Of a DNA stretch of 64,000 nt, positions 1 through 64,000 are shown in pieces; positions within the stretch are counted from its first letter, which is position 1; every line of letters begins with the position of its first letter. The notes under the pieces were generated by a model, which was not told the origin of the DNA, did not search any database, and saw only the letters and a list, made by a program, of their open reading frames with translations. This DNA is from Stappia stellulata. GTDB taxonomy: Bacteria > Pseudomonadota > Alphaproteobacteria > Rhizobiales > Stappiaceae. The position numbers and the translations under genes are program-made. The stretch covers positions 248,001 to 312,000 of the forward strand of contig NZ_JAIVMF010000002.1 of NCBI RefSeq assembly GCF_020176715.1. The letters run 5' to 3'.

Positions 1-817
1 CGGCTATGTTTCCATTCGCCACGGTCTCAAGGGGCCGAATCATGCGGTCGTCACCGCCTGCTCGACCGGCTCGCACGCCATTGGCGATGCCGCCCGTCTG
101 ATCGCGCTGGACGATGCCGACATGATGGTGGCCGGCGGCACGGAATCTCCCGTCTGCCGGATCTCGCTTGCCGGCTTTGCCGCCGCGCGGGCGCTCTCCA
201 CCGGTTTCAACGAAAATCCCAAGGGCGCGTCGCGTCCCTACGACAAGGACCGCGACGGTTTCGTCATGGGCGAGGGCGCCGGGGTGGTCGTGCTCGAGGA
301 ATACGAGCGTGCCAAGGCCCGCGGCGCCAAGATCTATGGCGAAGTGGTCGGCTACGGCCTGTCGGGCGACGCCTATCACATCACCGCACCGTCGTCGGAC
401 GGCGATGGCGCCTATCGCTGCATGCAGGCCGCGCTCAAGCGCGCCGGCATGACGCTCGGCGAGGTGGATTACGTCAACGCCCATGGCACCTCGACGCCGC
501 TCGGCGACGAGATCGAGCTCGGTGCGGTCCAGCGGCTCGCCGGCGATGCCGCGTCGCGTCTCACCATGTCCTCGACGAAATCCTCGACCGGGCATCTTCT
601 GGGTGCTGCCGGTGCGATCGAGGCGATCTTCTCGCTGCTGGCGATGCGCGACAACATCGTGCCGCCGACGATCAATCTCGAAAACCCGTCCGTGGAGACC
701 GAGATCGACCTGGTTCCGAACACCGCCAAGCGCATGACGGTGGACACGGCCCTGTCCAATTCCTTCGGGTTTGGCGGGACCAATGCGTCCCTCGTCTTCC
801 GCAAGGTTGCGGCCTGA
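1..817 (+). CDS. fabF: 3-oxoacyl-ACP synthase II (5' end outside window)
   Basis: Condensing enzyme that elongates acyl-ACP with malonyl-ACP in cytoplasmic fatty acid synthesis. The reading frame is open from base 2. The Cys-His-His triad of the KAS I/II family is visible: the nucleophile in TACSTGSHAIG near base 57, NAHGTSTPLGD near 480 and TGHLLGAAGAIE near 590. The C-terminal glycine-rich end SFGFGGTNASLVF is typical. Roughly the first 150 residues lie outside the window. It precedes mltG on the same strand, a pairing common in alphaproteobacteria. Family identity is secure; FabF rather than FabB is inferred from the motif context and the mltG neighbour. Confidence 0.95.
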   Translation, partial: GYVSIRHGLKGPNHAVVTACSTGSHAIGDAARLIALDDADMMVAGGTESPVCRISLAGFAAARALSTGFNENPKGASRPYDKDRDGFVMGEGAGVVVLEEYERAKARGAKIYGEVVGYGLSGDAYHITAPSSDGDGAYRCMQAALKRAGMTLGEVDYVNAHGTSTPLGDEIELGAVQRLAGDAASRLTMSSTKSSTGHLLGAAGAIEAIFSLLAMRDNIVPPTINLENPSVETEIDLVPNTAKRMTVDTALSNSFGFGGTNASLVFRKVAA

Positions 818-818
818 C

Positions 819-839
819 GCCGGCGCCTTGCGCGCCGGC
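819..839 (+). terminator. stem-loop after fabF
   Basis: An 8-bp perfect GC stem (819-826 with 832-839) and a 5-base loop begin just after the fabF stop. There is no U-run, so it may be a weak terminator or an mRNA-stabilising hairpin. Confidence 0.4.
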
Positions 840-931
840 TGACTGACAGCACGAACGGGCTTCGCGGTTTGGCCATAATTTCACGGCATGTGGCGAACCC
901 AATCCTTCGATCAAACTGACCGGATGGGGTT

Positions 932-2122
932 ATGAGCGACAAGCCGACCGAAGATCCCGACAGCGGTACCGATGGCGAAACGCCGCTGTATCGGCCGAAC
1001 CCGAAGAGCCCGCGCGAGGCGATCCAGCCCGAGCCGGCGCCACAGCCGCCCGCGCGCTCGCGCCATGTGCGCAATCCGGTCGTCATCGTCATCAACTTCC
1101 TGCTGTCGCTGGCCGTACTTGGCGTCATCGCCGCCGGCGGCCTGCTCTATTGGGGCAAGGCCGAGTTCGAGGCGCCGGGGCCCTCCGTTTCCGAAAAGAC
1201 GGTGATCATCTCCTCGGGATCGAGCCTGCAGCAGATCGCCGACACGCTGGAGAACCAGGGCGTCATCGACAATGCCTATCTGTTCTGGGCGGGCGTGCGC
1301 GCCTACAAGAATGCCGGCAAGCTGAAGGCTGGCGAATATGCCTTCGCGCCGGGAAGCTCGATGCGCGAGGTGATGGAAGACCTGGTGAGCGGCAAGGCCG
1401 TCTATCACACGGTCACCGTGCCGGAGGGCTGGACGAGCCAGCAGATCGTCGAGCGGGTGCGCGAGCATCCGGTTCTGACCGGACAGCTCGACGAGATCCC
1501 GCCGGAAGGGGCGCTGCTGCCGGAAACCTATACCTTCACGCGCGGCGCCACGCGGGCGCAGATCATCAACCAGATGCAGGCGGCCCAGAAGAAGGCGCTC
1601 GCCGAGATCTGGGACCGGCGGGTCGAGGGTCTGCCGATCGAGACGCCCGAGGATCTGGTGATCCTGGCGTCAGTGGTCGAAAAGGAAACCGCGCGCGCCG
1701 ACGAACGGCCCCGCGTCGCCGGCGTCTTCGTCAACCGGCTGCGCCGCGGTATGCGGCTGCAGTCCGATCCGACCATTCTCTACGGGCTTTATGGCGGCGA
1801 TGCGTGGAACCAGGATCGCTCGGGGATCACCCGTTCGCAACTCGACGCACGCAATCCCTACAACACCTATCAGATCGACGGACTGCCGCCGGGGCCGATC
1901 GGCAATCCGGGCCGTGCGGCTATGGAAGCCGTTGCCAATCCGTCGCGCACCAAGGACCTGTTCTTCGTCGCTGACGGCACGGGCGGTCACGTCTTCGCCG
2001 AGACCTACGAGCAGCATCAGCGCAACGTGATCAAGTGGCGCGAGATCGAACGGGCACGACGCCAGCAGGAGCGCGAGAACTCCTCCGGCGAAACGTCCGG
2101 CGGCAGCGGCAACGACGGCTAG
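932..2122 (+). CDS. mltG: endolytic murein transglycosylase MltG
   Basis: Inner-membrane lytic transglycosylase that cleaves nascent glycan strands and so limits peptidoglycan chain length. The protein has 396 residues: a polar Pro-rich cytoplasmic tail (about 1-48), one membrane segment (about 49-72), and a periplasmic YceG domain. The catalytic glutamate lies in ASVVEKETARADE, followed by VAGVFVNRLRRGM and LQSDPTILYGL. The C-terminal motif LPPGPIGNPG is also canonical. ATG 932 follows a GGGG sequence. The 110-base gap to fabF contains a hairpin, so mltG may be read through or have its own promoter. Confidence 0.95.
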   Translation: MSDKPTEDPDSGTDGETPLYRPNPKSPREAIQPEPAPQPPARSRHVRNPVVIVINFLLSLAVLGVIAAGGLLYWGKAEFEAPGPSVSEKTVIISSGSSLQQIADTLENQGVIDNAYLFWAGVRAYKNAGKLKAGEYAFAPGSSMREVMEDLVSGKAVYHTVTVPEGWTSQQIVERVREHPVLTGQLDEIPPEGALLPETYTFTRGATRAQIINQMQAAQKKALAEIWDRRVEGLPIETPEDLVILASVVEKETARADERPRVAGVFVNRLRRGMRLQSDPTILYGLYGGDAWNQDRSGITRSQLDARNPYNTYQIDGLPPGPIGNPGRAAMEAVANPSRTKDLFFVADGTGGHVFAETYEQHQRNVIKWREIERARRQQERENSSGETSGGSGNDG

Positions 2123-2183
2123 GCGGCCGGCGGACGGCACGCGGGTGCCGGTTCCTCCAGGCGGGTGCAAACGGGGCAAGCCG

Positions 2184-3125
2184 ATGGGCGATACGTCATC
2201 ACAGGGGTCCGGAGCGGGCCGGTCCGGCGGCGCGGCCGTGCTGTCCAGCATGACCGGCTTCGGCCGCGTCGATGCGGGCGAGGGCGGCGCGCGCTGGACC
2301 TGGGAGTTGCGCTCCGTCAACGGCAAGGGGCTCGATGTGCGCCTGCGCCTGCCGACCGGTCTTGAGGTGCTGGAAAGCCATTGCCGAGACACGGTCGCGG
2401 GCCTGCTTTCGCGCGGCAATGTCACCGTCGGGCTGAGCTTCCAGCGGGCCCAGGGCGAGGCCGTTCCCCAGATCAACGAAGCGGCGCTGAACGCCTTTCT
2501 CGCCGCGCTCGAGACGGTTCACCGCCGGGTGCCGGATGCAGCCCCGGTGGCGCTTGAAGGCATTCTCGCCCATCGCGGCATCATCGAGTGGAAAGAACCC
2601 GAAGAGGATCCGGCCGAGCGCGAGCGCCTGCTCTCCGCGCTCAAGGCCAGTCTGGCGGAGGCGCTGCAGGCGCTCGTCGACATGCGCCGCAGCGAAGGTG
2701 CGGCGATCGAAACGGTCCTGCGCGGGCAGCTTGCCGAAATTGCGCGGCTGACGCAGGCCGCGGAAGCCGCGCCGTCGCGCAGCCCGCAGGCCATTCGCGC
2801 CCGGCTTGCCGCCCAGGTCGAGGCCTTGCTCGGCACCGGCGCGCCGCTCGACGCGGAGCGGTTGCACCAGGAAGCGGTGCTGCTTGCGACCAAGGCCGAT
2901 ATTCGCGAGGAACTGGACCGGCTGCAGGCCCATGTCGAGGCGGCGCTGTCGCTCCTCGACGGCGGCGGCGCGGTCGGGCGGCGGCTGGATTTTCTGGCGC
3001 AGGAGTTCAACCGCGAGGCCAACACGCTGTGTTCCAAGTCGAACGGAACCGAATTGACCGCCATCGGTCTTGAGCTCAAGACGGTGATCGACCAGATGCG
3101 CGAGCAGATACAGAACCTGGAGTAG
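2184..3125 (+). CDS. yicC: YicC family endoribonuclease
   Basis: YicC/YloC family protein, linked in the literature to endoribonuclease activity and RNA turnover. It has the family N-terminal signature SMTGFGR (codon 23 from this start) and the C-terminal block FNREANTLCSKSN followed by a helical end. A GTG at 2145 would add 13 residues, and ATG 2250 would start right at MTGFGR. ATG 2184 is chosen because GGGGCAAG precedes it, but the start is uncertain. It ends 6 bases before gmk, and yicC-gmk is a widely conserved pair. Confidence 0.9.
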   Translation: MGDTSSQGSGAGRSGGAAVLSSMTGFGRVDAGEGGARWTWELRSVNGKGLDVRLRLPTGLEVLESHCRDTVAGLLSRGNVTVGLSFQRAQGEAVPQINEAALNAFLAALETVHRRVPDAAPVALEGILAHRGIIEWKEPEEDPAERERLLSALKASLAEALQALVDMRRSEGAAIETVLRGQLAEIARLTQAAEAAPSRSPQAIRARLAAQVEALLGTGAPLDAERLHQEAVLLATKADIREELDRLQAHVEAALSLLDGGGAVGRRLDFLAQEFNREANTLCSKSNGTELTAIGLELKTVIDQMREQIQNLE

Positions 3126-3131
3126 GGGCGA

Positions 3132-3824
3132 ATGAGCGAAGCGCAAACCGGAACGGTGGTCACAGCCGACGAGGCCGAGGCGCAGCGGCGCGGGTTGATG
3201 CTCGTGCTGTCGTCGCCCTCGGGCGCCGGAAAATCCACCATCGCGCGCCAGCTCCTGGAGCAGGAGAGCAATCTCAAGCTCTCCATCTCCGTCACGACCC
3301 GCCCGCGCCGATCGAGCGAGATCGACGGCGTTCACTACCATTTCATCACGCGCGAGCGCTTCGAGCAGATGCGCGACCGCAACGAGCTGCTGGAGTGGGC
3401 CGAGGTCCACGGCAACTACTACGGCACGCCGAGCGATCCGGTCGAGGAAGCGCTGTCCCAGGGGCAGGACGTGCTGTTCGACATCGACATCCAGGGCACG
3501 TTCCAGCTCTATGAGGCGGTGCGGCCGGACGTCGTATCGGTCTTCATCCTTCCGCCGTCGATCGCGGAGATGAAGTCGCGGCTGCACCGGCGGGCGGAAG
3601 ACACGCCGGACGTGATCCAGCGCCGCCTCAAGACCGCCGTCGGCGAGATGAAGCACTGGTCGAAATACGACTATGTCATCGTCAACGAGGACCTGCAGCG
3701 GGCCTATGACGGGGCGCGGTCGATCCTGCGCGCCGAGCGGCTGCGGCGCGAGCGCTGCCCGGCCATCGGCACGTTCATCGAGGGCATGGTCGAGGATCTG
3801 CGCCGCGAAACCGACGGGGCCTGA
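3132..3824 (+). CDS. gmk: guanylate kinase
   Basis: Phosphorylates GMP or dGMP to the diphosphate in purine metabolism; cytoplasmic. The 230-residue protein carries the P-loop [12 protein letters not shown] at about residues 29-40, the GMP-binding block SVTTRPRR, and [13 protein letters not shown]. The N-terminus is about 20 residues longer than in compact homologues. It starts 6 bases after yicC and ends 36 bases from the convergent rsmA stop. Confidence 0.96.
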
Positions 3825-3860
3825 CGGGCCTCTGGCGGTACGAGACAGCGGCCCTGCGGC

Positions 3861-4697
3861 TTATGCGAAAGCCTGCGCCAGTTTCACGAATTCCGCGATA
3901 TCCAGTTCCTCCGCCCGGCGGGTCGGCTCGATCCCGGCGGCCTCGAGGCGGTCTTGCGCGTCGCTGGCAAGGGTCTTCAGGCTCGCCCGCAGCATCTTGC
4001 GCCGCTGCCCGAAGGCGGCTGCGGTAACCCGCTCCAGCGCCTTCAGATCGCAGGGCAGGGGCGTGGCGCGCGGGGTCAGGTGGACGACGGCGGAGGTCAC
4101 CTTCGGCGGCGGTGTGAAGGCCTTGGGCCCGACATCGAAGGCGATGGTCGCATGGCAGCGCCAGCCGGCGAGAACGCCGAGCCGGCCATAGGCCTTGGAT
4201 CCCGGCGTGGCGACGATCCGCTCGGCCACTTCCTTCTGGAACATCAGCGTCAGCGATTGCCAGGCCGGCGGCCAGCTCTCTTGCGCCACCCAGTCCAGCA
4301 GCAATTGGGTTCCGACATTGTAGGGCAGGTTGGAGACGATCTTCAGCGGCCCGCCGTCGGCGATCTCCGAGAGCCGCAGCGTCAGCGCGTCGGCATTGCG
4401 GATCTCGAGCCGGCCCGGGTAATGCGCCGCGATCTCCTCCAGCGCCGGCAGGCAGCGGGTGTCCTTTTCCACCGCGACCACGCGCCTGGCGCCGGCGACG
4501 AGCAGGGCGCGCGTCAGGCCGCCGGGACCTGGTCCCACTTCCAGCACGGTCGCCTGCGTCAGGTCGCCCGCGGTGCGCGCGATGCGCAGGGTCAGGTTGA
4601 GGTCGAGCAGGAAGTTTTGGCCGAGCGACTTGCGCGCCTGCAGGTCATGCGTGCGGATGACGTCGCGCAGCGGCGGCAGCGTGTCGATCTGGCTCAT
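3861..4697 (-). CDS. rsmA: 16S rRNA dimethyladenosine transferase
   Basis: Dimethylates two adjacent adenosines in the 3' terminal helix of 16S rRNA during late small-subunit assembly (KsgA). There are 278 residues. The SAM-binding motif [12 protein letters not shown] follows [12 protein letters not shown], and the catalytic N-L-P-Y motif is present as [10 protein letters not shown]. The ATG overlaps the pdxA stop (ATGA at 4697-4694), indicating translational coupling. This is the last gene of the lptF-to-rsmA operon, a typical alphaproteobacterial order. Confidence 0.96.
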
Positions 4698-5722
4698 TCC
4701 ACCAGGCCGGGGTCGGCCATGACGGCGGCCAGCCGCACGGCGGCGGCGAAACTGTCGGCGCGCGCCGTTCCGGAGCCGGCAATCTCCAGCGCCGTGCCGT
4801 GATCGGGCGAGGTGCGCACGAAGGGCAGGCCAAGGGTCGCGTTCACCGCGTCGTGGAAGGCGAGCGTCTTCGCCGGGATCAGTGCCTGGTCGTGATACAT
4901 GGCAAGGGCGCAGTCGTAAGTCGCCCGTGCCTCTTCGTGAAACATCGTGTCGGCGGGAAGCGGTCCGCGCGCATCGATTCCCTCGGCCTGCAACTGCGCG
5001 ACGGCGGGCGCAATGACGTCGGCATCTTCCCGACCGATGGAGCCGTTCTCGCCCGCATGCGGATTGAGCCCGGCAAGGGCCAGCCGTGGCGTCTCGATGC
5101 AAAAGCGCGACACCAGATCGGTGTGGACAACACGGGCGGTCTCGACGATCAGCTCGCGCGTCAGCGCGCCGGGGACAGCGCTTAGCGGGATATGGATGGT
5201 CACGGGCACCGCCAGAAGGTCCGGCCCGGCCAGGAGCATCACGGGACGCACGCTGTCGTGGCCGGCCTCGCGGGCCAGCACGCCGAGGTACTCCGTATGT
5301 CCGGGATGGGCGAAGCCCGCGTCGTAGAGCGCCTTCTTGTTGATCGGATTTGTCACCACCGCTCCGGCGCGGCCCGCGAGCGCGTCGGCAACGGCCATGC
5401 GGATCGAGGCGAGAACCGCTTCGGCATTGGCACTGTCGGCGACACCGGGGCGGTCCTCCACCGATGCGGGAAGGGGAACCACCGGCAAGGCATTGGGAAA
5501 GACTTCCAGGGCCGTTTCGGGCGTGGCCTCACGCAGTTTGACCTTCAGGCCCATGCGCTCGGCGCGGGCCGAAAGCAGCGCCGGGTCGGCAAGGACATAG
5601 AATGGCGGCAGGTCGCGCTCGACCCGCTCGCTATAGGCTTTAAGGGTCACGTCCGGCCCGATCCCGCCCGGGTCGCCCATGGTCACGGCGAGGGGCAGGA
5701 TGCTGCTGCGCATGGCGTTCAT
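4694..5722 (-). CDS. pdxA: 4-hydroxythreonine-4-phosphate dehydrogenase
   Basis: NAD-dependent oxidation of 4-phosphohydroxy-threonine in the DXP-dependent pyridoxal phosphate pathway. The protein has 342 residues. Family motifs visible are [10 protein letters not shown] near the N-terminus, the metal-ligand histidines in AHPGHTEYL and [12 protein letters not shown], and [13 protein letters not shown]. The start ATG at 5722 shares one base with the stop of the upstream surA-like gene; a second in-frame ATG at 5713 is possible. Confidence 0.95.
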
Positions 5723-6648
5723 CAGCGGTAATCGATGATCGCGCGGCTGCGCAGCTCGCGCAGGTACCGGCGGCTTAGCTGCTGGCCTTCCTTCTGGCGC
5801 AGGTCTTCCTCGACTTCCATGCGGGCGGCGGCATTGCTGTCGATCTCGCGCTTTTCACACACCGCGAAGATCTCGAGACCGTTCGGCGTGGTTTGCGGCG
5901 CGGTGGTCTTGCCGGCGGCGGTCTTTTCCACAAGCTGGCGCAGGTCGTCAGGCAGTTCCGTCTCAAGCCGCAACTGAGCGGGACGCACCACCACTTCGCG
6001 GTATTGCTGCGCCAGCGCTTCCGCCTGGTCGCAGGAATTGAAGGCTGCGCGGAACTTTTCCGCATCCCGGCGGCGCTGGCTCTTGAGCGAGGAGGAAGCC
6101 TTTGCCGGAATGACGAAAATCACCGATTGCAGCCGATATTCCATGCTCTTGCTGGTGTCTTCGTCATCCTTCTTGCGCAGGGCGGCGAGCACATCGGATT
6201 CGGCAATGCGCACCTCCTGGCGGAAGCGGGCGCGCAGGATCTGGCCCCAGCCGATTTCCGCCTCCAGCCGGTCGCGGAGCGTTTCCGGGCGAACGCCGGC
6301 CTGGCGCAGCGCCTGGCCAAGCTGTTTCGGTGACAGTTTCACGCGCCGTGCGAGCGAGGCATAGGCCTCGTCGACTTCGGCCTTGGACACACGGATGCCG
6401 GCGCGGCTGGCTTCCTGCATCTTCAGTTGCTCGTCGATCAGCTCTTCCATTGCCGCGCGCTGCGCGGCCGCGCCACCGCGCCCCGTCGTCAACCGCAGCA
6501 GTCCGGCGCGCTGTTTGATGTCGTAGGAGGTGATCGGCTTGCTGTTGACCACCACCTTGATGGAGGTCTGCGCCGCAACCGGGTCAATCGCCAGACCCGC
6601 CATAAGCAACAGACCGACGGCTGCGAAAAACCAGCGCCTCACAGTCAT
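5722..6648 (-). CDS. surA: SurA-like periplasmic chaperone / peptidyl-prolyl isomerase
   Basis: Predicted periplasmic chaperone for outer-membrane proteins, including LptD encoded just upstream. There are 308 residues with a Sec signal peptide (about 1-27, ending VAAQ). A SurA N-terminal domain follows (NSKPITSYDIKQRAGLL), then helical segments. The C-terminal parvulin region is degenerate: I see no clear copy of the catalytic parvulin motifs, so a chaperone without isomerase activity is plausible. SD-like AAGGGGAA precedes the ATG. The lptD-surA-pdxA-rsmA context is the main support for the name. Confidence 0.85.
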   Translation of the reverse strand: MTVRRWFFAAVGLLLMAGLAIDPVAAQTSIKVVVNSKPITSYDIKQRAGLLRLTTGRGGAAAQRAAMEELIDEQLKMQEASRAGIRVSKAEVDEAYASLARRVKLSPKQLGQALRQAGVRPETLRDRLEAEIGWGQILRARFRQEVRIAESDVLAALRKKDDEDTSKSMEYRLQSVIFVIPAKASSSLKSQRRRDAEKFRAAFNSCDQAEALAQQYREVVVRPAQLRLETELPDDLRQLVEKTAAGKTTAPQTTPNGLEIFAVCEKREIDSNAAARMEVEEDLRQKEGQQLSRRYLRELRSRAIIDYR

Positions 6649-6835
6649 TCCATTCCCCTTTTCGCCTTGCCGGCTCGCCCCTGTGTCGACGGCGATGGTC
6701 CGGCAGCGATCCCGGTCGTGTCAACTGTCACCGTCCGGGTCTGTTTTCGGTAGGCCGTATCCTACGATGCGCAGTGTCGTTGCACCGGAAAAAGGCCAAA
6801 TTCCGGATGCGGACGGCCGTGCGCCGTTCCGGTCA

Positions 6836-9244
6836 TCAATTGTTGCCGTTGGTGGAGAATTGCGTGTCGCCAAGCGTGCGCAGGCCGAACCGCAGGAAGA
6901 ACAACCGGTCCGTGGTCTGGCCGTTGTTGCGGCTGCGGTCTTCCGAATAGGCGAAGGATACGGAAAATCCTTCGTCGTCGTAGCCGAAGCCGACGCTGTC
7001 GCGAACCATGTTGTTGCTTTGCAGGTCGTAACGCACGGAGCCGAAGACGCGCCAGTTCTCCTGCAACCGCAGGCTTGCGGAGCCGATCACTTCCTCGCGG
7101 TCTGTCGGAATGCCGATGTTCGGCTGCGCCGAGAGATAGGCATAGGCGAGATTGCCGGTCACCGGGCCATAGATGCCGGAGGCCTCGATCTGTCCGCGGC
7201 GAACCGCGAAATTGTCGTTGTCGAAGCGGGCCTGTGCGCCGATGCGGAAACCCTGGCGGCTGTCGAAATACAGGCTGCTGACGTAGTCGCTCTGGTCGGT
7301 GGCAAGACCGGACGAGCGGGTCGCGTCCAGAATGTCCGCCGTCCGGAACGAATTGGTGCCCGCCAGCTGGAAGGAACGGCCGAAGAGGGCGCTCACGCTG
7401 AAATGATTGTCGAACTGCAGGCTGTACTTCAGGCCGATGTTGGCGCGGGTGCCGCCCTCGCTGCGGTCGAAGCCGGAGAACTTGTCGTATTCGAACAGCG
7501 TCGTGGAATCGAAGACGATGCTCTGCGCGTCCTCGTTGGGAAGCTCGCCGATGCGGCCCTCGTTCGGGCGCACGATCAGCTGCGCCACCGGTTCGAACAC
7601 CTGGTTGCCGCCGTCGAAGGTGGCAAGGATCGGAAAGCGGTAGTCGATGCCTACGGCGGGCATGATCCGGCCAACGACGGATTCGTCCGTCAGCGCGCCG
7701 ACGGTCTTGTCCTGCGAGGCGAGGAAGAACAGATCGCCCTTCACATAGGCGAAGGGGGTGAACACCTGACCCAAGGGATCGATCACGGTCGTGCGCCAGT
7801 CGGCCTGCAGGCTGGTGCGTGTGAAGGTGCCCTCGACGCCGCGGAAGCGCGTCGTGCCGCCGATCTGGATCGCGTCGGTCCGGTCGCGCGTCAGGCTCGT
7901 CAGGTTGCCGGTCAGCGAGAGCTCGCCGCCCGCGATCGGGTCCTCGAAGATGTAGTTGTAATCCAGCACCGGATGGACGAAGGGCTGCTTGTCCTGGAGC
8001 TGGCTGCCGACCGGGGCGTAGCCGGGCGCGTTGTTCGCTGCGGTGTAGTCTTCCTGCGAGATGCGGAAGGCGTAGCTCCTGAGGTCGAAGCGGTTGCGCT
8101 CGCTCTGCCCCGTCAGATAGATCTGCGAAATGTCGCTCGCGTTGCCGAAATCGGCAAACTTGTAGTCGTTCAGGAAGGCGCGGTCGCTGCGGTAGGAGAC
8201 GTCCCAGCCCCATTTCCAGCGCTGGTTGATGTTGAACTCGCCTTCGGTGGCGACCACGCCGCGGAAGCGGCGGTTGCCGCTCGACGTCGCGTATTCGCCG
8301 GGCCGCGCCTGGATCAGGCCGCCGACGTTGATCGAATAGCTGCCGTCGATAAGCTTCTGGCGCCATTCCGCCTGGGTGAGCAGGCCCTGTTTCGACAGGG
8401 GCGTTGCGGACAGGAGCAGGTCGTAGGTCGGGTCGAGCGCGAAGTAATAGGGTACGGTGACGCCCACGCCGACGCGGTCGCCGACGACGGCGCTCGGTGT
8501 CAGCAGGCCGGTCTTGCGCTTGACGGTCGGATCCGCCATCGAAAAATACGGCAGATAGACCAGCGAGCGTCCAAAGAACTCCAGCGAGGCGTTCTGGAAC
8601 TCGATGGTGCGCTCGGTCTCGTTGTGCACGATCGTCGCCGCGCGCACGCGCCACAGCGGCGGCTTGCCGGGCGGGTTGGTCGGCTTGGTGTAGACCGTGT
8701 AGATGCCGTTGTCGAAGGTCGTCCGGTTGCCGTCTTCGCGGCGCGCGCCATCGGCGATGAAGCGGGTGCGCTGCGGCGTGTCCAGTTGCAGGGCGGTGGC
8801 GAAACCGTCGCGCAGGTCTTCCGAGAGCTCCATCGTCTCCGCCCGCAGGACGTTGCCGTTCGGCTCGGTCAGGCGCACATTGCCTTCCGCGCGTAGGCGG
8901 TTCCGGCGCCGGTCGAACACGACACGCTCGGCTTCCACGGTATTGCCGCCATAGTAGATCTGCACGTTGCCGATGGCGGAAATCCGGTCCCGGTCGAAGT
9001 CGTAGCGCAGTTCCGTCGCTTCCAGCAGCAGCGGCTCGGCCGGATCGACCTGGGTGCCGAGGGCATCGAGGACGCTGTCCTGCGCCCGGGCCGGCGCGGC
9101 GATCAGGTCGGCGGACATCGCGAGCGCGAGGGCGCTAAGACCGGCGAGCGCCGTGCCGCGCAGCATGCGCGCGGCCAGTCCGCTGCGCCCGGCAGCGGTT
9201 GCACGGGTGCTACGAGCCGTCTGCGAAGGACTGGCCACGGCCAT
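6836..9244 (-). CDS. lptD: LPS-assembly protein LptD
   Basis: Outer-membrane barrel that inserts lipopolysaccharide into the outer leaflet with LptE. There are 802 residues: a long signal peptide ending at APARAQD, an LptA-like periplasmic jellyroll (about residues 35-140), then an LptD barrel with many alternating aromatic strands. I find no cysteine in the whole translation, unlike E. coli LptD, whose activation depends on inter-domain disulfides. The ATG at 9244 overlaps the lptG stop by one base; an upstream in-frame start at 9310 would lie inside lptG and is less likely. Confidence 0.93.
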   Translation of the reverse strand: MAVASPSQTARSTRATAAGRSGLAARMLRGTALAGLSALALAMSADLIAAPARAQDSVLDALGTQVDPAEPLLLEATELRYDFDRDRISAIGNVQIYYGGNTVEAERVVFDRRRNRLRAEGNVRLTEPNGNVLRAETMELSEDLRDGFATALQLDTPQRTRFIADGARREDGNRTTFDNGIYTVYTKPTNPPGKPPLWRVRAATIVHNETERTIEFQNASLEFFGRSLVYLPYFSMADPTVKRKTGLLTPSAVVGDRVGVGVTVPYYFALDPTYDLLLSATPLSKQGLLTQAEWRQKLIDGSYSINVGGLIQARPGEYATSSGNRRFRGVVATEGEFNINQRWKWGWDVSYRSDRAFLNDYKFADFGNASDISQIYLTGQSERNRFDLRSYAFRISQEDYTAANNAPGYAPVGSQLQDKQPFVHPVLDYNYIFEDPIAGGELSLTGNLTSLTRDRTDAIQIGGTTRFRGVEGTFTRTSLQADWRTTVIDPLGQVFTPFAYVKGDLFFLASQDKTVGALTDESVVGRIMPAVGIDYRFPILATFDGGNQVFEPVAQLIVRPNEGRIGELPNEDAQSIVFDSTTLFEYDKFSGFDRSEGGTRANIGLKYSLQFDNHFSVSALFGRSFQLAGTNSFRTADILDATRSSGLATDQSDYVSSLYFDSRQGFRIGAQARFDNDNFAVRRGQIEASGIYGPVTGNLAYAYLSAQPNIGIPTDREEVIGSASLRLQENWRVFGSVRYDLQSNNMVRDSVGFGYDDEGFSVSFAYSEDRSRNNGQTTDRLFFLRFGLRTLGDTQFSTNGNN

Positions 9245-10347
9245 CAGCCGTCCTCCAGATGCAAGAGGATCGTAAACCCCATCAGAACTCCAAACACTCC
9301 TGGCGCCCAAGCGGCAACGACCGGGGGCACGATTCCCGCGCCGCCCAGATCCTTTCCCAGTTCCGACAGAACGTAAAGCACGAACCCGGCGAGGATTCCA
9401 CCCAGAATCAGTCTGCCGACGCCCCCCATCCGCGAAACCCGAAGCGAAACGCAGGCCGCAATCAGGATCATTGCGGCCAGAAGTGCGGGTCGCGCGAGAA
9501 GTGTCTGATACTGCAAGGAATACCGGTAGGCCGGAAGACCTGCGCGCTGTGACAATTCGATCACACGCGGCAGGTCCCAGAAGCCGATGGATTCGGGCGC
9601 GGCAATGCTCTCGCGCACCTCCGTCGGGGTGAGATAAGTGGAGACGTAATAGGTGGCGTAGGTGCTCGGATCGCCGGTGGTCGAATAGACCGTCGCGTCG
9701 CTCAAACGCCAGCGCTTGTCCTCAAGCAGGGCCTCGCGCGCCTCGACGCGCTCAGAAAAACGGGCGGAGCGGTCGAAGGTGAACAGGGTGATGCCGAGAA
9801 GCCGGGTGCCGCCGTCCATCGTCTGTTTGGCGTGGAGCACCGATTCGCCGTCCGTGCCGTCCTGCCGCAGCCAGATTTCCCCGGTCGTCTGCAGCAGGAA
9901 GTTCTGTTCGCTGCTGAACAGCCCCGAGGCGATCTCGTCGGACTGTTCGCGCAGGATCACCGCGAGCGGATTGTAGATCGTCACCGCCGCAATGCCGAGG
10001 CCAAGGCCCACCAGAATCGCCGGCGCGGTGAACTGCCAGACGGACACGCCGGCGGCGCGTGCGACGACAAGCTCCAGCTTGCGGCTGAGGGCGAGGAAGG
10101 CGGCGATCGCGCCGAACAGGACGGCGAAGGGCAGCACCTGTTCCATCAGCTGCGGCACGCGCAGGATCGAGATCAGGCCGATCCGCGCCAGCGTCGCGCC
10201 GTCCTGCCCCGAACTGCGCCGCAGCAGCTCCAGCACGTCGAACAGGAAGATCAGGATGGCCGCGAGCGCGAACAGTCCGAGGATCGCACCCAGGAACTTG
10301 CGCGAGAGATAGACGGCGAGCGTATGTCCGACGAGACCCCGTTCCAT
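9244..10347 (-). CDS. lptG: LPS export ABC transporter permease LptG
   Basis: Inner-membrane permease that with LptF and LptB2 extracts LPS and pushes it onto the LptC/LptA bridge. From MERGLVGHTLAVYL it has 367 residues. Membrane segments occur near the N-terminus and in the C-terminal third (LILGGILAGFVLYVLSELG), flanking a periplasmic jellyroll, the YjgP/YjgQ pattern. The start is one base after the lptF stop and the end overlaps lptD, so the three genes are tightly coupled. Confidence 0.93.
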   Translation of the reverse strand: MERGLVGHTLAVYLSRKFLGAILGLFALAAILIFLFDVLELLRRSSGQDGATLARIGLISILRVPQLMEQVLPFAVLFGAIAAFLALSRKLELVVARAAGVSVWQFTAPAILVGLGLGIAAVTIYNPLAVILREQSDEIASGLFSSEQNFLLQTTGEIWLRQDGTDGESVLHAKQTMDGGTRLLGITLFTFDRSARFSERVEAREALLEDKRWRLSDATVYSTTGDPSTYATYYVSTYLTPTEVRESIAAPESIGFWDLPRVIELSQRAGLPAYRYSLQYQTLLARPALLAAMILIAACVSLRVSRMGGVGRLILGGILAGFVLYVLSELGKDLGGAGIVPPVVAAWAPGVFGVLMGFTILLHLEDG

Positions 10348-10348
10348 G

Positions 10349-11536
10349 TCAGGCCGCCTCGTTCGGATGGTGGCCGCGCAGCTTTCGCAGGCGGATTTCG
10401 GCGCGTTCGACGGCAAGCTCGAGCGCCTCCGACAGCTTGCGGACCCAGGCCGGCTTGCGTTCGGCGGCGATGGCCCAGGCGCACAGGGCCATGGCGGCGA
10501 GCGGCAGGGCATAGAGCGCGAAGCGCGCCGACGGCATGGTCGGCACCAGCGTCAGAACCCCGAAGCCGGCGCTTCTGAGCAGGATTGCCAGGACAAGCGC
10601 GGCAAGCGTTGCCAGCGTGCGATTCTGGCGCGTGGTCTTGGGCTGGCCGGCGAAGACGAAGACGATCAGCGCGAAGGCAAGCGGATAGAGCGGCTGGCTC
10701 AGCCGGTCGTGCAGTTCGGCCACGAGCCGGGCGCGGTTGTCGCGCGCATAGGCATCGTCGGCGGCGGGCGCGACCAGATCCGCCAGCGAGCGCTCGCTCG
10801 CCTTGTAGACGGCGGCGCGACCCGAGGGGACCATGTTCGACAGGTCGAAGGCATAGGACTGGAAGCGCACGATGGAGATCGCGCCGGTGGCGCGGGTGCG
10901 GCGCTGGATCGTGCCGTCCTGCATCACCAGCAGGGTGCGTCCTGCCGCCTCGACGATTCGGCCGCGGGCCGCCTCATAGGTGAAGACGGTGTCCTCGGCG
11001 CGGTCGTCATGCATCAGCAGTCCGTCGAGCTGGCCGTCGCCGCTGCGGTTGCGGATGTGGAAGGTCAGGCCGTCCTCGATGCCGATGAACCGTCCCGGGC
11101 GCACGATGTTGGCGACGAGGTCGACCCTGACCCGCGTGATCTCGTCGCGCAGCGCACTCAGCCCGAGCGGGGCGAGCGACAGGGACAGCGTGGCGCAGAA
11201 CAGGCTGACGAAAATGGCAAAGACCACGACCGGGCGCATCAACACGGTGCGGGACGCGCCCGAGGCGTTGATCACGATCAGCTCGCTGTCGTTCGACAGG
11301 GTGTTGAGCACGACGATCAGCGCGATCAGCAGCGCGAAGGGGGCGATCGCCAGCAGCAGGAACGGCATGGCCAGCAAGGTCATGCCGACGAACTGGATAA
11401 TGGTCTGGCCCTTGGAGGTGACGAGATCGAGCTGGCGCAAGGCCTGCGTTGCCCAGACCACGCCTGCCAAGGCGGCGAGGGTCAGCGCGAAAGCCGCCGT
11501 GAGGCGTCGCAGGACATAGCGCTCGAAGGTTGTCAT
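10349..11536 (-). CDS. lptF: LPS export ABC transporter permease LptF
   Basis: Partner permease of LptG in the LptB2FG LPS exporter. There are 395 residues, with N-terminal MTTFERYVLRRLTAAF, a family-typical amphipathic start before the first membrane helix. Several hydrophobic segments surround a central periplasmic domain. It is the first gene of the operon and is divergent from pepA across a 334-base spacer. The closing basic tail (AVERAEIRLRKLRG) is cytoplasmic. Confidence 0.93.
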   Translation of the reverse strand: MTTFERYVLRRLTAAFALTLAALAGVVWATQALRQLDLVTSKGQTIIQFVGMTLLAMPFLLLAIAPFALLIALIVVLNTLSNDSELIVINASGASRTVLMRPVVVFAIFVSLFCATLSLSLAPLGLSALRDEITRVRVDLVANIVRPGRFIGIEDGLTFHIRNRSGDGQLDGLLMHDDRAEDTVFTYEAARGRIVEAAGRTLLVMQDGTIQRRTRATGAISIVRFQSYAFDLSNMVPSGRAAVYKASERSLADLVAPAADDAYARDNRARLVAELHDRLSQPLYPLAFALIVFVFAGQPKTTRQNRTLATLAALVLAILLRSAGFGVLTLVPTMPSARFALYALPLAAMALCAWAIAAERKPAWVRKLSEALELAVERAEIRLRKLRGHHPNEAA

Positions 11537-11870
11537 CAGGTCCGTGTTGAACGTGGTCGGCAGGTTGCGGATGCCGTTCGGTTTCGTAGCCGGGACGGTG
11601 CATACCCTTGCGCACCGCCGGGGGGGCAGCTTCTCGATTAAGCGGCAGTTTAGGTAAATACTACGAGAAGAAAAAGGGTTAACAGCTCCTTACCGTGCCC
11701 GCGCGCTTGCCGTGGGCCGAAACTGGCACCATTGTATCGTCAACCCTCGGATCACCGGGCGCGCCGCGCGACCGGACGAACCGGCGGATTCCAGTGCGCT
11801 CGGGCCTGTCGCGGACGCGATGCCCGGTTGCCGAGCGCCTTCACGCATCGTGTAACCAAGAGGTTTCGTC
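11537..11870 (+). other. divergent lptF/pepA promoter region
   Basis: 334 bases without a gene. The AT-richest part is about 11640-11695. It contains TTAA-N7-TTAC (11679-11693), one mismatch from the CtrA half-site pattern TTAA-N7-TTAA. AAGAGG at 11858-11863 is a ribosome binding site 7 bases before the TTG start of pepA. Confidence 0.4.
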
Positions 11871-13364
11871 TTGCTTCCGAAAATTTCCTTTTCCAAGCTC
11901 TCCGCACCATCCAAGGGAACCCTCGTCGTTTTTGCCGATGATGCGTTGAATGTCGGACCGACGGCGTCGGCCGTGCTGTCGGGTGCCGACGGCCTGCTGA
12001 CGCGCGCCGCGGCCACCGGCGGCTTCACCGGCAAGGTCAACACGGTGCTCGACCTGATCGCCCCGGCCGGGCTCGAGCTCGACCGTCTGGTCGTTGTCGG
12101 CCTCGGCAAGGCCTCCGCGGTCGCCGATCTTGGCGAAACCGACTGGTCCGTGCTCGGCGGCGTGGTGATGGGCGCGCTCGGCAGCGCGGAGGCGGCGGAG
12201 GTTCTCTTCGAGCTTCCCAGCGGCGATGTCGAGGCCGACCTGGCGGCCGCCTTCGCGATGGGCGCCAAGCTGCGCGCCTACAGCTTCGACCGCTACAAGA
12301 CCAAGCCGAGCGACGACACGCCGGCGAAGACGAAGAAGCTTGCAATCGGTATTGCCGATCCCAAGGCCGCGAAGAAGGCCTGGGAGACGGCGGACGCGGT
12401 CAGCGACGGCACGCTGCTTGCCCGCGATCTCGTCAACGAGCCGGCCAACGTGCTGACGACGCTGGAGTTCGCCAGCCGTGCCGAAGAGCTGTCCAAGCTC
12501 GGCGTCGAGGTCGAGATCCTCGACGAAAAGGCGATGAAGAAGCTGAAGATGAACGCGCTTCTCGGCGTCGCCCAGGGCTCGGAACATCCGCCGCGTCTGG
12601 TCATCATGCGCTGGAACGGCGGCAAGAAGGACGACCAGCCGGTCGCCTTCGTCGGCAAGGGCGTCGTCTTCGACACCGGCGGCATCTCGATCAAGCCGGC
12701 CGGCGGCATGGAGGACATGAAAGGCGACATGGGCGGCGCTGCCGCCGTGACCGGCCTGATGCATGCGCTTGCCGCCCGCAAGGCCAAGGCCAATGTCATC
12801 GGCGTGATCGGCCTGGTGGAAAACATGCCGGACGGGCGCGCCCAGCGGCCCGGCGACATCGTCACCGCCATGTCCGGCGCCACCATCGAGATCATCAACA
12901 CCGACGCGGAAGGCCGTCTCGTGCTGGCCGATGCGCTCTGGTATACGCAGGACCGCTTCAAGCCGGCCTTCATGATCAACCTGGCAACGCTGACCGGCGC
13001 GATCATCGTGGCGCTCGGCAACCAGCATGCCGGCGTCTTCTCCAACAACGACGAACTGGTCGGCCGTCTGGCCGAGGCGGGGGAGGCAACCGACGAGAAG
13101 GTCTGGCGTCTGCCGCTGTCGAAGGAGTACGACAAGCTCATCGACACGCCCAATGCCGACATGAAGAACACCGGCGGGCGCACCGCCGGGTCGATCACGG
13201 CGGCGCAATTCCTGCAGCGATTCGTCAACGACGTGCCGTGGGTGCATATCGATGTCGCCGGCACCGCAATGGGCAGCCCGAAGACGGAGATCAGCAAGGG
13301 CTGGGCGTCGGGCTTCGGCGTGCGGCTGCTCGACCGTCTTGTCCGCGAGCACTACGAAAAATAA
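11871..13364 (+). CDS. pepA: leucyl aminopeptidase (M17)
   Basis: Cytoplasmic dizinc/manganese aminopeptidase that removes N-terminal residues from peptides; some members also bind DNA. There are 497 residues. The M17 signature [12 protein letters not shown] is intact. The metal- and substrate-binding block runs from [15 protein letters not shown] through [15 protein letters not shown] at 11871 is chosen because AAGAGG lies 7 bases upstream and no closer ATG fits the family N-terminus. holC follows after about 580 bases, a common association. Confidence 0.95.
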
Positions 13365-13443
13365 CCGGGACCGCGGCGGCGGCGGCATGGCGTGCCGCCG
13401 CCCGCTCTTTCGCCATACAGGGCGTTTCCCTGTTCCGGCATGC

Positions 13444-13475
13444 ACAAAAAAACCCGCCGTTTCGGCGGGTTTTCG
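13444..13475 (+). terminator. bidirectional terminator after pepA
   Basis: Stem 13451-13459 with 13463-13471 (nine base pairs, three-base loop), preceded by an A-run and followed by T residues. It works in both orientations, ending pepA on the plus strand and the small minus-strand ORF at 13528. Confidence 0.85.
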
Positions 13476-13527
13476 GTATCTGCTTCGGGAAACGGCCCGT
13501 ATCGGGCCTGTTTCGGGGTTGCGCGTC

Positions 13528-13647
13528 TCAGCAGGTCTTGTAGGCGACGCAGCTGCCGGTGGGTTCGCTCACGACCGTGCCCATGGCCGTCGTCACGCCG
13601 GCAAGGCCAAGAACAAGTCCGAAAAACAGGGCAATCCGCACGGCCAT
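13528..13647 (-). CDS. small membrane or secreted peptide (39 aa)
   Basis: Unrecognised short ORF encoding a hydrophobic N-terminal segment (ALFFGLVLGLAGVTTA, about residues 6-21) and a short polar tail with two cysteines ending in CVAYKTC. ATG 13647 has GGGAG nine bases upstream. A longer version starting at 13665 lacks a ribosome binding site. The bidirectional hairpin at 13451-13471 lies just downstream. It could be a signal-peptide-like secreted peptide or a single-pass membrane peptide. Existence is supported by the ribosome binding site and terminator but not by homology. Confidence 0.45.
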   Translation of the reverse strand: MAVRIALFFGLVLGLAGVTTAMGTVVSEPTGSCVAYKTC

Positions 13648-13949
13648 AAATCTCGTCTCCCGCATGTCCGGCACGCTTGTGCCCGAACGTTCGTCTATCG
13701 TGCCTCGCGCGCCGTGCACCGGCTGTGATCCGTGCCACAGGCGTGCCGCTTTCGCGTCGATCTCGTCCCGGCCGCCAGAGTGCCGGCCCGAAGTTGGGAA
13801 ACGGTTAATGAGGAATTGAGCGGAAAGCAAAGCCGTAGTCCGGGCGCGCGTCACATGGTTCGGCACCTGTTGCGCATTGGCCGCACCTGGCGCACAGTCG
13901 CAGCCGCGCGGCGGCCGCCTCCGCGTCGTGTCTCAACGGCCAGGTGCTT

Positions 13950-14399
13950 ATGACGGAAGTGCTTTTTTACCATCTGACGCTCAAGCCGCTGGAAGATGTC
14001 CTTCCCGGCCTGCTGGAGACATGTCTGCAACGCGACTGGCGTGTCGTCGTGCAGGCGGGCTCGGCGGAGCGGGTGACGGCGCTCGATTCGCTGCTGTGGA
14101 GCTACCGCGACGACTCCTTCCTACCGCATGGCACGGCGAATGACGGCGAGGCCGACCGCCAGCCGGTTTTCCTCACCGACGGGCCGGACAATCCGAACGG
14201 CGCGAGCGTCCGCTTTCTGGTCGATCGTGCGACGGCGCCCGACCTGTCGCCCTATACGCGCGGCGTCTTCCTGTTCGATGGCAACGATGAGGCGGCGGTC
14301 TCCGACGCGCGGCAGCAGTGGAAGGCCTTGAAGGCAGCCGGTCACGCGTTGACCTACTGGCAGCAGACGGACGATGGACGATGGCAGAAAAAGGCATGA
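13950..14399 (+). CDS. holC: DNA polymerase III chi subunit
   Basis: Clamp-loader accessory subunit that links the polymerase III holoenzyme to SSB. The protein has 149 residues with the family pattern: N-terminal VLFYHLTLKPLEDVLPGLLE, the central WSYRDDSFLPHG block, and a C-terminal WKALKAAGHALTYWQQ helix. GTG 13944 is an alternative start; ATG 13950 is preferred because AGG lies five bases before it. Its stop overlaps the next gene (ATGA). Confidence 0.9.
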   Translation: MTEVLFYHLTLKPLEDVLPGLLETCLQRDWRVVVQAGSAERVTALDSLLWSYRDDSFLPHGTANDGEADRQPVFLTDGPDNPNGASVRFLVDRATAPDLSPYTRGVFLFDGNDEAAVSDARQQWKALKAAGHALTYWQQTDDGRWQKKA

Positions 14400-15112
14400 G
14401 CGACCGGCCGACCGCGACCGGCACCGATGCGGAGTTCGCCCGCCGGCGGGACGCGGCGCGGGACCGGCTCGACGCGCTCTTCGGCGCCAAGGGCGGCGAC
14501 CGGGACGAGCGTGCGTCCTGGTTCGAGGCGGTCTACGAGACGGCCGGAGATGACGCGGCCGCCGTTCCCTGGGCGGATCTGGCGCCCAAACCCGCGCTTG
14601 TCGACTGGCTTTCCGCCAATCCGGGCGAGGGAGCGCGGGCGCTCGACGTCGGATGCGGGCTTGGCGACAACGCCGAGGCGCTGGCCGAGGCGGGCTATGA
14701 CACAACCGCCTTCGACCTGTCCGAAAAGGCCGTGGAGTGGGCACGCCAGCGGTTTCCCGGATCGCCGGTGCGCTATACCGCCGCCGATCTCTTCTCCCCG
14801 CCGCGCGGTTGGCCGGGCGGCTTCGATCTCGTTCACGAGTGCTACACGGTGCAGGCGCTTCATGGCGACTTGCGCGAAGCCTCCTATCAGGCGCTCGCCG
14901 ATCTTGTGAAACCCGGCGGCCGGCTTCTCGTCATTACGCGCTCGGGCGCGGACGGCGCGGAGACCTCCGGACCGCCGTGGCCTTTGTCGCCGTCGGAACT
15001 GGCGGGGTTCGAGCGGGCCGGTCTTCGCCTCATCGACTCGACTGCCTATGACGTGCAAAAGGGCGACCGCATCATCCCGCACATCCGCGCGGTCTATGTG
15101 AAGCCGGGGTGA
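14396..15112 (+). CDS. class I SAM-dependent methyltransferase
   Basis: Small-molecule-type methyltransferase of 238 residues; the substrate cannot be read from the sequence. SAM-binding motif I is ALDVGCGLGDNAEALAE. The acidic residue follows in TTAFDLSEKAVEWARQRF, and motif IV-like FDLVHECYTVQAL comes later. The overall layout resembles thiopurine-methyltransferase-like and Methyltransf_25 proteins. It starts inside the holC stop (ATGA); an in-frame ATG at 14381 would add five residues. Coupling with holC is probably genomic economy rather than functional. Confidence 0.85.
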   Translation: MSDRPTATGTDAEFARRRDAARDRLDALFGAKGGDRDERASWFEAVYETAGDDAAAVPWADLAPKPALVDWLSANPGEGARALDVGCGLGDNAEALAEAGYDTTAFDLSEKAVEWARQRFPGSPVRYTAADLFSPPRGWPGGFDLVHECYTVQALHGDLREASYQALADLVKPGGRLLVITRSGADGAETSGPPWPLSPSELAGFERAGLRLIDSTAYDVQKGDRIIPHIRAVYVKPG

Positions 15113-15133
15113 GAGGGCTGCGCCCCCCTCCCT

Positions 15134-15859
15134 CTACATAGACCGCGGTGCCTCGCGCGTGACCCCGATCAAACGATCTTCAGCGCGTTCGAGCGTCTGT
15201 GCCGATTGCAGCGTCCAGAACTCGTCGACAGTCTTGCATTGTTGAACTGTTGCCCTTTCGGTCGGCGATGCCTCGGTTTTCTTGTCGCTTGCTACATTCA
15301 GGGCGGAGAGGGCATCGCTGGGACCGACAACGCCTTCCACACCTTCCCTAGCCTTTCTTGCCGCAAGTAAGAGCGACGAGGGTACTGTCGAACAATCCAC
15401 GAATTGTGCTCCAGCAGCCATGGTGTTGTCCGTGTCTGCTTCTGCGGTTACGAAGAATCCGTTCTTGTCGGCATCATAGACCCAGCGTACCGATGCCGAG
15501 TTCGGGAAACTGGGCGCGCCAGTCCCCGGGAGAGATTTGCAGGTTTCGCTAGTCGGCAAAACGAGGGAAGCATCAATGATCACGCTCTCATCCGAACCGC
15601 ATTCGGAAAAGCTAACCTTGTCGGTTCCGGCGACCGGAAAATACCGGCCGAGCGGATTGTTTCCGTCCGTTCGAACACCATTGCCGATCCGTGGAGCTGT
15701 AGCGAATGAGTTGCCGGCCGTGGGGTCTGCCAGTTGCTTGAGAATATTCGCCACTTCATCGTTGAGGCGGTCAATTGCGTCTCGTGAGGTGAGGGCGATT
15801 TCCGCCGCTACCGGGACGCTCCAAAGAGCGACCGAAAGGATCAATGTTGCCCGTAGCAT
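15134..15859 (-). CDS. secreted four-cysteine protein of unknown function
   Basis: Not recognised. There are 241 residues with a clear Sec signal peptide (LRATLILSVALWSVPVAAE). Four cysteines follow, in SECGSDE, SETCKSL, VDCSTV and QQCKTV, compatible with two disulfides in the envelope. ATG 15859 is supported by AAGAAAGG seven bases upstream, with an in-frame TTG (15877) at the upstream end of that site. It follows the membrane-protein gene by 18 bases and is probably co-transcribed. Base composition is visibly less GC-rich than its neighbours, suggesting later acquisition. Confidence 0.7.
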   Translation of the reverse strand: MLRATLILSVALWSVPVAAEIALTSRDAIDRLNDEVANILKQLADPTAGNSFATAPRIGNGVRTDGNNPLGRYFPVAGTDKVSFSECGSDESVIIDASLVLPTSETCKSLPGTGAPSFPNSASVRWVYDADKNGFFVTAEADTDNTMAAGAQFVDCSTVPSSLLLAARKAREGVEGVVGPSDALSALNVASDKKTEASPTERATVQQCKTVDEFWTLQSAQTLERAEDRLIGVTREAPRSM

Positions 15860-15877
15860 TGTGCTGCCTTTCTTCAA

Positions 15878-16564
15878 CTACTGCGCGGATATACAAAATT
15901 CGCTCCTGCGCCATGTCGTTTCGGAGCACGGTGATATGAAACGAATAGGCAGATAACGGTCGTTGTTTGTATCGTGGGTCAGGAGAAATCCCTCATTCCC
16001 GATCACGCAGATCGAATAGGATCGGCGGGGGGTCGCAATCACATGCTTGACGATTGTCGTCGAAAGACAGCTCTCCAGGCGCAAGCCTTGTCTCACACCC
16101 AATCTGTTGTCGACGGCCCTCAACGAGGATCTTGGAATCGAGATCGATCCTTGCTCGTGCCATATGCGGTGGGAGTTGTTTCGCGCGGTCTCCTCGGCGC
16201 TGGACTTGATGCCGAGAAAGGTCAGAAACGCGGCGGTTGGCAGGGCGATCGCCAGTATGGTCCGGAGGCGGGTCGTTTTCGGTATCGTCTCATTTCTGCG
16301 CAGGGTCAGGAAAGCGATACAGATCGCAACGACGCCGGCACCGATCAAAATGAGTTTCGCGAGAAAAGCGCTGTGCGTGAAGACGTTGTATGAATGCGCC
16401 ACGATCGTTGCAAGTGGCGCCTCGATTTCGTGGATTGAAATCGAAAAAGCCGACAGAAAAGCGTCGAGATAAGCGATGCCGGCGAAATAACCCAGGGCCA
16501 GAGGCGCTATCACGATAGCGCTGTCCAGAAGCACATCGGCTATTTGGCGCTGCGGATCCGACAT
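15878..16564 (-). CDS. three-helix membrane protein of unknown function
   Basis: Not recognised. From MSDPQRQIADVLL it has 228 residues. There are hydrophobic segments at about 13-33 (DSAIVIAPLALGYFAGIAYL), 68-88 (LAKLILIGAGVVAICIAFL) and 101-118, then a C-terminal domain of about 110 residues with four cysteines, probably outside the membrane. A TTG at 16630 would add 22 residues; neither start has a strong ribosome binding site. It forms a two-gene cassette with the secreted protein downstream and shares its lower GC content. Confidence 0.65.
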   Translation of the reverse strand: MSDPQRQIADVLLDSAIVIAPLALGYFAGIAYLDAFLSAFSISIHEIEAPLATIVAHSYNVFTHSAFLAKLILIGAGVVAICIAFLTLRRNETIPKTTRLRTILAIALPTAAFLTFLGIKSSAEETARNNSHRIWHEQGSISIPRSSLRAVDNRLGVRQGLRLESCLSTTIVKHVIATPRRSYSICVIGNEGFLLTHDTNNDRYLPIRFISPCSETTWRRSEFCISAQ

Positions 16565-16656
16565 CCCTGAAAACCGCTCCAATCCGTTGCGGTCAAGAGT
16601 AGGCGCAGCTGTAGATTGCGTCCAGAACAAAGGCGCACGGTCAGGCAGGCGTCCCG

Positions 16657-18591
16657 CTATCCTTCCGCTGTCGCCCCTTCGTATTCGGCGGACAGCTCCA
16701 GCCAGCCTTGCTCCGTCTTGGCGAGTTTCTTTTCCAGGAAGGCGCGTTCCTTGACGAACTTCGAGGCACGCTCGGCGTCCTTCAGGAAAAAGTCCGGATC
16801 GGCGAGTGCTGCGTCGAGCTTCTCCATTTTCGACTGGATTCGCGCGATTTCCGCTTCCGCTGCCTTGATCTCCTTGCGCAAGGGCGCAAGCCGCGAGCGG
16901 CGTTCGGCGGCGTCCTTGCGCCGCTCCTGGGCGCTGCGCGGGTTTTCCGGCTCCTCCGGTTTCGCCGCTTCCTCGGCTGCGGCAGCGTCGGCGGCGGCCT
17001 GTTTCGCCTTGCCGGTCTTGTTCGGCCGGTCCTTTTGCAGGATCAGCCGGCGGTAGTCCTCCATGTCGCCCTCGAAGCTCGACACGCCGCCATTGGCGAC
17101 GAGCCAGAGCCGGTCGGCGCAGGCCTCCACCAGATGCCGGTCGTGCGAGATCAGGATCACCGCGCCTTCATATTCGTTGACCGCCTGGATCAGCGCCTCG
17201 CGGCTTTCGATGTCGAGGTGGTTGGTCGGTTCGTCGAGGATCAGCAGATGCGGCCCCTCGAAGGTCGCAAGGCCGAGCAGAAGCCGTGCCTTCTCGCCGC
17301 CGGAGAGATCCTGGGCGGGCGTGTCCATGCGGCTGGTCGGCAGGCCGAAGCGGTTGACGCGCGAGCGGACCTTGGATTCGGCCGCGTCCGGCATCAGCTT
17401 GCGCACATGGGCGACGGGGCTGTCGGCGGGAACGAGATCGTCGAGCTGGTGCTGGGCGAAGAAGGCGACATTCATCTTCTTGGCGCGGGTGATCGTGCCC
17501 GACTGCTCCTTGAGCCGGCCGGCGATCAGCTTGGCGAAGGTCGACTTGCCGTTGCCGTTGGCGCCGAGAAGCGCGATGCGGTCGTCGTTGTCGATGTTGA
17601 GCGCCAGGTTCGACAGCACCGTGGTGTCGCCATAGCCGGCCGAGACGTTGTCGAGGCGGATGATCGGCGGGGCGAGGGTACCGACGGGGGCGGGGAAGGA
17701 GATCGGCAGCGCCTCGGCGCCGCGAATGCCGGCGATCGGCTCCATCTTCTCCAGCATCTTCAGCCGCGACTGCGCCTGGCGGGCCTTGCTGGCCTTGGCG
17801 CGGAAGCGGTCGACGAAGGCCTGCATGTGCTTACGCTGGGCTTCCTGCTTCTCGCGGCTCTTTTCCTGCAGCATCAAGGCTTCGCGGCGCTGGCGGTCGA
17901 AGCTGTCGAAGCCGCCGCGGTAGAACGTCAGCTTGAGCTGGTCGAGATGCACGATGGAATCGACCGCCTTGTTGAGAAGGTCGCGGTCGTGGCTGATCAA
18001 AAGCACCTGATGCGGATAGCGGGAGACATAGTTCTCCAGCCACAGGGTGCCTTCCAGGTCGAGATAGTTGGTCGGCTCGTCGAGGAGCAGCAGGTCGGGC
18101 TCTGAAAACAGCACCGCGGCGAGCGCGACGCGCATGCGCCAGCCACCGGAAAAGGCGGAGCAGGGGCGCATCTGCGCTTCCGTATCGAAGCCGAGACCCG
18201 ACAGGATGCGCGCCGCGCGCGCCTCGGCCGTATGGGCATCGATGTCGGCAAGCCGCGTGTGCACCTCGGCGATGCGATGCGGATCGGTCGCGGTTTCGGC
18301 CTCGGCGAGCAGTTGGGCGCGCTCCGTGTCGGCGGCCAGCACCACCTCCATCAGCGATTGCTCGGTTCCCGGCGCCTCCTGGGCAACCTGGCCGATGCGG
18401 ATGCCGCGGGGCATCTGGATCTCGCCGCTTTCGGGTGCTGCCTCTCCCGTGATCAGGCGAAACAGCGTCGACTTGCCCGCGCCATTGCGGCCGACGAAGC
18501 CGGCTTTCGAGCCTGCGGGAAGCGTGACGCTGGCGTTTTCGAGGAGCGTGCGCCCGGCGATGCGATAGGTGAGGTCGGTGATCTGCAACAT
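16657..18591 (-). CDS. ABC-F family ATP-binding protein (Uup/YheS-like)
   Basis: Soluble tandem ATPase of the ABC-F family, which act on the ribosome. There are 644 residues. Domain 1 has Walker A GRNGAGKST and signature FSGGWRMR. Domain 2 has GANGNGKST and LSGGEKARLLLG. The interdomain linker, rich in charged residues (about 235-300), matches the P-site tRNA-interaction motif region. The C-terminus is a charged helical coiled coil with an Ala/Glu-rich linker. The start at 18591 (MLQITDLTYRI) matches family N-termini better than the in-frame upstream start at 18627. There are no membrane segments. Confidence 0.92.
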   Translation of the reverse strand: MLQITDLTYRIAGRTLLENASVTLPAGSKAGFVGRNGAGKSTLFRLITGEAAPESGEIQMPRGIRIGQVAQEAPGTEQSLMEVVLAADTERAQLLAEAETATDPHRIAEVHTRLADIDAHTAEARAARILSGLGFDTEAQMRPCSAFSGGWRMRVALAAVLFSEPDLLLLDEPTNYLDLEGTLWLENYVSRYPHQVLLISHDRDLLNKAVDSIVHLDQLKLTFYRGGFDSFDRQRREALMLQEKSREKQEAQRKHMQAFVDRFRAKASKARQAQSRLKMLEKMEPIAGIRGAEALPISFPAPVGTLAPPIIRLDNVSAGYGDTTVLSNLALNIDNDDRIALLGANGNGKSTFAKLIAGRLKEQSGTITRAKKMNVAFFAQHQLDDLVPADSPVAHVRKLMPDAAESKVRSRVNRFGLPTSRMDTPAQDLSGGEKARLLLGLATFEGPHLLILDEPTNHLDIESREALIQAVNEYEGAVILISHDRHLVEACADRLWLVANGGVSSFEGDMEDYRRLILQKDRPNKTGKAKQAAADAAAAEEAAKPEEPENPRSAQERRKDAAERRSRLAPLRKEIKAAEAEIARIQSKMEKLDAALADPDFFLKDAERASKFVKERAFLEKKLAKTEQGWLELSAEYEGATAEG

Positions 18592-18731
18592 GGGCGGATC
18601 AATGGCGTCAAATGCGCCGGGGTGCAAGGGGGGATGACGTCTCCGGCTGTCTCCAGGTGGCGCCGGCGATTGTGCCTGCGCTCCTTTGCAGCCTAGGATG
18701 ATGGGGAACGAAAACCAGAGGAGTGAGCAGC

Positions 18732-19556
18732 ATGTGTGTTCCAGGATGTCAGGAAACCGTCGCGCAACGCCTGAGCCGGCGCGGTCTGCTGAAAGGGGTT
18801 GCCGGAGTTGCGGCCGGCGCGGCGGCGTTCACCGCCTTTCCGCCGCCGCGTGCCGCCCAGGCGCAGGCGATGAGCTTTTCAAAGGCCGTCGACCTCACCC
18901 ATGATCTGATGGAGGAGTTTCCGACCTATTTCGGCAAGCCGGGGCTGGAAATGGAGCGCATGTCGTCCTTCGCGACCGACGGCTACAACATGTACAAGTG
19001 GCATCTGGTGGAACACACCGGCACGCATCTCGATGCGCCGATCCATTTTTCCGCCGACGGCAAGGCGTCGGACGAGATTGCGCTCGACCAGCTCGTCGTG
19101 CCGCTTGCCGTGGTCGATGTGCGGGAAAAGGCGGCGGCCGACCCGGACTATCAGGTGAGCGTGGAGGACCTGAAAGCCCATGAAGAGGTCCATGGCCCGC
19201 TGCCCGAGGGCGGTTGCGTCGCGATGAATTCGGGCTGGGCCGCGCATGTGGCGAGCGACAAGTTCCGCAATGCCGACGCCGACGGCGTCATGCATTTCCC
19301 CGGCTTTTCCAAGGAAGCGGCGATGTACATGATGGAAAAGGGCGTGGTCGGCATGGCCGTCGACACGCTGTCGCTCGACTTCGGCGCCTCCAAGACCTTC
19401 GACACCCATTACGCCTGGCTGCCGACGGAGCGTTGGGGCATCGAGTGCCTCGCCGGCCTCGACGAGGTGCCCGCCACCGGCGCGACGCTGGTCGTCGGCG
19501 CGCCGAAGATCAAGGGCGCCACCGGCGGCCCCAGCCGGGTGATCGCGCTGGTTTGA
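18732..19556 (+). CDS. Tat-exported cyclase-family metal hydrolase
   Basis: Member of the cyclase / kynurenine formamidase-like family (PF04199). There are 274 residues with an N-terminal Tat signal, SRRGLLKG followed by an Ala-rich hydrophobic stretch and RAAQAQA, so it should fold in the cytoplasm before export. The metal-binding motif HTGTHLDAPIHF is intact. AGAGGAGTG lies just before ATG 18732; a GTG at 18723 overlaps that site and is rejected. The substrate is unknown; family members hydrolyse formamides or cyclic amides. Tat export fits a metal-loaded enzyme. Confidence 0.85.
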   Translation: MCVPGCQETVAQRLSRRGLLKGVAGVAAGAAAFTAFPPPRAAQAQAMSFSKAVDLTHDLMEEFPTYFGKPGLEMERMSSFATDGYNMYKWHLVEHTGTHLDAPIHFSADGKASDEIALDQLVVPLAVVDVREKAAADPDYQVSVEDLKAHEEVHGPLPEGGCVAMNSGWAAHVASDKFRNADADGVMHFPGFSKEAAMYMMEKGVVGMAVDTLSLDFGASKTFDTHYAWLPTERWGIECLAGLDEVPATGATLVVGAPKIKGATGGPSRVIALV

Positions 19557-19660
19557 GGGGGACGGATTTTCGCCGGCGGACGCATTTCGTGTCCGTCGGC
19601 CTCATTTGATTGCGTGGGTCGTTGCTGCGCCAAGGCAAGCGAATTGATCGTGTTTTAAAT

Positions 19661-19672
19661 TGTCTTTTGACA
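19661..19672 (+). promoter_or_regulatory. AT-rich promoter with inverted repeat before TA-like pair
   Basis: TGTC-TTTT-GACA inverted repeat within an AT-rich stretch (19640-19685), 23 bases before the first gene of the pair. Autoregulated toxin-antitoxin operons usually carry such an operator. Assignment is by position only. Confidence 0.35.
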
Positions 19673-19695
19673 AGTTTATTTAAGGGGCGCATCCT

Positions 19696-19956
19696 ATGCG
19701 TGGAAGGCATCCGTCCAAGGAAGTCGAGCTCGTTTTGCGTGAGCTTGAAGATTTGGGCTGGGAGCTTGTGAAGGGCAAAGGTCATGCCTGGGGCCTTCTG
19801 AGATGTCCTGCAAACAGTTCCGACTGTCGGTGTGGCGCCTACTGCCAGATGTCGGTCTGGTCGACGCCAAGAAACCCCGGGCGGCACGCGAGGCAGTTGA
19901 GACAAAAGGCGATGGCCTGCACCAGGCTTGATAGCGAAAGAAATGGCGATGACTGA
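19696..19956 (+). CDS. small HicA-like putative toxin
   Basis: 86 residues with N-terminal RGRHPSKEVELVLRELE, then GWELVKGKGHAWGLLRCP, a Cys cluster (C-P-A-N-S-S-D-C-R-C-G-A-Y-C), and WSTPRNPGRHARQLRQ. The GKGHAW element resembles the catalytic-His turn of HicA-type RNases, and the Cys cluster could bind a metal. From memory, this small family usually sits directly before an HTH-containing partner, as here. AAGGGG lies eight bases upstream of the ATG. Its stop overlaps the partner by 14 bases. The toxin role is inferred. Confidence 0.6.
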   Translation: MRGRHPSKEVELVLRELEDLGWELVKGKGHAWGLLRCPANSSDCRCGAYCQMSVWSTPRNPGRHARQLRQKAMACTRLDSERNGDD

Positions 19957-20521
19957 GGCGCTCGAGTTCGAGCTCGTGTTCGGGATCCCTGAAGACGCGT
20001 TCGATCCCTATTTGCTGTCGGATGCGGTGTTCGCGGCAGGCTTTGAGGATGCGCTCGTCGGGACCGGCATTCCGGGACTTCTTGCGGTGGAACTCGAGGT
20101 GGACGGCGGCGACGGGGAGCATGCGATCCTGGATGCTGCGCGTCGCCTTCTTGCGACCTTGCCGAGGGGCACGCGATTGAGGGAGGTCCGTCCGGATCTT
20201 GTCAGCCTGGCGGATGTCGCCGAGCGTCTGAGCGTGACGCGTCAGTCGCTCCAGCAGAGAAGGATGCCCCCGCCGACGCAGGGCGGCTTGTACAGGATTG
20301 ATGAGATTGCCCAGGTTCTGGCAGAGGCGATGCAGCCGGTCGAGGGGCGCCGCAGACCGCGGCTCAACGTCGAGCGCGCCGCAAACTGGTTGCGAGCCGG
20401 CCCGCCCGCCCGGCGCATCAACGCTCGACTGGCACTGAACGAGATCGATCCGCAGACGGTCGAACCCGTGGGAGAGCGCGGTGTGCGTGCCTCCTCGACG
20501 AGGGATCAAGGCGCGTCCTGA
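19943..20521 (+). CDS. HTH DNA-binding partner, putative antitoxin
   Basis: 192 residues starting MAMTEALEFELVF. The N-terminal half (about 1-85) is a small alpha/beta region ending in LREVRPDLVSL. A MerR/AlpA-like helix-turn-helix follows: LADVAERLSVTRQSLQQRR, then PPPTQGGLYRIDEIAQVL. The basic, Arg-rich C-terminus may be disordered. It overlaps the upstream small gene by 14 bases, indicating coupled translation. As the DNA-binding member it is the likely antitoxin and repressor. It ends about 75 bases before the bidirectional terminator shared with glnA. Confidence 0.6.
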   Translation: MAMTEALEFELVFGIPEDAFDPYLLSDAVFAAGFEDALVGTGIPGLLAVELEVDGGDGEHAILDAARRLLATLPRGTRLREVRPDLVSLADVAERLSVTRQSLQQRRMPPPTQGGLYRIDEIAQVLAEAMQPVEGRRRPRLNVERAANWLRAGPPARRINARLALNEIDPQTVEPVGERGVRASSTRDQGAS

Positions 20522-20596
20522 GGTGAGGCGACGGCGCGGCTGGGCGATCGATCATCCGGCTGATGCACGCGTTTCTTGGGTGCCGCACCCAAAACA

Positions 20597-20626
20597 AAAC
20601 CCCCGGCGGTTTCCCGCCGGGGGTTT
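20597..20626 (+). terminator. bidirectional rho-independent terminator
   Basis: Thirteen perfectly paired bases (20597-20609 with 20614-20626), a four-base loop, and A/T runs on both flanks. It sits between convergent genes and serves both the HTH gene and glnA. Confidence 0.92.
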
Positions 20627-20665
20627 CGTGTTTCCGGTCCCGCCCGCAAGGGGCGGGGAGAAGTC

Positions 20666-22075
20666 TTAGACGGAGTAGTACAGGTCGTATTCGACCGGAT
20701 GCGGGGTCATTTCGTACCGCATGTTCTCTTCCATCTTCAGCTCGATGTAGGCATCGATCTGGTCGTCGTCCATGACGCCGCCGGCCTTCAGGAAGTCGCG
20801 GTCGGCATCGAGCGACTCCAGTGCTTCGCGCAGCGAGGCGGAGACGGTCGGGATGTCCTTCAGCTCTTCGGCCGGCAGGTCGTAGAGGTTCTTGTCCATC
20901 GCGTCGCCCGGATGGATCTTGTTCTTGATGCCGTCGAGGCCGGCCATCAGAAGTGCCGCGAAGCACAGGTACGGGTTCGCGGACGGATCCGGGAAGCGGA
21001 CCTCGACGCGCTTTGCCTTCGGCGAGGAGGTGAACGGAATGCGGCAGGACGCCGAGCGGTTGCGCGACGAATAGGCCAGCAGAACCGGTGCCTCATAGCC
21101 CGGGACCAGACGCTTGTAGGAGTTGGTCGACGGGTTGGTGAAGGCGTTCAGCGCCTTGGCGTGCTTCAGGATGCCGCCGATATAGTAGAGGCAGGTCTCG
21201 GAGAGATCCGCATACTGGTTGCCGGCAAAGACCGGGGCGCCGTCCTTCCAGATCGACTGGTGGACGTGCATGCCGGTGCCGTTGTCGCCAAAGACGGGCT
21301 TGGGCATGAAGGTTGCCGTCTTGCCGTAGGCATGGGCGACCTGATGCACGACGTACTTGTAGATCTGCATCTTGTCGGCGTTGCGGGTCAGCGTGTCGAA
21401 CTTGATGCCGAGCTCGTGCTGGGCCGCGGCCACCTCGTGGTGGTGCTTTTCGACGGTGACGCCCATCTCGGTGAGGACCGTCAGCATCTCGGAGCGGATG
21501 TCCTGGCAGCTGTCGATCGGCGGGACCGGGAAGTAGCCGCCCTTGGTGCGCGGACGGTGGCCGAGGTTGCCCGTGTCATACTCCGAGCCCATGTTCGACG
21601 GCAGTTCGGTGCTGTCGATCTGGAAGCCGGTGTTGTAGGGATCAGACGAGAAGCGGACGTCGTCGAAGATGAAGAATTCCGCTTCCGGGCCGACGAACAC
21701 GGTGTCGCCGATGCCGAGCGACTTCATGTAGGCCTCGGCCTTCTTGGCGGTCGTGCGCGGGTCGCGGTTGTAGGCCTCGCCCGAGATCGGATCGACGACG
21801 TCGCAGATGATCGCCATCGTGGACTGCGCGAAGAACGGGTCGACATGGGCCGAGTCCGGATCGAGCACCAGCATCATGTCGGACTCGTTGATCGCCTTCC
21901 AGCCGGCGATGGAGGAGCCGTCGAACGCCACGCCCTCGGCGAACATGTCTTCGTCGACAAGGCCTGCGTCCATGGTCACATGCTGCATCTTGCCGCGCGG
22001 ATCGGAAAAGCGAAGGTCAACGAACTTGATGTCCTTTTCCTTGATTTCCTTGAGAATGTCAGTGGCGCTCGTCAT
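20666..22075 (-). CDS. glnA: glutamine synthetase, type I
   Basis: ATP-dependent amidation of glutamate, the entry point for ammonium assimilation; dodecameric cytoplasmic enzyme. There are 469 residues, standard for GSI-beta. Visible are the Asp-latch region FDGSSIAGW, the [10 protein letters not shown] metal/nucleotide block, and NRSASCRIP. The adenylylation site is present as NLYDLP, so GlnE control is expected. It lies 93 bases downstream of glnB on the same strand and is probably transcribed from the sigma-54-type promoter before glnB. Confidence 0.97.
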
Positions 22076-22168
22076 GTAGTGCTTCCCTGTCGTTCTTGAG
22101 TAACCAGTTGGGTGAAGTGGCCGCCGAGACGCATAGTCCGGCAGCAGGGAGGGCGGACGGAACCCGTC

Positions 22169-22573
<405 letters not shown>

Positions 22574-22575
22574 TT

Positions 22576-22592
22576 AGCACGCGGCGTGCCAA
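22576..22592 (-). promoter_or_regulatory. sigma-54 (RpoN) promoter for glnB-glnA
   Basis: On the minus strand the sequence reads TTGGCACGCCGCGTGCT: the -24 GG and -12 GC are exactly ten bases apart, and TGGCACG matches the consensus fully, with one mismatch in the -12 TTGC box. The predicted leader to the glnB ATG is about 58 bases. NtrC-dependent nitrogen control is expected from the genes, but I did not find a clear NtrC site. Confidence 0.7.
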
Positions 22593-22890
22593 CCTCGCCT
22601 GCGGAAAAAACAGCCCGCATTTCGGGCAATTGACGCGCGGATTCCAGAGACTTGCGACAGGTGGCCTGTCAATTGTGCCGCATAAAGAGGCAGTCTGCAT
22701 AAAAATTGGACATACCCGCTGTCCATCAGGCCAGCCGGCCGGTTGCATCTCCTGGCCGCGTATTGCGTTCAGCCGGTGCTTGGGGCGACACTTCGGCCAA
22801 GACCCGAAAGCTTGCGCCCGCGGTTCGCCGTGCGGCCGCCATTCCGCCCGGGGCGGCGGGCGTGCGGGGGCAGGACGGCAGGAGGAAGAC

Positions 22891-23304
22891 ATGCGCATTT
22901 CGTCCCTCGACCATATCGTTTTGACCGTGTCGGATCTCGACGCGACGGTCGCTTTTTATTGCGGCGTGCTCGGCATGGAAGAGGTGATCTTCGGCGGCGG
23001 ACGCCGGGCGCTGCGCTTCGGTGCCCAGAAGATCAACCTGCATGTTGCGGGGGCGGAATTTTCGCCCGCCGCCCACCGCCCGACGCCCGGCTCGGGCGAC
23101 CTGTGTTTTCTCGTGGAGGCGCTCGATGCGGTGATTGCCCGGCTCGAAATGGCCGGGGTGGCGATCGAGGAGGGGCCGGTGTCGCGCACCGGGGCGTGGT
23201 CGCCGCTTCGCTCCGTCTATATCCGCGATCCCGACGGCAACCTGATCGAACTGTCTGAGCCGCAGGAAGTGGTTCTGGCCGGCGGATCGGGGGAGGCTGC
23301 GTGA
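22891..23304 (+). CDS. VOC (glyoxalase/dioxygenase-fold) family protein
   Basis: Single-unit vicinal-oxygen-chelate protein of 137 residues; substrate unknown. It begins ISSLDHIVLTVSDLDATVAFYC and ends with the family signature SVYIRDPDGNLIELSEP; metal ligands are likely H8 and the terminal Glu. GGAGGA lies five bases upstream of ATG 22891. Its stop overlaps the GTG start of nnrDE (GTGA), so the two are co-translated, which hints at, but does not prove, a metabolite-repair role. Confidence 0.85.
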   Translation: MRISSLDHIVLTVSDLDATVAFYCGVLGMEEVIFGGGRRALRFGAQKINLHVAGAEFSPAAHRPTPGSGDLCFLVEALDAVIARLEMAGVAIEEGPVSRTGAWSPLRSVYIRDPDGNLIELSEPQEVVLAGGSGEAA

Positions 23305-24875
23305 GCGTTCTTCTCACCCCGGCCGAGATGGGCCAGGCCGACCGGCTGACGATCGACGGCGGGATCGCCGGGATCGACCTCATGACCAGCGCCGGACGGG
23401 CGGTGGCCGACACCGCCTGCCGGATGGTACGCCACGAGGCGACCGTTCTGGTGCTCGCCGGGCCGGGCAACAATGGCGGCGACGGCTTTGTCGCGGCGCG
23501 CTTCCTGCGCCAGCGCGGCTATCGGGTCGCGGTTTTGCTCCTCGGCGAGCGGGAGCGGGTGTCCGGTGACGCGGCCTTTGCGCTGGAGCGCATGGAGGCC
23601 GGTGGCGTGCGCGCCGAATCGCTCGACGAACAGGCGCTGGCGGCGGCACTTTCCGGCGCGGGCCTGGTGGTCGACGCGCTGTTCGGGGCCGGGCTCGACC
23701 GTCCGCTTTCAGGCCTCGCCGAAACCGTGGTTCGGCGGCTCGGCGACAGCGGCGTGCCGGTGCTGGCGGTCGACCTGCCGTCGGGGGTCAACGGAGCGAG
23801 CGGCCAGGTCATGGGATGCGCGCTGAAGGCGACGCGCACCATCACCTTCTTCCGGCTGAAGCCGGGTCATCTGCTGTTGCCGGGGCGGCTGTTGTGCGGG
23901 CCGGTCGAATGCGTCGACATCGGCATCCCGGAGGACGTGCTGGCCACGATCAGCGCACAGACCTTTCGCAATGGTCCGGGGCTTTGGGCGCAGGCCCATC
24001 GTCCGCCGCAGCCGGAGGGCCACAAATACGGCCGCGGCCATGCGGTGGTCGTGTCCGGGCCGGCGTTGTCCACAGGCGCGGCGCGGCTTGCCGCCGGTGC
24101 CGCCTTACGTGCGGGCGCGGGGCTGGTGACGGTAGCGACACCGCCGTCTGCGGCGCTGGTCAATGCCATGCATCTGACGGCCGTGATGATCCGGTCCTTC
24201 AAGGGGGCGGAGGGGCTCGTCGAGCTTCTCCGCGATCCGCGGCTCAATGCGGTGGCCATCGGGCCGGGCGCCGGGGTGGGGGAGAAGACCCGCGCGCTGG
24301 TGGAGGCCTGCCTGTCGACCCCCGGCGCCGCGCAGCGGTCCGTGGTGCTCGATGCCGATGCGCTGACGGTGTTTGCCGACGATCCGGCGGCGCTGTTTGC
24401 CGTTTTGGCCGCACATGCGGGAGCGACTGATGGCGGGGACGGTTCGAGCGGCGTTGTGCTGACGCCGCATGACGGCGAATTCGCCCGGCTTTTCCCCGAC
24501 CTCGTTGCGGCACAGGTTCCGTCAAAGCTGGAGCGGGCGCGCAGGGCCGCGCAGCGCAGCGGGGCCGTGGTCATCCTGAAGGGCGCCGACACGGTGATTG
24601 CCGCGCCGGACGGGCGGGCCGCGATCAACGACAATGCCCCGCCCTGGCTTGCGACGGCGGGATCCGGCGATGTTCTGGCCGGCATCGTGACGGGATTGCT
24701 GGCGCAGGGCATGCCGGCCTTCGAGGCGGCGGCGATGGCGGTGTGGCTGCACGGGGCCGCGGGGACGGCCTGCGGCGTGGCCATGACGGCGGAAGATCTT
24801 GAGCCGGCGCTTCGCGGGGTGATCGCCGATTTGCCGCGCGATGAGGGCGGTTTTCCGGTGCCGCAGCCGATGTGA
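23301..24875 (+). CDS. nnrDE: bifunctional NAD(P)H-hydrate epimerase/dehydratase
   Basis: Metabolite-repair enzyme: the N-terminal YjeF domain epimerises NAD(P)HX and the C-terminal domain dehydrates the S form with ADP or ATP. There are 524 residues. The epimerase half (about 1-215) has AGPGNNGGDGFVAARFL and DLPSGVNGASG. The dehydratase half has KYGRGHAVVVSG, VVLTPHDGEFARLFP, VILKGADTVIA, and the nucleotide/active-site motif ATAGSGDVLAGI. It starts with GTG overlapping the VOC gene stop. Confidence 0.95.
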   Translation: MSVLLTPAEMGQADRLTIDGGIAGIDLMTSAGRAVADTACRMVRHEATVLVLAGPGNNGGDGFVAARFLRQRGYRVAVLLLGERERVSGDAAFALERMEAGGVRAESLDEQALAAALSGAGLVVDALFGAGLDRPLSGLAETVVRRLGDSGVPVLAVDLPSGVNGASGQVMGCALKATRTITFFRLKPGHLLLPGRLLCGPVECVDIGIPEDVLATISAQTFRNGPGLWAQAHRPPQPEGHKYGRGHAVVVSGPALSTGAARLAAGAALRAGAGLVTVATPPSAALVNAMHLTAVMIRSFKGAEGLVELLRDPRLNAVAIGPGAGVGEKTRALVEACLSTPGAAQRSVVLDADALTVFADDPAALFAVLAAHAGATDGGDGSSGVVLTPHDGEFARLFPDLVAAQVPSKLERARRAAQRSGAVVILKGADTVIAAPDGRAAINDNAPPWLATAGSGDVLAGIVTGLLAQGMPAFEAAAMAVWLHGAAGTACGVAMTAEDLEPALRGVIADLPRDEGGFPVPQPM

Positions 24876-24980
24876 ACTGCTCCGGCGACATGGCGCCGTT
24901 GTCTCCCGGATTTTCCTTTGACCCGCTCAAACGGGGTGCTATAGAGGCCGCGCCTCGGTTTTGGGCGCCTTTTGCACGTC

Positions 24981-25065
24981 GCGGGCGTGGTGGAACTGGT
25001 AGACACGCCAGATTTAGGTTCTGGTGGCGCAAGCCGTGGGGGTTCAAGTCCCTCCGCCCGCACCA
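24981..25065 (+). tRNA. tRNA-Leu (anticodon UAG)
   Basis: 85 bases with encoded CCA. Seven-base acceptor stem GCGGGCG/CGCCCGC, anticodon stem CCAGA/TCTGG with loop TTTAGGT (anticodon TAG), a long variable arm, and T-arm GGTTCAAGTCC. It lies upstream of tig, a common alphaproteobacterial arrangement. Confidence 0.97.
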
Positions 25066-25161
25066 CGTCGAGCCTGAACCCGAAGCAAGCCCGATAACTG
25101 GGCGCCATTTTCAAACGAGCTGTCGGAAAGACGTTCTCGAGCAAGGACGAAGCACACGACC

Positions 25162-26508
25162 ATGCAGGTAACCGAAACGCTGGCCGAGGGGCTGAAACGC
25201 GAACTGAAAGTCGTCATTCCGGCGTCTGAGCTTGCAAGCCGCCTCGATACATATCTCGAAGATCTCAAGGGCAAGGTCCGCATCAACGGCTTCCGGCCGG
25301 GCAAGGTGCCGATGGGCCACATGAAGCGGATGTACGGCCGTCAGGCCACCGCCGAGATCATCAATGAAATGATCACCGAGACCACCCGCAAGGCGGTCGA
25401 GGAACGCAATGAGAAGCCGGCTCTGCAGCCCGAAATCGATTTGCCGGAAGAGGACGCGGAAGCGATCCTCTCGGGATCGTCGGACATCGCCTACACGATG
25501 AGCTACGACATCCTGCCGGAATTCGAGATCATCGACTTCAAGACGCTCGAGATCGAGCGCCCGGTCGTCGAGATCGACGAGTCGGAAGTCGACGAGCAGA
25601 TCAAGCAGATCGCCGAGAACAACAAGCCGTTCGAGACCAAGGACGGTGCGGCGGCTGACGGCGACCGCGTGCAGATGAGCTATGTCGGCAAGCTCGACGG
25701 CGAGCCCTTCGAGGGCGGCGCCGACGAGAACGGCCAGCTGGTGATCGGCTCCAAGCAGTTCATTCCGGGCTTCGAGGAGCAGCTCGTCGGCCTGAAGGCA
25801 GGCGACGAGAAGACCATCGAGGTCAGCTTCCCGGAGGACTATCCGGCCAAGCATCTCGCTGGCAAGCCGGTGACCTTCGACATCGTCGTCAAGGAAGTCC
25901 AGGCTCCGGGCGAGATGAAGATCGACGACGAGTTCGCCAAGGGTCTGGGTCTTGAGGGGCTGGACAAGCTCAAGGAGATCATCCGCGGCCAGATCGAGAG
26001 CCAGTACGGCGCGATGACCCGTCAAAAGGTCAAGCGTCAGCTTCTCGACAAGCTCGACGAGATCTACACCTTCGACCTGCCCGAGCGGCTGGTGCTGTCC
26101 GAGTTCGACGGCGTGTGGCGCCAGGTCGAGGCGGACATGCAGCGCGAAGGCAAGACCTTCGAGGACGAGGGCGCTTCCGAAGAAGAGAGCCGCGCCGAAT
26201 ACCGCAAGATCGCGGAGCGCCGCGTGCGTCTCGGTCTGGTGCTGTCCGAGGTTGGCGACCGCAACGAGGTGAAGGTGAGCGACGAGGAGGTCCAGAAGGC
26301 CCTCTACGAGCGCGTTCGCCAGTTCCCGGGGCAGGAAAAGGAAGTCTTCGAATATTACCGGAGCAACCCGCAGGCCCTCGCCAGCATCCAGGCGCCGATC
26401 TACGAAGAGAAGGTCGTCGACTATATCCTCGAGCTCGCCAACGTCACCGACAAGACGGTGACCAAGGAAGAGCTGATGGCCGAGGACGAGGACGACACCG
26501 CGGCATAA
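25162..26508 (+). CDS. tig: trigger factor
   Basis: Ribosome-bound chaperone and prolyl isomerase that meets nascent chains at the exit tunnel. The protein has 448 residues. The N-terminal ribosome-binding domain holds the signature NGFRPGKVPMGHMKRMYG (the G-F-R-x-G-K-x-P loop). The FKBP-type domain (about 160-245) has GDRVQMSYVGKLDGEPFEGG. A long helical C-terminal chaperone domain and an acidic tail follow. It heads the tig-clpP-clpX-lon quality-control block. Confidence 0.97.
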   Translation: MQVTETLAEGLKRELKVVIPASELASRLDTYLEDLKGKVRINGFRPGKVPMGHMKRMYGRQATAEIINEMITETTRKAVEERNEKPALQPEIDLPEEDAEAILSGSSDIAYTMSYDILPEFEIIDFKTLEIERPVVEIDESEVDEQIKQIAENNKPFETKDGAAADGDRVQMSYVGKLDGEPFEGGADENGQLVIGSKQFIPGFEEQLVGLKAGDEKTIEVSFPEDYPAKHLAGKPVTFDIVVKEVQAPGEMKIDDEFAKGLGLEGLDKLKEIIRGQIESQYGAMTRQKVKRQLLDKLDEIYTFDLPERLVLSEFDGVWRQVEADMQREGKTFEDEGASEEESRAEYRKIAERRVRLGLVLSEVGDRNEVKVSDEEVQKALYERVRQFPGQEKEVFEYYRSNPQALASIQAPIYEEKVVDYILELANVTDKTVTKEELMAEDEDDTAA

Positions 26509-26600
26509 GTTTCGCGGACGTCAGGACACGGTCGCTCCGCTTCGCCCGCTCGGGCGGAGCGGGGCGGACCGGTCGCGCAGGGGCAGAGGCGTTCTTAACC

Positions 26601-26628
26601 CTTGTCGGTGTCTCATCAGCACCTATCT
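26601..26628 (+). promoter_or_regulatory. heat-shock (RpoH/sigma-32) type promoter of clpP
   Basis: CTTG (26601-26604), a 17-base spacer, then CCTATCT (26622-26628). This fits the alphaproteobacterial RpoH pattern CTTG-N17/18-CYTATNT at every fixed position. It lies about 165 bases upstream of the clpP ATG and 90 bases after tig. Confidence 0.6.
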
Positions 26629-26793
26629 TTCGGATCGAGGCGACATCCCCTATGAATGGGTGTCGCTTTTTTCGACTCAGACCGAGACCGAGAGCGCACC
26701 ACCCGTCGCACACCGGCCGCGGGGTCCGATCGCGAAAGGCACGATGTGCCGGCACCGACGGGCAGGGGCGCTCCGCCAAAGCATGGACGAGGC

Positions 26794-27435
26794 ATGAAGG
26801 ATCCTATCGATTTCGCCGTGAACTCTCTTGTCCCGATGGTCGTCGAGCAGACGAACCGGGGCGAGCGCGCGTTCGATATCTACTCGCGGCTATTGAAGGA
26901 GCGGATCATTTTCCTGACCGGTCCGGTCGAGGATCATCTGGCAACGCTGATTTGCGCCCAGCTCCTCTACCTGGAGGCGGAAAACCCGTCCAAGGAGATT
27001 TCGCTTTACATCAATTCGCCCGGCGGGCTCGTGACATCGGGCCTGGCGATTTACGACACGATGCAGTTTATCCGCCCCGATGTGTCGACGCTGTGCATCG
27101 GCCAGGCGGCCTCCATGGGGTCGCTGCTGCTTGCGGCCGGCGCCAAGGGGATGCGGTTCTCGCTGCCCAACGCCCGGGTGATGGTGCATCAGCCCTCCGG
27201 CGGTTTCCGTGGCCAGGCGGCCGACATCATGCTGCATGCCCAGGAAATCCTGAAGCTGAAGCAGCGGCTGAACGAAATCTACGTGACGCACACTGGCCAG
27301 TCGCTCGATGCGGTCGAGGCCGCGCTTGAGCGCGACAACTTCATGACGGCCGATACGGCGAAGTCGTTCGGCATCGTCGATGAGGTGATCACCGACCGGG
27401 CCAGCCTTGGCGCGGGCGGCGAGGCGTCCAAGTAA
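26794..27435 (+). CDS. clpP: ATP-dependent Clp protease proteolytic subunit
   Basis: Tetradecameric serine peptidase that degrades substrates fed by ClpX or ClpA. There are 213 residues. The catalytic serine lies in [12 protein letters not shown], the histidine in [11 protein letters not shown], and the acid later in the chain. The signature [15 protein letters not shown] is typical. The start at 26794 ([19 protein letters not shown]) matches family N-termini; longer in-frame starts are not supported. It is followed by a hairpin and then clpX. Confidence 0.97.
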
Positions 27436-27450
27436 GCGTTGGAAAGCAAC

Positions 27451-27473
27451 CATCCGGGCAAGATGCCCGGATG
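27451..27473 (+). terminator. stem-loop after clpP
   Basis: Nine perfect base pairs (27451-27459 with 27465-27473) and a five-base loop, 15 bases after the clpP stop. There is no U-run, so partial termination or 3'-end protection is likelier than full termination. Confidence 0.5.
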
Positions 27474-27666
27474 CCGGGCAAAACCGGGGTCGTGCGTTTG
27501 CCTTAAACGAATGTTGATTTTTAAGGTGGAAGCATGGTGACATTCGGGAAGGTTTTCGGGTTCGCCGACGGCCCGAAGCCCGGACAGGAAGGCGCGCGGG
27601 CGCGTTTTCCTTTATAAGACAGACCGGAAGATCACCGGATTTTCCGAACCACGCGGGGTTTACCTG

Positions 27667-28932
27667 ATGACCAAGGCCAGCGGCGGCGATTCGAAGAACA
27701 CGCTTTACTGCTCCTTCTGCGGCAAGAGCCAGCACGAAGTGCGCAAGTTGATCGCCGGCCCGACCGTATTTATCTGCGACGAATGCGTCGAGTTGTGCAT
27801 GGACATCATTCGCGAGGAGAACAAGTCCTCGCTGGTGAAGTCGCGCGACGGCATTCCGACGCCGCAGGAAATCCGGTCTGTCCTCGACGACTACGTGATC
27901 GGTCAGGGACCTGCCAAGAAGGTCCTGTCGGTCGCGGTGCACAATCACTACAAGCGCCTCAACCACGCGTCCAAGAGCAACGATGTCGAACTCGCGAAGT
28001 CGAACATCCTGCTCGCCGGCCCGACCGGTTGCGGCAAGACGCTGCTGGCCCAGACGCTGGCGCGCATTCTCGACGTGCCCTTCACGATGGCCGATGCGAC
28101 CACGCTGACCGAAGCCGGCTATGTCGGCGAGGACGTGGAAAACATCATCCTGAAGCTGCTCCAGTCGGCCGACTACAATGTCGAGCGCGCGCAGCGCGGC
28201 ATCGTATACATCGACGAGGTCGACAAGATCAGCCGCAAGGCCGACAACCCCTCGATCACCCGCGACGTGTCGGGCGAGGGCGTGCAGCAGGCCCTGCTGA
28301 AGATCATGGAAGGCACGGTTGCCTCGGTTCCGCCGCAGGGCGGTCGCAAGCATCCGCAGCAGGAGTTCCTGCAGGTCGACACGACCAACATCCTGTTCAT
28401 CTGCGGCGGCGCCTTTGCCGGCCTGGACAAGATCATCTCGGAACGCGGTCGCAAGACCTCGATCGGCTTCAAGGCCAATGTCGAGGCGCCGGAGGATCGC
28501 AAGACCGGCGAGCTCTTCGGCGAACTCGAGCCCGAGGATCTGCTGAAGTTCGGCCTCATCCCCGAGTTCGTCGGCCGTCTCCCGGTGATCGCAACGCTTG
28601 GCGATCTCGACGAGGAAGCCCTCGTCAAGATCCTGACCGAGCCGAAGAACGCCCTGGTGAAGCAGTATCAGCGCCTGTTCGACATGGAAAACGTCGAGCT
28701 GACCTTCCACGAGGAGGCGCTGAAGGCGATCGCCCGCAAGGCTATCGAGCGCAAGACCGGCGCGCGGGGCCTGCGGTCCATCATCGAAACGATCCTGCTC
28801 GACACGATGTACGAGCTTCCGGGCCTGAAGGGCGTCAAGGAAGTCGTCATCTCCGCCGAGGTCGTCACCGGCGAGGCGCGGCCGCTCTATATCTACGAAG
28901 ACCGGCAGGAAGAATCCGTTTCCAGCGCCTGA
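27667..28932 (+). CDS. clpX: ClpX, ATP-dependent unfoldase
   Basis: AAA+ unfoldase that recognises tags and translocates proteins into ClpP. The protein has 421 residues. The N-terminal C4 zinc-binding domain has cysteines in YCSFCGKS and [10 protein letters not shown]. Walker A is [12 protein letters not shown] and Walker [11 protein letters not shown]. The ClpP-contact loop occurs near [11 protein letters not shown]-type sequence. The 231-base upstream gap has an AT-rich part (27500-27526) with TTAA-N7-TTGA, one mismatch from a CtrA site, so independent transcription is possible. Confidence 0.97.
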
Positions 28933-28972
28933 GCGTTGGACGGGTCGGGGTTCGCTCCGGCATGTCTCAAGG

Positions 28973-28999
28973 AGCCCCGGCGCGTTGCCGGGGCTTTTT
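28973..28999 (+). terminator. rho-independent terminator of clpX
   Basis: Nine-base-pair GC stem (28973-28981 with 28987-28995), five-base loop, followed by a T-run. It separates clpX from lon. Confidence 0.9.
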
Positions 29000-29405
29000 G
29001 GTTTGGGGGGCGCCCCTTCGGGAGGCATGCGGCCGGCCTTTGAAGACGCAGCGTCAGGCGGTTTGCCGGCTTCGATCCCGCCACACTTACCAAGAATGAC
29101 GATTTCCACCGAAGGATTGCGGTTTCGGCGCGGTTTTTCGGCGAATCAGCCGGCTTTGGGCTTAGACTCGGCCGTGACACACGGTGACCATATGCCTGCG
29201 CGCCTTGACACTGCGCGAGGAGGACTCCACCTAAGGAAACAACAGGTGGCGTGGCATCGCCCGGCGTGCCCATGACGGGGCGGCGGTCGATGGCCGGATC
29301 GGACCGACAGGCTGTGCCTGGCGGAACGACAACGCAGCCGGCAATGCGCCCGTCCGTGTCCGCTACTCTTCTGGGGGCGGCGGGTTCGCAAGGAAAGGAA
29401 AACCA
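29000..29405 (+). promoter_or_regulatory. lon upstream region
   Basis: About 400 bases without a gene. TTGACA at 29205-29210 (within CTTGACA) is a candidate -35 box, but no convincing -10 sits at normal spacing. I could not identify an RpoH promoter here with the same certainty as for clpP. AAGGAAA just before ATG 29406 is the ribosome binding site. Confidence 0.3.
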
Positions 29406-31829
29406 ATGACTGAGTTCGATGCGCGGCCCGAGGGCGAGGGAACGTTGTATCCGGTGCTTCCCCTTCGCGACATCGTGGTCTTCCCGCACATGATCGTGCC
29501 GCTGTTCGTCGGCCGCGAGAAATCCATCCGTGCGCTGGAAGAGGTGATGGCCGCCGACAAGCAGATCCTGCTTGCCACTCAGGTGAATGCCTCCGACGAT
29601 GACCCGTCCCCCTCCGACATCTACGAGATCGGTACGCTGGCGACGGTGCTCCAGCTCCTCAAGTTGCCCGACAACACCGTGAAGGTGCTTGTCGAGGGCG
29701 GCACGCGTGCGCGTATTTCCGACTACACCGACCGCAGCGATCTCTTCGAGGCCCATGCGGTTGCGCTGGAGGAGGAAGAGGGCGACACGGTCGAGGTCGA
29801 GGCCCTGTCGCGGTCGGTGATCTCGGAGTTCGAGAATTACGTCAAGCTGAACAAGAAGGTCTCGCCGGAGGTGCTTGGCGCCGTCGGCCAGATCGAGGAA
29901 TACTCCAAGCTTGCCGACACCATCGCCTCGCATCTTGCGGTGAAGATCCCGGAGAAGCAGGACATTCTCGGCATCACCTCGGTGTCGGAACGGCTTGAGC
30001 GCGTGCTCGGCCTGATGGAGAGCGAGATTTCCGTTCTTCAGGTGGAAAAGCGCATCCGCTCGCGCGTCAAGCGCCAGATGGAGAAGACCCAGCGCGAGTA
30101 CTATCTGAACGAGCAGATGAAGGCGATCCAGAAGGAGCTCGGCGACGGCGAGGAAGGCCGCGACGAGGTGGCCGAGCTGGAAGAGCGCATCGCCAAGACC
30201 AAGCTGTCCAAGGAGGCCCGGGAAAAGGCCACCGCCGAGATGCGCAAGCTCAAGCAGATGAGCCCGATGTCCGCCGAGGCGACGGTGGTGCGCAACTATC
30301 TCGACTGGCTGCTGGGCATTCCCTGGGGCAAGAAGGGCAAGGTCAAGCATGACCTGAAGCACGCCCAGTCGGTGCTCGATTCCGATCACTATGGCCTGGA
30401 GAAGGTCAAGGAGCGGATCGTCGAGTATCTGGCCGTGCAGAAGCGCGCCAACAAGCTCAAGGGGCCGATCCTGTGCCTCGTCGGTCCTCCCGGCGTGGGC
30501 AAGACTTCGCTCGGCAAGTCCATCGCCAAGTCGACGGGGCGCGAGTTCGTGCGCATGTCGCTGGGCGGCGTGCGTGACGAGGCCGAGATCCGCGGCCACC
30601 GGCGGACCTACATCGGTTCGATGCCCGGCAAGGTCATCCAGTCGATGAAGAAGGCGAAGAAATCCAATCCGCTCTTCCTGCTCGACGAGATCGACAAGAT
30701 GGGCATGGATTTCCGCGGCGATCCGTCCTCGGCCCTGCTGGAGGTGCTGGATCCCGAGCAGAACGCGTCCTTCATGGATCACTACCTCGAGGTCGAATAC
30801 GATCTCTCGGACGTTATGTTCGTGACCACGGCCAACACGCTGAACATCCCCGCGCCGCTGATGGACCGGATGGAGATCATCCGCATCGCCGGCTACACCG
30901 AGGATGAGAAGGTCGAGATCGCGCGCCGTCACCTGCTGCCGAAGGCGGTCAAGGACCACGGTCTGCGCGAGGGCGAGTTCGAGGTCGAGGATGCGGCGCT
31001 GCGGCTGGTGATCCGGCGCTACACCCGCGAGGCGGGCGTGCGCAATCTCGAGCGGGAGCTGGCGACCCTGGCGCGCAAGGCGGTCAAGGAGATCCTGATG
31101 AGCGAGAAGTCGACCATCGCGGTCGACGAGGCGTGCGTCGAGGAGTTCCTGGGCGTCCCGCGCTACCGCTACGGCGAGGCCGAGCTTGAGGATCAGGTCG
31201 GTGTCGTCACCGGGCTGGCGTGGACCGAGGTGGGCGGCGAGCTGCTGACCATCGAGGGCGCCATGATGCCGGGCAAGGGCAAGATGACCGTGACCGGCAA
31301 CCTGCGCGACGTGATGAAGGAATCGATTTCCGCGGCCGCCTCCTATGTGCGGTCCCGGGCTGTCGATTTCGGCATCGAGCCGCCGTTGTTCGACAAGCGC
31401 GACATCCACGTCCACGTGCCGGAGGGTGCGACCCCGAAGGACGGTCCCTCGGCGGGTATTGCCATGGCCACCGCGGTGATTTCCGTGGTGACGGGCATTC
31501 CCGTGCGCCGCCATGTGGCGATGACCGGCGAGATCACCCTGCGCGGGCGGATCCTGCCGATCGGCGGACTGAAGGAAAAGCTGCTTGCGGCGCTGCGCGG
31601 CGGGATCACCACCGTGCTGATCCCGGAAGACAATGCCAAGGACCTCGCGGAGATCCCTGACAACGTCAAGAACGGCCTGGAGATCATCCCCGTGTCCCGT
31701 ATGGAGGATGTGCTCAAGACGGCGCTGGAGCGCACGCCGGAGCCCATCGAATGGGACGAGGCGGCGGCCGATGCGGCCCGCGAAGCGGTGCGCGCGCAGG
31801 CGGAAGCGGCCAAACCGGTCGCCCATTAA
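29406..31829 (+). CDS. lon: Lon protease (endopeptidase La)
   Basis: AAA+ protease for misfolded and regulatory proteins. There are 807 residues. The N-terminal LON domain starts [21 protein letters not shown] coiled region containing [18 protein letters not shown] precedes the AAA+ module, with Walker [13 protein letters not shown] and Walker [12 protein letters not shown]. The C-terminal S16 protease domain has the catalytic serine in [13 protein letters not shown] and a downstream catalytic lysine in [10 protein letters not shown]. It has a strong terminator downstream. Confidence 0.98.
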
Positions 31830-31849
31830 CTCCACCGGTTATGCACAAA

Positions 31850-31881
31850 AAAGGGGTCCCGGCTCGCGCCGGGGCCCCTTT
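31850..31881 (+). terminator. rho-independent terminator of lon
   Basis: Fourteen-base-pair stem with a single G-U pair (31850-31863 with 31868-31881), four-base loop, flanked by A and T tracts. Confidence 0.92.
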
Positions 31882-32012
31882 GTCATATAAAAAGGCGACA
31901 AAATCGCGGATTTCTGCCCTTTTCGGCTTGCCTTGCGCCCGAAATCGCATGAGTGTCCCTGCCGAAGCCTGTGACGAATCGACGGGCTGCTGTTTCCAGG
32001 AAAGGGACTGCC

Positions 32013-32288
32013 ATGAACAAAAACGATCTGATCGCCGCTGTTGCCGAAAAGACCGGTCTCACCAAGGCGCAGGCTGGCGAAGCGGTTGACGCCGCGCTCG
32101 ACGCCGTCACCACCACGCTGAAGAGCGGCGGCGAAGTCCGCATCATCGGTTTCGGCAACTTCTCGGTTTCCGAGCGCGCAGCCTCCGAAGGCCGCAACCC
32201 GCGCACGGGCGAGACGATCCAGATTCCGGCGTCCAAGACGCCGAAGTTCAAGGCCGGCAAGGGCCTCAAGGACGCCGTCAACGTCTGA
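32013..32288 (+). CDS. hup: HU family DNA-binding protein
   Basis: Nucleoid-associated protein that bends and compacts DNA. There are 91 residues starting [20 protein letters not shown]. The DNA-binding arm signature [20 protein letters not shown] is intact. GGAAAGGG lies upstream of ATG 32013; the longer in-frame start at 31953 is rejected because it adds 20 non-conserved residues. It sits between the lon terminator and tRNA-Val. Confidence 0.97.
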
Positions 32289-32315
32289 GGACGCGGCGAC
32301 GCGAAACTTGCGTGA

Positions 32316-32345
32316 CGGCCCTGCGAGCGAAAGCACGCGGGGCCG
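32316..32345 (+). terminator. stem-loop after hup
   Basis: Ten-base stem with one G-U pair (32316-32325 with 32336-32345) and a ten-base loop, 27 bases past the hup stop. No U-run. The remaining 32346-32722 contains no gene I can support. Confidence 0.4.
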
Positions 32346-32722
32346 CTTCGCGTTTGGCGTCCGCGGTTTCAAACCTGCCGACCTCTCCGCCGTCGAAAGC
32401 GGGTCCCACGGCCATTTGGCGTTTTCAGACTGTGGAGGCGCAGTCCTTGCGGCAAACGCGCGTCAGCGCGGCCCTGAGAGGCGCAGGGGCGGTGTTTGCC
32501 TTGCGGGTATCATCGTGGCCCGTCAAAGGGCAGGAAGGCGCTGTGGGCGCTTGAGGGGGCACCTGCCGGGGTCTCTTTGCCCGATGGCACGGGACAAGCT
32601 GCAAGAGCGTGTTGAAATCGCCGCCGCGCCGGCTTAAGAGAACCTCAGCCTCGTCGCAAGCACCTCCCGGAGGGCTTGTGCAAAGGCATACGCGCGGGGC
32701 GGGCTTTGCCTCCACCCGCTGC

Positions 32723-32798
32723 GGGCGGTTAGCTCAGTTGGTAGAGCGCCTCGTTTACACCGAGGATGTCGGGAGTTCGAGTCTCTCACCGCCCACCA
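32723..32798 (+). tRNA. tRNA-Val (anticodon UAC)
   Basis: 76 bases with encoded CCA. Acceptor stem GGGCGGT/ACCGCCC, anticodon stem CCTCG/CGAGG with loop TTTACAC (anticodon TAC), T-arm GAGTTCGAGTCTC. In many Hyphomicrobiales nuoA follows hup and this tRNA; here a large autotransporter follows instead. Confidence 0.97.
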
Positions 32799-33376
32799 TT
32801 TTCCGGCTTTGTCCCGGAGAGTGATCCGAGCGCTGCGGTCCGGCGCAGACCTTTCCTGTGTTTCATGCATTTTTCGGCTTGCGGCAAGATTCTTCTTCCG
32901 TTCAGGGTGCCGCGCACCGCGTCAGTTCGTGAATACGGACAGTCGCGGTCTCCTGTCGTCTTTGAACCTTGAGGAGGAGCGCTGGCGTTCGGCTCCGGAG
33001 GTCTTGCGGGAAACCGCCTTTGCTGATCGCGCGGCCGCCGGTTCCGGAGTTTCGACATATTTCGACTTGCGGATGTTGCGGAGGCTTCCTTAGAGTCAGC
33101 TTCTGTGAGTGCATAAGTATCTGAAAATAATCGAAATTTAGTCGTTGTTTAAGATTTGTGGCAAATCATACGAATCGTCTCGCAACCGGGCGAGGCCGTC
33201 GGGGCATCGGGCACTTCACACGGTTCCATGACTTGATCCTTCCCTGCGTTCCCGGGTTTTCCGGTCGTCATCGTTCTCGCGAGCGACGGGGGCCGGCCGT
33301 GGAGCGTCTTGTCTCGACGGGTTTTCCAGCCTCTGCGGGCCGTTTCGGTCCGTAAGCCAATACAGGTTTTGCATTG
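32799..33376 (+). promoter_or_regulatory. autotransporter upstream region
   Basis: 578 bases without a supported gene. The stretch 33105-33170 is strongly AT-rich for this genome and carries a perfect inverted repeat, GATTTG-TGG-CAAATC (33153-33167), about 210 bases before the autotransporter start. This is a plausible promoter/operator zone; no regulator can be named. Confidence 0.4.
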
Positions 33377-36300
33377 ATGACCCGCTTTGCCTCTGTTGCG
33401 TCGGTTTGCCTTCCCCGCGATCGCCTGTCGTTCCGCCCCCTGGCGTTGCCGCTCGCGGTGGCGCTGCTTTCGGCGACGGCGCTGACGCCGGCGCAGGCCG
33501 CTTGTACCTTCAGCGGAACGACGGAGACCTGCAGCGGCCAGATGTACGGCGCCATCGTTCATACCGAGAATACGGTTCACACTTTGTCGCTCAAGGGCAT
33601 GGACAACGATCTCGATGCCTTCGACAGCTCCGACGCGTCCAAGCAGGACGGTCCGGCGATTTATCTGCGCGATCCTGGCGGGGAGACGCCCGCCCCCGGT
33701 GACTGGTCCGGATCGAACCGGAACGGCCAGTCGGGTGTCGACGGCGCAAGCGGTGCCGGCATCAGTGCGACTGTCAGTCTGGACGACGGCTTCAAAATCA
33801 CCGGTACGAGCGGTGTCGTCATCGAGACGACGGGCTGGAAGGGCAGCTACGGCCACGAGGCCAAGCACACCGACAAGCACGCGACCGGCGGGCGCGGCGG
33901 CGACGGCGGCGCGGGAGGCACGGTCTCCTTCATCGCGCAGAAGGCGTCCGGCGGCAAGGCGCCGGGCGCGATCGAGGCCGTTGGAACGCAGAACACCTCC
34001 GCGTCGGTTCAGGATGCGGTGCGCGGCATTCAACTCCTGACCACCGGCGGGGCCGGCGGCAATGGCGGTTGGGCGGAATCCAAGGGCGGGCTGAAGGATG
34101 CGGACGGCGGCATCGGCGGCACGGGCGGCAACGGCGGCTCCGCGACGCTCAGCCTCAAGGACGGTCACTACCTGAACTACAATGCCGACGGCACGGCGCT
34201 CGGCGGGATCGGCATCCATGTGTCGTCGCAGGGCGGCGATGGCGGCGGCGCCGGCTACGGCGAGGTCGATGGCTGGGACGCCGACGATGCCTATGGCGGC
34301 AACGGCGGCACGGGCGGCAACGGCGGCACGGTGAACGTCTCAGCGGCCTCGGCTTTGAGCACCATCATCACGTCCGGTCCCGTCGGAATATATCTCACCA
34401 GCATCGGCGGCGGCGGCGGCGATGGCGGCGACGGCAAGGGCGGCCACGACTACGCCGGTGACGGTGGCGATGCCGGCAACGGCGGCGATGTCACCGCCGA
34501 CCTGAAGGTCGATGTGACGACAACCGGAGGGTCGTCGGGGCCGGGAATCTATCTCAAGAGCGCCGGCGGTCAGGCCGGCGACAGCGGCGGCGATCACGGC
34601 GGCATCAAGAACCATTCCGGCAATCCGGGCGAGCCGGGGGAGGCCGGGACTGTCTCGCTGACGCTCACCGGATCGACGGTGAAGACCGACAATGAGGGCG
34701 CGGACGGTATCCTGCTCCAGAGCATCGGCGGCATGGGCGGCGACGGCGGCGATGTATCGGGCGTCTTTTCCTACGGCAGCAAGGGTGGCAGCGGTGGCGC
34801 CGGCGGAAAGGTCTCCGCCAACATCTCGACGTCGACGGTCTCCACGACGGGCGACCATGCGAGCGCGTTGCATGCCCAGTCGATTGGCGGCGGCGGCGGC
34901 AAGGCGGGCAAGACGTCCGGCCTGTCGGCGCTTGCGGCCGAGGCCGGTGCCGGTGGTGTCGGCGGAACCGTGAACGTGAGCCTTGCCGGCAGCAGCTTCT
35001 CGACCGAGGGCATCAACGCGGCCGCCATCAAGATCCAGTCGATCGGCGGCGGCGGTGGCAGCTCCGGTGCGGCCGACGGCTTTTATGCCGTCGGCGGCGA
35101 GGGCGGGCTCGGTGGCGCGGCCGGGGCCGTGTCCCTGACGGTCGATGGAGCAACGGTTTCCACGAAGGGGCACGCCTCCGTCGGCATTCTCATGCAAAGC
35201 ATCGGCGCGGGTGGCGGTGACGCCTATTCGCCGAGCGGGGCCTTTGCATTCGGCCAGGACGGCGGCGGCGGCGGCAACGGCAGCACGGTCACCTTCACCA
35301 GCAAGAACAAGGGTGTGTCGGTCACGACCGAGGGAGATCATGCGGACGGCGTCGTGCTTCAGTCCGTCGGCGGCGGCGGCGGCAAGGGCGCCAGTTCCTT
35401 CGAGGCGATCGCGCTGCTTACGCCGCTGACGGGTACCAGCGGCGGCGGTGGCGGATCGGCCGGCGACGTGACCTTCACGGGGTCGGACAAGGACGTCATC
35501 AAGACGTCCGGCGAACATTCGCGCGGCTTCGTGGCACAGTCGATCGGCGGCGGCGGCGGTGTCGGCGGCAATACGGTCGAAATCAACATCGGCCTCATGT
35601 TTAATCCGAACACCGGCCAACAGGCCTCCGATATCGCTCATCACGGCGGAACGGTCTCCGGTACGATCGGTGGCACGATCGAAACGGACGGACGCAATTC
35701 CGCCGGTGCGTTCATCCAGTCGGTGGGCGGCGGCGGCGGTGCGGCCGGCAACAGCGTCCAGGCCGGCGTCGCGATCGAGTTCAATCACGACATGGGCGCG
35801 GACGGACAGAAAGGCGGTGATGGCGGCACGGTCGATTTCACCAGCAATGCCGCGATTATAACCCATGAAATGGATTCCGATGGCATCTTCGCCCAGTCGG
35901 TCGGCGGCGGCGGCGGCCATTCCAGCAATGTGTTCGACAGCAACGTCGGCGGACTGAACCTCAGCCAGTATATCGGAAATCAGGGCGCCAAGGGCGGTGC
36001 GGGCGGCGATGGCGGCAAGGTGACGGTCGTCTCCAACGGCACCATCACGACCGGCGGTCACATGTCGCTCGGTATCCTCGCGCAGTCCGTCGGTGGCGGC
36101 GGCGGCAAGGCCGGATCGACGATCAATGCCGATGTGGGGCTTTCGGCCGGGGCCGTGACGCTTGGCCAGTCGGGCGGCGACGGTGGCGTCAGCGGCGACG
36201 TGAGCGTTACCAGCAAGGCGAGGATCTGGACCAAGGGCGCATCCGCGACCGGCATTCTGGCGCAAAGCGTTGCCGGCGGCGGCGGCGTGGCCAACACCAC

Positions 36301-39300
36301 GGTCAACGGCGATCTCGGCATCAGCATGAACTACACGCACGGCGGCAACGGCGGTGAGGGCGGCGATGCCGGCAACGTCACCGTCGAGAACGATGCCGAG
36401 GTGCAGACCGACGGCGACGGATCGGTCGCGATCTTCGCGCAGTCGATGGGCGGCGGCGGCGGCAACGGCGCGGTGACCGCGACGGGTGCGATCAGCATCG
36501 TCGACGTGAACATCGGGGTCGGCGGCAATGGCGGCGCCGGCGGCACCGGCGGCACGGTCAACGTCAGCAACACCGGCAAGCTGACGACCAAGGGCAACTA
36601 TTCCTCCGCGGTATTGGCACAGTCGGTTGGCGGCTCCGGCGGCAACGCCGGCATGCTGGGCATGGGGTCGGCCACGGCCGGCGAGATCTCCGGGTCGGTC
36701 AATGTCGGCGTCGGCGGCGACGGCGGCGACGGCGGCATCGCGGACGCGGTCAAGATCGACAACTCCGCGACAATCGAAACCTCCGGCTACAACGCCTTTG
36801 GCCTTGCCGCCCAGTCGGTTGGCGGCGATGGCGGCATGGGCGGCGCGGTCTATGCCGGCACGTATAACGCGTCGATGGATGGTGGCGCGACGGTTGCCGT
36901 CACGGTCGGCGGCAGCGGCGGCGGGGGCAGCAAGGGCAACGTCGTGACCATCGTGAACAACGGCGATATCACGACCAAAGGCCACTATGCCGATGCCATT
37001 TTCGCCCAGTCGATTGGCGGCAACGGCGGCGCGGGCGGCGCAAGCTATGCCGGAACACTCGACATCAGCACCGGCAATCAGTTTGAGTCCAATGTTCAGG
37101 TCGGCGGCAACGGCGGGTCGGGGGCCATCGGCTCCGATGTGAAGGTCACCAACAGCAAGACGTTGACGACAACCGGGGGCAACGCGCACGGCATCTTCGC
37201 CCAATCGGTCGGTGGCGACGGTGGCGACGGCGGGTCGGGGATCGCCTTCCTCGGCAATTTCGAACGCGAAACCGATAAATACATGAAGATCACCGCCAAC
37301 GCTCAGGTCGGCGGTGGAGGCGGTTCGGGCAACCATGCCGGAAGCGTCACGATCGACAACAGCGGCGATATCTCCACCGCGCAGGATACGTCCTATGGTG
37401 TCTATGCCCAGTCGGTCGGCGGTGGCGGCGGCGACGGCGGCAATGCCGGCGCCTATTCCATCGGTTACACGTTTGCGCCGAAGAACGACGAAGGCGAGGG
37501 CGCGGAAGGCAAGGGCGTCAGCCTGTCCTTCACCATGGGCGGTAGCGGCGGCGGTGGCGGTCATGGCGACGCCGTCAAGGTAAGTAATGACGCCAAGTCG
37601 ACGATCTCGACGACCGGCAAGGCCTCCTATGCGATTTTCGCGCAGTCGGTCGGCGGGTCGGGCGGCACCGGCGGCAATGGCGAGCCGGGACTGGAGGGCT
37701 GGCTTGCCGATGTCTACGACGTCTACGAGAAGCTCAACACCGCCAAGGAGATCTACGAGCAGTTCAAGGAGTTCCCGGAAAGCCTCTATGAAAGCCTTTC
37801 GGTCGATGTCGGCGGCGGCGCAGGCGAGGCCAGCGACGGCGGCGACGTCACGGTGATGAATGACGGCGATCTTACCACGACCGGAGATTCCGCGACCGCG
37901 ATCTACGCCCAGTCCGTCGGCGGTGGCGGCGGGACCGGTGGAGACGGTTCGCAAGGGCTGATAACGTCGCTGTCGGTTGCCGGCAGCTCTGGCGGCGGCG
38001 GCCACGGCGGCACGGTCAATGTCACGCACAACGGCACGATTTCGACGAATGGCGACGGTGCCATCGGCATTCTGGCCCAGTCGCAGGGCGGCGGCGGCGG
38101 TGCCGCCGGCGATATCGAGACCACCATCGTCCATGAGATCGACAATCTCTGGGAAACGCTCGGGGCCCAGATCTTCAGCGTTGCCGATGGCGGCGAGGGC
38201 GGCGATGGCGGTGACGTCACGGTCACGCTCGGGTCCGATGGCGCCATTGTTACATACGGCGCAAACGCCCACGGCATCTTCGCCTATTCGATCGGTGGCG
38301 GCGGCGGCGCCGAGGGCGAACTGAAGGCCGGCGACGGAACCGGGTCCATCGGCAGCGAGGGGCGCGACGGTCTCGGCGGTCTGGTTACGGTCGACGTGAA
38401 CTATCTGGTCGATGTCGGTGGCGAGGGCGCGGTGGGCGTCTACGCCCAAAGCGTGTCGGGCGGCGGCGAAAGCTACTCCAAGGGCGTCGATATCTCGGTC
38501 GATGGCACGGTGCGTGCCGAAGGCGCGAAGGGTCGTGCGATCCTCGCGCAGGTCTCCAGCTTCTATGAGCATGACGTGGAGGGGAAGAACAAAACCGAGG
38601 GCGTGGTCAGAATCTCGATCAAAGAGGGCGGTCTGGTCGAAACCACGTCGGCGGATGCTTATGAAACGATTGCCGTTATGGGTGGTCGGTCCGTGTCGAA
38701 TTCCGAAGGTGATCTCATCGTCACCAACCAGATCACCAACAGCGGAACGTTGCGCAGTGCGGATCTCGATTCGGTCGTGGTGCGCAACGACAGGGAAGCC
38801 TCGCTCAAAATCGTCAATGACGGCGGGACGTTCACCGGCTCGCTCGACCTGAATGACGCGAACAAGCAGGCCTTCTACAACATCGCGTCCGGCATGACCG
38901 AACTGGGCACAAGCTTCAACATGGGCATCCATGCCGACAGCCTGTTCGAGAATTCGGCCGTGCTGACAGCCGGCAAGTGGGGCACGGTTCATACCTCCAC
39001 GATCACGACGGGCAGATTCACCAGCAGCGATCTCCTGGTCGTCGACGCCGACCAGGATGCAGGCGGCACCGTCACCAACGACCTCATCATTGTCGATGTC
39101 CACGGCAAGGACGACGCCATCGAACTTGGCGGCACGGTCGAAACCCATTGGTCGAAGACGACGACGCTGACTTCCGGTGACACTGGTAGCCTGAAGTTCT
39201 TCACATCGGCGAACGGCGAGGCGATCGACTGGTCGGATGCAAAGGCCACGAGCAACGGCGTCATTGCCTATACGCTAAGCGGCAGTGACGACGAGGTGTT

Positions 39301-40453
39301 TCTGGACTACAGCGTCGACTACCAGGGCGGTGCATCGGGTATGGGGCGCAATGCGTCGAATACGGCGCAATACTTCGAAAACGCGATGAACCAGATCAAG
39401 AACGCCGGAATGACCGATGATACCTCCGGCGGGGTGCGGGAATTCGGGGCGACCCTGCTCAATTCCGGAACGACGGCGGAAACGGAGCAGCATCTCAATT
39501 CGCTGTCGCCGGAAGAAAGCCTGAACGGCGCGATGAAGGCGGTGGCAGCCTCCCAGGCGCTGCACGGGTTGCTGCAAAGCTGTCCGACTCTCGATCCCGA
39601 CATGGGCGATGCGTTTTTCCGCCAGCGTGATTGCGTGTGGGTGCAGGCCATCGGCAATCGTCATCACCAAAGCGCGACCGCGGATACCGAATCCTTCCGC
39701 GAAGTCACGACGGGTGTCGCCGGCGCCTTCCAGAAGGAAGTCTTCGACGACACTTTCGTCGAGGTCGGCGGCCAGATCGAGTTCATCGACGTGTCGGGGC
39801 GCAGCTATTCCCAGTCCGGCAGCCGCTTCAGCGCCGGCATCGCGCTCAAGCGCGAAGTGGGCATGTTCACCTTTTCCACGACCGTGGGCGGTGGCGTCTA
39901 CGATCTCGACCAGACCCGGCGCTATGTCTCCGGCGGAACGGCCCACAGCGCCTCGGCTGACGTCAAGGGCCGCTTCCTGACGGCGGAGGGGCGTGTGTCG
40001 GCGGTGTTTGAGCGTCATGGGTTCTATGCCAAGCCGGCGATGGCTCTTTCCATTACGCGCTTCTGGCAGGATGCGTTCCGGGAAACGGGTTCGGGTCCGC
40101 TGAACTGGAATGTTCGCGGCGTCTCGAAGACCTCGGTCGCGGCTGCGCCCATTCTCGAGGTCGGGCATGCCTTCGATCTGCAGGAGCGGCCGACCGTCGT
40201 CTTCCTGCGCGGCGGGATCACCGCTCAGCTCACCGATCCGAGCGTATCGACCACGGCGGTGCTCGCCGGGGCGGATGCCTCCTTCGGGTCGCTGTCGAGC
40301 ATGACGAGTTCCGACCGGGTGCGGGCCGATTTCGCCGCCGGTTTCGACATGGACATCAGCGAGCGCTTCTCGGTCTCGTTGCTCGGGCAGGCCGGCTTCA
40401 GCGAAAACACCACCGACATCGGCGGTTATGCGCGCATGAAGCTGCGCTTCTAG
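33377..40453 (+). CDS. giant glycine-rich repeat autotransporter (type Va)
   Basis: 2,358 residues. A signal peptide (about 1-41, ending TPAQA) precedes the passenger. The passenger is built from about 25 repeats, each roughly 45-75 residues, that close with a motif like GIFAQSVGGGGGxGG and are joined by beta-helix-type segments (VTVxNxGxITTxG). A C-terminal autotransporter barrel spans about residues 2080-2358 (CVWVQAIGNRH through YARMKLRF, ending in the terminal Phe expected for BAM insertion). The passenger is likely a long beta-helix with protruding glycine-rich turns, exposed on or released from the cell surface. ATG 33377 is preferred over the adjacent TTG 33374. No protease motif was seen; adhesin or biofilm matrix function is inferred. 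Confidence 0.9.
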   Translation: MTRFASVASVCLPRDRLSFRPLALPLAVALLSATALTPAQAACTFSGTTETCSGQMYGAIVHTENTVHTLSLKGMDNDLDAFDSSDASKQDGPAIYLRDPGGETPAPGDWSGSNRNGQSGVDGASGAGISATVSLDDGFKITGTSGVVIETTGWKGSYGHEAKHTDKHATGGRGGDGGAGGTVSFIAQKASGGKAPGAIEAVGTQNTSASVQDAVRGIQLLTTGGAGGNGGWAESKGGLKDADGGIGGTGGNGGSATLSLKDGHYLNYNADGTALGGIGIHVSSQGGDGGGAGYGEVDGWDADDAYGGNGGTGGNGGTVNVSAASALSTIITSGPVGIYLTSIGGGGGDGGDGKGGHDYAGDGGDAGNGGDVTADLKVDVTTTGGSSGPGIYLKSAGGQAGDSGGDHGGIKNHSGNPGEPGEAGTVSLTLTGSTVKTDNEGADGILLQSIGGMGGDGGDVSGVFSYGSKGGSGGAGGKVSANISTSTVSTTGDHASALHAQSIGGGGGKAGKTSGLSALAAEAGAGGVGGTVNVSLAGSSFSTEGINAAAIKIQSIGGGGGSSGAADGFYAVGGEGGLGGAAGAVSLTVDGATVSTKGHASVGILMQSIGAGGGDAYSPSGAFAFGQDGGGGGNGSTVTFTSKNKGVSVTTEGDHADGVVLQSVGGGGGKGASSFEAIALLTPLTGTSGGGGGSAGDVTFTGSDKDVIKTSGEHSRGFVAQSIGGGGGVGGNTVEINIGLMFNPNTGQQASDIAHHGGTVSGTIGGTIETDGRNSAGAFIQSVGGGGGAAGNSVQAGVAIEFNHDMGADGQKGGDGGTVDFTSNAAIITHEMDSDGIFAQSVGGGGGHSSNVFDSNVGGLNLSQYIGNQGAKGGAGGDGGKVTVVSNGTITTGGHMSLGILAQSVGGGGGKAGSTINADVGLSAGAVTLGQSGGDGGVSGDVSVTSKARIWTKGASATGILAQSVAGGGGVANTTVNGDLGISMNYTHGGNGGEGGDAGNVTVENDAEVQTDGDGSVAIFAQSMGGGGGNGAVTATGAISIVDVNIGVGGNGGAGGTGGTVNVSNTGKLTTKGNYSSAVLAQSVGGSGGNAGMLGMGSATAGEISGSVNVGVGGDGGDGGIADAVKIDNSATIETSGYNAFGLAAQSVGGDGGMGGAVYAGTYNASMDGGATVAVTVGGSGGGGSKGNVVTIVNNGDITTKGHYADAIFAQSIGGNGGAGGASYAGTLDISTGNQFESNVQVGGNGGSGAIGSDVKVTNSKTLTTTGGNAHGIFAQSVGGDGGDGGSGIAFLGNFERETDKYMKITANAQVGGGGGSGNHAGSVTIDNSGDISTAQDTSYGVYAQSVGGGGGDGGNAGAYSIGYTFAPKNDEGEGAEGKGVSLSFTMGGSGGGGGHGDAVKVSNDAKSTISTTGKASYAIFAQSVGGSGGTGGNGEPGLEGWLADVYDVYEKLNTAKEIYEQFKEFPESLYESLSVDVGGGAGEASDGGDVTVMNDGDLTTTGDSATAIYAQSVGGGGGTGGDGSQGLITSLSVAGSSGGGGHGGTVNVTHNGTISTNGDGAIGILAQSQGGGGGAAGDIETTIVHEIDNLWETLGAQIFSVADGGEGGDGGDVTVTLGSDGAIVTYGANAHGIFAYSIGGGGGAEGELKAGDGTGSIGSEGRDGLGGLVTVDVNYLVDVGGEGAVGVYAQSVSGGGESYSKGVDISVDGTVRAEGAKGRAILAQVSSFYEHDVEGKNKTEGVVRISIKEGGLVETTSADAYETIAVMGGRSVSNSEGDLIVTNQITNSGTLRSADLDSVVVRNDREASLKIVNDGGTFTGSLDLNDANKQAFYNIASGMTELGTSFNMGIHADSLFENSAVLTAGKWGTVHTSTITTGRFTSSDLLVVDADQDAGGTVTNDLIIVDVHGKDDAIELGGTVETHWSKTTTLTSGDTGSLKFFTSANGEAIDWSDAKATSNGVIAYTLSGSDDEVFLDYSVDYQGGASGMGRNASNTAQYFENAMNQIKNAGMTDDTSGGVREFGATLLNSGTTAETEQHLNSLSPEESLNGAMKAVAASQALHGLLQSCPTLDPDMGDAFFRQRDCVWVQAIGNRHHQSATADTESFREVTTGVAGAFQKEVFDDTFVEVGGQIEFIDVSGRSYSQSGSRFSAGIALKREVGMFTFSTTVGGGVYDLDQTRRYVSGGTAHSASADVKGRFLTAEGRVSAVFERHGFYAKPAMALSITRFWQDAFRETGSGPLNWNVRGVSKTSVAAAPILEVGHAFDLQERPTVVFLRGGITAQLTDPSVSTTAVLAGADASFGSLSSMTSSDRVRADFAAGFDMDISERFSVSLLGQAGFSENTTDIGGYARMKLRF
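34360..38490 (+). repeat. repeat array in autotransporter passenger
   Basis: About 23 clear and two early degenerate copies of a unit whose conserved core reads [IV]-[FLY]-A-Q-S-[VI]-G-G-G-G-G. At DNA level each core holds runs of GGC triplets, so slippage would add or remove whole glycines without a frameshift. Two units carry helix-like insertions, near 37695-37795 (YEKLNTAKEIYEQFKEF) and 38115-38175. Confidence 0.85.
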
Positions 40454-40471
40454 GGCGCAGGCTCTCGTCAT

Positions 40472-40501
40472 CCGGCCCGCGGCGCTCAAGTCGCGGGCCG
40501 G
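40472..40501 (+). terminator. stem-loop after autotransporter
   Basis: Ten perfect GC-rich base pairs (40472-40481 with 40492-40501) and a ten-base loop, 18 bases past the stop; no U-run. Confidence 0.5.
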
Positions 40502-41203
40502 CACGCAAAATCGACCACTCCGGCGGCGCGTCTTCGGTGAAGGCGCGTTTTTCATGTCGCAAGCGGGGAGGGGGATGGCCTGCGTGCAGGCGCGCGCCAA
40601 GCGGGTGAGCGCGGCAGACCGGAAGAGGGACATCGGGGAAAAAGAGAAAACGCCCGCCGGGGGAAGTCATCTGGGGTGGAAACGATGACATGTGCCGCGG
40701 CGAGCGCTCGGGAGTTTTTGTTTCCGCGATTTTGATCGATGGGGCATCGCGGTTTTGTGACCGGCTTGCGGGCTTCGGGCTGACCCTCCGAAGCGTAGCC
40801 TGCCAGGCTCGGATCTATATATCCAAGAAGCATGCCACTTTTGATAAGTGACGGAATTCAGCTTTTGACTGCATTTTCTCCTGAAGCCGCGGATTTTAGC
40901 TTTGCGTATTGCGAATGCCTTGGAGCTCGGTCGGCCGTCCTTTGCAAAACGCAAATCTCCGCTTTCGAAATTGCAAACGTATGCAATTCCGATAGGAACT
41001 GTTCCGGATGGATGCAATCCTGTGTCGGGAGCGGTGGATGGGTCGGATGTGGTTGCGGGGGCCACCGGCGGGCCGCGCGGCGCTAGGTCGGTTGCGGGTC
41101 GGAAGGCGTTTCAGCCCACAATTGCCGTCGTCCGGCGCCTGGACCGGGAAAGCGCAGGCCCCGGGATGACATGCGTCGGGGCCGTGTTTCCAAGTATGCC
41201 AAG
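40502..41203. other. large intergenic region without a gene
   Basis: About 700 bases with no coding potential I can support. The part from about 40810 to 41000 is AT-rich and rich in dyads: CACTT-TTGAT-AAGTG (40836-40850), TTTGC-AAAAC-GCAAA (40941-40955), and the long palindrome listed separately. It could hold a small RNA or binding sites. Confidence 0.4.
40969..40988. promoter_or_regulatory. LacI-family-type operator palindrome
   Basis: Twenty-base palindrome centred on CG with a single mismatched pair; the core reads TTGCAAACGTATGCAA. Even-spaced palindromes with a central CG are the classical LacI/GalR-family operator form. No LacI-type regulator or sugar gene lies next to it in this window. 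Confidence 0.4.
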
Positions 41204-41240
41204 GCCCTCCGGCAGAGCGCGAGCGGCGCTGCCGGAGGGC
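41204..41240 (-). terminator. stem-loop ending the pyr/TRAP gene cluster
   Basis: Twelve perfect base pairs (41204-41215 with 41229-41240) and a thirteen-base loop just downstream of the last minus-strand gene; no U-run on that strand. Confidence 0.5.
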
Positions 41241-41251
41241 ATGTTTCGGGA

Positions 41252-41575
41252 TCAGTTCTTCGCGGCTTCCACGAGCTGGACCGAGACGGCGTTCAGCGCG
41301 GCGAGCTTCGCCTCGCCGGTTCCGTCCGCATAGGCCGCGTCGAGGGTCGCGACCATGCCGCGGAAATTGTCGAGCAGCGCATCGGCGGCATCGATCGGCA
41401 GCGGCTGGTCGTCATAGGCTTCCACCACGCCCTGGGCGGCGAACATGATCAGGGTCAGGGCGGCGGCATTGTCCGGCTCGCTGGAGATCCGCGCCCGCGC
41501 GGCCTTTGCGCAGGAGTTGTAGGCGCGCACCCCGTGACCACCATCGACAACGATCTCGACGAGACTTTCAAACAT
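41252..41575 (-). CDS. small helical protein of unknown function, linked to pyrE
   Basis: Not recognised. There are 107 residues, mostly Ala-rich amphipathic helices, with no signal peptide or membrane segment. ATG 41575 has GGAG six bases upstream; a longer frame to 41728 overlaps pyrE and is rejected. It lies 14 bases after the pyrE stop, so it is in the same transcript. Features visible are an acidic average charge and a single cysteine near residue 22 (YNSCAKAARARI). No catalytic motif is evident. Confidence 0.65.
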   Translation of the reverse strand: MFESLVEIVVDGGHGVRAYNSCAKAARARISSEPDNAAALTLIMFAAQGVVEAYDDQPLPIDAADALLDNFRGMVATLDAAYADGTGEAKLAALNAVSVQLVEAAKN

Positions 41576-41589
41576 TTCCAACTCCGATC

Positions 41590-42288
41590 CTATTGACTGG
41601 ACAGTTCGGCAATGCCGCCGTGGTTGGCCGACCACTCCAGCGGATTGTGCAGGAAGTTCTCGACTTCCCTGAGAACCTCGGGCGACAGGTGCTTCTGCTT
41701 CTTGCAGACGTCGAGAATGTCCCACCACGTCGCGAGATAGTGCAGGCGCATGCCGGCGGCCTCTAGCCGTTCCGGCGTGCCCGGGAAGACGTCGTAGTAG
41801 AACACCGAGAACGTGTCGGTCGCCTTCGAGCCGGCCTTGGCGATCGCCTCGGCGAACTTGACCTTGCTGCCGCCGTCGGTGATCAGGTCCTCGACCAGGA
41901 GGACGCGCGAGCCTTCCTTGAGATAGCCTTCGATCTGGGCGTCGCGGCCGAAGCCCTTGGGCTTCTTGCGCACATATTGCATCGGCAGGCCGAGGCGCTC
42001 CGACAGCCAGGCGGCGAAGGGAATTCCGGCCGTTTCCCCGCCGGCGACGGAATCGAACTGTTCAAAGCCCGCGTCCCGCAGGATCGTGCCGGCCGCGAAA
42101 TCCATCACGGCGGAACGGATCCGCGGGAAGGAAATCAGCTTGCGGCAATCGATGTAGACCGGGCTCGCAAGGCCCGAGGTAAAGGTGAACGGCTGGTCTG
42201 CCCGGAAATGGACGGCTTCGATTTCGAGCAGCATTTTGGCGACCAACTCGGAAACGAGGGCCTTGTCGGGGAAGGTGTTGGGGAACAT
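41590..42288 (-). CDS. pyrE: orotate phosphoribosyltransferase
   Basis: Converts orotate and PRPP to orotidine monophosphate in UMP synthesis. There are 232 residues. The PRPP-binding motif [14 protein letters not shown] is intact. [14 protein letters not shown] and [17 protein letters not shown] (the catalytic-lysine loop) match the family. It is 61 bases downstream of pyrC on the same strand. In this setting it would also salvage orotate imported by the upstream TRAP system. Confidence 0.95.
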
Positions 42289-42349
42289 GGGCTGGGTCCT
42301 GTGCTGCGAGCGGATTCTACGCTAGGTGCTTTACTGAATCTGGACCGGT

Positions 42350-43390
42350 CTAGCTACCCACATTCCAGTGGATCGGGATCATCGGATCGAACACCGTCAC
42401 CTCGTCCTGCCCGACCGCGACCTTCCTGGGAAAGACGACCGGTTCGTCCTGGCGGGTGAGGGTGAGTGTGGCTTCGTTCGCGGGCAGGCCATAGAAGGCA
42501 GGCCCGTTGAGCGAGGCGAAGGCCTCCAGCTTGTCCAGCGCGTTTTCCTGTTCGAAAACCTCCGCCAGACAGGCCATCGTGTTGATGGACGTGAAGATGC
42601 CGGCGCAGCCGCAGGCCGTTTCCTTCAGCGGATCGATATGCGGTGCGGAATCGGTGCCGAGGAAGAACCGCGCGTCACCCGAGGTCGCGGCGGCGCGCAG
42701 CGCCAGCCGGTGCTTTTCGCGCTTGGCGACCGGCAGGCAATAGTAATGCGGCCTGATGCCGCCGGCGAGGATCGCGTTGCGGTTGATCATCAGGTGATGC
42801 GTGGTGATCGTCGCGCCGACGTTCTTGTCCTGCGCCTTGACGTAGTCGACGCCGTTTTCCGTCGTCACATGCTCCAGCACCACGCGCAGTCCCGGCAACC
42901 GCTCGCGCAAGGGGGCGAGAACCGTTTCCAGGAACACCGCTTCGCGGTCGAAGATGTCGATGGCCGGGTCCGTCACTTCGCCGTGGACGCAGAGCGGCAG
43001 GCCGATCTCGGCCATCTTCTCCAGAACGGAATGGACCTTGGCGAGATCGCGCACGCCGCTTTGGGAATTGGTGGTGGCGCCGGCGGGATAGAGCTTCACC
43101 GCGGTAATCAGCCCGTCACGAAAGCCCGCTTCCACATCCGCCGGATCGGTCGTTTCCGTCAGATAGAGCGTCATCAGCGGGGTGAAGTCGTCGCCCTTGG
43201 GCAGCGCCTTGAGAATGCGGTCGCGGTAGGCGGCTGCCTGGGCCGTGGTGACGACCGGCGGCACCAGGTTGGGCATGATGATGGCACGGGCGAAGTTGCG
43301 GGAGGTGTGGGGGAGGACACCTTCCAGGACGTCGCCGTCGCGCAGGTGCAGGTGCCAGTCGTCCGGCCGGCGAATCGTGAGTGTGGTCAT
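42350..43390 (-). CDS. pyrC: dihydroorotase
   Basis: Zinc enzyme that interconverts N-carbamoyl-L-aspartate and dihydroorotate; 346 residues, the E. coli-like class. The metal motif [11 protein letters not shown] is intact. [11 protein letters not shown] and FLGTDSAPH carry further ligands, with the active-site Asp in the last. The ATG overlaps the upstream hydrolase stop (ATGA), unlike a stand-alone housekeeping pyrC. The reaction is reversible, so it can serve synthesis or orotate breakdown. Confidence 0.95.
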
Positions 43391-44673
43391 GCTTGCTCCT
43401 CGAGATAGGCGGAGAAGATATCGCATGCCCGCAGGAAGTCCGAAACGTCCATGGCTTCATCCGGATTGTGCGAGCCGTTTCGGTTGCGCACGAACACCAT
43501 TCCGGCCGGAACGCCTGCGGCGGAAAAGACCGCCGCGTCGTGGCCGCCGCCGCTCGGCATGATGAAGGGCTCCAGCCCGGCGCGCGCCATGGCCTCGCGC
43601 AGACCGTCGACCACCTGGGGGTCGCAGACCGCCGGGGCGGAATACATGCCCTCGTCGAGCTCGAAGCGGACCTTGCGGTCCTTCTCGATCTGCTTCATTT
43701 CGGTCGCGACGAGGCTGCGCATCTCGTCCAGCGTTTCCGCGCTCTGGCTGCGGATGTCGAGGCTGAAAGTGAGCCGGTCGGGAATGCGCGACAGCGCGTT
43801 GGTTTCCCGGTCGGTGGAGACCATGCCGCTGGTGAGCACCAGGTCGGCGCCCTTGTTCAGGATCGTCGTCCAGCTTTCATCCAGCCGCACCATCAGGTCG
43901 GCGAAGGCAAGCACCGGATCGCGGCGATAGGCTTTCGGCACGGCGCCGGAGTGCCCGGCTTCGCCGATGCAGTTGATCGCGCGATGGCGGAAGTTGCCGC
44001 GAATGCCCGAGACCACGGCGGCCGGCAGGTTCTTGCCGATCAGCAGCGGGCCCTGCTCGATATGGAGTTCCAGATAGGCCTCGATCCGGCTGCAGTCGAC
44101 CAGCGGTTCGCCCTTGGCGATCCGCTCGGTCGGCAGGCCGACGTCGGCCATGTGCTCGGCGAGCGTGCGGCCGTCGCCCTTGTGGCGGGCGTTCGCCTCG
44201 GTCTCCGTCAGCTGGCCGGTCAGCACCTTGGAGCCGATGTAGCAGGGGCCGAACCAGGCGCTTTCCTCGCCGCGCATGGCGAGCACATGGACGGGACGGC
44301 GGAAGGAGGTGCCGGCGCGGCGCGCGCGCACCAGGCACATCAGCCCGGCGATCACGCCGGCAAGACCGTCGTAGTTGCCGCCGAAAGGCACGCTGTCGAC
44401 ATGCGAGCCGATGACGATGAAGCGCTCCGCGTCGCGGTCCTGCGGCAGGCAGAAATTGGCGTTGCAGCCGTCGTCGTACCACACGTCGAGCCCTTCGGCG
44501 CGGGCGAAGTCCTCCAGATAGGCAAGCGTCTTGGTCTCGACATCGGAAAACGCCGGTCGGCTGACCCCCTCGACGTCCGGGGTCATCTCGGCGATCTCGT
44601 CGAACAGCCGCTCGGCGAGCGCGTGGTCGGCTTCCCGCGAGGCGGCTTTCGGGGGTGTCTTTGCAAGGGTCAT
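43387..44673 (-). CDS. M20 N-carbamoyl-amino-acid hydrolase (candidate ureidosuccinase)
   Basis: Zn-dependent amidohydrolase of the carbamoylase / allantoate amidohydrolase group; 428 residues. Candidate metal ligands are all present: His91 (GSHVDS), Asp102 (NYDGLAGV), Glu136/137 (RGEESAWFG), His204 (ELHIEQGP) and His402 (GSHNPDEAM). It sits exactly between the dihydroorotate dehydrogenase and dihydroorotase genes, overlapping both by four bases. That position argues for N-carbamoyl-L-aspartate as substrate, giving aspartate, CO2 and ammonia. Family members also act on allantoate, beta-ureidopropionate and other carbamoyl amino acids, and specificity cannot be read directly. Confidence 0.85.
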
Positions 44674-45614
44674 TGGGCCACCGCGATGGCTGAGGTCCGG
44701 ATGTCCTGCTCGCCGTCGACGACCGAGCCGATCAGCTCGGACACCGAGGCGATGCCCTGTGCGGCAAGCCAGGCTTCCAGATCGTGAAGGATGGTGAGCA
44801 TGGCGGTCGGATGGATGAAGGTCGCCGTGCCGACCTGCACGGCCGTGGCGCCGGCGATCAGATATTCGATCACGTCCTCGGCGGTGGAAATGCCGCCGCA
44901 GCCGATCACCGGAATATTGGCCGCGCGGGCGCACTGATAGGCCATGCGCAGGGCGATCGGCTTCAGCGCCGGTCCCGACAGGCCGCCCATCAGGTTGCCG
45001 AGCCGGGGCTGGCGCGTGTGGATGTCGATGGCCATCGACAGGATGGTGTTGGAGACGACGAGCGCATCCGCGCCGCCTTCCTCGGCCGCCCGTGCGACGT
45101 CGGGGACCTCGCCGGTGTTCGGCGTGAGCTTCGCCCAGAGCGGCAGGGGGCTTGCGGCGCGCAGGCGCTGCATGATCTCGAAGGTTGAGGACGGGCGGAT
45201 GGCGAAGGCCTTGCCGTCTTCCTCGATGTTCGGGCAGGAGATATTGACCTCGATGGCGTCGACGCCGGCGACGCTGACCTCCGCGCACAGGGCCGCGAAC
45301 TCATCGGCCGTGTTGCCGGAGATGCTCACCACCAGCGGGGTCTCGTAGCGCTGGAAGAAGGGCACGACCTTCTCGAGAAAGGCGCCGACGCCCTTGCTCG
45401 GAATGCCGATGGAATTGAGCATCGAGCCGTTCACCTCGCAAACCCGCGGGGTCGGATTGCCGTCCCGCCAGTCCCGCGTGATCGTCTTGGTGACATGGGC
45501 GCCAAGCCGTTCGAGGTCGAAGACCTCGGCCAGTTCCTCCGAGAAGGTCCCGGAGGCCGGCATGATCGGGTTCTTGAGCTTCAACCCGGCGATATCGACT
45601 GAAAGATCTACCAT
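44670..45614 (-). CDS. pyrD: dihydroorotate dehydrogenase, class 1B catalytic subunit
   Basis: FMN enzyme interconverting dihydroorotate and orotate; class 1B works with NAD through a PyrK partner. There are 314 residues. The class 1 active-site cysteine lies in VNISCPNIEEDGKAF. Substrate and FMN motifs include ASGTFSEELAEVF, CEVNGSMLNSIGIPSKG, LWAKLTPNTGE and VIGCGGISTAEDV. It lacks the N-terminal membrane helix of class 2 enzymes, which are usual in aerobic proteobacteria. The start overlaps the pyrK end by seven bases and the stop overlaps the hydrolase start. Confidence 0.92.
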   Translation of the reverse strand: MVDLSVDIAGLKLKNPIMPASGTFSEELAEVFDLERLGAHVTKTITRDWRDGNPTPRVCEVNGSMLNSIGIPSKGVGAFLEKVVPFFQRYETPLVVSISGNTADEFAALCAEVSVAGVDAIEVNISCPNIEEDGKAFAIRPSSTFEIMQRLRAASPLPLWAKLTPNTGEVPDVARAAEEGGADALVVSNTILSMAIDIHTRQPRLGNLMGGLSGPALKPIALRMAYQCARAANIPVIGCGGISTAEDVIEYLIAGATAVQVGTATFIHPTAMLTILHDLEAWLAAQGIASVSELIGSVVDGEQDIRTSAIAVAQ

Positions 45615-46456
45615 GCGATGGCCTCTGCCATATCGAAGACGGGGCCTTCCCGGCAGACCCTCAGATTGACGACCTTGCCGTCCCGGTTGAACTTGCGCAC
45701 GCAGCACTGGCACATGCCGATGCCGCAGGCCATCTGCTGTTCCAGCGCCACCTGGCCGGGAATGCCGTGAGCCTCGCCGAGCTTTTGCAGCAGGCGCAGG
45801 ATGCGGTTCGACCCGCAGGTGTAGAAGGCATCCGCGCGGCCCTCGGCGATCAGGCCTTCCAGCACCTTTTCAAGGTTGTCCGGCGCCGAGGTTCCCTCCG
45901 CATCGGTCAGCGCGACGACCGTCGCGCCGAGGCCTTCGAACAGGTCGATGGACATCAGGTAGTCGGGATGGCGCGCGCTGCAGACCGCCGTCAGGCGGCG
46001 GCCGAGACGTTTCGCCTCCAGCGCCAGCGGGGCGAGTGTTGCGAGCCCGACACCGCGGGCGACGAGAACCAGATCCGTCCAGTCATCCTCGATGGTGAAG
46101 GGCGTTCCCAGCGGTCCGAAGACGGTGAGACTGTCGTTCTCCCCAAGCGTTGCCATAGCGCGGGTGCCCGCGCCGCCGACCTTGTAGAGGAAATGCAGCT
46201 CGTTCTTTTCGGGATAGAAGCCGTAGATGCTCATCGGCCGGCGCAGATAGGGGGTCTCGCCGCCGGCCTGCGGGCACAGGATGTTGAAGAACTGGCCCGC
46301 CTGGCACTGCTCCAGAACGTGGGCGGGCGCGTCCAGCACCATCATGCGGTATTCGCCGTTGACCGCGGTGTTGCTCTTGACCCGAAGGTCGAGGTCGAAC
46401 GCGGTAGGCGCGACCCGACCGGCGGTTGCATTGGGTGTTTGCAGCATAGCACTCAT
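45608..46456 (-). CDS. pyrK: PyrK-type electron transfer subunit of dihydroorotate dehydrogenase
   Basis: FAD and [2Fe-2S] ferredoxin-reductase-like subunit that passes electrons between NAD(H) and PyrD 1B. There are 282 residues. FAD-binding RRPMSIYGF occurs near residue 80. The C-terminal cluster cysteines are Cys244, Cys249, Cys252 and Cys268 (MACGIGMCQCCV, then RVCREGPVF), the spacing of PyrK. The ATG at 46456 overlaps the dctM stop. Having this subunit means the pair is NAD-linked and can run as an orotate reductase. Confidence 0.9.
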   Translation of the reverse strand: MSAMLQTPNATAGRVAPTAFDLDLRVKSNTAVNGEYRMMVLDAPAHVLEQCQAGQFFNILCPQAGGETPYLRRPMSIYGFYPEKNELHFLYKVGGAGTRAMATLGENDSLTVFGPLGTPFTIEDDWTDLVLVARGVGLATLAPLALEAKRLGRRLTAVCSARHPDYLMSIDLFEGLGATVVALTDAEGTSAPDNLEKVLEGLIAEGRADAFYTCGSNRILRLLQKLGEAHGIPGQVALEQQMACGIGMCQCCVRKFNRDGKVVNLRVCREGPVFDMAEAIAW

Positions 46457-47739
46457 CCGAACACGAGCCGGGGCAGGAACGTGGAGATGTCCGGCACATA
46501 GGTGATGATCGCGAGAACGATTAGATTGGCGATGATGAAGGGCCACAGTCCCGAGATGATGGTCATCACCGGTTTCGACAGGGTCGAGGAGGCGACGAAG
46601 ATATCGAGCCCGAAGGGCGGCGTGATCATGCCGATGGAGATGTTCAGCGTGACGACCATGCCGAAGTGGACCGGGTCGATGCCGAGCGCCATGGCCACCG
46701 GAAAGAGCGGCGGCACCAGGATCAGCAGCGCCGAGTTCGGATCGATGAACATGCCGGCGATCAGGAAGCAGACGTTGACGATCAGCAGGAACATCACCGG
46801 CCCGGCGTGGATCGCCTCCAGGAAGTTGGTGATCGCGGTCGGCACCTGCGCCAGGGTGATGAAATAGGACAGGAGGCTGCCCATCGCGAGCAGGATGAAG
46901 ATGATCGCGGTCGAGATCGCGGCGCGTTCGGTCACGTCGAACAGCTTGCGCCAGGTCAGCTCGCGAAAGACCAGTCCCTCGACGAGGATGGCATAGATGA
47001 CGCTGACGGCGGCCGCTTCCGTGGGTGTGAAATAGCCGCTGTAGATGCCGCCGAGGATGATGAACGGCATGCCGAGCGCCCAGCCCGACTGGCGGATCGC
47101 GACGAGCCGCTCGCGCCAGCTTGTGCGCGGCGCGCGTTCGACGCCGCTGCGGCGGGCCTCGATTGCCGCCATTACGGCGAAGGCCAGACCGAGCACCAGA
47201 CCGACCGCGAGGCCGCCGACAAACAGCTTGGCGACCGAGGTGCCGGTCATCCAGCCGTAGATGATGAAGGTGATGGAGGGCGGAATGAGCAGGGCCGTTT
47301 CCGCGCTGGAGACGATGAGGCCGAGCGAGAAGCGGTCGCTGAAGCCGGCCTTGCGCAATTCCGGATAGACCATGCGCGCCATGGCGGCGACGGTCGCCGG
47401 CGCGGAGCCGGAGACGGAGCCGAAGGCCATGGACCCGCCGATGGTGGTGTAGCCCATGCCGCCGCGCAGGTGGCCGATCATCGTCTTGACGAGGCCGGTC
47501 AACCGGCTGGCGATCTGGCCCGCACCCATCAGTTCCGCGGCGAGGATGAAGAAGGGGATCGCCAGGAGCGTGGTGTGGTTGATGCCGCCGAGAATCTTCT
47601 GCGCGAGAACCGGGTCGGGGAGGTTTCCGTAGAAGAATTCCTTGATCATGAGCGCGGGAACGCCCAGCACGAGGAACATCTCGAAGCCGAGAACGAGCAG
47701 CAGGACGGCTGCGAGAACGACGAGTGCGATCAGGATCAT
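46453..47739 (-). CDS. dctM: TRAP transporter large permease (DctM)
   Basis: Ion-coupled membrane component of a tripartite ATP-independent transporter; 428 residues with about 11-12 hydrophobic segments. Family motifs include PFFILAAELMGAGQIASRL, GSVSGSAPATVAAMARMVYPE, and LIPPSITFIIYGWMTG. A ribosome binding site (GGAGG) lies before ATG 47739. The start overlaps the dctQ stop and the end overlaps pyrK, which joins transport and metabolism in one message. Confidence 0.95.
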   Translation of the reverse strand: MILIALVVLAAVLLLVLGFEMFLVLGVPALMIKEFFYGNLPDPVLAQKILGGINHTTLLAIPFFILAAELMGAGQIASRLTGLVKTMIGHLRGGMGYTTIGGSMAFGSVSGSAPATVAAMARMVYPELRKAGFSDRFSLGLIVSSAETALLIPPSITFIIYGWMTGTSVAKLFVGGLAVGLVLGLAFAVMAAIEARRSGVERAPRTSWRERLVAIRQSGWALGMPFIILGGIYSGYFTPTEAAAVSVIYAILVEGLVFRELTWRKLFDVTERAAISTAIIFILLAMGSLLSYFITLAQVPTAITNFLEAIHAGPVMFLLIVNVCFLIAGMFIDPNSALLILVPPLFPVAMALGIDPVHFGMVVTLNISIGMITPPFGLDIFVASSTLSKPVMTIISGLWPFIIANLIVLAIITYVPDISTFLPRLVFG

Positions 47740-48269
47740 AGGTCCTCCGACGCCTGTCCGGCGAAACGATCGATGCGACCGAAGAAGCTGAGGGCGTAAC
47801 GCAACGCCATCAAAGCGAAACCGGTGGTCGGTGCGAGATAGATCCAGAAGACGGGGACGTTCAGCGTCGGGCTTTTTTGGCCCATGCCGTAAACGAAGGC
47901 GGTCATCTGGTAGCTGAGGTAGACGAGATAGACGCAGAAGACGAAGCCGACCGCGTCGATGACCTTGCGCAGCGGCAGCCCGCTCGCCCGCGCGATGCGG
48001 TCGCGCCAGGTGTGCACGCCGGCGTGGCGGCCCTTTTCCAGCGCGAGGCCGACCGAGAAGAAGACGAGGAACAGGCTCATCAGCCGGACCGCCTCTTCCA
48101 CCCAGGCGAAGTCCGACGCGAAGGTGCCCCCGACCTGACGCGCAAGCACGTTGGAGAAGTAGAGGACAACCATCGACAGAAAGATGGAGACAGCGGCGAT
48201 ACGCTCGGCTGTTCTTATGGCGGTCAGTATTTTCAAGGGACTGTCCTTAGCACGGGGGGACCGGTCCAT
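47736..48269 (-). CDS. dctQ: TRAP transporter small permease (DctQ)
   Basis: Four-helix accessory membrane subunit of the TRAP transporter, 177 residues from MDRSPRAKDS. Hydrophobic segments occur near VSIFLSMVVLYFSNVL, LMSLFLVFFSVGLAL, VIDAVGFVFCVYLVYLSY and IYLAPTTGFALMALRYAL. The E-[EA]-x-x-R membrane-edge motif (VEEAVRL) is typical. A GTG at 48314 would add 15 residues; neither start has a clear ribosome binding site. It overlaps dctM by four bases. Confidence 0.88.
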   Translation of the reverse strand: MDRSPRAKDSPLKILTAIRTAERIAAVSIFLSMVVLYFSNVLARQVGGTFASDFAWVEEAVRLMSLFLVFFSVGLALEKGRHAGVHTWRDRIARASGLPLRKVIDAVGFVFCVYLVYLSYQMTAFVYGMGQKSPTLNVPVFWIYLAPTTGFALMALRYALSFFGRIDRFAGQASEDL

Positions 48270-48450
48270 GACCGAGGGTGAAACGGTTCGAGGCGGAGCG
48301 CTTTTCGTCAACACGCCAATGAGCCGGAAACGGGGGCCATTTTCGCGTCATTCGCAACGTGCGGGAAGCGCACTCCCGTCAAAGCCGGAGCCAATGGGCA
48401 GGGCGGTGCGGGCGTCGTCTGCGCGCGCGTCCCGACGCTGCGGGCCCCGA

Positions 48451-48476
48451 TGCCGGACCCTTTTGAGGGTCCGGCA
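48451..48476 (-). terminator. dctP/dctQ intercistronic stem-loop
   Basis: Ten perfect base pairs (48451-48460 with 48467-48476) and a six-base loop, 40 bases after the dctP stop. A hairpin here would keep the binding-protein message more abundant than the permease message, by partial termination or 3'-end protection. Confidence 0.6.
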
Positions 48477-48515
48477 GGAGAGAGACCGATGCCGACACGC
48501 GGAACCGGCCGGAAA

Positions 48516-49541
48516 TTACTTGGCCGTGGTGGCCTCGTATTCCTTTTCGTAGATGGCGATCAGGGCTTCGCCTTCCTCGCCGGCGCGGTTCAGATAGGCG
48601 GCGCGTGCGGGCGGGTACATCACATCGCGGAAGGCCGCCTTTTCCTCATCGCTCATCACGCGGATCTCGATGTCGGACTTCTTGATCTCCTCAAGCGCGG
48701 CGTCGACGGCCGCGGACTTGTGCGCGATCAGCTCCGGGATGACTTCCTGGAACGCGGCGACGATCGTGTCCTTGTGCTCCTGCGGCAGGCTCGACCACCA
48801 GGCCGGGTTGAACAGGATCACGTCTTCCATGGCACCGTGGTTGGAAACCACGAGATGCTTCTGTACTTCGTGGAACTTCATGCGCTGGATGGTGTCGAGC
48901 GGGTTTTCCTCGCCGTCGACGACGCCGGTCTGAAGTGCGGTGTAGAGCTCGCCGAAGGGTAGGGCGATGGCCGATGCGCCGAGCGAGTTGAACTGCTCGA
49001 TCAGGATGTTGGAATCCATCACGCGGAACTTCTGGCCGGCGAAGTCGTCGAGGCTGGCGAGCGGCTTGGAGGAGGTGAAGTTCTTGCGTCCGTTCGGCCA
49101 CAGGCCGATGCAGGTCACGCCGCGCTCGTCGAAAGACTTGCAGAGCGCGTCGCCGAAGGCACCGCCGCGGATTTCCTGGGAGACCTGTTCGTCGTTCGGC
49201 AGCAGGAAGGGAATGTCGAGAATGGACACCGCCGGGTTGAAGCCGCCGAGGAAGGCGGCCGGGGCGACCGTGCCCTCAAGCGAGCCGAGCTGGACGCCTT
49301 CGGTCATCTCGCGCTGCGAGCCGAGCTGGCCCTGCGGGAAAATCTGGAACTCGACGGCGCCGCCGGTGCGCTCCGCCACGAGTTCGGCCACCTTCTCGAG
49401 GTGGACGTGGCGCGACTGCTGCGCGGACTCCAGATGTCCGATCTTCGCGGTGAACTCTGCGGCATAGGCGCCGGAGACACCGGATATGGTGGCGGCGACA
49501 AGCAGGCAGGAAGCCGATAGATTACGAATGCGCGTGTTCAT
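48516..49541 (-). CDS. dctP: TRAP transporter substrate-binding protein (DctP)
   Basis: Periplasmic high-affinity binding protein, 341 residues with a signal peptide ending GAYAAEF. DctP-family features are FQIFPQGQLGSQREMTEGVQ, GLWPNGRKNFTSSKPLASL, FRVMDSNILIEQF, and GVVDGEENPLDTI. The substrate-binding arginine is likely in FRVMD. GAGAGGG lies five bases upstream of ATG 49541. The linked pyrD-pyrK-hydrolase-pyrC genes suggest orotate, dihydroorotate or N-carbamoyl-aspartate as ligand; sequence alone cannot decide. Confidence 0.93.
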   Translation of the reverse strand: MNTRIRNLSASCLLVAATISGVSGAYAAEFTAKIGHLESAQQSRHVHLEKVAELVAERTGGAVEFQIFPQGQLGSQREMTEGVQLGSLEGTVAPAAFLGGFNPAVSILDIPFLLPNDEQVSQEIRGGAFGDALCKSFDERGVTCIGLWPNGRKNFTSSKPLASLDDFAGQKFRVMDSNILIEQFNSLGASAIALPFGELYTALQTGVVDGEENPLDTIQRMKFHEVQKHLVVSNHGAMEDVILFNPAWWSSLPQEHKDTIVAAFQEVIPELIAHKSAAVDAALEEIKKSDIEIRVMSDEEKAAFRDVMYPPARAAYLNRAGEEGEALIAIYEKEYEATTAK

Positions 49542-49616
49542 TGTGACCCTCTCTGGAATTTTTACATCCGGGAAGGGAAGAGCGTAGGAGCGGACATTTT
49601 TCCTGTCAACGACAAA

Positions 49617-49630
49617 TCTCAAAATTGAGA
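49617..49630. promoter_or_regulatory. operator-like inverted repeat between dctP and regulator
   Basis: TCTCAA-AA-TTGAGA, a perfect six-base dyad with a two-base spacer, in the AT-rich intergenic region between divergent genes (75 bases from dctP, 110 from the regulator). It is the best candidate site for the adjacent HTH protein. Confidence 0.5.
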
Positions 49631-49740
49631 CACTAGCTCTTTAAGTCTAATAATTGGTACGATGCTTTCCGTTCGGGCGCCGGTCGCGTTGACAAGCCCG
49701 TGCGGTGAAGCCAAGACAAATTTTAGTGGAAGGATCGGGC

Positions 49741-50637
49741 GTGCCGGACGAGGAAACCATCAGCTTCTCCGATATTGGCGCGAGATTGAGAGCCTATCGT
49801 CTGGGCAAGGGCCTGTCGCCGGAAACGCTTGCCGAAAAGCTCGGGATGTCCCGCGCCGCCCTGTACCGGGCGGAAAAGGGCGAGATTCGCAAGATCGAGG
49901 CGCTGACCAGCATCGCCGCCGAACTCGGCGTCTCGCTCGCGAGCCTGATGGGGGTCGGCGTCGAATATGTCTCCAGTGCGGTCGCCTTCTTCGAGCGCAT
50001 GCGCCAGCTGGAGCAGAACTGCGAACAGATCATCGGTCTGTTTAGTCCGGTCTCCTACCTTCTGACCTCCGACGCCTATGACGACATGCTGCGCGAGGTG
50101 TTGCTGGAATCGATCCCGGAAAGCGCGATGAGCGCGCCGGCGGCCGCCGATCTGGTGGCCTCCCTGCTGGAGATCCTGCGGGCCCGCAAGACGGCCTTTC
50201 ACCAGCGCCGGCCGCTGATCGTCAGCCTGATCGCCTCTGCGGATCTGGAGCGTTTTCTGCTGCACGGGTTGATCGGGCGCCACGACCTGCCGGCCGATGT
50301 GGTCCGTGCCCGGCGCGTTCAGGCCCGTCGCGAAGCGGAATCGATCCTGGAGATGCTGCGGGAGGAACCGATCGGCATTCAGATCGGCATCGTGCGCGAA
50401 CCGGTGCCGGCGACGAGCTTCCAGATCTTCCGCCAGAACGGACGCTCGCTGGTGGCGATCAGTCCGTTCCGGCTCGGCGAGCAACCGAATATCCGGCTTG
50501 GCGTCGCCCTGATCACCGCCGCGCCGGAAGCCATGGCCTTGCACGAGGAGATCGCCAAGGGGCTTTGGCAGGATGCGCTGAAGGGCAAGGACGCGGCGGA
50601 ATATCTGGAAGCGATGATCGACAAATACGCGGTGTGA
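49741..50637 (+). CDS. XRE-family transcriptional regulator, divergent from TRAP/pyr operon
   Basis: 298 residues. The N-terminal Cro/XRE helix-turn-helix (about 10-65) reads IGARLRAYRLGKGLSPETLAEKLG then SRAALYRAEKGE. The remaining 230 residues form an unassigned, mostly helical sensor region ending in an alpha/beta segment (IGIQIGIVREPVPATSFQIF). GTG 49741 is chosen because GGAAGGA lies about seven bases upstream; a GTG at 49705 would add 12 residues. Its divergent placement and the dyad between the genes suggest it controls the TRAP/pyr operon in response to a substrate. Confidence 0.8.
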   Translation: MPDEETISFSDIGARLRAYRLGKGLSPETLAEKLGMSRAALYRAEKGEIRKIEALTSIAAELGVSLASLMGVGVEYVSSAVAFFERMRQLEQNCEQIIGLFSPVSYLLTSDAYDDMLREVLLESIPESAMSAPAAADLVASLLEILRARKTAFHQRRPLIVSLIASADLERFLLHGLIGRHDLPADVVRARRVQARREAESILEMLREEPIGIQIGIVREPVPATSFQIFRQNGRSLVAISPFRLGEQPNIRLGVALITAAPEAMALHEEIAKGLWQDALKGKDAAEYLEAMIDKYAV

Positions 50638-50833
50638 CGCGCGCGACCGCCAGCTGGCCTTGAGAGGGACGCGGCCGAGCGTGCGTGCGCGCCGTGCGGT
50701 CAAGACACCGCATCTGCAGCGGATCAGCGTGCAGCGTCCCGGGCGGAGCCTGGTGCGGTCATCGGTCTGATTTTTTGGGGGGAGGCGGTGTCGCGAGCCA
50801 TGCTCACGATCGACGGTTTGACCGGAAGGAAAG

Positions 50834-50909
50834 TGGTACGCCCAACGGGACTCGAACCCGTGTTTCCGCCGTGAAAGGGCGGCGTCCTAGACCGCTAGAC
50901 GATGGGCGC
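50834..50909 (-). tRNA. tRNA-Glu (anticodon UUC)
   Basis: 76 bases with encoded CCA. Acceptor GCGCCCA pairs with TGGGCGT (first pair G-U), D-arm GTCTAGCGGTCTAGGAC, anticodon stem CCGCC/GGCGG with loop CTTTCAC (anticodon TTC), T-arm GGGTTCGAGTCCC. Confidence 0.95.
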
Positions 50910-51088
50910 CCGGTCCGTCGATGTGGGCGGGTTATAGGCAGAATTTTTCGCACAGGCAAGGGGGTAGATGCACCGTAATCCACAGCCGTCTTCGCAGCCG
51001 CGAAAAAAGAGGGCGGGGCGGCGGCCGGCAGGGGGCAGGCCCGTGCGCGGGGTCCGGTGACCCGGACCCCGCCGCCCGGCAGCCGGAG

Positions 51089-51529
51089 CTACCAGGTGCC
51101 GGTGTTGCCCATCGAGGCCCAGGGTTCCTTCGGCGCCTGCGCCTCGCCCTTCTGCAGCAATTCGATGGAAATATTGTCCGGCGAGCGGACGAAGGCCATG
51201 CGTCCGTCGCGCGGCGGACGGTTGATGGTCACGCCGGCGGCCTGGAGCTTTTCGCAGGTGGCGTAGATGTCATCGACCTCATAGGCGAGATGGCCGAAGT
51301 TGCGGCCGCCGTCGTAGTCTTCCGGGTCCCAGTTGTAGGTCAGTTCGAGCGCCGGCGCGGATCCCTTCTTGAAGGCCTCGACGTCTTCGGGCGCGGTCAG
51401 GAAGATCAGCGTGAAGCGGCCGGCCTCGCTCTCGTGGCGGCGCACCTCTTCAAGGCCGAACTTGTTGCAGTAGAAATCCAGCGATTCGTCGATGTCGCGG
51501 ACGCGGACCATTGTGTGCAGATAGCGCAT
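51089..51529 (-). CDS. gloA: lactoylglutathione lyase (glyoxalase I)
   Basis: Isomerises the methylglyoxal-glutathione hemithioacetal to lactoylglutathione. There are 146 residues starting RYLHTMVRVRDIDESLDFY. Glyoxalase I features include metal ligand His near the N-terminus, ALELTYNWDPEDYDGGRNFGHLAYEVDDI (second ligands E and H), and SPDNISIELLQ. A near-perfect AGGAGGT precedes ATG 51529, implying strong translation. It is divergent from the cold-shock gene across 364 bases. Confidence 0.94.
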   Translation of the reverse strand: MRYLHTMVRVRDIDESLDFYCNKFGLEEVRRHESEAGRFTLIFLTAPEDVEAFKKGSAPALELTYNWDPEDYDGGRNFGHLAYEVDDIYATCEKLQAAGVTINRPPRDGRMAFVRSPDNISIELLQKGEAQAPKEPWASMGNTGTW

Positions 51530-51893
51530 GAATACCTCCTTGATGCCGCTGCAAGCGGCCTTGGCGGGGTCGCCGCCGGCCGGGCGACGGTGCGCGGCAG
51601 CCTGCGGCGGGGATGACCGAAACACTATGGAGTTGCACGCCCAGATCAATGGCCGACATGCCGGGGCGGCGATTTTTGCCGGCCGTGCCCGCGATTTGCG
51701 CAGCCGGTTCCAAAGTCCGGGCTTTGCGAATCGATCAAAAGCGTTTCACACTTCGTCGGTGGGACCATTGACACTTTTTCGCAATTAGGTGTGGTCCCGC
51801 CGGCGCGGGATGTTATCCTCACCACGCGGAATCGTTGGTGTTGCGATGCTCGCGAAGGCGTATCCAGCTTACGGCGTATCAGGGGCGTGGACG
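51530..51893. other. gloA / cold-shock gene divergent spacer
   Basis: 364 bases without a gene I can support. TTGACA at 51768-51773 lies inside a dyad with seven-base arms (51761-51767 and 51792-51798) upstream of the cold-shock ORF. This could be a promoter with a structured leader. No consensus -10 is seen at normal spacing. Confidence 0.3.
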
Positions 51894-52478
51894 ATGAAGG
51901 ACGTGGGAACGAAACACGCCATGGCGGTGCCGGACGGGGCAGCGGATGACCCCGGAGCCGACCTGGATGTGCTCGCCGGGTCGATCAAGTGGTTCGACGT
52001 CGCGAAGGGCTACGGCTTCATCGTGCCGGACAATGGCGCGCCCGATGTGCTTTTGCATGTGACCTGCCTGCGCCGCGACGGCTACCGCACCGCTTATGAG
52101 GGCGCCCGCATCGTCTGCGAGGTCACGCCGGGCACCCGCGGTCTCCAGGCCTTCCGCATCCTGTCGATGGACGAGAGCACGGCCGTTCATCCGTCCCAGC
52201 TTCCGCCGTCGCGCACCCATGTACAGGTCGTGCCGGAAAGCGGATACGAACGCGCCACCGTCAAATGGTTCAACCGCGTGAAGGGCTTCGGCTTCCTGAC
52301 CCAAGGGGAGGGAACGGAGGATATCTTCGTGCATATGGAAACCCTGCGCCGCTTCGGCATTACCGAATTGCGGCCCGGCCAGACCGTGATGGTCCGGTTC
52401 GGACAGGGCCCCAAGGGCCGCATGGCCGCCGAGATCCGCCCGGACGGCGAGGGCGTGCATATTCCGTCGTCGCACTGA
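51894..52478 (+). CDS. tandem cold-shock domain protein
   Basis: 194 residues with two cold-shock domains, at about 28-90 (SIKWFDVAKGYGFIVPDN, then VLLHVTCL) and 118-185 (TVKWFNRVKGFGFLTQGEG, then DIFVHMETL). RNP-1-like KGYGFI/KGFGFL and RNP-2-like motifs are present in both, so it should bind single-stranded nucleic acid. Double-CSD proteins are typical of alphaproteobacteria. ATG 51894 is preferred; in-frame starts upstream (51789, 51846) add unconserved sequence. The stop overlaps the DUF192 start by one base. Confidence 0.9.
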   Translation: MKDVGTKHAMAVPDGAADDPGADLDVLAGSIKWFDVAKGYGFIVPDNGAPDVLLHVTCLRRDGYRTAYEGARIVCEVTPGTRGLQAFRILSMDESTAVHPSQLPPSRTHVQVVPESGYERATVKWFNRVKGFGFLTQGEGTEDIFVHMETLRRFGITELRPGQTVMVRFGQGPKGRMAAEIRPDGEGVHIPSSH

Positions 52479-53026
52479 TGCTCCCGCATGCCGCACCGGG
52501 CAGGCCCCGGAAGCCGACGCCCTTCGCGATGTTTGCGCTTCTGGTCGCGCTGCTCGCCGGGGCGGTCGTCGGTGTTGCCTCCGGGGAGGGCGTGTTTGCG
52601 CAGGGCGCGCGCGCCGAGGCGGCGCTGGAGTTGCGCCGCGAGACGCTGTTCGTGATTTCCGCGTCCGGCCGTCACCGTTTCGAGGTCGAGATCGCGGAGA
52701 CGCCGCGGGCGCGCGCCCGTGGACTGATGTATCGCGAGGCGCTGGCGCCCGATGCCGGCATGCTGTTCGACTTTCAGGAAGAGCGCGAGGTCGCCTTCTG
52801 GATGAAGAACACGCTGATCCCGCTCGATATGATCTTCATCGAGGCGTCGGGGCGGGTTGCGCATATCGCGCGCGAGACCGAGCCGCTGTCGGAGGACCTC
52901 GTTCCCTCCCGCGCGGTGGTGCGTTTCGTTCTCGAGGTGCCCGGCGGAACGGCGGCGCAACTGGGCATCGTGCCGGGCGACGTCGTGCAGAGCGACCTGA
53001 TCGGCTCCGCCGGACAGCCGGGTTGA
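52478..53026 (+). CDS. DUF192 family exported protein
   Basis: 182 residues with an N-terminal membrane/signal segment (FAMFALLVALLAGAVVGVAS). A DUF192 domain (about 55-175) follows, with the landmark motifs ARARGLMYREAL, MLFDFQEEREVAFWMKNTLIPLDMIF and the closing GDVVQ. The function of the family is not established; it is a small periplasmic beta-rich domain. Translation is coupled to the cold-shock gene (TGATG). The order CSD-DUF192 recurs in alphaproteobacteria. Confidence 0.9.
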   Translation: MLPHAAPGRPRKPTPFAMFALLVALLAGAVVGVASGEGVFAQGARAEAALELRRETLFVISASGRHRFEVEIAETPRARARGLMYREALAPDAGMLFDFQEEREVAFWMKNTLIPLDMIFIEASGRVAHIARETEPLSEDLVPSRAVVRFVLEVPGGTAAQLGIVPGDVVQSDLIGSAGQPG

Positions 53027-53219
53027 CGGAGCCGGGCCACCGCCCAGGGTTGTTGCCCGATACACCCACTTGAAGTCGCGTTTCTATTGATGGTTGTTGT
53101 TTTTTTGGAGATCCCCTTTCGCGTCCGAATTCTTTCGAGCAAGTCCCATGATCAGTTTGCTTTTTAACTAGCGTTCTGTGACGATCATCCATGATCGTTG
53201 GTTCGAAAGGGTTGGTTGA

Positions 53220-53738
53220 ATGTCGAAGGTGACTTCCATGGCCACTCGAGATTTCAAGATTGAGCTGGATGACGTCAGTTTTTTTCAGGGCATGATCGGC
53301 ACGCTTGCCGGCACACTTGAGGAGGTCGTCGGGCTGGAGGATGCCGCGTCCTTTGTCGGCGTTGTCGGGGGCAAGATCGGTGACGATCTGGCGTCCCAGT
53401 ATGTCGCTGAATTGCAGGGGCAGCCGCCCAATGCCGAGGTGTTGGGCACCATCCTGGTCGACATGAAATCGCGGATCGGTGGCACCTTTCGCATCGAGAC
53501 CTTCGATGAGGATGAGATCGTTCTGGTCAACTCCCGATGCCCCTTCGCCGAACAGGTCAAGGGGCGTCCGTCGCTGTGCATGATGACCACCAATGTGTTC
53601 GGGCGGATTGTCGCCACCGCCAATGGCTATGCCCATGTCGAGATAGAGGAAGCCATCGCGACGGGTCATCCCGGGTGTCGGGTGCGGGTTCACCTGTCGC
53701 CTCAGGAAAATTCGAATGGCTATGAGTTCTTCCCCTGA
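53220..53738 (+). CDS. MetOD1-like (methanogen output domain) protein
   Basis: 172 residues, no signal peptide. The C-terminal half resembles the MetOD1 family (PF18546): NSRCPFAEQVKGRPSLCMMTTNVFGRIVATANGYAHVEIEEAI is the region, with cysteines in RCPF, SLCMM and GHPGCRV that could bind a metal or ligand. The N-terminal half is helical (FFQGMIGTLAGTLEEVVG). Its 3' end overlaps the diguanylate cyclase gene by 23 bases, so it probably senses a signal for that enzyme. Family call is from memory of motifs. Confidence 0.6.
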   Translation: MSKVTSMATRDFKIELDDVSFFQGMIGTLAGTLEEVVGLEDAASFVGVVGGKIGDDLASQYVAELQGQPPNAEVLGTILVDMKSRIGGTFRIETFDEDEIVLVNSRCPFAEQVKGRPSLCMMTTNVFGRIVATANGYAHVEIEEAIATGHPGCRVRVHLSPQENSNGYEFFP

Positions 53739-54684
53739 TGCGCAGCTTTTGCTGCGCGGCTTGACCATTGCCATCGAGAATATGCCGAAGGCCACCTTCG
53801 TCGTCGACGAGGACGGCGGCCTGTGGTTGTCCAACCGCGCGGCGCAGCGCCAGTACGGCAAGGTTGAGAACATGCGGTTTCCCGAGCTTTTCGCCGAAGG
53901 GCCGGAGCGTGTGCGCGCGCGCCTGTCGCGGGCGTTCAAATCGTCGACGCCGGTGTTCATCGGCCTGGAAGGCGTGACCGGAGACAGGATGACGTTTTCC
54001 GGCTGGCGGCTGTCCGACGTGTCCGGACTGGGCCGGCCGCTGGCGATCCTCCAGCTCGACCAGACGAAGACCCTGGTCGGAAAGTTCCTGTCGGCCGCCG
54101 AGGATGCGATGCGCAGCAACCGCCGGCTGGCCGACAGTCTGGCGCAGCAGCGCGATCTTCGCCACGAGGCGGCCCGGCTCAAGCGGCTGAACGAGACCGA
54201 CCCGATGACCGGCCTGCTCAATCCGGTCGCGTTCCGCCATCAGGCGGAGCGCCTGCTTGCCGAGGTGCCTGACAGGCTGGCGCAGGTGGCCCTCATCTAT
54301 CTCGATCTCGACAATTTCAAGTGGGTCAATGACACCTTTGGCCATCAGGCCGGCGACACGGTGATCCGCTCCACCGCGCGGGTGTTGCACCGGGCCATTC
54401 GCGAAGGCGACATTGCCGGGCGGCTGGGGGGCGACGAGTTCATGGTTGTCCTGCGCAACGCCGACCGGGAGGCGGCCGGGGCCATCGCCCTCAGGATTGC
54501 GACCGGCATTTCCCGGCCGCTGTCCTGGTCCTCGCCGGGGCAAACGGCGGTGAGCACGATCAAGCCGATGGCGTCCTTCGGGATCTCCTGCGCGACCGTT
54601 GCCGGCCAGACGCTCGAGGCGCTGCAGCATGAGGCGGAGGAGGCGATGTATCTGGCGAAGCGGCACAAGCGGCACGCCGGATAG
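53716..54684 (+). CDS. PAS-like diguanylate cyclase
   Basis: 322 residues. An N-terminal PAS-like sensor (about 8-115: NMPKATFVVDEDGGLWLSNRA) is followed by a short coiled linker and a GGDEF domain. The active site reads GRLGGDEFMVVL, and the allosteric I-site RxxD (REGD) is five residues before it, so the enzyme should make c-di-GMP with product inhibition. AGGA lies eight bases before ATG 53716. No membrane helix, so it is cytoplasmic. It is translationally coupled to the MetOD1-like gene. Confidence 0.88.
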   Translation: MAMSSSPDAQLLLRGLTIAIENMPKATFVVDEDGGLWLSNRAAQRQYGKVENMRFPELFAEGPERVRARLSRAFKSSTPVFIGLEGVTGDRMTFSGWRLSDVSGLGRPLAILQLDQTKTLVGKFLSAAEDAMRSNRRLADSLAQQRDLRHEAARLKRLNETDPMTGLLNPVAFRHQAERLLAEVPDRLAQVALIYLDLDNFKWVNDTFGHQAGDTVIRSTARVLHRAIREGDIAGRLGGDEFMVVLRNADREAAGAIALRIATGISRPLSWSSPGQTAVSTIKPMASFGISCATVAGQTLEALQHEAEEAMYLAKRHKRHAG

Positions 54685-54841
54685 GCGGGCGGTCGCGGTT
54701 AGATCAGCATCCGGCCGGGCGCCGCTCGCGTGATGCCGCCAGGCTTCGCCAAAGGCGCCGACGGAGGGCCGCCGGCGCAGGGCACGATCTGCATTTCCGG
54801 CTTGACGGAGAGGTCCGAAGCCCGATACACGGCAGACCGGA

Positions 54842-54918
54842 CGGGGTATAGCGCAGCCTGGTAGCGCATCTGCTTTGGGAGCAGAGGGTCGCAAGTTCGA
54901 ATCTTGCTGCCCCGACCA
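54842..54918 (+). tRNA. tRNA-Pro (anticodon UGG)
   Basis: 77 bases with encoded CCA. Acceptor CGGGGTA/TGCCCCG (one G-U pair), anticodon stem TCTGC/GCAGA with loop TTTGGGA (anticodon TGG), T-arm CAAGTTCGAATCTTG. The peptide hydroxylase gene ends 14 bases beyond it on the opposite strand. Confidence 0.96.
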
Positions 54919-54932
54919 TTTCCGAAATTTTT

Positions 54933-55958
54933 TCAGACAGTTGCTGCAGGATCCGGTGCCGGGAGCGGCTCAAGCGCCTGCATGTAGGCGTGGGCGGCCT
55001 CCATGATCGCGCGTCCCGTCGGCGTGTAGTCCGCGTGGACGGCGAGCACGTCGTAGCCTTCCTGGAAATTCGCGCGGCTGTGCCGGGCAAGCGCCGTCGC
55101 CTGCGCCCGTGCGTTCTCGTCCAGGCTCGGCGAGCTGATCAGCTCGCGCATGGCGACATGCATGCGCGCCAGGACGAAGGTCGCGTGATAGATGCCGTCC
55201 AGCGGCCGCGGATCGAGGCGCAGCGGCGACGAATAGCGCTCGTTTTCCGGATTGAAGACATAGAATTCCACCGGGGACATGGCAAACAGCGTTCCGTGCG
55301 CGGCTTCGTGCACCAGCGTTTCGGCAAGAGCGATCGGGCCGCGCGTTCGCGTCATGTTGATCAGCACGGTGCCCCAGCGTCTCAGGCTGCTGGCGCCGTC
55401 GAACTCCAGGTCGTCATGGACCTTGCCGTGAACCGGAACGATCTCGGAGACGAGCGTTTCCATTTCGCCATAGGTCACCGGGGCATGCACGCGCAGGAGA
55501 TCGAGGCTCGCGCGCAGTTTGGCGAGGGCCGCGTCGCAGTCCTCACCCATCAGATGCGACAGTTGCTTGTCGTGGAGGGAATCCGAGACGAACTGCCGGC
55601 GAAGGGCCGCTTCTTCCTCGGCGCTGAAGGTCTCGCGATTCAGCGGACGCAGCTCAAGCGCCGGCGGCGTCGTGGCTGGGTCGTAGGTCATCAGCGCGTC
55701 GATCGCCCGCTGCAGGGCGGTCAGATCCTGGGCGGAGACGGCGTCGACCGCGTCGAAATAATGGCCGTAGACAGCGGGCGGAAGGCGCAAGGGCTGCGCG
55801 AGCCGGGCCACCAGCGCGTCGGCCCGCGCATTGTCAAACGCGACATGGCCGCTGCAGCGCTCGAAGAGATGGGCAAGGCTTTCCCGGAAGCGGGCATGCA
55901 GGGCGTCGAGATGCTCTATGGCGGCGTCTTTACCCGGCAGAAAGAGAGATGTCGACAT
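54933..55958 (-). CDS. aKG-HExxH-type peptide beta-hydroxylase
   Basis: 341 residues, cytoplasmic. It matches the HExxH putative peptide-modification family (now called aKG-HExxH peptide beta-hydroxylases). The metal motif is H217-E-A-A-H221 within LAETLVHEAAHG, and RYSSPLRLDPRPLDG follows at about 241-255, a motif pairing typical of that family. Members hydroxylate side chains (often Asp) of ribosomal peptides using 2-oxoglutarate and iron. ATG 55958 has AGGG upstream. It lies downstream of a 72-residue repeat peptide and near a divergent ATP-grasp gene. Not a protease despite the motif, in my reading. Confidence 0.75.
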   Translation of the reverse strand: MSTSLFLPGKDAAIEHLDALHARFRESLAHLFERCSGHVAFDNARADALVARLAQPLRLPPAVYGHYFDAVDAVSAQDLTALQRAIDALMTYDPATTPPALELRPLNRETFSAEEEAALRRQFVSDSLHDKQLSHLMGEDCDAALAKLRASLDLLRVHAPVTYGEMETLVSEIVPVHGKVHDDLEFDGASSLRRWGTVLINMTRTRGPIALAETLVHEAAHGTLFAMSPVEFYVFNPENERYSSPLRLDPRPLDGIYHATFVLARMHVAMRELISSPSLDENARAQATALARHSRANFQEGYDVLAVHADYTPTGRAIMEAAHAYMQALEPLPAPDPAATV

Positions 55959-56024
55959 CGGCTGACCCTGGCACAAGGCGGAAGGATTGCGACTCGCAAC
56001 AAATGTGTTGCTCGCAGCTCGGTC

Positions 56025-56059
56025 AAGAAAAAGGCGCCGGACTGTCGGTCCGCCGCCTT
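56025..56059 (-). terminator. terminator between peptide gene and hydroxylase
   Basis: On the minus strand, a 12-base stem with one internal mismatch (56048-56059 with 56031-56042), a five-base loop, then a U-rich tract. It would let only part of the transcription from the peptide gene reach the hydroxylase gene. Confidence 0.75.
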
Positions 56060-56094
56060 CGTATCATGATGTTTGCATGCGAGTGTCGTCGCGG

Positions 56095-56313
56095 TCAGCC
56101 TTGATCAGGCTCGATAACGGGCTTGGCCGCTCCAACCATGCTGGCGCCGTTCAGGCGCGCGCCCAGGACCTTGGTCTCGTCGAGACGCAATTGCTCGCTC
56201 GGTCCGGTAACGGTCGGCTTGGCCTGTCCGACCTTTCCGGTTCCGACCATGCGATCTCCGGTCAGCCGGTTGCCAAGCAATCTTGAATTGTCGAGAGAAA
56301 CGGGAAAGCTCAT
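56095..56313 (-). CDS. 72-residue repeat peptide, candidate RiPP precursor
   Basis: Unrecognised peptide built of two imperfect copies: LDNSRLLGNRLTGDRMVGTGK and LDETKVLGARLNGASMVGAAK, i.e. L-D-x-[ST]-[RK]-[LV]-L-G-x-R-L-x-G-x-x-M-V-G-x-[GA]-K, each followed by a Pro-containing spacer. Within copies there is a five-residue rhythm ([RK]-[LMV]-x-G-x), like pentapeptide repeats. There are no cysteines and no signal peptide. AAGGCAGG precedes ATG 56313. It is followed by a terminator and then the peptide hydroxylase, so it is the natural substrate candidate; Asp and Asn side chains in the repeats are candidate hydroxylation sites. Confidence 0.6.
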   Translation of the reverse strand: MSFPVSLDNSRLLGNRLTGDRMVGTGKVGQAKPTVTGPSEQLRLDETKVLGARLNGASMVGAAKPVIEPDQG

Positions 56314-56440
56314 GGTACCTGCCTTGTAAAAATTGACAAAAATTCTTAGCACAATGGATGCGTGCATTCAAACCGTCCTTGCGGTTTCGCAATCCTGCAA
56401 TCGGACCCGCCGCATCCGCAAGGAAAGTGTCGTATTTCCC

Positions 56441-57397
56441 ATGATCCATTTTTTCACCACTGCCGACCATGCCTATACCCTCAATGGGATCCGCAAGTCT
56501 CCCTATCGCCGCTTTCCGGTCGCCTGCCGCACTTACGACTGGCTGTTTCGCCAGCGCAGGATCGTGGCGAGCGCCTGTGTGTTCACCGATCTCGACCGGC
56601 TTCGCTATTTCGAGCTCGCGGAGGCCGCGAAGGTCTATCGCCGGCTGCGCGTTGCCGGGGTGAGGGTGTTCAACGACCCCGCGCGGGTGCTGCTGCGCTT
56701 CGACCTCTTGAGCACGCTGCAGCGTCTCGGCATCAACGACTACCGGGTCTACCCGGCGGCGCAGCGCCCGCGCCCGGAGCGCTTTCCGGTCTTCCTGAAG
56801 TGCGAGGAGGGGCACAGCCAGCACTTCGACCGCTTGCTGGAGGACCAGGCGGCGCTTGATGCCTCTCTGGACGAGGTCCAGGCAGCGGGCGCGCCGCTGA
56901 CGCGCATGCTGGTGACGGAATTCGCCAATACGCCGGTGCGCGACGGCGTCTACCGGCGTCACACCATCTACCGGGTCGGCGACGTCATGTTGCCGGGAAA
57001 CTCCGTGATCGAGGGCAGCCCTTTCGTTAAATACGGGCAACGCGGCCTTTCAACCGATGCCGAGTTCGAGGAAATCGTCGCGGAAATGGCATCCAACCCC
57101 TATGCCGAACGTCTCCGGCCGGCGTTCGAGGCCGCCAACATCGACTATGGCCGCGCGGATTTCGGGTTTCGCGACGGACGTCTCGCCGTCTATGAGATCA
57201 ACACCAATCCCTCGATCGGATTGAAGGGCGGCTCGCGTCACGAAGGCTTCAACGCAGCCGTGGATCGCGGCTTGCGGGCCCTTGTCGAGACCCTGGGGGA
57301 GATCGGCAGCGAGCCGGTTGCCGCGCGCGTCGCGTCATCGGTCTGGGACATGACCCGGCTGCGCCCGGTCTTCGGCCTTCGCCTGCCGCAACCGTGA
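56441..57397 (+). CDS. ATP-grasp family protein in peptide-modification locus
   Basis: 318 residues. The ATP-grasp pattern is recognisable: FPVFLKCEEGHSQHFDRLL (first nucleotide-binding strand with Lys), MLVTEFANTP (adenine-side acid), and the metal/ATP end YGRADFGFRDGRLAVYEINTNPSIG with D, E and N ligands. The N-terminal 100 residues resemble pre-ATP-grasp domains. ATP-grasp ligases join carboxylates to amines or hydroxyls, and several act on RiPP precursors. Start ATG 56441 lacks a close ribosome binding site; a start at 56354 is possible. Divergent from the repeat peptide. Substrate unknown. Confidence 0.75.
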   Translation: MIHFFTTADHAYTLNGIRKSPYRRFPVACRTYDWLFRQRRIVASACVFTDLDRLRYFELAEAAKVYRRLRVAGVRVFNDPARVLLRFDLLSTLQRLGINDYRVYPAAQRPRPERFPVFLKCEEGHSQHFDRLLEDQAALDASLDEVQAAGAPLTRMLVTEFANTPVRDGVYRRHTIYRVGDVMLPGNSVIEGSPFVKYGQRGLSTDAEFEEIVAEMASNPYAERLRPAFEAANIDYGRADFGFRDGRLAVYEINTNPSIGLKGGSRHEGFNAAVDRGLRALVETLGEIGSEPVAARVASSVWDMTRLRPVFGLRLPQP

Positions 57398-57549
57398 GGG
57401 TCGGGCCTGCGGTCCGGGTCGTCGCTCGTGGGGGAATGCGGCGGGTTGTGTGCAGCTCGCCATTGACTTCGCGCCGTGCGGACGGAATAAACGAAGCCGT
57501 CCCGGTTCCGCCGGTGACAGGCGAAGCTCTTGTTGACGGAAGACGCCCG

Positions 57550-57855
57550 ATGGTCGCACGCATCTACTCGCCGGCAAAGACGGCAACGCAATCCGGTCGG
57601 GGCAAGACCCACGAATGGATCCTGGAATTCGTTCCGGAAACCGCACGCTCGATCGAGCCGCTGATGGGCTATACGTCGTCCTCGGACATGAAGCAGCAGG
57701 TGCGCCTGCGCTTCGAGACGCAGGATGAGGCGGTCGCTTATGCCAAGCGCAACGGCATTGCCTATCGCGTCGAGACGCAGCAGACCCGTCGGGTTCCGAA
57801 GATCGCCTATTCGGACAATTTCCGCTACGACCGGTTCATGCCCTGGACGCATTGA
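57550..57855 (+). CDS. complex I NDUFS4-type subunit
   Basis: 101 residues of the ETC complex I subunit family (PF04800, homologue of mitochondrial NDUFS4 / 18 kDa subunit), an accessory subunit of NADH:quinone oxidoreductase found in alphaproteobacteria and mitochondria. Signatures: RIYSPAKTATQSGRGKTHEW, DMKQQVRLRFETQDEAVAYA and the end YDRFMPWTH. GGAAGA lies upstream of ATG 57550; longer in-frame starts are not conserved. It lies next to tRNA-Arg, as in many relatives. Confidence 0.94.
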   Translation: MVARIYSPAKTATQSGRGKTHEWILEFVPETARSIEPLMGYTSSSDMKQQVRLRFETQDEAVAYAKRNGIAYRVETQQTRRVPKIAYSDNFRYDRFMPWTH

Positions 57856-57946
57856 GCGGTCCGCACATGGCTCAATCGGGCCGGAGAGGCCCCGCGCGTC
57901 CGGCGCTCCTGCGCAAGGCCGGTGAAACGACTGTCCCGGCCCAAGT

Positions 57947-58022
57947 GGCCCCGTAGCTCAGTGGATAGAGCACCGGCCTTCTAAGCCGATGGTCGCAGGT
58001 TCGAATCCTGCCGGGGTCGCCA
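57947..58022 (+). tRNA. tRNA-Arg (anticodon UCU)
   Basis: 76 bases with encoded CCA. Acceptor GGCCCCG/CGGGGTC (one G-U pair), D-arm GTAGCTCAGTGGATAGAGC, anticodon loop CTTCTAA (anticodon TCT), T-arm GCAGGTTCGAATCCTGC. The outer anticodon-stem pair appears as C27/A43, a mismatch; the remaining four pairs hold. Confidence 0.94.
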
Positions 58023-58076
58023 TTTTTTTCAATGGATTCCAATGATTTCGCAACTGTGGTCGCGGCGCCTTCCGCG

Positions 58077-60341
58077 TCAGCCCGGTGATGGTGCTGCGCG
58101 CAGATACGCCTCTATCGCCGCTGTCTCGGTCGTGGGACGGCCGAACAGGTAGCCCTGCGCGAAGTCGCAGCCGTTGCGCTGCAGGAAGGCGCGCTGCTCT
58201 TGGGTTTCGATGCCTTCGGCGACCACATCGAGGCCGAGCGATTGCGCCAGGGAGATGATGGTGCGCACGATCGCTGCGTCATCCGCGTTCGTCGTGCAGG
58301 CGGCGGTGAAGGACTTGTCGATCTTCAACCGGTGGACCTGCAGGCGGCGCAGGTGAATGAGCGAGGCGTAGCCGGTGCCGAAATCGTCGAGCGCGATGCG
58401 CGTGCCGAGCCGGTGCAGTTCACGCAGCGTGGTGGCGATCGCATCCGCCCAGCGGCCGAAGATCACGTTTTCCGTGACCTCGATTTCCAGCGACTGAGGT
58501 GAAAGGCCGTGGCGCGAGAGTGCGTCGCCGACGGTTCGCGCGAAGCCCGGATCGCGCAATTGCTGCGCCGAGACATTGACCGACAGCGTGCCCGGATCGA
58601 GCCCGAGGCTGTGAAGTTGCGACGTGCGCGCCAGGGCCTTGGCAAACAGCACCTCGCCGAGGGCCATTGCAAGGCCGGTCTCCTCCGCCAGCGGGATGAA
58701 CTCCACCGGCGGGATCGCCGTTCCCGCGTGCGTCCAGCGGGCCAGGCTCTCGAAGCCGCTGTGGGCGGCGCTTTCGGTCTCGACGATGGGCTGGAAGGCG
58801 ACTTCCGGCTCGCCGTGTCCGATCGCCATGCGAAGCGCCTCGGCCAGCGTCTGGCGCCGCGCCCGTACGGCACTGTGCCGGGGCGAGAAGAAGACATGGG
58901 TGTTGCGCCCGGCCGCCTTGGCCTCAAACAGGGCGATATCGGCATGTTTCAGCACTTCGCCGGGCGTGCGCCCGTCGCGGGGATAAAGTGCTGCTCCGGC
59001 CGAGATGCCGATGGCGGTCTGCCGGCCCTCGACGAGGACGTCGTCGCACAGCCTGACGGTGATCCGCTCGATCACCTTGGCGACCGAGGCTTCCGTCGGC
59101 GCCTCCTGCAGAAACACGGCGAATTCGTCCCCGCCGAGCCGGGCGACGACGTCGCCGTCGTTGACGCAGCCGCGCAACCGCTCCGCGATGGTGATCAGCA
59201 CGCTGTCGCCTGCCTCGTGGCCGAGCGTGTCGTTGATGTCCTTGAAATGATCGAGATCGATGAGGATCAGCGCGCCGCCGCCGCCGATGTCCTGTTGCAG
59301 CGTCAGCGCATCCTGCATGCGGTTGCGCAGCACGGCGCGGTTGGCGAGCCCGGTCAGGTCGTCCTGCTCGGCAAGGCGGCGGATCTCGTCGTCCTTTGCC
59401 CGCTGCTCGGTCACGTCGAAGATCACGCTGTGCCAAACCGTCGTGCCATTGGCCAGTCGCGACGGCTGGCCGCGTCCCTGCAGCCATTTCATCGTCCCGG
59501 ACGGCGGGGTGAGCCGCCAGGTCTGCGTCCAGGGCTCCAGCGTGTTGGCCGAGTCTACAACCGACGCGCGGACGGCGCCGACGTCGTCGGGGTGGATCAT
59601 CTCCCAGATCTGCGCCGGATCCTTGCCGATCTCCTCGGCGCTCAGTTCCCAGAGCGCCTCGCAGCCCGGACTGAGATCGTGGATCTCGTGGGTTCCGTCG
59701 GCATGAAGGCAATAGCGGAAGATCGCGCCCGGAACATTCTCGGCCAGCGCGCGAAACCGGATCTCGCTTGCCTGCAGGTCGTGAAAGGCGCGCATCTGGC
59801 CGGTCACATCCGTGATCGTGATGCTCCAGGTTTCCGTCTCGCGAATGTCGTTGCGCGGGATGCCGCGCGCCACGACCCATTTCAGGCCGCCGTGCCGGTG
59901 GACAATCCGGAAGGTGCTGACCCACTCGCGCTTGCGCTCGCTCGCCTGTCGCAGGATTGCGCGCACCTGCGGCTCGTCTTCAACGTGGATGAGGTTCCAA
60001 AGCTGACCCAGATCCGCGCCGATCTCGGCCTGAGTCAGGCCCCAGATGGTCTCGCAGCTCTCGCTGATGAAATCGATCGAAAAGCCATCGCCCGGGCCGC
60101 GCGACACGCGCATCACGACGAAGGACGGCGCCTCTCCAAGCTGGAACCTCGATATCGTCTCCCTGGCGACCGCGTCCGGCTGGTTCCTGTCGCGTCGCGC
60201 GGCCTGTTCGGCGCGGGTGTCCCCGGAGGCTGCGCCTTGGCGGGTCCCGCCCGCAGGGGCGTCAGGCGCGGTCGGCGTCGTGCCGTCTTCGCTTTGCACC
60301 GCTGGCATGGTTTTCTTCTTGTCTTTTTGCGACATGCGCAT
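58077..60341 (-). CDS. PAS-PAS-GGDEF-EAL protein
   Basis: 754 residues, no membrane helix. Two PAS domains (about 65-185 and 190-315) are followed by GGDEF (active site ARLGGDEFAVFL, intact) and EAL (about 495-745). In the EAL domain the first motif reads ESL rather than EAL (SGFESLARW). The other catalytic elements remain: DDFGTGYASL, KIDKSF and VVAEGIETQEQ. It may therefore both make and break c-di-GMP. An alternative start at 60335 drops two residues. It is divergent from the Na/Pi transporter gene over an AT-rich spacer. Confidence 0.9.
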   Translation of the reverse strand: MRMSQKDKKKTMPAVQSEDGTTPTAPDAPAGGTRQGAASGDTRAEQAARRDRNQPDAVARETISRFQLGEAPSFVVMRVSRGPGDGFSIDFISESCETIWGLTQAEIGADLGQLWNLIHVEDEPQVRAILRQASERKREWVSTFRIVHRHGGLKWVVARGIPRNDIRETETWSITITDVTGQMRAFHDLQASEIRFRALAENVPGAIFRYCLHADGTHEIHDLSPGCEALWELSAEEIGKDPAQIWEMIHPDDVGAVRASVVDSANTLEPWTQTWRLTPPSGTMKWLQGRGQPSRLANGTTVWHSVIFDVTEQRAKDDEIRRLAEQDDLTGLANRAVLRNRMQDALTLQQDIGGGGALILIDLDHFKDINDTLGHEAGDSVLITIAERLRGCVNDGDVVARLGGDEFAVFLQEAPTEASVAKVIERITVRLCDDVLVEGRQTAIGISAGAALYPRDGRTPGEVLKHADIALFEAKAAGRNTHVFFSPRHSAVRARRQTLAEALRMAIGHGEPEVAFQPIVETESAAHSGFESLARWTHAGTAIPPVEFIPLAEETGLAMALGEVLFAKALARTSQLHSLGLDPGTLSVNVSAQQLRDPGFARTVGDALSRHGLSPQSLEIEVTENVIFGRWADAIATTLRELHRLGTRIALDDFGTGYASLIHLRRLQVHRLKIDKSFTAACTTNADDAAIVRTIISLAQSLGLDVVAEGIETQEQRAFLQRNGCDFAQGYLFGRPTTETAAIEAYLRAAPSPG

Positions 60342-60514
60342 TCATTATTTTTCAGGAATCTTAAATATTACAATACCTACGGCATTATAGGGGGCGAAGA
60401 TCAAAAAGAAATTGGCAAAAATCGCGCGAAGATCTTCCCCGTGAACGAAGCTACGCTCTCCTTGGTGTCAGTCCGGATTGACGCGGCCGGAAGACGCTGA
60501 AAAAAGTTCGCAAG

Positions 60515-62074
60515 ATGAATGACAGTGTTCTTCTCGGCCTCGGTGGCGTCGGTCTGTTTCTGGTGGGCATGACCGTCTTGACCGATGGCCTTCGGGCGCT
60601 CGCCGGCGGAGGCTTGCGGCGAACGCTGGCGCGCATGACCCGAAGCCCCGCGAGCGGCGCCTTGGCCGGCGTGGTCTCGACCACAATGCTGCAGTCGTCG
60701 AGCGCCACCACGGTGACCACCGTGGGCTTCGTCGGTTCGGGGCTTTTGACCTTTCCGCAGGCGATCGGCATCGTGCTCGGCGCCAACATCGGCTCCACGG
60801 TCACCGGATGGCTGGTCGCGCTGATCGGCTTCCGGCTCGATGTCGGGTTGCTTGTCCTGCCGCTCTTGCTCCTCGGGGCGTTGTTGAAGCTGTTCGGGCG
60901 CGGGTCGCTTCGCAATGTCGGCTGGGCGCTGGCCGGGTTCAGCGTGCTGTTCCTCGGCGTCGATGCGCTGAAGGACGGTCTTGCCGCCTTCGAGGGCGTG
61001 GTCACGCCCGGCGACTTTCCCGACGACACCTTTTGGGGGCGGGCGCAACTCGTCGGCATCGGCTTCGCGATCACGCTGGTCACCCAGTCGTCCGGGGCGG
61101 GGGTCGCGACGGCGCTTGCGGCGATGGCGGCCGGAACCATCTCGCTGGCGCAGGGCGCGGCGCTGGTGATCGGCATGGACGTCGGCACCACGGCCACCGC
61201 CGTGCTGGCCGCCCTCGGCGGGTCGACGGCGATGCGCCGGACGGCGGCCGCCCATGTGGTCTACAACGTGATGACGGCGGCGATGGCTTTTGCGCTGCTA
61301 ACGCCCTTTGCCGCGCTCGGTCCGCATATCGTCGCGGCACTCGGGGACGAGCAACTGGCGCTGGTGGCCTTTCACACCACCTTCAACATCATCGGCGTCC
61401 TGGTGATCCTTCCCTTTGTCGGCCCCTTTTCGCGGCTGGTGGAGCGACTGGTGCCAGAACCCTCCGCCGCGCATGCGGTCCGGCTCGATCCGAAACTCCT
61501 GTCGGAGCCGGCGGCGGCGCTGGATGTCGCCGGTGCCAATGCCCGCGATCTCCATCGCCAGTTGGCCGGCAGCGTTCAGGCACTGCTGGCGCCGGGCGGG
61601 GCTGCGGCGGAGCCGGCGCGGTCGGTGGCGGATGTGGAGGCGGGCATTGCGGCGCTTGGCGACTATCTCTCAAGGCTTGCCCCGGACGACGGCGACCCGG
61701 AGGTGCATCGCCGCAATCTCGCCCTGCGCCACGCGCTCGACCATCTGGCGCGGGCGGCGCATCGCGCGTCGCAGAGGGAGCGCATCGACGCCCTGCGCGG
61801 CAGCCCGCGCCTGCGCCGGCTGTCCGGGCTGTTGCGCGCGATGGCGGCGGAGGTGCGCGACGGCGCCGACGACGGCCGCATGGCGTCACGGTTCAACCGG
61901 CTCAGGCGGATGCTGCGGCACCAGCGCACCAGTTTCCGCGAACGCACCATCGAGGCGGCGGCCGCGGGCGCCATCGACGCGGAGACCACCTTGTTGCGGC
62001 TCGAGGCCGTGCGCTGGCTGCACCGCGTCACCTATCACCTCTGGCGGATCTCGCATCATCTCGCCCGCCTGTAA
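60515..62074 (+). CDS. Na/Pi cotransporter family protein
   Basis: 519 residues. Two inverted NptA repeats carry the transport motifs TTMLQSSSATTVTT (residues about 57-70) and VTQSSGAGVATALAAMAAG, with eight or so membrane segments in the first 320 residues. A PhoU-like helical cytoplasmic domain fills about 340-519. Such proteins take up phosphate with sodium or act in phosphate signalling (YjbB-like). The spacer to the GGDEF-EAL gene (60342-60514) is AT-rich and likely holds both promoters. Confidence 0.92.
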   Translation: MNDSVLLGLGGVGLFLVGMTVLTDGLRALAGGGLRRTLARMTRSPASGALAGVVSTTMLQSSSATTVTTVGFVGSGLLTFPQAIGIVLGANIGSTVTGWLVALIGFRLDVGLLVLPLLLLGALLKLFGRGSLRNVGWALAGFSVLFLGVDALKDGLAAFEGVVTPGDFPDDTFWGRAQLVGIGFAITLVTQSSGAGVATALAAMAAGTISLAQGAALVIGMDVGTTATAVLAALGGSTAMRRTAAAHVVYNVMTAAMAFALLTPFAALGPHIVAALGDEQLALVAFHTTFNIIGVLVILPFVGPFSRLVERLVPEPSAAHAVRLDPKLLSEPAAALDVAGANARDLHRQLAGSVQALLAPGGAAAEPARSVADVEAGIAALGDYLSRLAPDDGDPEVHRRNLALRHALDHLARAAHRASQRERIDALRGSPRLRRLSGLLRAMAAEVRDGADDGRMASRFNRLRRMLRHQRTSFRERTIEAAAAGAIDAETTLLRLEAVRWLHRVTYHLWRISHHLARL

Positions 62075-62080
62075 GGCGTC

Positions 62081-62902
62081 CTACCAGGTCACGCCCTCGT
62101 CGGCGAAGAAGGGGAAGGGACCGGGAAAGGCCTCGACATAGGCCAGATGCGTCACCACGCCGCCGTCCGGCGTATGGTGGTGCAGGAAGAACCCGGGCGG
62201 CTCCATGATGAACTTGCCCGCCTCTTCATCGCCGAGGTCCAGATGTACCTGATGGCCGGTGCTGGGGGCGAGCGTCATCACGGTGCCGCCGACGGAGGCG
62301 ATGATGGTGCGGTGGATATGGCCGCACATCACCCGCTGGACATGGGCGTGCCGGCCGAGCACCTCGGCGAAGGCCGCCGAATCCGCCAGTCCGATCCGGT
62401 CCATGTGGGCGATGCCGGTCGGCGCCGGCGGGTGGTGCACCGCGATCAGCGTCGGCCGGTCGCTTTCCGCCAGCGTGCGGTCGAGCCAGGCGAGCTGCGC
62501 CTCGCCGAGCTTGCCGTGGGGCTTGCCGGGGACGGAACTGTCGAGGGCGACGAGCCGCACGTCGCCAATGTCCACGGCGTAGTGGATCTTGTCCGCGCTG
62601 CCCTGGTCGATCGGGCCGACTTCGCTCAGCAGCTCGCGCATCATCGCGGGCGAATCGTGATTGCCGGGGATCACGTAGACCGGAGCCTTGATGCGGCTGA
62701 GCAGTCGCTGGACGCCGGCGTACTCGCGGTCGTCGGGGGCGTCCGCGAGGTCGCCGGTCACCACCACGGCGTCGGGCCGGGGGTCGAGCGCGTTCAGCGC
62801 CGCGACGGCGCGCTCCGCCAGCATGTTGGTCTCGCTGACCCGGTAGCAGGCAAGGCCTCGGGGGCGGATGTGCAGGTCCGTGATCTGCGCGATAAGGGTC
62901 AT
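62081..62902 (-). CDS. calcineurin-like metallophosphoesterase (CpdA-type phosphodiesterase)
   Basis: 273 residues. The five-motif metallophosphoesterase core is complete: AQITDLHI, VVVTGDLAD, VIPGNHDSP, AVHHPP and the final GHIHRT. The layout matches class III cyclic nucleotide phosphodiesterases such as CpdA and related phosphodiesterases (Rv0805/GpdQ type), so 3',5'-cAMP hydrolysis is likely, though glycerophosphodiester activity cannot be excluded. The stop is six bases from the convergent transporter gene. Confidence 0.88.
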   Translation of the reverse strand: MTLIAQITDLHIRPRGLACYRVSETNMLAERAVAALNALDPRPDAVVVTGDLADAPDDREYAGVQRLLSRIKAPVYVIPGNHDSPAMMRELLSEVGPIDQGSADKIHYAVDIGDVRLVALDSSVPGKPHGKLGEAQLAWLDRTLAESDRPTLIAVHHPPAPTGIAHMDRIGLADSAAFAEVLGRHAHVQRVMCGHIHRTIIASVGGTVMTLAPSTGHQVHLDLGDEEAGKFIMEPPGFFLHHHTPDGGVVTHLAYVEAFPGPFPFFADEGVTW

Positions 62903-63103
62903 TCAGGTGCTCCGTCGGTGCATCGGGGAGGGGGCTCGGGCCGCCTGGGACTGCCCGAAAGCTAGCGCCCGCGCGCGGGGAAGGCGAGAGAGTTGTGCGT
63001 GAACGGTTTCCCTTTTGCGCGCGCTCATGTAGGAAGCGCGCGGGGGCCGGACCGCGCGCGGGCGCGGTTGCCATTACCAGTCGGTCGCATAGGCTTTACG
63101 ACA

Positions 63104-64000
63104 ATGAGCGAAACATCCGCCGGGCGGGGAACGGAAGGCTTCGAAACGGCAGGAGCGCGCTGGCTGCGCCTCATCGGCAGGCGGGGGCTCGCCCCGCTCG
63201 TTCTGCTTCTTCTGGCGCTCGTCTTCTTCGCGCCGGGGCTTTCCCAGGTGCCGCCGCTCGATCGCGACGAGCCGCGCTTTGCCCAGGCCACCAAGCAGAT
63301 GGTGGAAAGCCGCGACTTCATCGATATCCGCTTCCAGGACATGGCCCGGCACAAGAAGCCCGTGGGCATCTACTGGCTGCAGTCGGCGGTCGTCGAGGCG
63401 AGCGGTCTCGGCCATGACGCGCCGATCTGGGTCTACCGGCTGGTCTCGCAACTGGGCGCTGTGCTCGCGGTGCTGCTGAGCTACTGGTGCGTGCGCGCCT
63501 TTGCCGCGCCACCGGTCGCTTTCGTCGCCGGCGCGCTGGTCGCCGCCTCGCTGATCGTCGGGGTGGAGGCGCGGCTTGCCAAGACCGATGCGATGCTGCT
63601 TGCCTCGATCCTCGCCGCACAGGGCGCGCTTGCCCGGATCTGGCTTGACCGCGCCGCGCTGCGCGGGCGTCCGCTGCTGGCAACGCTGTTCTGGGGCGCA
63701 CTGGCCGTGTCGGTGCTGATCAAGGGGCCCGTCGGGCCGCTGGTGGTCGGCCTGACCGTCGTGTTCCTGTCCATTGCGACGCGCGATGTCGGCTGGATCC
63801 GGCTGCTCTATCCCTTGCGCGGCATCTTGGGCTTCCTTCTCGCGGTCCTGCCGTGGTTCGTGGCGATCTATCTGCAGACGGACGGCGCGTTCTTCGCCGA
63901 GGCCGTCGGCAAGGACCTGCTCGGCAAGGTCGCGACGGGACAGGAAAGCCACGGCGCGCCGCCGCTCACCCATCTGGCCGCAGCACTTGGCACCTTCTGG
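63104..64000 (+). CDS. ArnT/PMT-like glycosyltransferase family 39 (3' end outside window)
   Basis: At least 299 residues, open to the window edge. A membrane protein with a first helix LVLLLLALVFFAPGL and then the catalytic loop PPLDRDEPRFAQATKQM, whose D-E pair is the GT-C catalytic signature. KKPVGIYWLQSA and further hydrophobic segments match ArnT-like lipid A 4-amino-arabinose or other undecaprenyl-phosphate-sugar transferases. The sugar and acceptor are unknown. The start at 63104 precedes a short cytoplasmic N-terminus; no strong ribosome binding site is visible. Confidence 0.88.
   Translation, partial: MSETSAGRGTEGFETAGARWLRLIGRRGLAPLVLLLLALVFFAPGLSQVPPLDRDEPRFAQATKQMVESRDFIDIRFQDMARHKKPVGIYWLQSAVVEASGLGHDAPIWVYRLVSQLGAVLAVLLSYWCVRAFAAPPVAFVAGALVAASLIVGVEARLAKTDAMLLASILAAQGALARIWLDRAALRGRPLLATLFWGALAVSVLIKGPVGPLVVGLTVVFLSIATRDVGWIRLLYPLRGILGFLLAVLPWFVAIYLQTDGAFFAEAVGKDLLGKVATGQESHGAPPLTHLAAALGTFW

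Follow-up and report, generated by a model that had tools for sequence, protein, structure and literature searches.

A gene cluster of Stappia stellulata predicted to import and reductively break down orotate

Genes for a TRAP transporter, a class 1B dihydroorotate dehydrogenase, an M20 amidohydrolase and a dihydroorotase lie side by side in Stappia stellulata, which raises the question of whether they serve pyrimidine synthesis and salvage or the breakdown of an imported compound. They are located in the window, that is, the 64,000-nt stretch analysed here (GCF_020176715.1, contig NZ_JAIVMF010000002.1, positions 248,001 to 312,000), and searches beyond it covered the whole genome of 4.55 Mb. 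From dctP to pyrC the genes run in one direction on the minus strand (Table 1), as the first-pass annotation had described, and the coordinates bear out its overlaps of 4-7 bases at each junction from dctQ to pyrC (4 at dctQ/dctM, dctM/pyrK, pyrD/hydrolase and hydrolase/pyrC, and 7 at pyrK/pyrD). That annotation had also placed the enzymes in pathway order, whereas the actual order is pyrK, pyrD, hydrolase and pyrC. Its limits of 42350-49541 were right in content and too narrow in extent, as they left out pyrE and the gene of a 107-aa protein downstream, and a divergent XRE-type regulator upstream of dctP. Gaps of 61 and 14 bases separate pyrC from pyrE and pyrE from the 107-aa gene, respectively. 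Between 41500 and 50000 a promoter scan gave two promoter-like sites (1.1 expected), both on the plus strand, and hence nothing that could drive pyrC or pyrE from within the unit. The start of dctQ is uncertain, with 48314, 48269 and 48236 as candidates.

Table 1. Features of the cluster, with window positions and supporting matches.
Feature	Position	Strand	Evidence
Regulator, XRE-type helix-turn-helix head and conserved C-terminal domain	49705..50637	+	PF01381, PF13560 above cut-off
Probable operator TCTCAAAATTGAGA (plus-strand letters), between regulator and dctP	49617..49630	.	sole genome match of TCTCAWWWWTGAGA
dctP, TRAP solute-binding protein, probably for orotate	48516..49541	-	TIGR00787 223 bits, cut-off 175
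dctQ, TRAP small permease	47736..48269	-	PF04290 82 bits, cut-off 28
dctM, TRAP large permease	46453..47739	-	TIGR00786 401 bits, cut-off 268
pyrK, electron-transfer subunit for PyrD 1B, divergent	45608..46456	-	PF10418 45 bits, cut-off 24
pyrD, class 1B dihydroorotate dehydrogenase	44670..45614	-	NF005574 360 bits, cut-off 269; TIGR01037 315, cut-off 270
M20 amidohydrolase, proposed N-carbamoyl-L-aspartate hydrolase (EC 3.5.1.7)	43387..44673	-	TIGR01879 255 bits, cut-off 204
pyrC, E. coli-type dihydroorotase	42350..43390	-	TIGR00856 436 bits, cut-off 293
pyrE, orotate phosphoribosyltransferase	41590..42288	-	NF001729 381 bits, cut-off 245
107-aa protein, no known family, last gene of the cluster	41252..41575	-	profile match in 72 of the best 80 (of 395) loci

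The sequence evidence strongly favours uptake of orotate followed by its reductive degradation over the other readings, and the locus is very likely an orotate-utilisation operon under one regulator. By family membership, a dihydroorotate dehydrogenase, a dihydroorotase and a carbamoyl hydrolase are united in one place. DctPQM would import orotate, PyrK-PyrD would run reductively and convert orotate and NAD(P)H to L-dihydroorotate, PyrC would open the ring to give N-carbamoyl-L-aspartate, and the M20 amidohydrolase would release L-aspartate, CO2 and ammonia. Part of the orotate may be diverted by PyrE to OMP and UMP, and the hydrolase is the probable partner or target of the 107-aa protein. 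The regulator would bind TCTCA-N4-TGAGA in the stretch separating its gene from dctP, and would open the operon in response to orotate or one of its products.

The gene set recurs in other genomes, as a conservation survey of the kind suggested in the first-pass annotation found; Stappia stellulata DSM 5886 is among the carriers (L037). Among the best 80 of 395 candidate loci, all from other genomes, every one has pyrD, 79 have the hydrolase and 77 have dctM, and dctP and dctQ occur in 76 each; the regulator lies near pyrK in 75, pyrE is near in 62 and pyrC in 39, and the window order from regulator to pyrE is exactly kept in 24. Relatives of the cassette are found on plasmids of Alpha-, Beta- and Gammaproteobacteria, with an MFS transporter in place of the TRAP system, and on a Pseudomonas putida plasmid a PRK09236-type dihydroorotase, unrelated to PyrC, takes the place of PyrC. 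One plasmid carries pyrF with the cassette, and on two plasmids (L119 and L184) the 107-aa protein is fused in frame to the hydrolase. The window copy of this protein has no family match in Pfam or NCBIfam.

The window PyrD is 42.5% identical to Lactococcus lactis PyrDB (1EP1) and passes the 1B equivalog test. All nine residues checked, C135 and eight others, are kept in 86 of 86 sequences (one short sequence of 240 aa among the 80 cluster PyrD proteins was omitted), and we take them, after L. lactis PyrDB, to be the catalytic cysteine and orotate-site residues. The Fe-S domain of PyrK scores above its own cut-off and its cysteines are invariant across 10 sequences; the protein falls below the curated NCBIfam PyrK cut-offs (best 114 bits against 270), which was counted against orotate breakdown. 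A housekeeping role for PyrKD was rejected because a separate class 2 PyrD is encoded elsewhere in the Stappia genome, and such a PyrD was found in all 40 genomes with the cluster that were searched (42 of the 80 loci having been chosen). The cluster therefore holds a dehydrogenase beyond that needed for synthesis, as expected of orotate degradation. The first-pass annotation had called for this genome search, and one part of a refuting condition that it named, that PyrD/PyrK be the only dihydroorotate dehydrogenase, does not apply here. Its remark that a PyrK-linked PyrD is unusual in the class also holds, such a PyrK occurring in 11 of 385 genomes. Just four of the 12 PyrK loci in the survey of the class have the hydrolase, a further point counted against orotate breakdown.

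A genome search for the second pyrC envisaged earlier found no recognised intact dihydroorotase other than that of the window, so PyrC as a dedicated second copy was rejected; PyrE is likewise the only genome copy, the second match reaching just 38 bits. As the only recognised intact copies, both enzymes must also serve pyrimidine synthesis, and the presence of pyrE in the unit gives orotate a route to UMP as well. No recognised intact dihydroorotase beyond that for synthesis is thus present, and we hold a further one not essential for degradation because the dihydroorotase reaction is reversible. Two related points were counted against orotate breakdown: 41 of the best 80 loci (of 395) have no pyrC in the stretch, so that ring opening must often depend on an enzyme encoded at another site, and the hydrolase would degrade a pyrimidine-synthesis intermediate on which the same genome depends.

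The sole copies, and the frequency of pyrE and pyrC near the cluster, would also suit a locus confined to salvage and synthesis, in which orotate passes to UMP via PyrE, PyrKD is a quinone-independent, dihydroorotate-oxidising back-up, and the hydrolase serves some unconnected function. We consider this unlikely, as the constant partner of pyrK-pyrD in the best 80 loci is the hydrolase rather than pyrE or pyrC, class 2 PyrD accompanies the cluster in every genome searched, and the hydrolase is fused to the 107-aa protein in two plasmids. Import and catabolism of orotate, the reading of the first-pass annotation, is supported by this partnership and by the separate class 2 PyrD, together with the kinship of DctP to the solved protein 4NN3.

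On sequence grounds the hydrolase belongs to the family expected of an N-carbamoyl-L-aspartate hydrolase, the activity proposed for it. H91, D102, E137, H204 and H402 are common to 84 cluster and 30 other hydrolases and are presumably the metal ligands of the hydantoinase/carbamoylase M20 family. In a tree the 84 cluster sequences formed a separate branch (two short sequences, of 248 and 320 aa, among the 79 cluster hydrolases were left out; the 30 contrast hydrolases, including the own-genome paralog L116, came from the highest-scoring matches and favour mainstream members; long branches meeting in the tree drew a warning from the tool). R134 and W140 were rejected as marks of carbamoyl-aspartate specificity, since sister enzymes beside 5-oxoprolinase genes share both. 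Of 17 plasmid regions that carry a related hydrolase, five lack an adjoining pyrK-pyrD, which was counted against orotate breakdown.

Among solved chains, DctP matches 4NN3 best (446 bits, next chain 178), with 202 of 324 residues identical (62.3%). This TRAP protein of Maridesulfovibrio salexigens, a member of another phylum than Stappia, is described in a passage of PMC11668362 as solved with bound orotic acid, and a section of PMC5812351 gives a list of TRAP ligands. Both proteins have lysine where arginine is usual; the surrounding pattern fitted 49 of 76 cluster DctP proteins, all 49 with lysine, and the 27 outside the pattern were left unjudged. This kinship suggests that the window DctP is probably an orotate-binding TRAP protein. 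A single-sequence model of DctP had a mean pLDDT of 34.8. A relative 54% identical to the window DctP lies in a cluster with maleate isomerase and no pyr genes, so DctP kin may bind other acids, and this too was counted against orotate breakdown.

Such variation in substrate, seen also in the sister hydrolases beside 5-oxoprolinase genes, would fit an imported compound other than orotate, namely dihydroorotate, N-carbamoyl-aspartate or another N-heterocyclic or ureido acid on which the enzymes act. This appears quite unlikely in view of the orotic acid bound in 4NN3 (cited passage of PMC11668362), the residues kept in PyrD, and the presence of pyrE, and of pyrF on one plasmid, with the cassette.

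Orotate use under one regulator is consistent with the control region. The sequence TCTCAATTTTGAGA sits between the regulator gene and dctP, and a search of all 4.55 Mb of the genome for the pattern TCTCAWWWWTGAGA gave this one match. Of 85 upstream regions, for each of which 20 plain letter shuffles served as controls, 46 contain the operator without a mismatch. With at most one mismatch it is present in 69 of the 73 dctP loci having the regulator, and it is absent from all three dctP loci without the regulator. It goes with the regulator, which is its probable binding partner. The structure model of the regulator has a mean pLDDT of 84.7; its true start may be some codons downstream of 49705. 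A chance neighbourhood of unrelated genes, for which no supporting point was found, is practically excluded by conservation, given the constant order in most of the best 80 loci (of 395), the recurrence on plasmids of three proteobacterial classes, and the conserved operator.

Clostridium (Zymobacterium) oroticum ferments orotate through dihydroorotate (NADH-linked dehydrogenase) and N-carbamoyl-aspartate to aspartate, CO2 and ammonia, the same reaction series as proposed for the window cluster. In contrast, the window-type clusters occur in Proteobacteria carrying a quinone-linked PyrD for synthesis, and they have a TRAP or MFS transporter, a regulator with its operator, PyrE, and the 107-aa protein. 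Our literature searches found no gene-level account of the gene set, the hydrolase clade, the 107-aa family or the operator. We lean towards regarding the cluster as a portable proteobacterial cassette for orotate catabolism, with its own regulator and operator, a new family of N-carbamoyl-aspartate hydrolases that would give EC 3.5.1.7 a sequence, and a new accessory family sometimes fused to the hydrolase; in Stappia, the cassette dihydroorotase would have taken over pyrimidine synthesis, with a catabolic operon supplying the step normally left to a biosynthetic enzyme. If so, genes, transporters and a regulator would be available for a pathway known to us only as anaerobe biochemistry, and orotate, a compound from which the nucleotides of RNA and DNA are made, would be a nutrient of marine Alphaproteobacteria that ends up as aspartate and ammonia.

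Since milk contains orotate, the cassette, a relative of which adjoins lacYZ in all three Klebsiella plasmid regions examined, could be a milk trait on Klebsiella lactose plasmids. Klebsiella plasmids bearing lac and fec have been linked to bovine mastitis (PMC12724306), in the text of which a word search for orot-, pyrimidine, pyrC and pyrD gave no match. In E. coli and Salmonella, a section of PMC13328217 describes orotate uptake by DctA and conversion to UMP via PyrE, as is possible with the window cluster; DctA belongs to another transporter family, however, and orotate breakdown is absent from that section. The reductive uracil pathway (PreT-PreA, dihydropyrimidinase and N-carbamoyl-beta-alanine hydrolase) applies the same three kinds of reaction to a pyrimidine. 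Its gene set is present on contig C6 of the Stappia genome, at a locus separate from the orotate cluster and with a hydrolase from another branch of the family.

The genes from dctP to that of a 107-aa protein share one strand, and an XRE-type regulator gene runs divergently from dctP. The overlapping junctions from dctQ to pyrC claimed by the first-pass annotation were confirmed, at 4, 4, 7, 4 and 4 bases, and the gaps that follow measure 61 bases (pyrC-pyrE) and 14 bases (pyrE-107-aa gene). Among named genomes other than metagenome bins, the closest cluster was that of Stappia stellulata DSM 5886 (L037), with 92-99% identity across the nine proteins compared. A 2359-aa open frame with many glycine repeats, also present in the window, by eye resembles an autotransporter-type surface protein.

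Coordinates of the cluster and of other features discussed in the text
Feature	Source	Position	Strand
dctP, dctQ, dctM, pyrK, pyrD (class 1B), M20 amidohydrolase, pyrC, pyrE, 107-aa gene	window	49541 down to 41252	minus
Match to TCTCAWWWWTGAGA	window	49617-49630	
2359-aa open frame	window	33374-40453	plus
PRK09059-type protein	L005	1495-2808	
Sister hydrolase	L173	4962-6218	
Sister hydrolase	L174	4971-6212	
107-aa relative next to a gene resembling dihydropyrimidinase by eye	L191	9883-10293	
421-aa protein	L118	4059-5324	
Methyl-accepting chemotaxis protein	L120	13494-15164	
TRAP system	L176	7010-9829	
TRAP system	L177	6878-9813	
Row of pyr genes without M20 hydrolase	L027	1-7033	

A scan with a PyrK alignment gave 395 stretches encoding a relative, the best 80 of which were kept; these come from Stappia, Nitratireductor, Mesorhizobium, Thalassospira, Celeribacter, Pseudooceanicola and others. 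Conservation of the gene set in other genomes, for which the first-pass annotation had proposed a survey, was borne out by these best 80 of 395 loci: within about 6.5 kb of pyrK they carry pyrD (80/80), the M20 hydrolase proposed to act on N-carbamoyl-L-aspartate (79/80), dctM (77/80), dctP and dctQ (76/80 each), the regulator (75/80), pyrE (62/80) and pyrC (39/80). The constant companion of pyrK-pyrD is the hydrolase, not pyrC or pyrE. The exact order and directions of the window recur in 24 of the 80, and 14 differ solely by the absence of pyrC. Cluster-type PyrK is rare in the class (11 of 385 evenly drawn genomes), and the hydrolase was found at four of the 12 PyrK loci of those 11 genomes (G000, G015, G373 and one of two in G104); the other eight show no hydrolase, one of them (L026) being cut by the contig end. 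Seven regions (L024-L026, L028-L030, L032) hold a second type of pyrK-pyrD locus that lacks the M20 hydrolase, and four of them (L025, L028, L029, L032) retain the same regulator; the neighbours in L028 include molybdenum hydroxylase, amidase, amidohydrolase, TauD-like and TPR genes. Another region, L027, holds a row of regulator, pyrK, pyrD, pyrE, pyrC and a second pyrE.

The class 2 PyrD sought at the suggestion of the first-pass annotation is present in the genome (TIGR01036, 389 bits, cut-off 200) and in all 40 cluster-bearing genomes searched of 42 chosen, so that PyrKD is an extra dehydrogenase. Orotate reduction by NADH is downhill, and the reductive chemistry is known from orotate-fermenting clostridia. 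No paper naming ureidosuccinase or carbamoyl-aspartate hydrolase (five spellings of the latter) was found among 5.39 million open papers, and no account of the cluster appeared among the literature matches listed; a report from 2015 on TRAP ligands, from which the solved solute-binding protein 4NN3 presumably originates, lies outside the searched literature and may mention neighbouring genes.

A second pyrC did not emerge, as TIGR00856 matches solely the window gene in the genome. The PRK09059-type protein adjoining pyrB scores 702 bits, yet reads PGLVDMDVTVGEPG at the position of the HxH motif, the mark of active dihydroorotases, and since this motif is missing it is probably inactive. The other cyclic amidohydrolases of the genome are dihydropyrimidinases, or allantoinase-like below the cut-off. 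Over 41 neighbourhood genomes, the window-type PyrC was found in 18 and a PRK09060 dihydroorotase over the cut-off in 23, with both only in G428 and neither only in G451, so that one type has replaced the other. The hydrolase gene lies directly upstream of pyrC in 14 of the 18 genomes and not in four. Judged from this gene content, the operon PyrC must also serve synthesis in the window genome. The pyrE gene is likewise single, and a promoter scan found no promoter-like site on the pyrC/pyrE strand.

With regard to the substrate, the window PyrD shares 42.5% identity with L. lactis PyrDB. Of the residues that we take to be catalytic or orotate-binding, the nine checked are retained in 86 of 86 sequences. 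pyrE keeps company with the cassette, as does pyrF on one plasmid (TIGR02127, 263 bits, cut-off 111). Among solved chains, DctP matched best 4NN3 of Maridesulfovibrio salexigens (446 bits, against 178 for the runner-up), with 202 of 324 residues identical. According to an excerpt of PMC11668362, 4NN3 is bound to orotic acid and a lysine replaces a conserved arginine; this lysine is present in the window DctP, which differs in the alignment at another site, given as asparagine in the same excerpt. Related TRAP systems were also observed in L176 (54-66% identical to that of the window), in a cluster with maleate isomerase and an isochorismatase-family gene and no pyr genes, and in L177 (DctP 74% identical), with no pyr genes within the stretch.

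In the family tree, a branch with SH-aLRT 100 separates the 84 cluster hydrolases from 30 other members. All 84 have R225 and N227, the latter found in none of four non-cluster enzymes compared, and 83 have R296, with K in the remaining one. They have lost the usual asparagine at 295, which in known carbamoylases helps hold the substrate carboxylate, and R296 could for this reason hold the second carboxylate of N-carbamoyl-aspartate. As a caution, the sister hydrolases beside 5-oxoprolinase genes (L173, L174) also have R134 and W140, with lysine at 296 in both and R225 in one of the two, so an acidic substrate may apply to them also.

Ahead of dctP, or of the corresponding genes on plasmids, sits the palindrome TCTCA-N4-TGAGA; across 85 such regions it was perfect in 46 and had one mismatch in 26, two in eight, three in four and four in one, against shuffle means of 0, 0.6, 9.7, 47.9 and 26.7, respectively. 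Among 76 dctP loci, the 73 with the regulator carry it in perfect form (44 loci), with a single mismatch (25) or with two (4), and the three without (Pseudovibrio L091, L093, L110) show at least three. TCTCAWWWWTGAGA has a single match in the window genome, and the window palindrome overlaps a promoter-like site oriented toward the regulator. The predicted regulator structure (mean pLDDT 84.7, 36 sequences) begins with an XRE head, and its C-terminal part weakly matches PLD-like proteins and TrmBL2 (E 1e-4 to 1e-3).

Plasmid relatives of the hydrolase at E up to 1e-60 comprised 90 records, 53 of them Klebsiella, and regions were fetched for 17 of the 90. pyrD and, by annotation or tblastn, pyrK adjoin the hydrolase in 12 of the 17 (L118-L123, L178, L179, L181, L183, L184, L185) and are absent beside it in five (L173 and L174, both with 5-oxoprolinase genes, L175, L182, L186). 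The transporter in the 12 is MFS in nine and TRAP in one (L123), and neither was seen within the stretch fetched for L183 and L184. Five of the MFS proteins share 58-78% mutual identity, and that of Klebsiella is nearest to aromatic acid/H+ symporters but below the cut-off (345 vs 419 bits). In the P. putida cluster, the dihydroorotase step is filled by another family (PRK09236, 701 bits, cut-off 535). That different kinds of transporter and dihydroorotase fill equivalent positions argues for a single pathway. A methyl-accepting chemotaxis protein gene, possibly for a chemoreceptor of the cassette substrate, lies downstream of the P. putida cassette.

All 53 Klebsiella plasmid records share the PyrK-to-regulator segment at 99.9% identity or more, and no megablast match to it was found among 5,426 E. 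coli genomes. The Klebsiella cassette adjoins lacY-lacZ in all three regions examined, and the source field gives milk or mastitis milk for nine of the 53 records, the rest being mostly human or environmental. Orotate is a milk component according to excerpts of PMC12111157 and PMC8614319; as a guess, the cassette might be helpful in milk. A family-less 421-aa protein adjoins the MFS gene in L118 and recurs in both further Klebsiella regions examined.

By profile search, the 107-aa protein occurs in 72 of the best 80 of 395 loci; four of the eight without it end close to the cluster (L058, L062, L063, L078), three are the regulator-free Pseudovibrio loci, and L106 remains. The window protein had no Pfam or NCBIfam match, 40 family members gave a few weak ones (at most 6 of 40 to any one family), and PDB matches were weak, the best (E 1.8e-5) covering a short CagY stretch. 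Among the 385 genomes of the class it was found in four: G000, G015 (some 6 kb past the regulator), G298 (adjoining a gene that by eye resembles dihydropyrimidinase) and G361 (in no clear context); G373 and G104 have the hydrolase and lack the 107-aa protein. The simplest guess would place its role around ureido-compound hydrolysis. It was not found in plasmid regions L122 and L183; it is present in those of Klebsiella, Variovorax, P. putida, Cupriavidus and Nitratireductor, follows the hydrolase in L182 and L186, both without pyrKD, and is fused in frame with the hydrolase in Agrobacterium pAtCFBP7129a (L119) and Neorhizobium galegae pHAMBI540a (L184).
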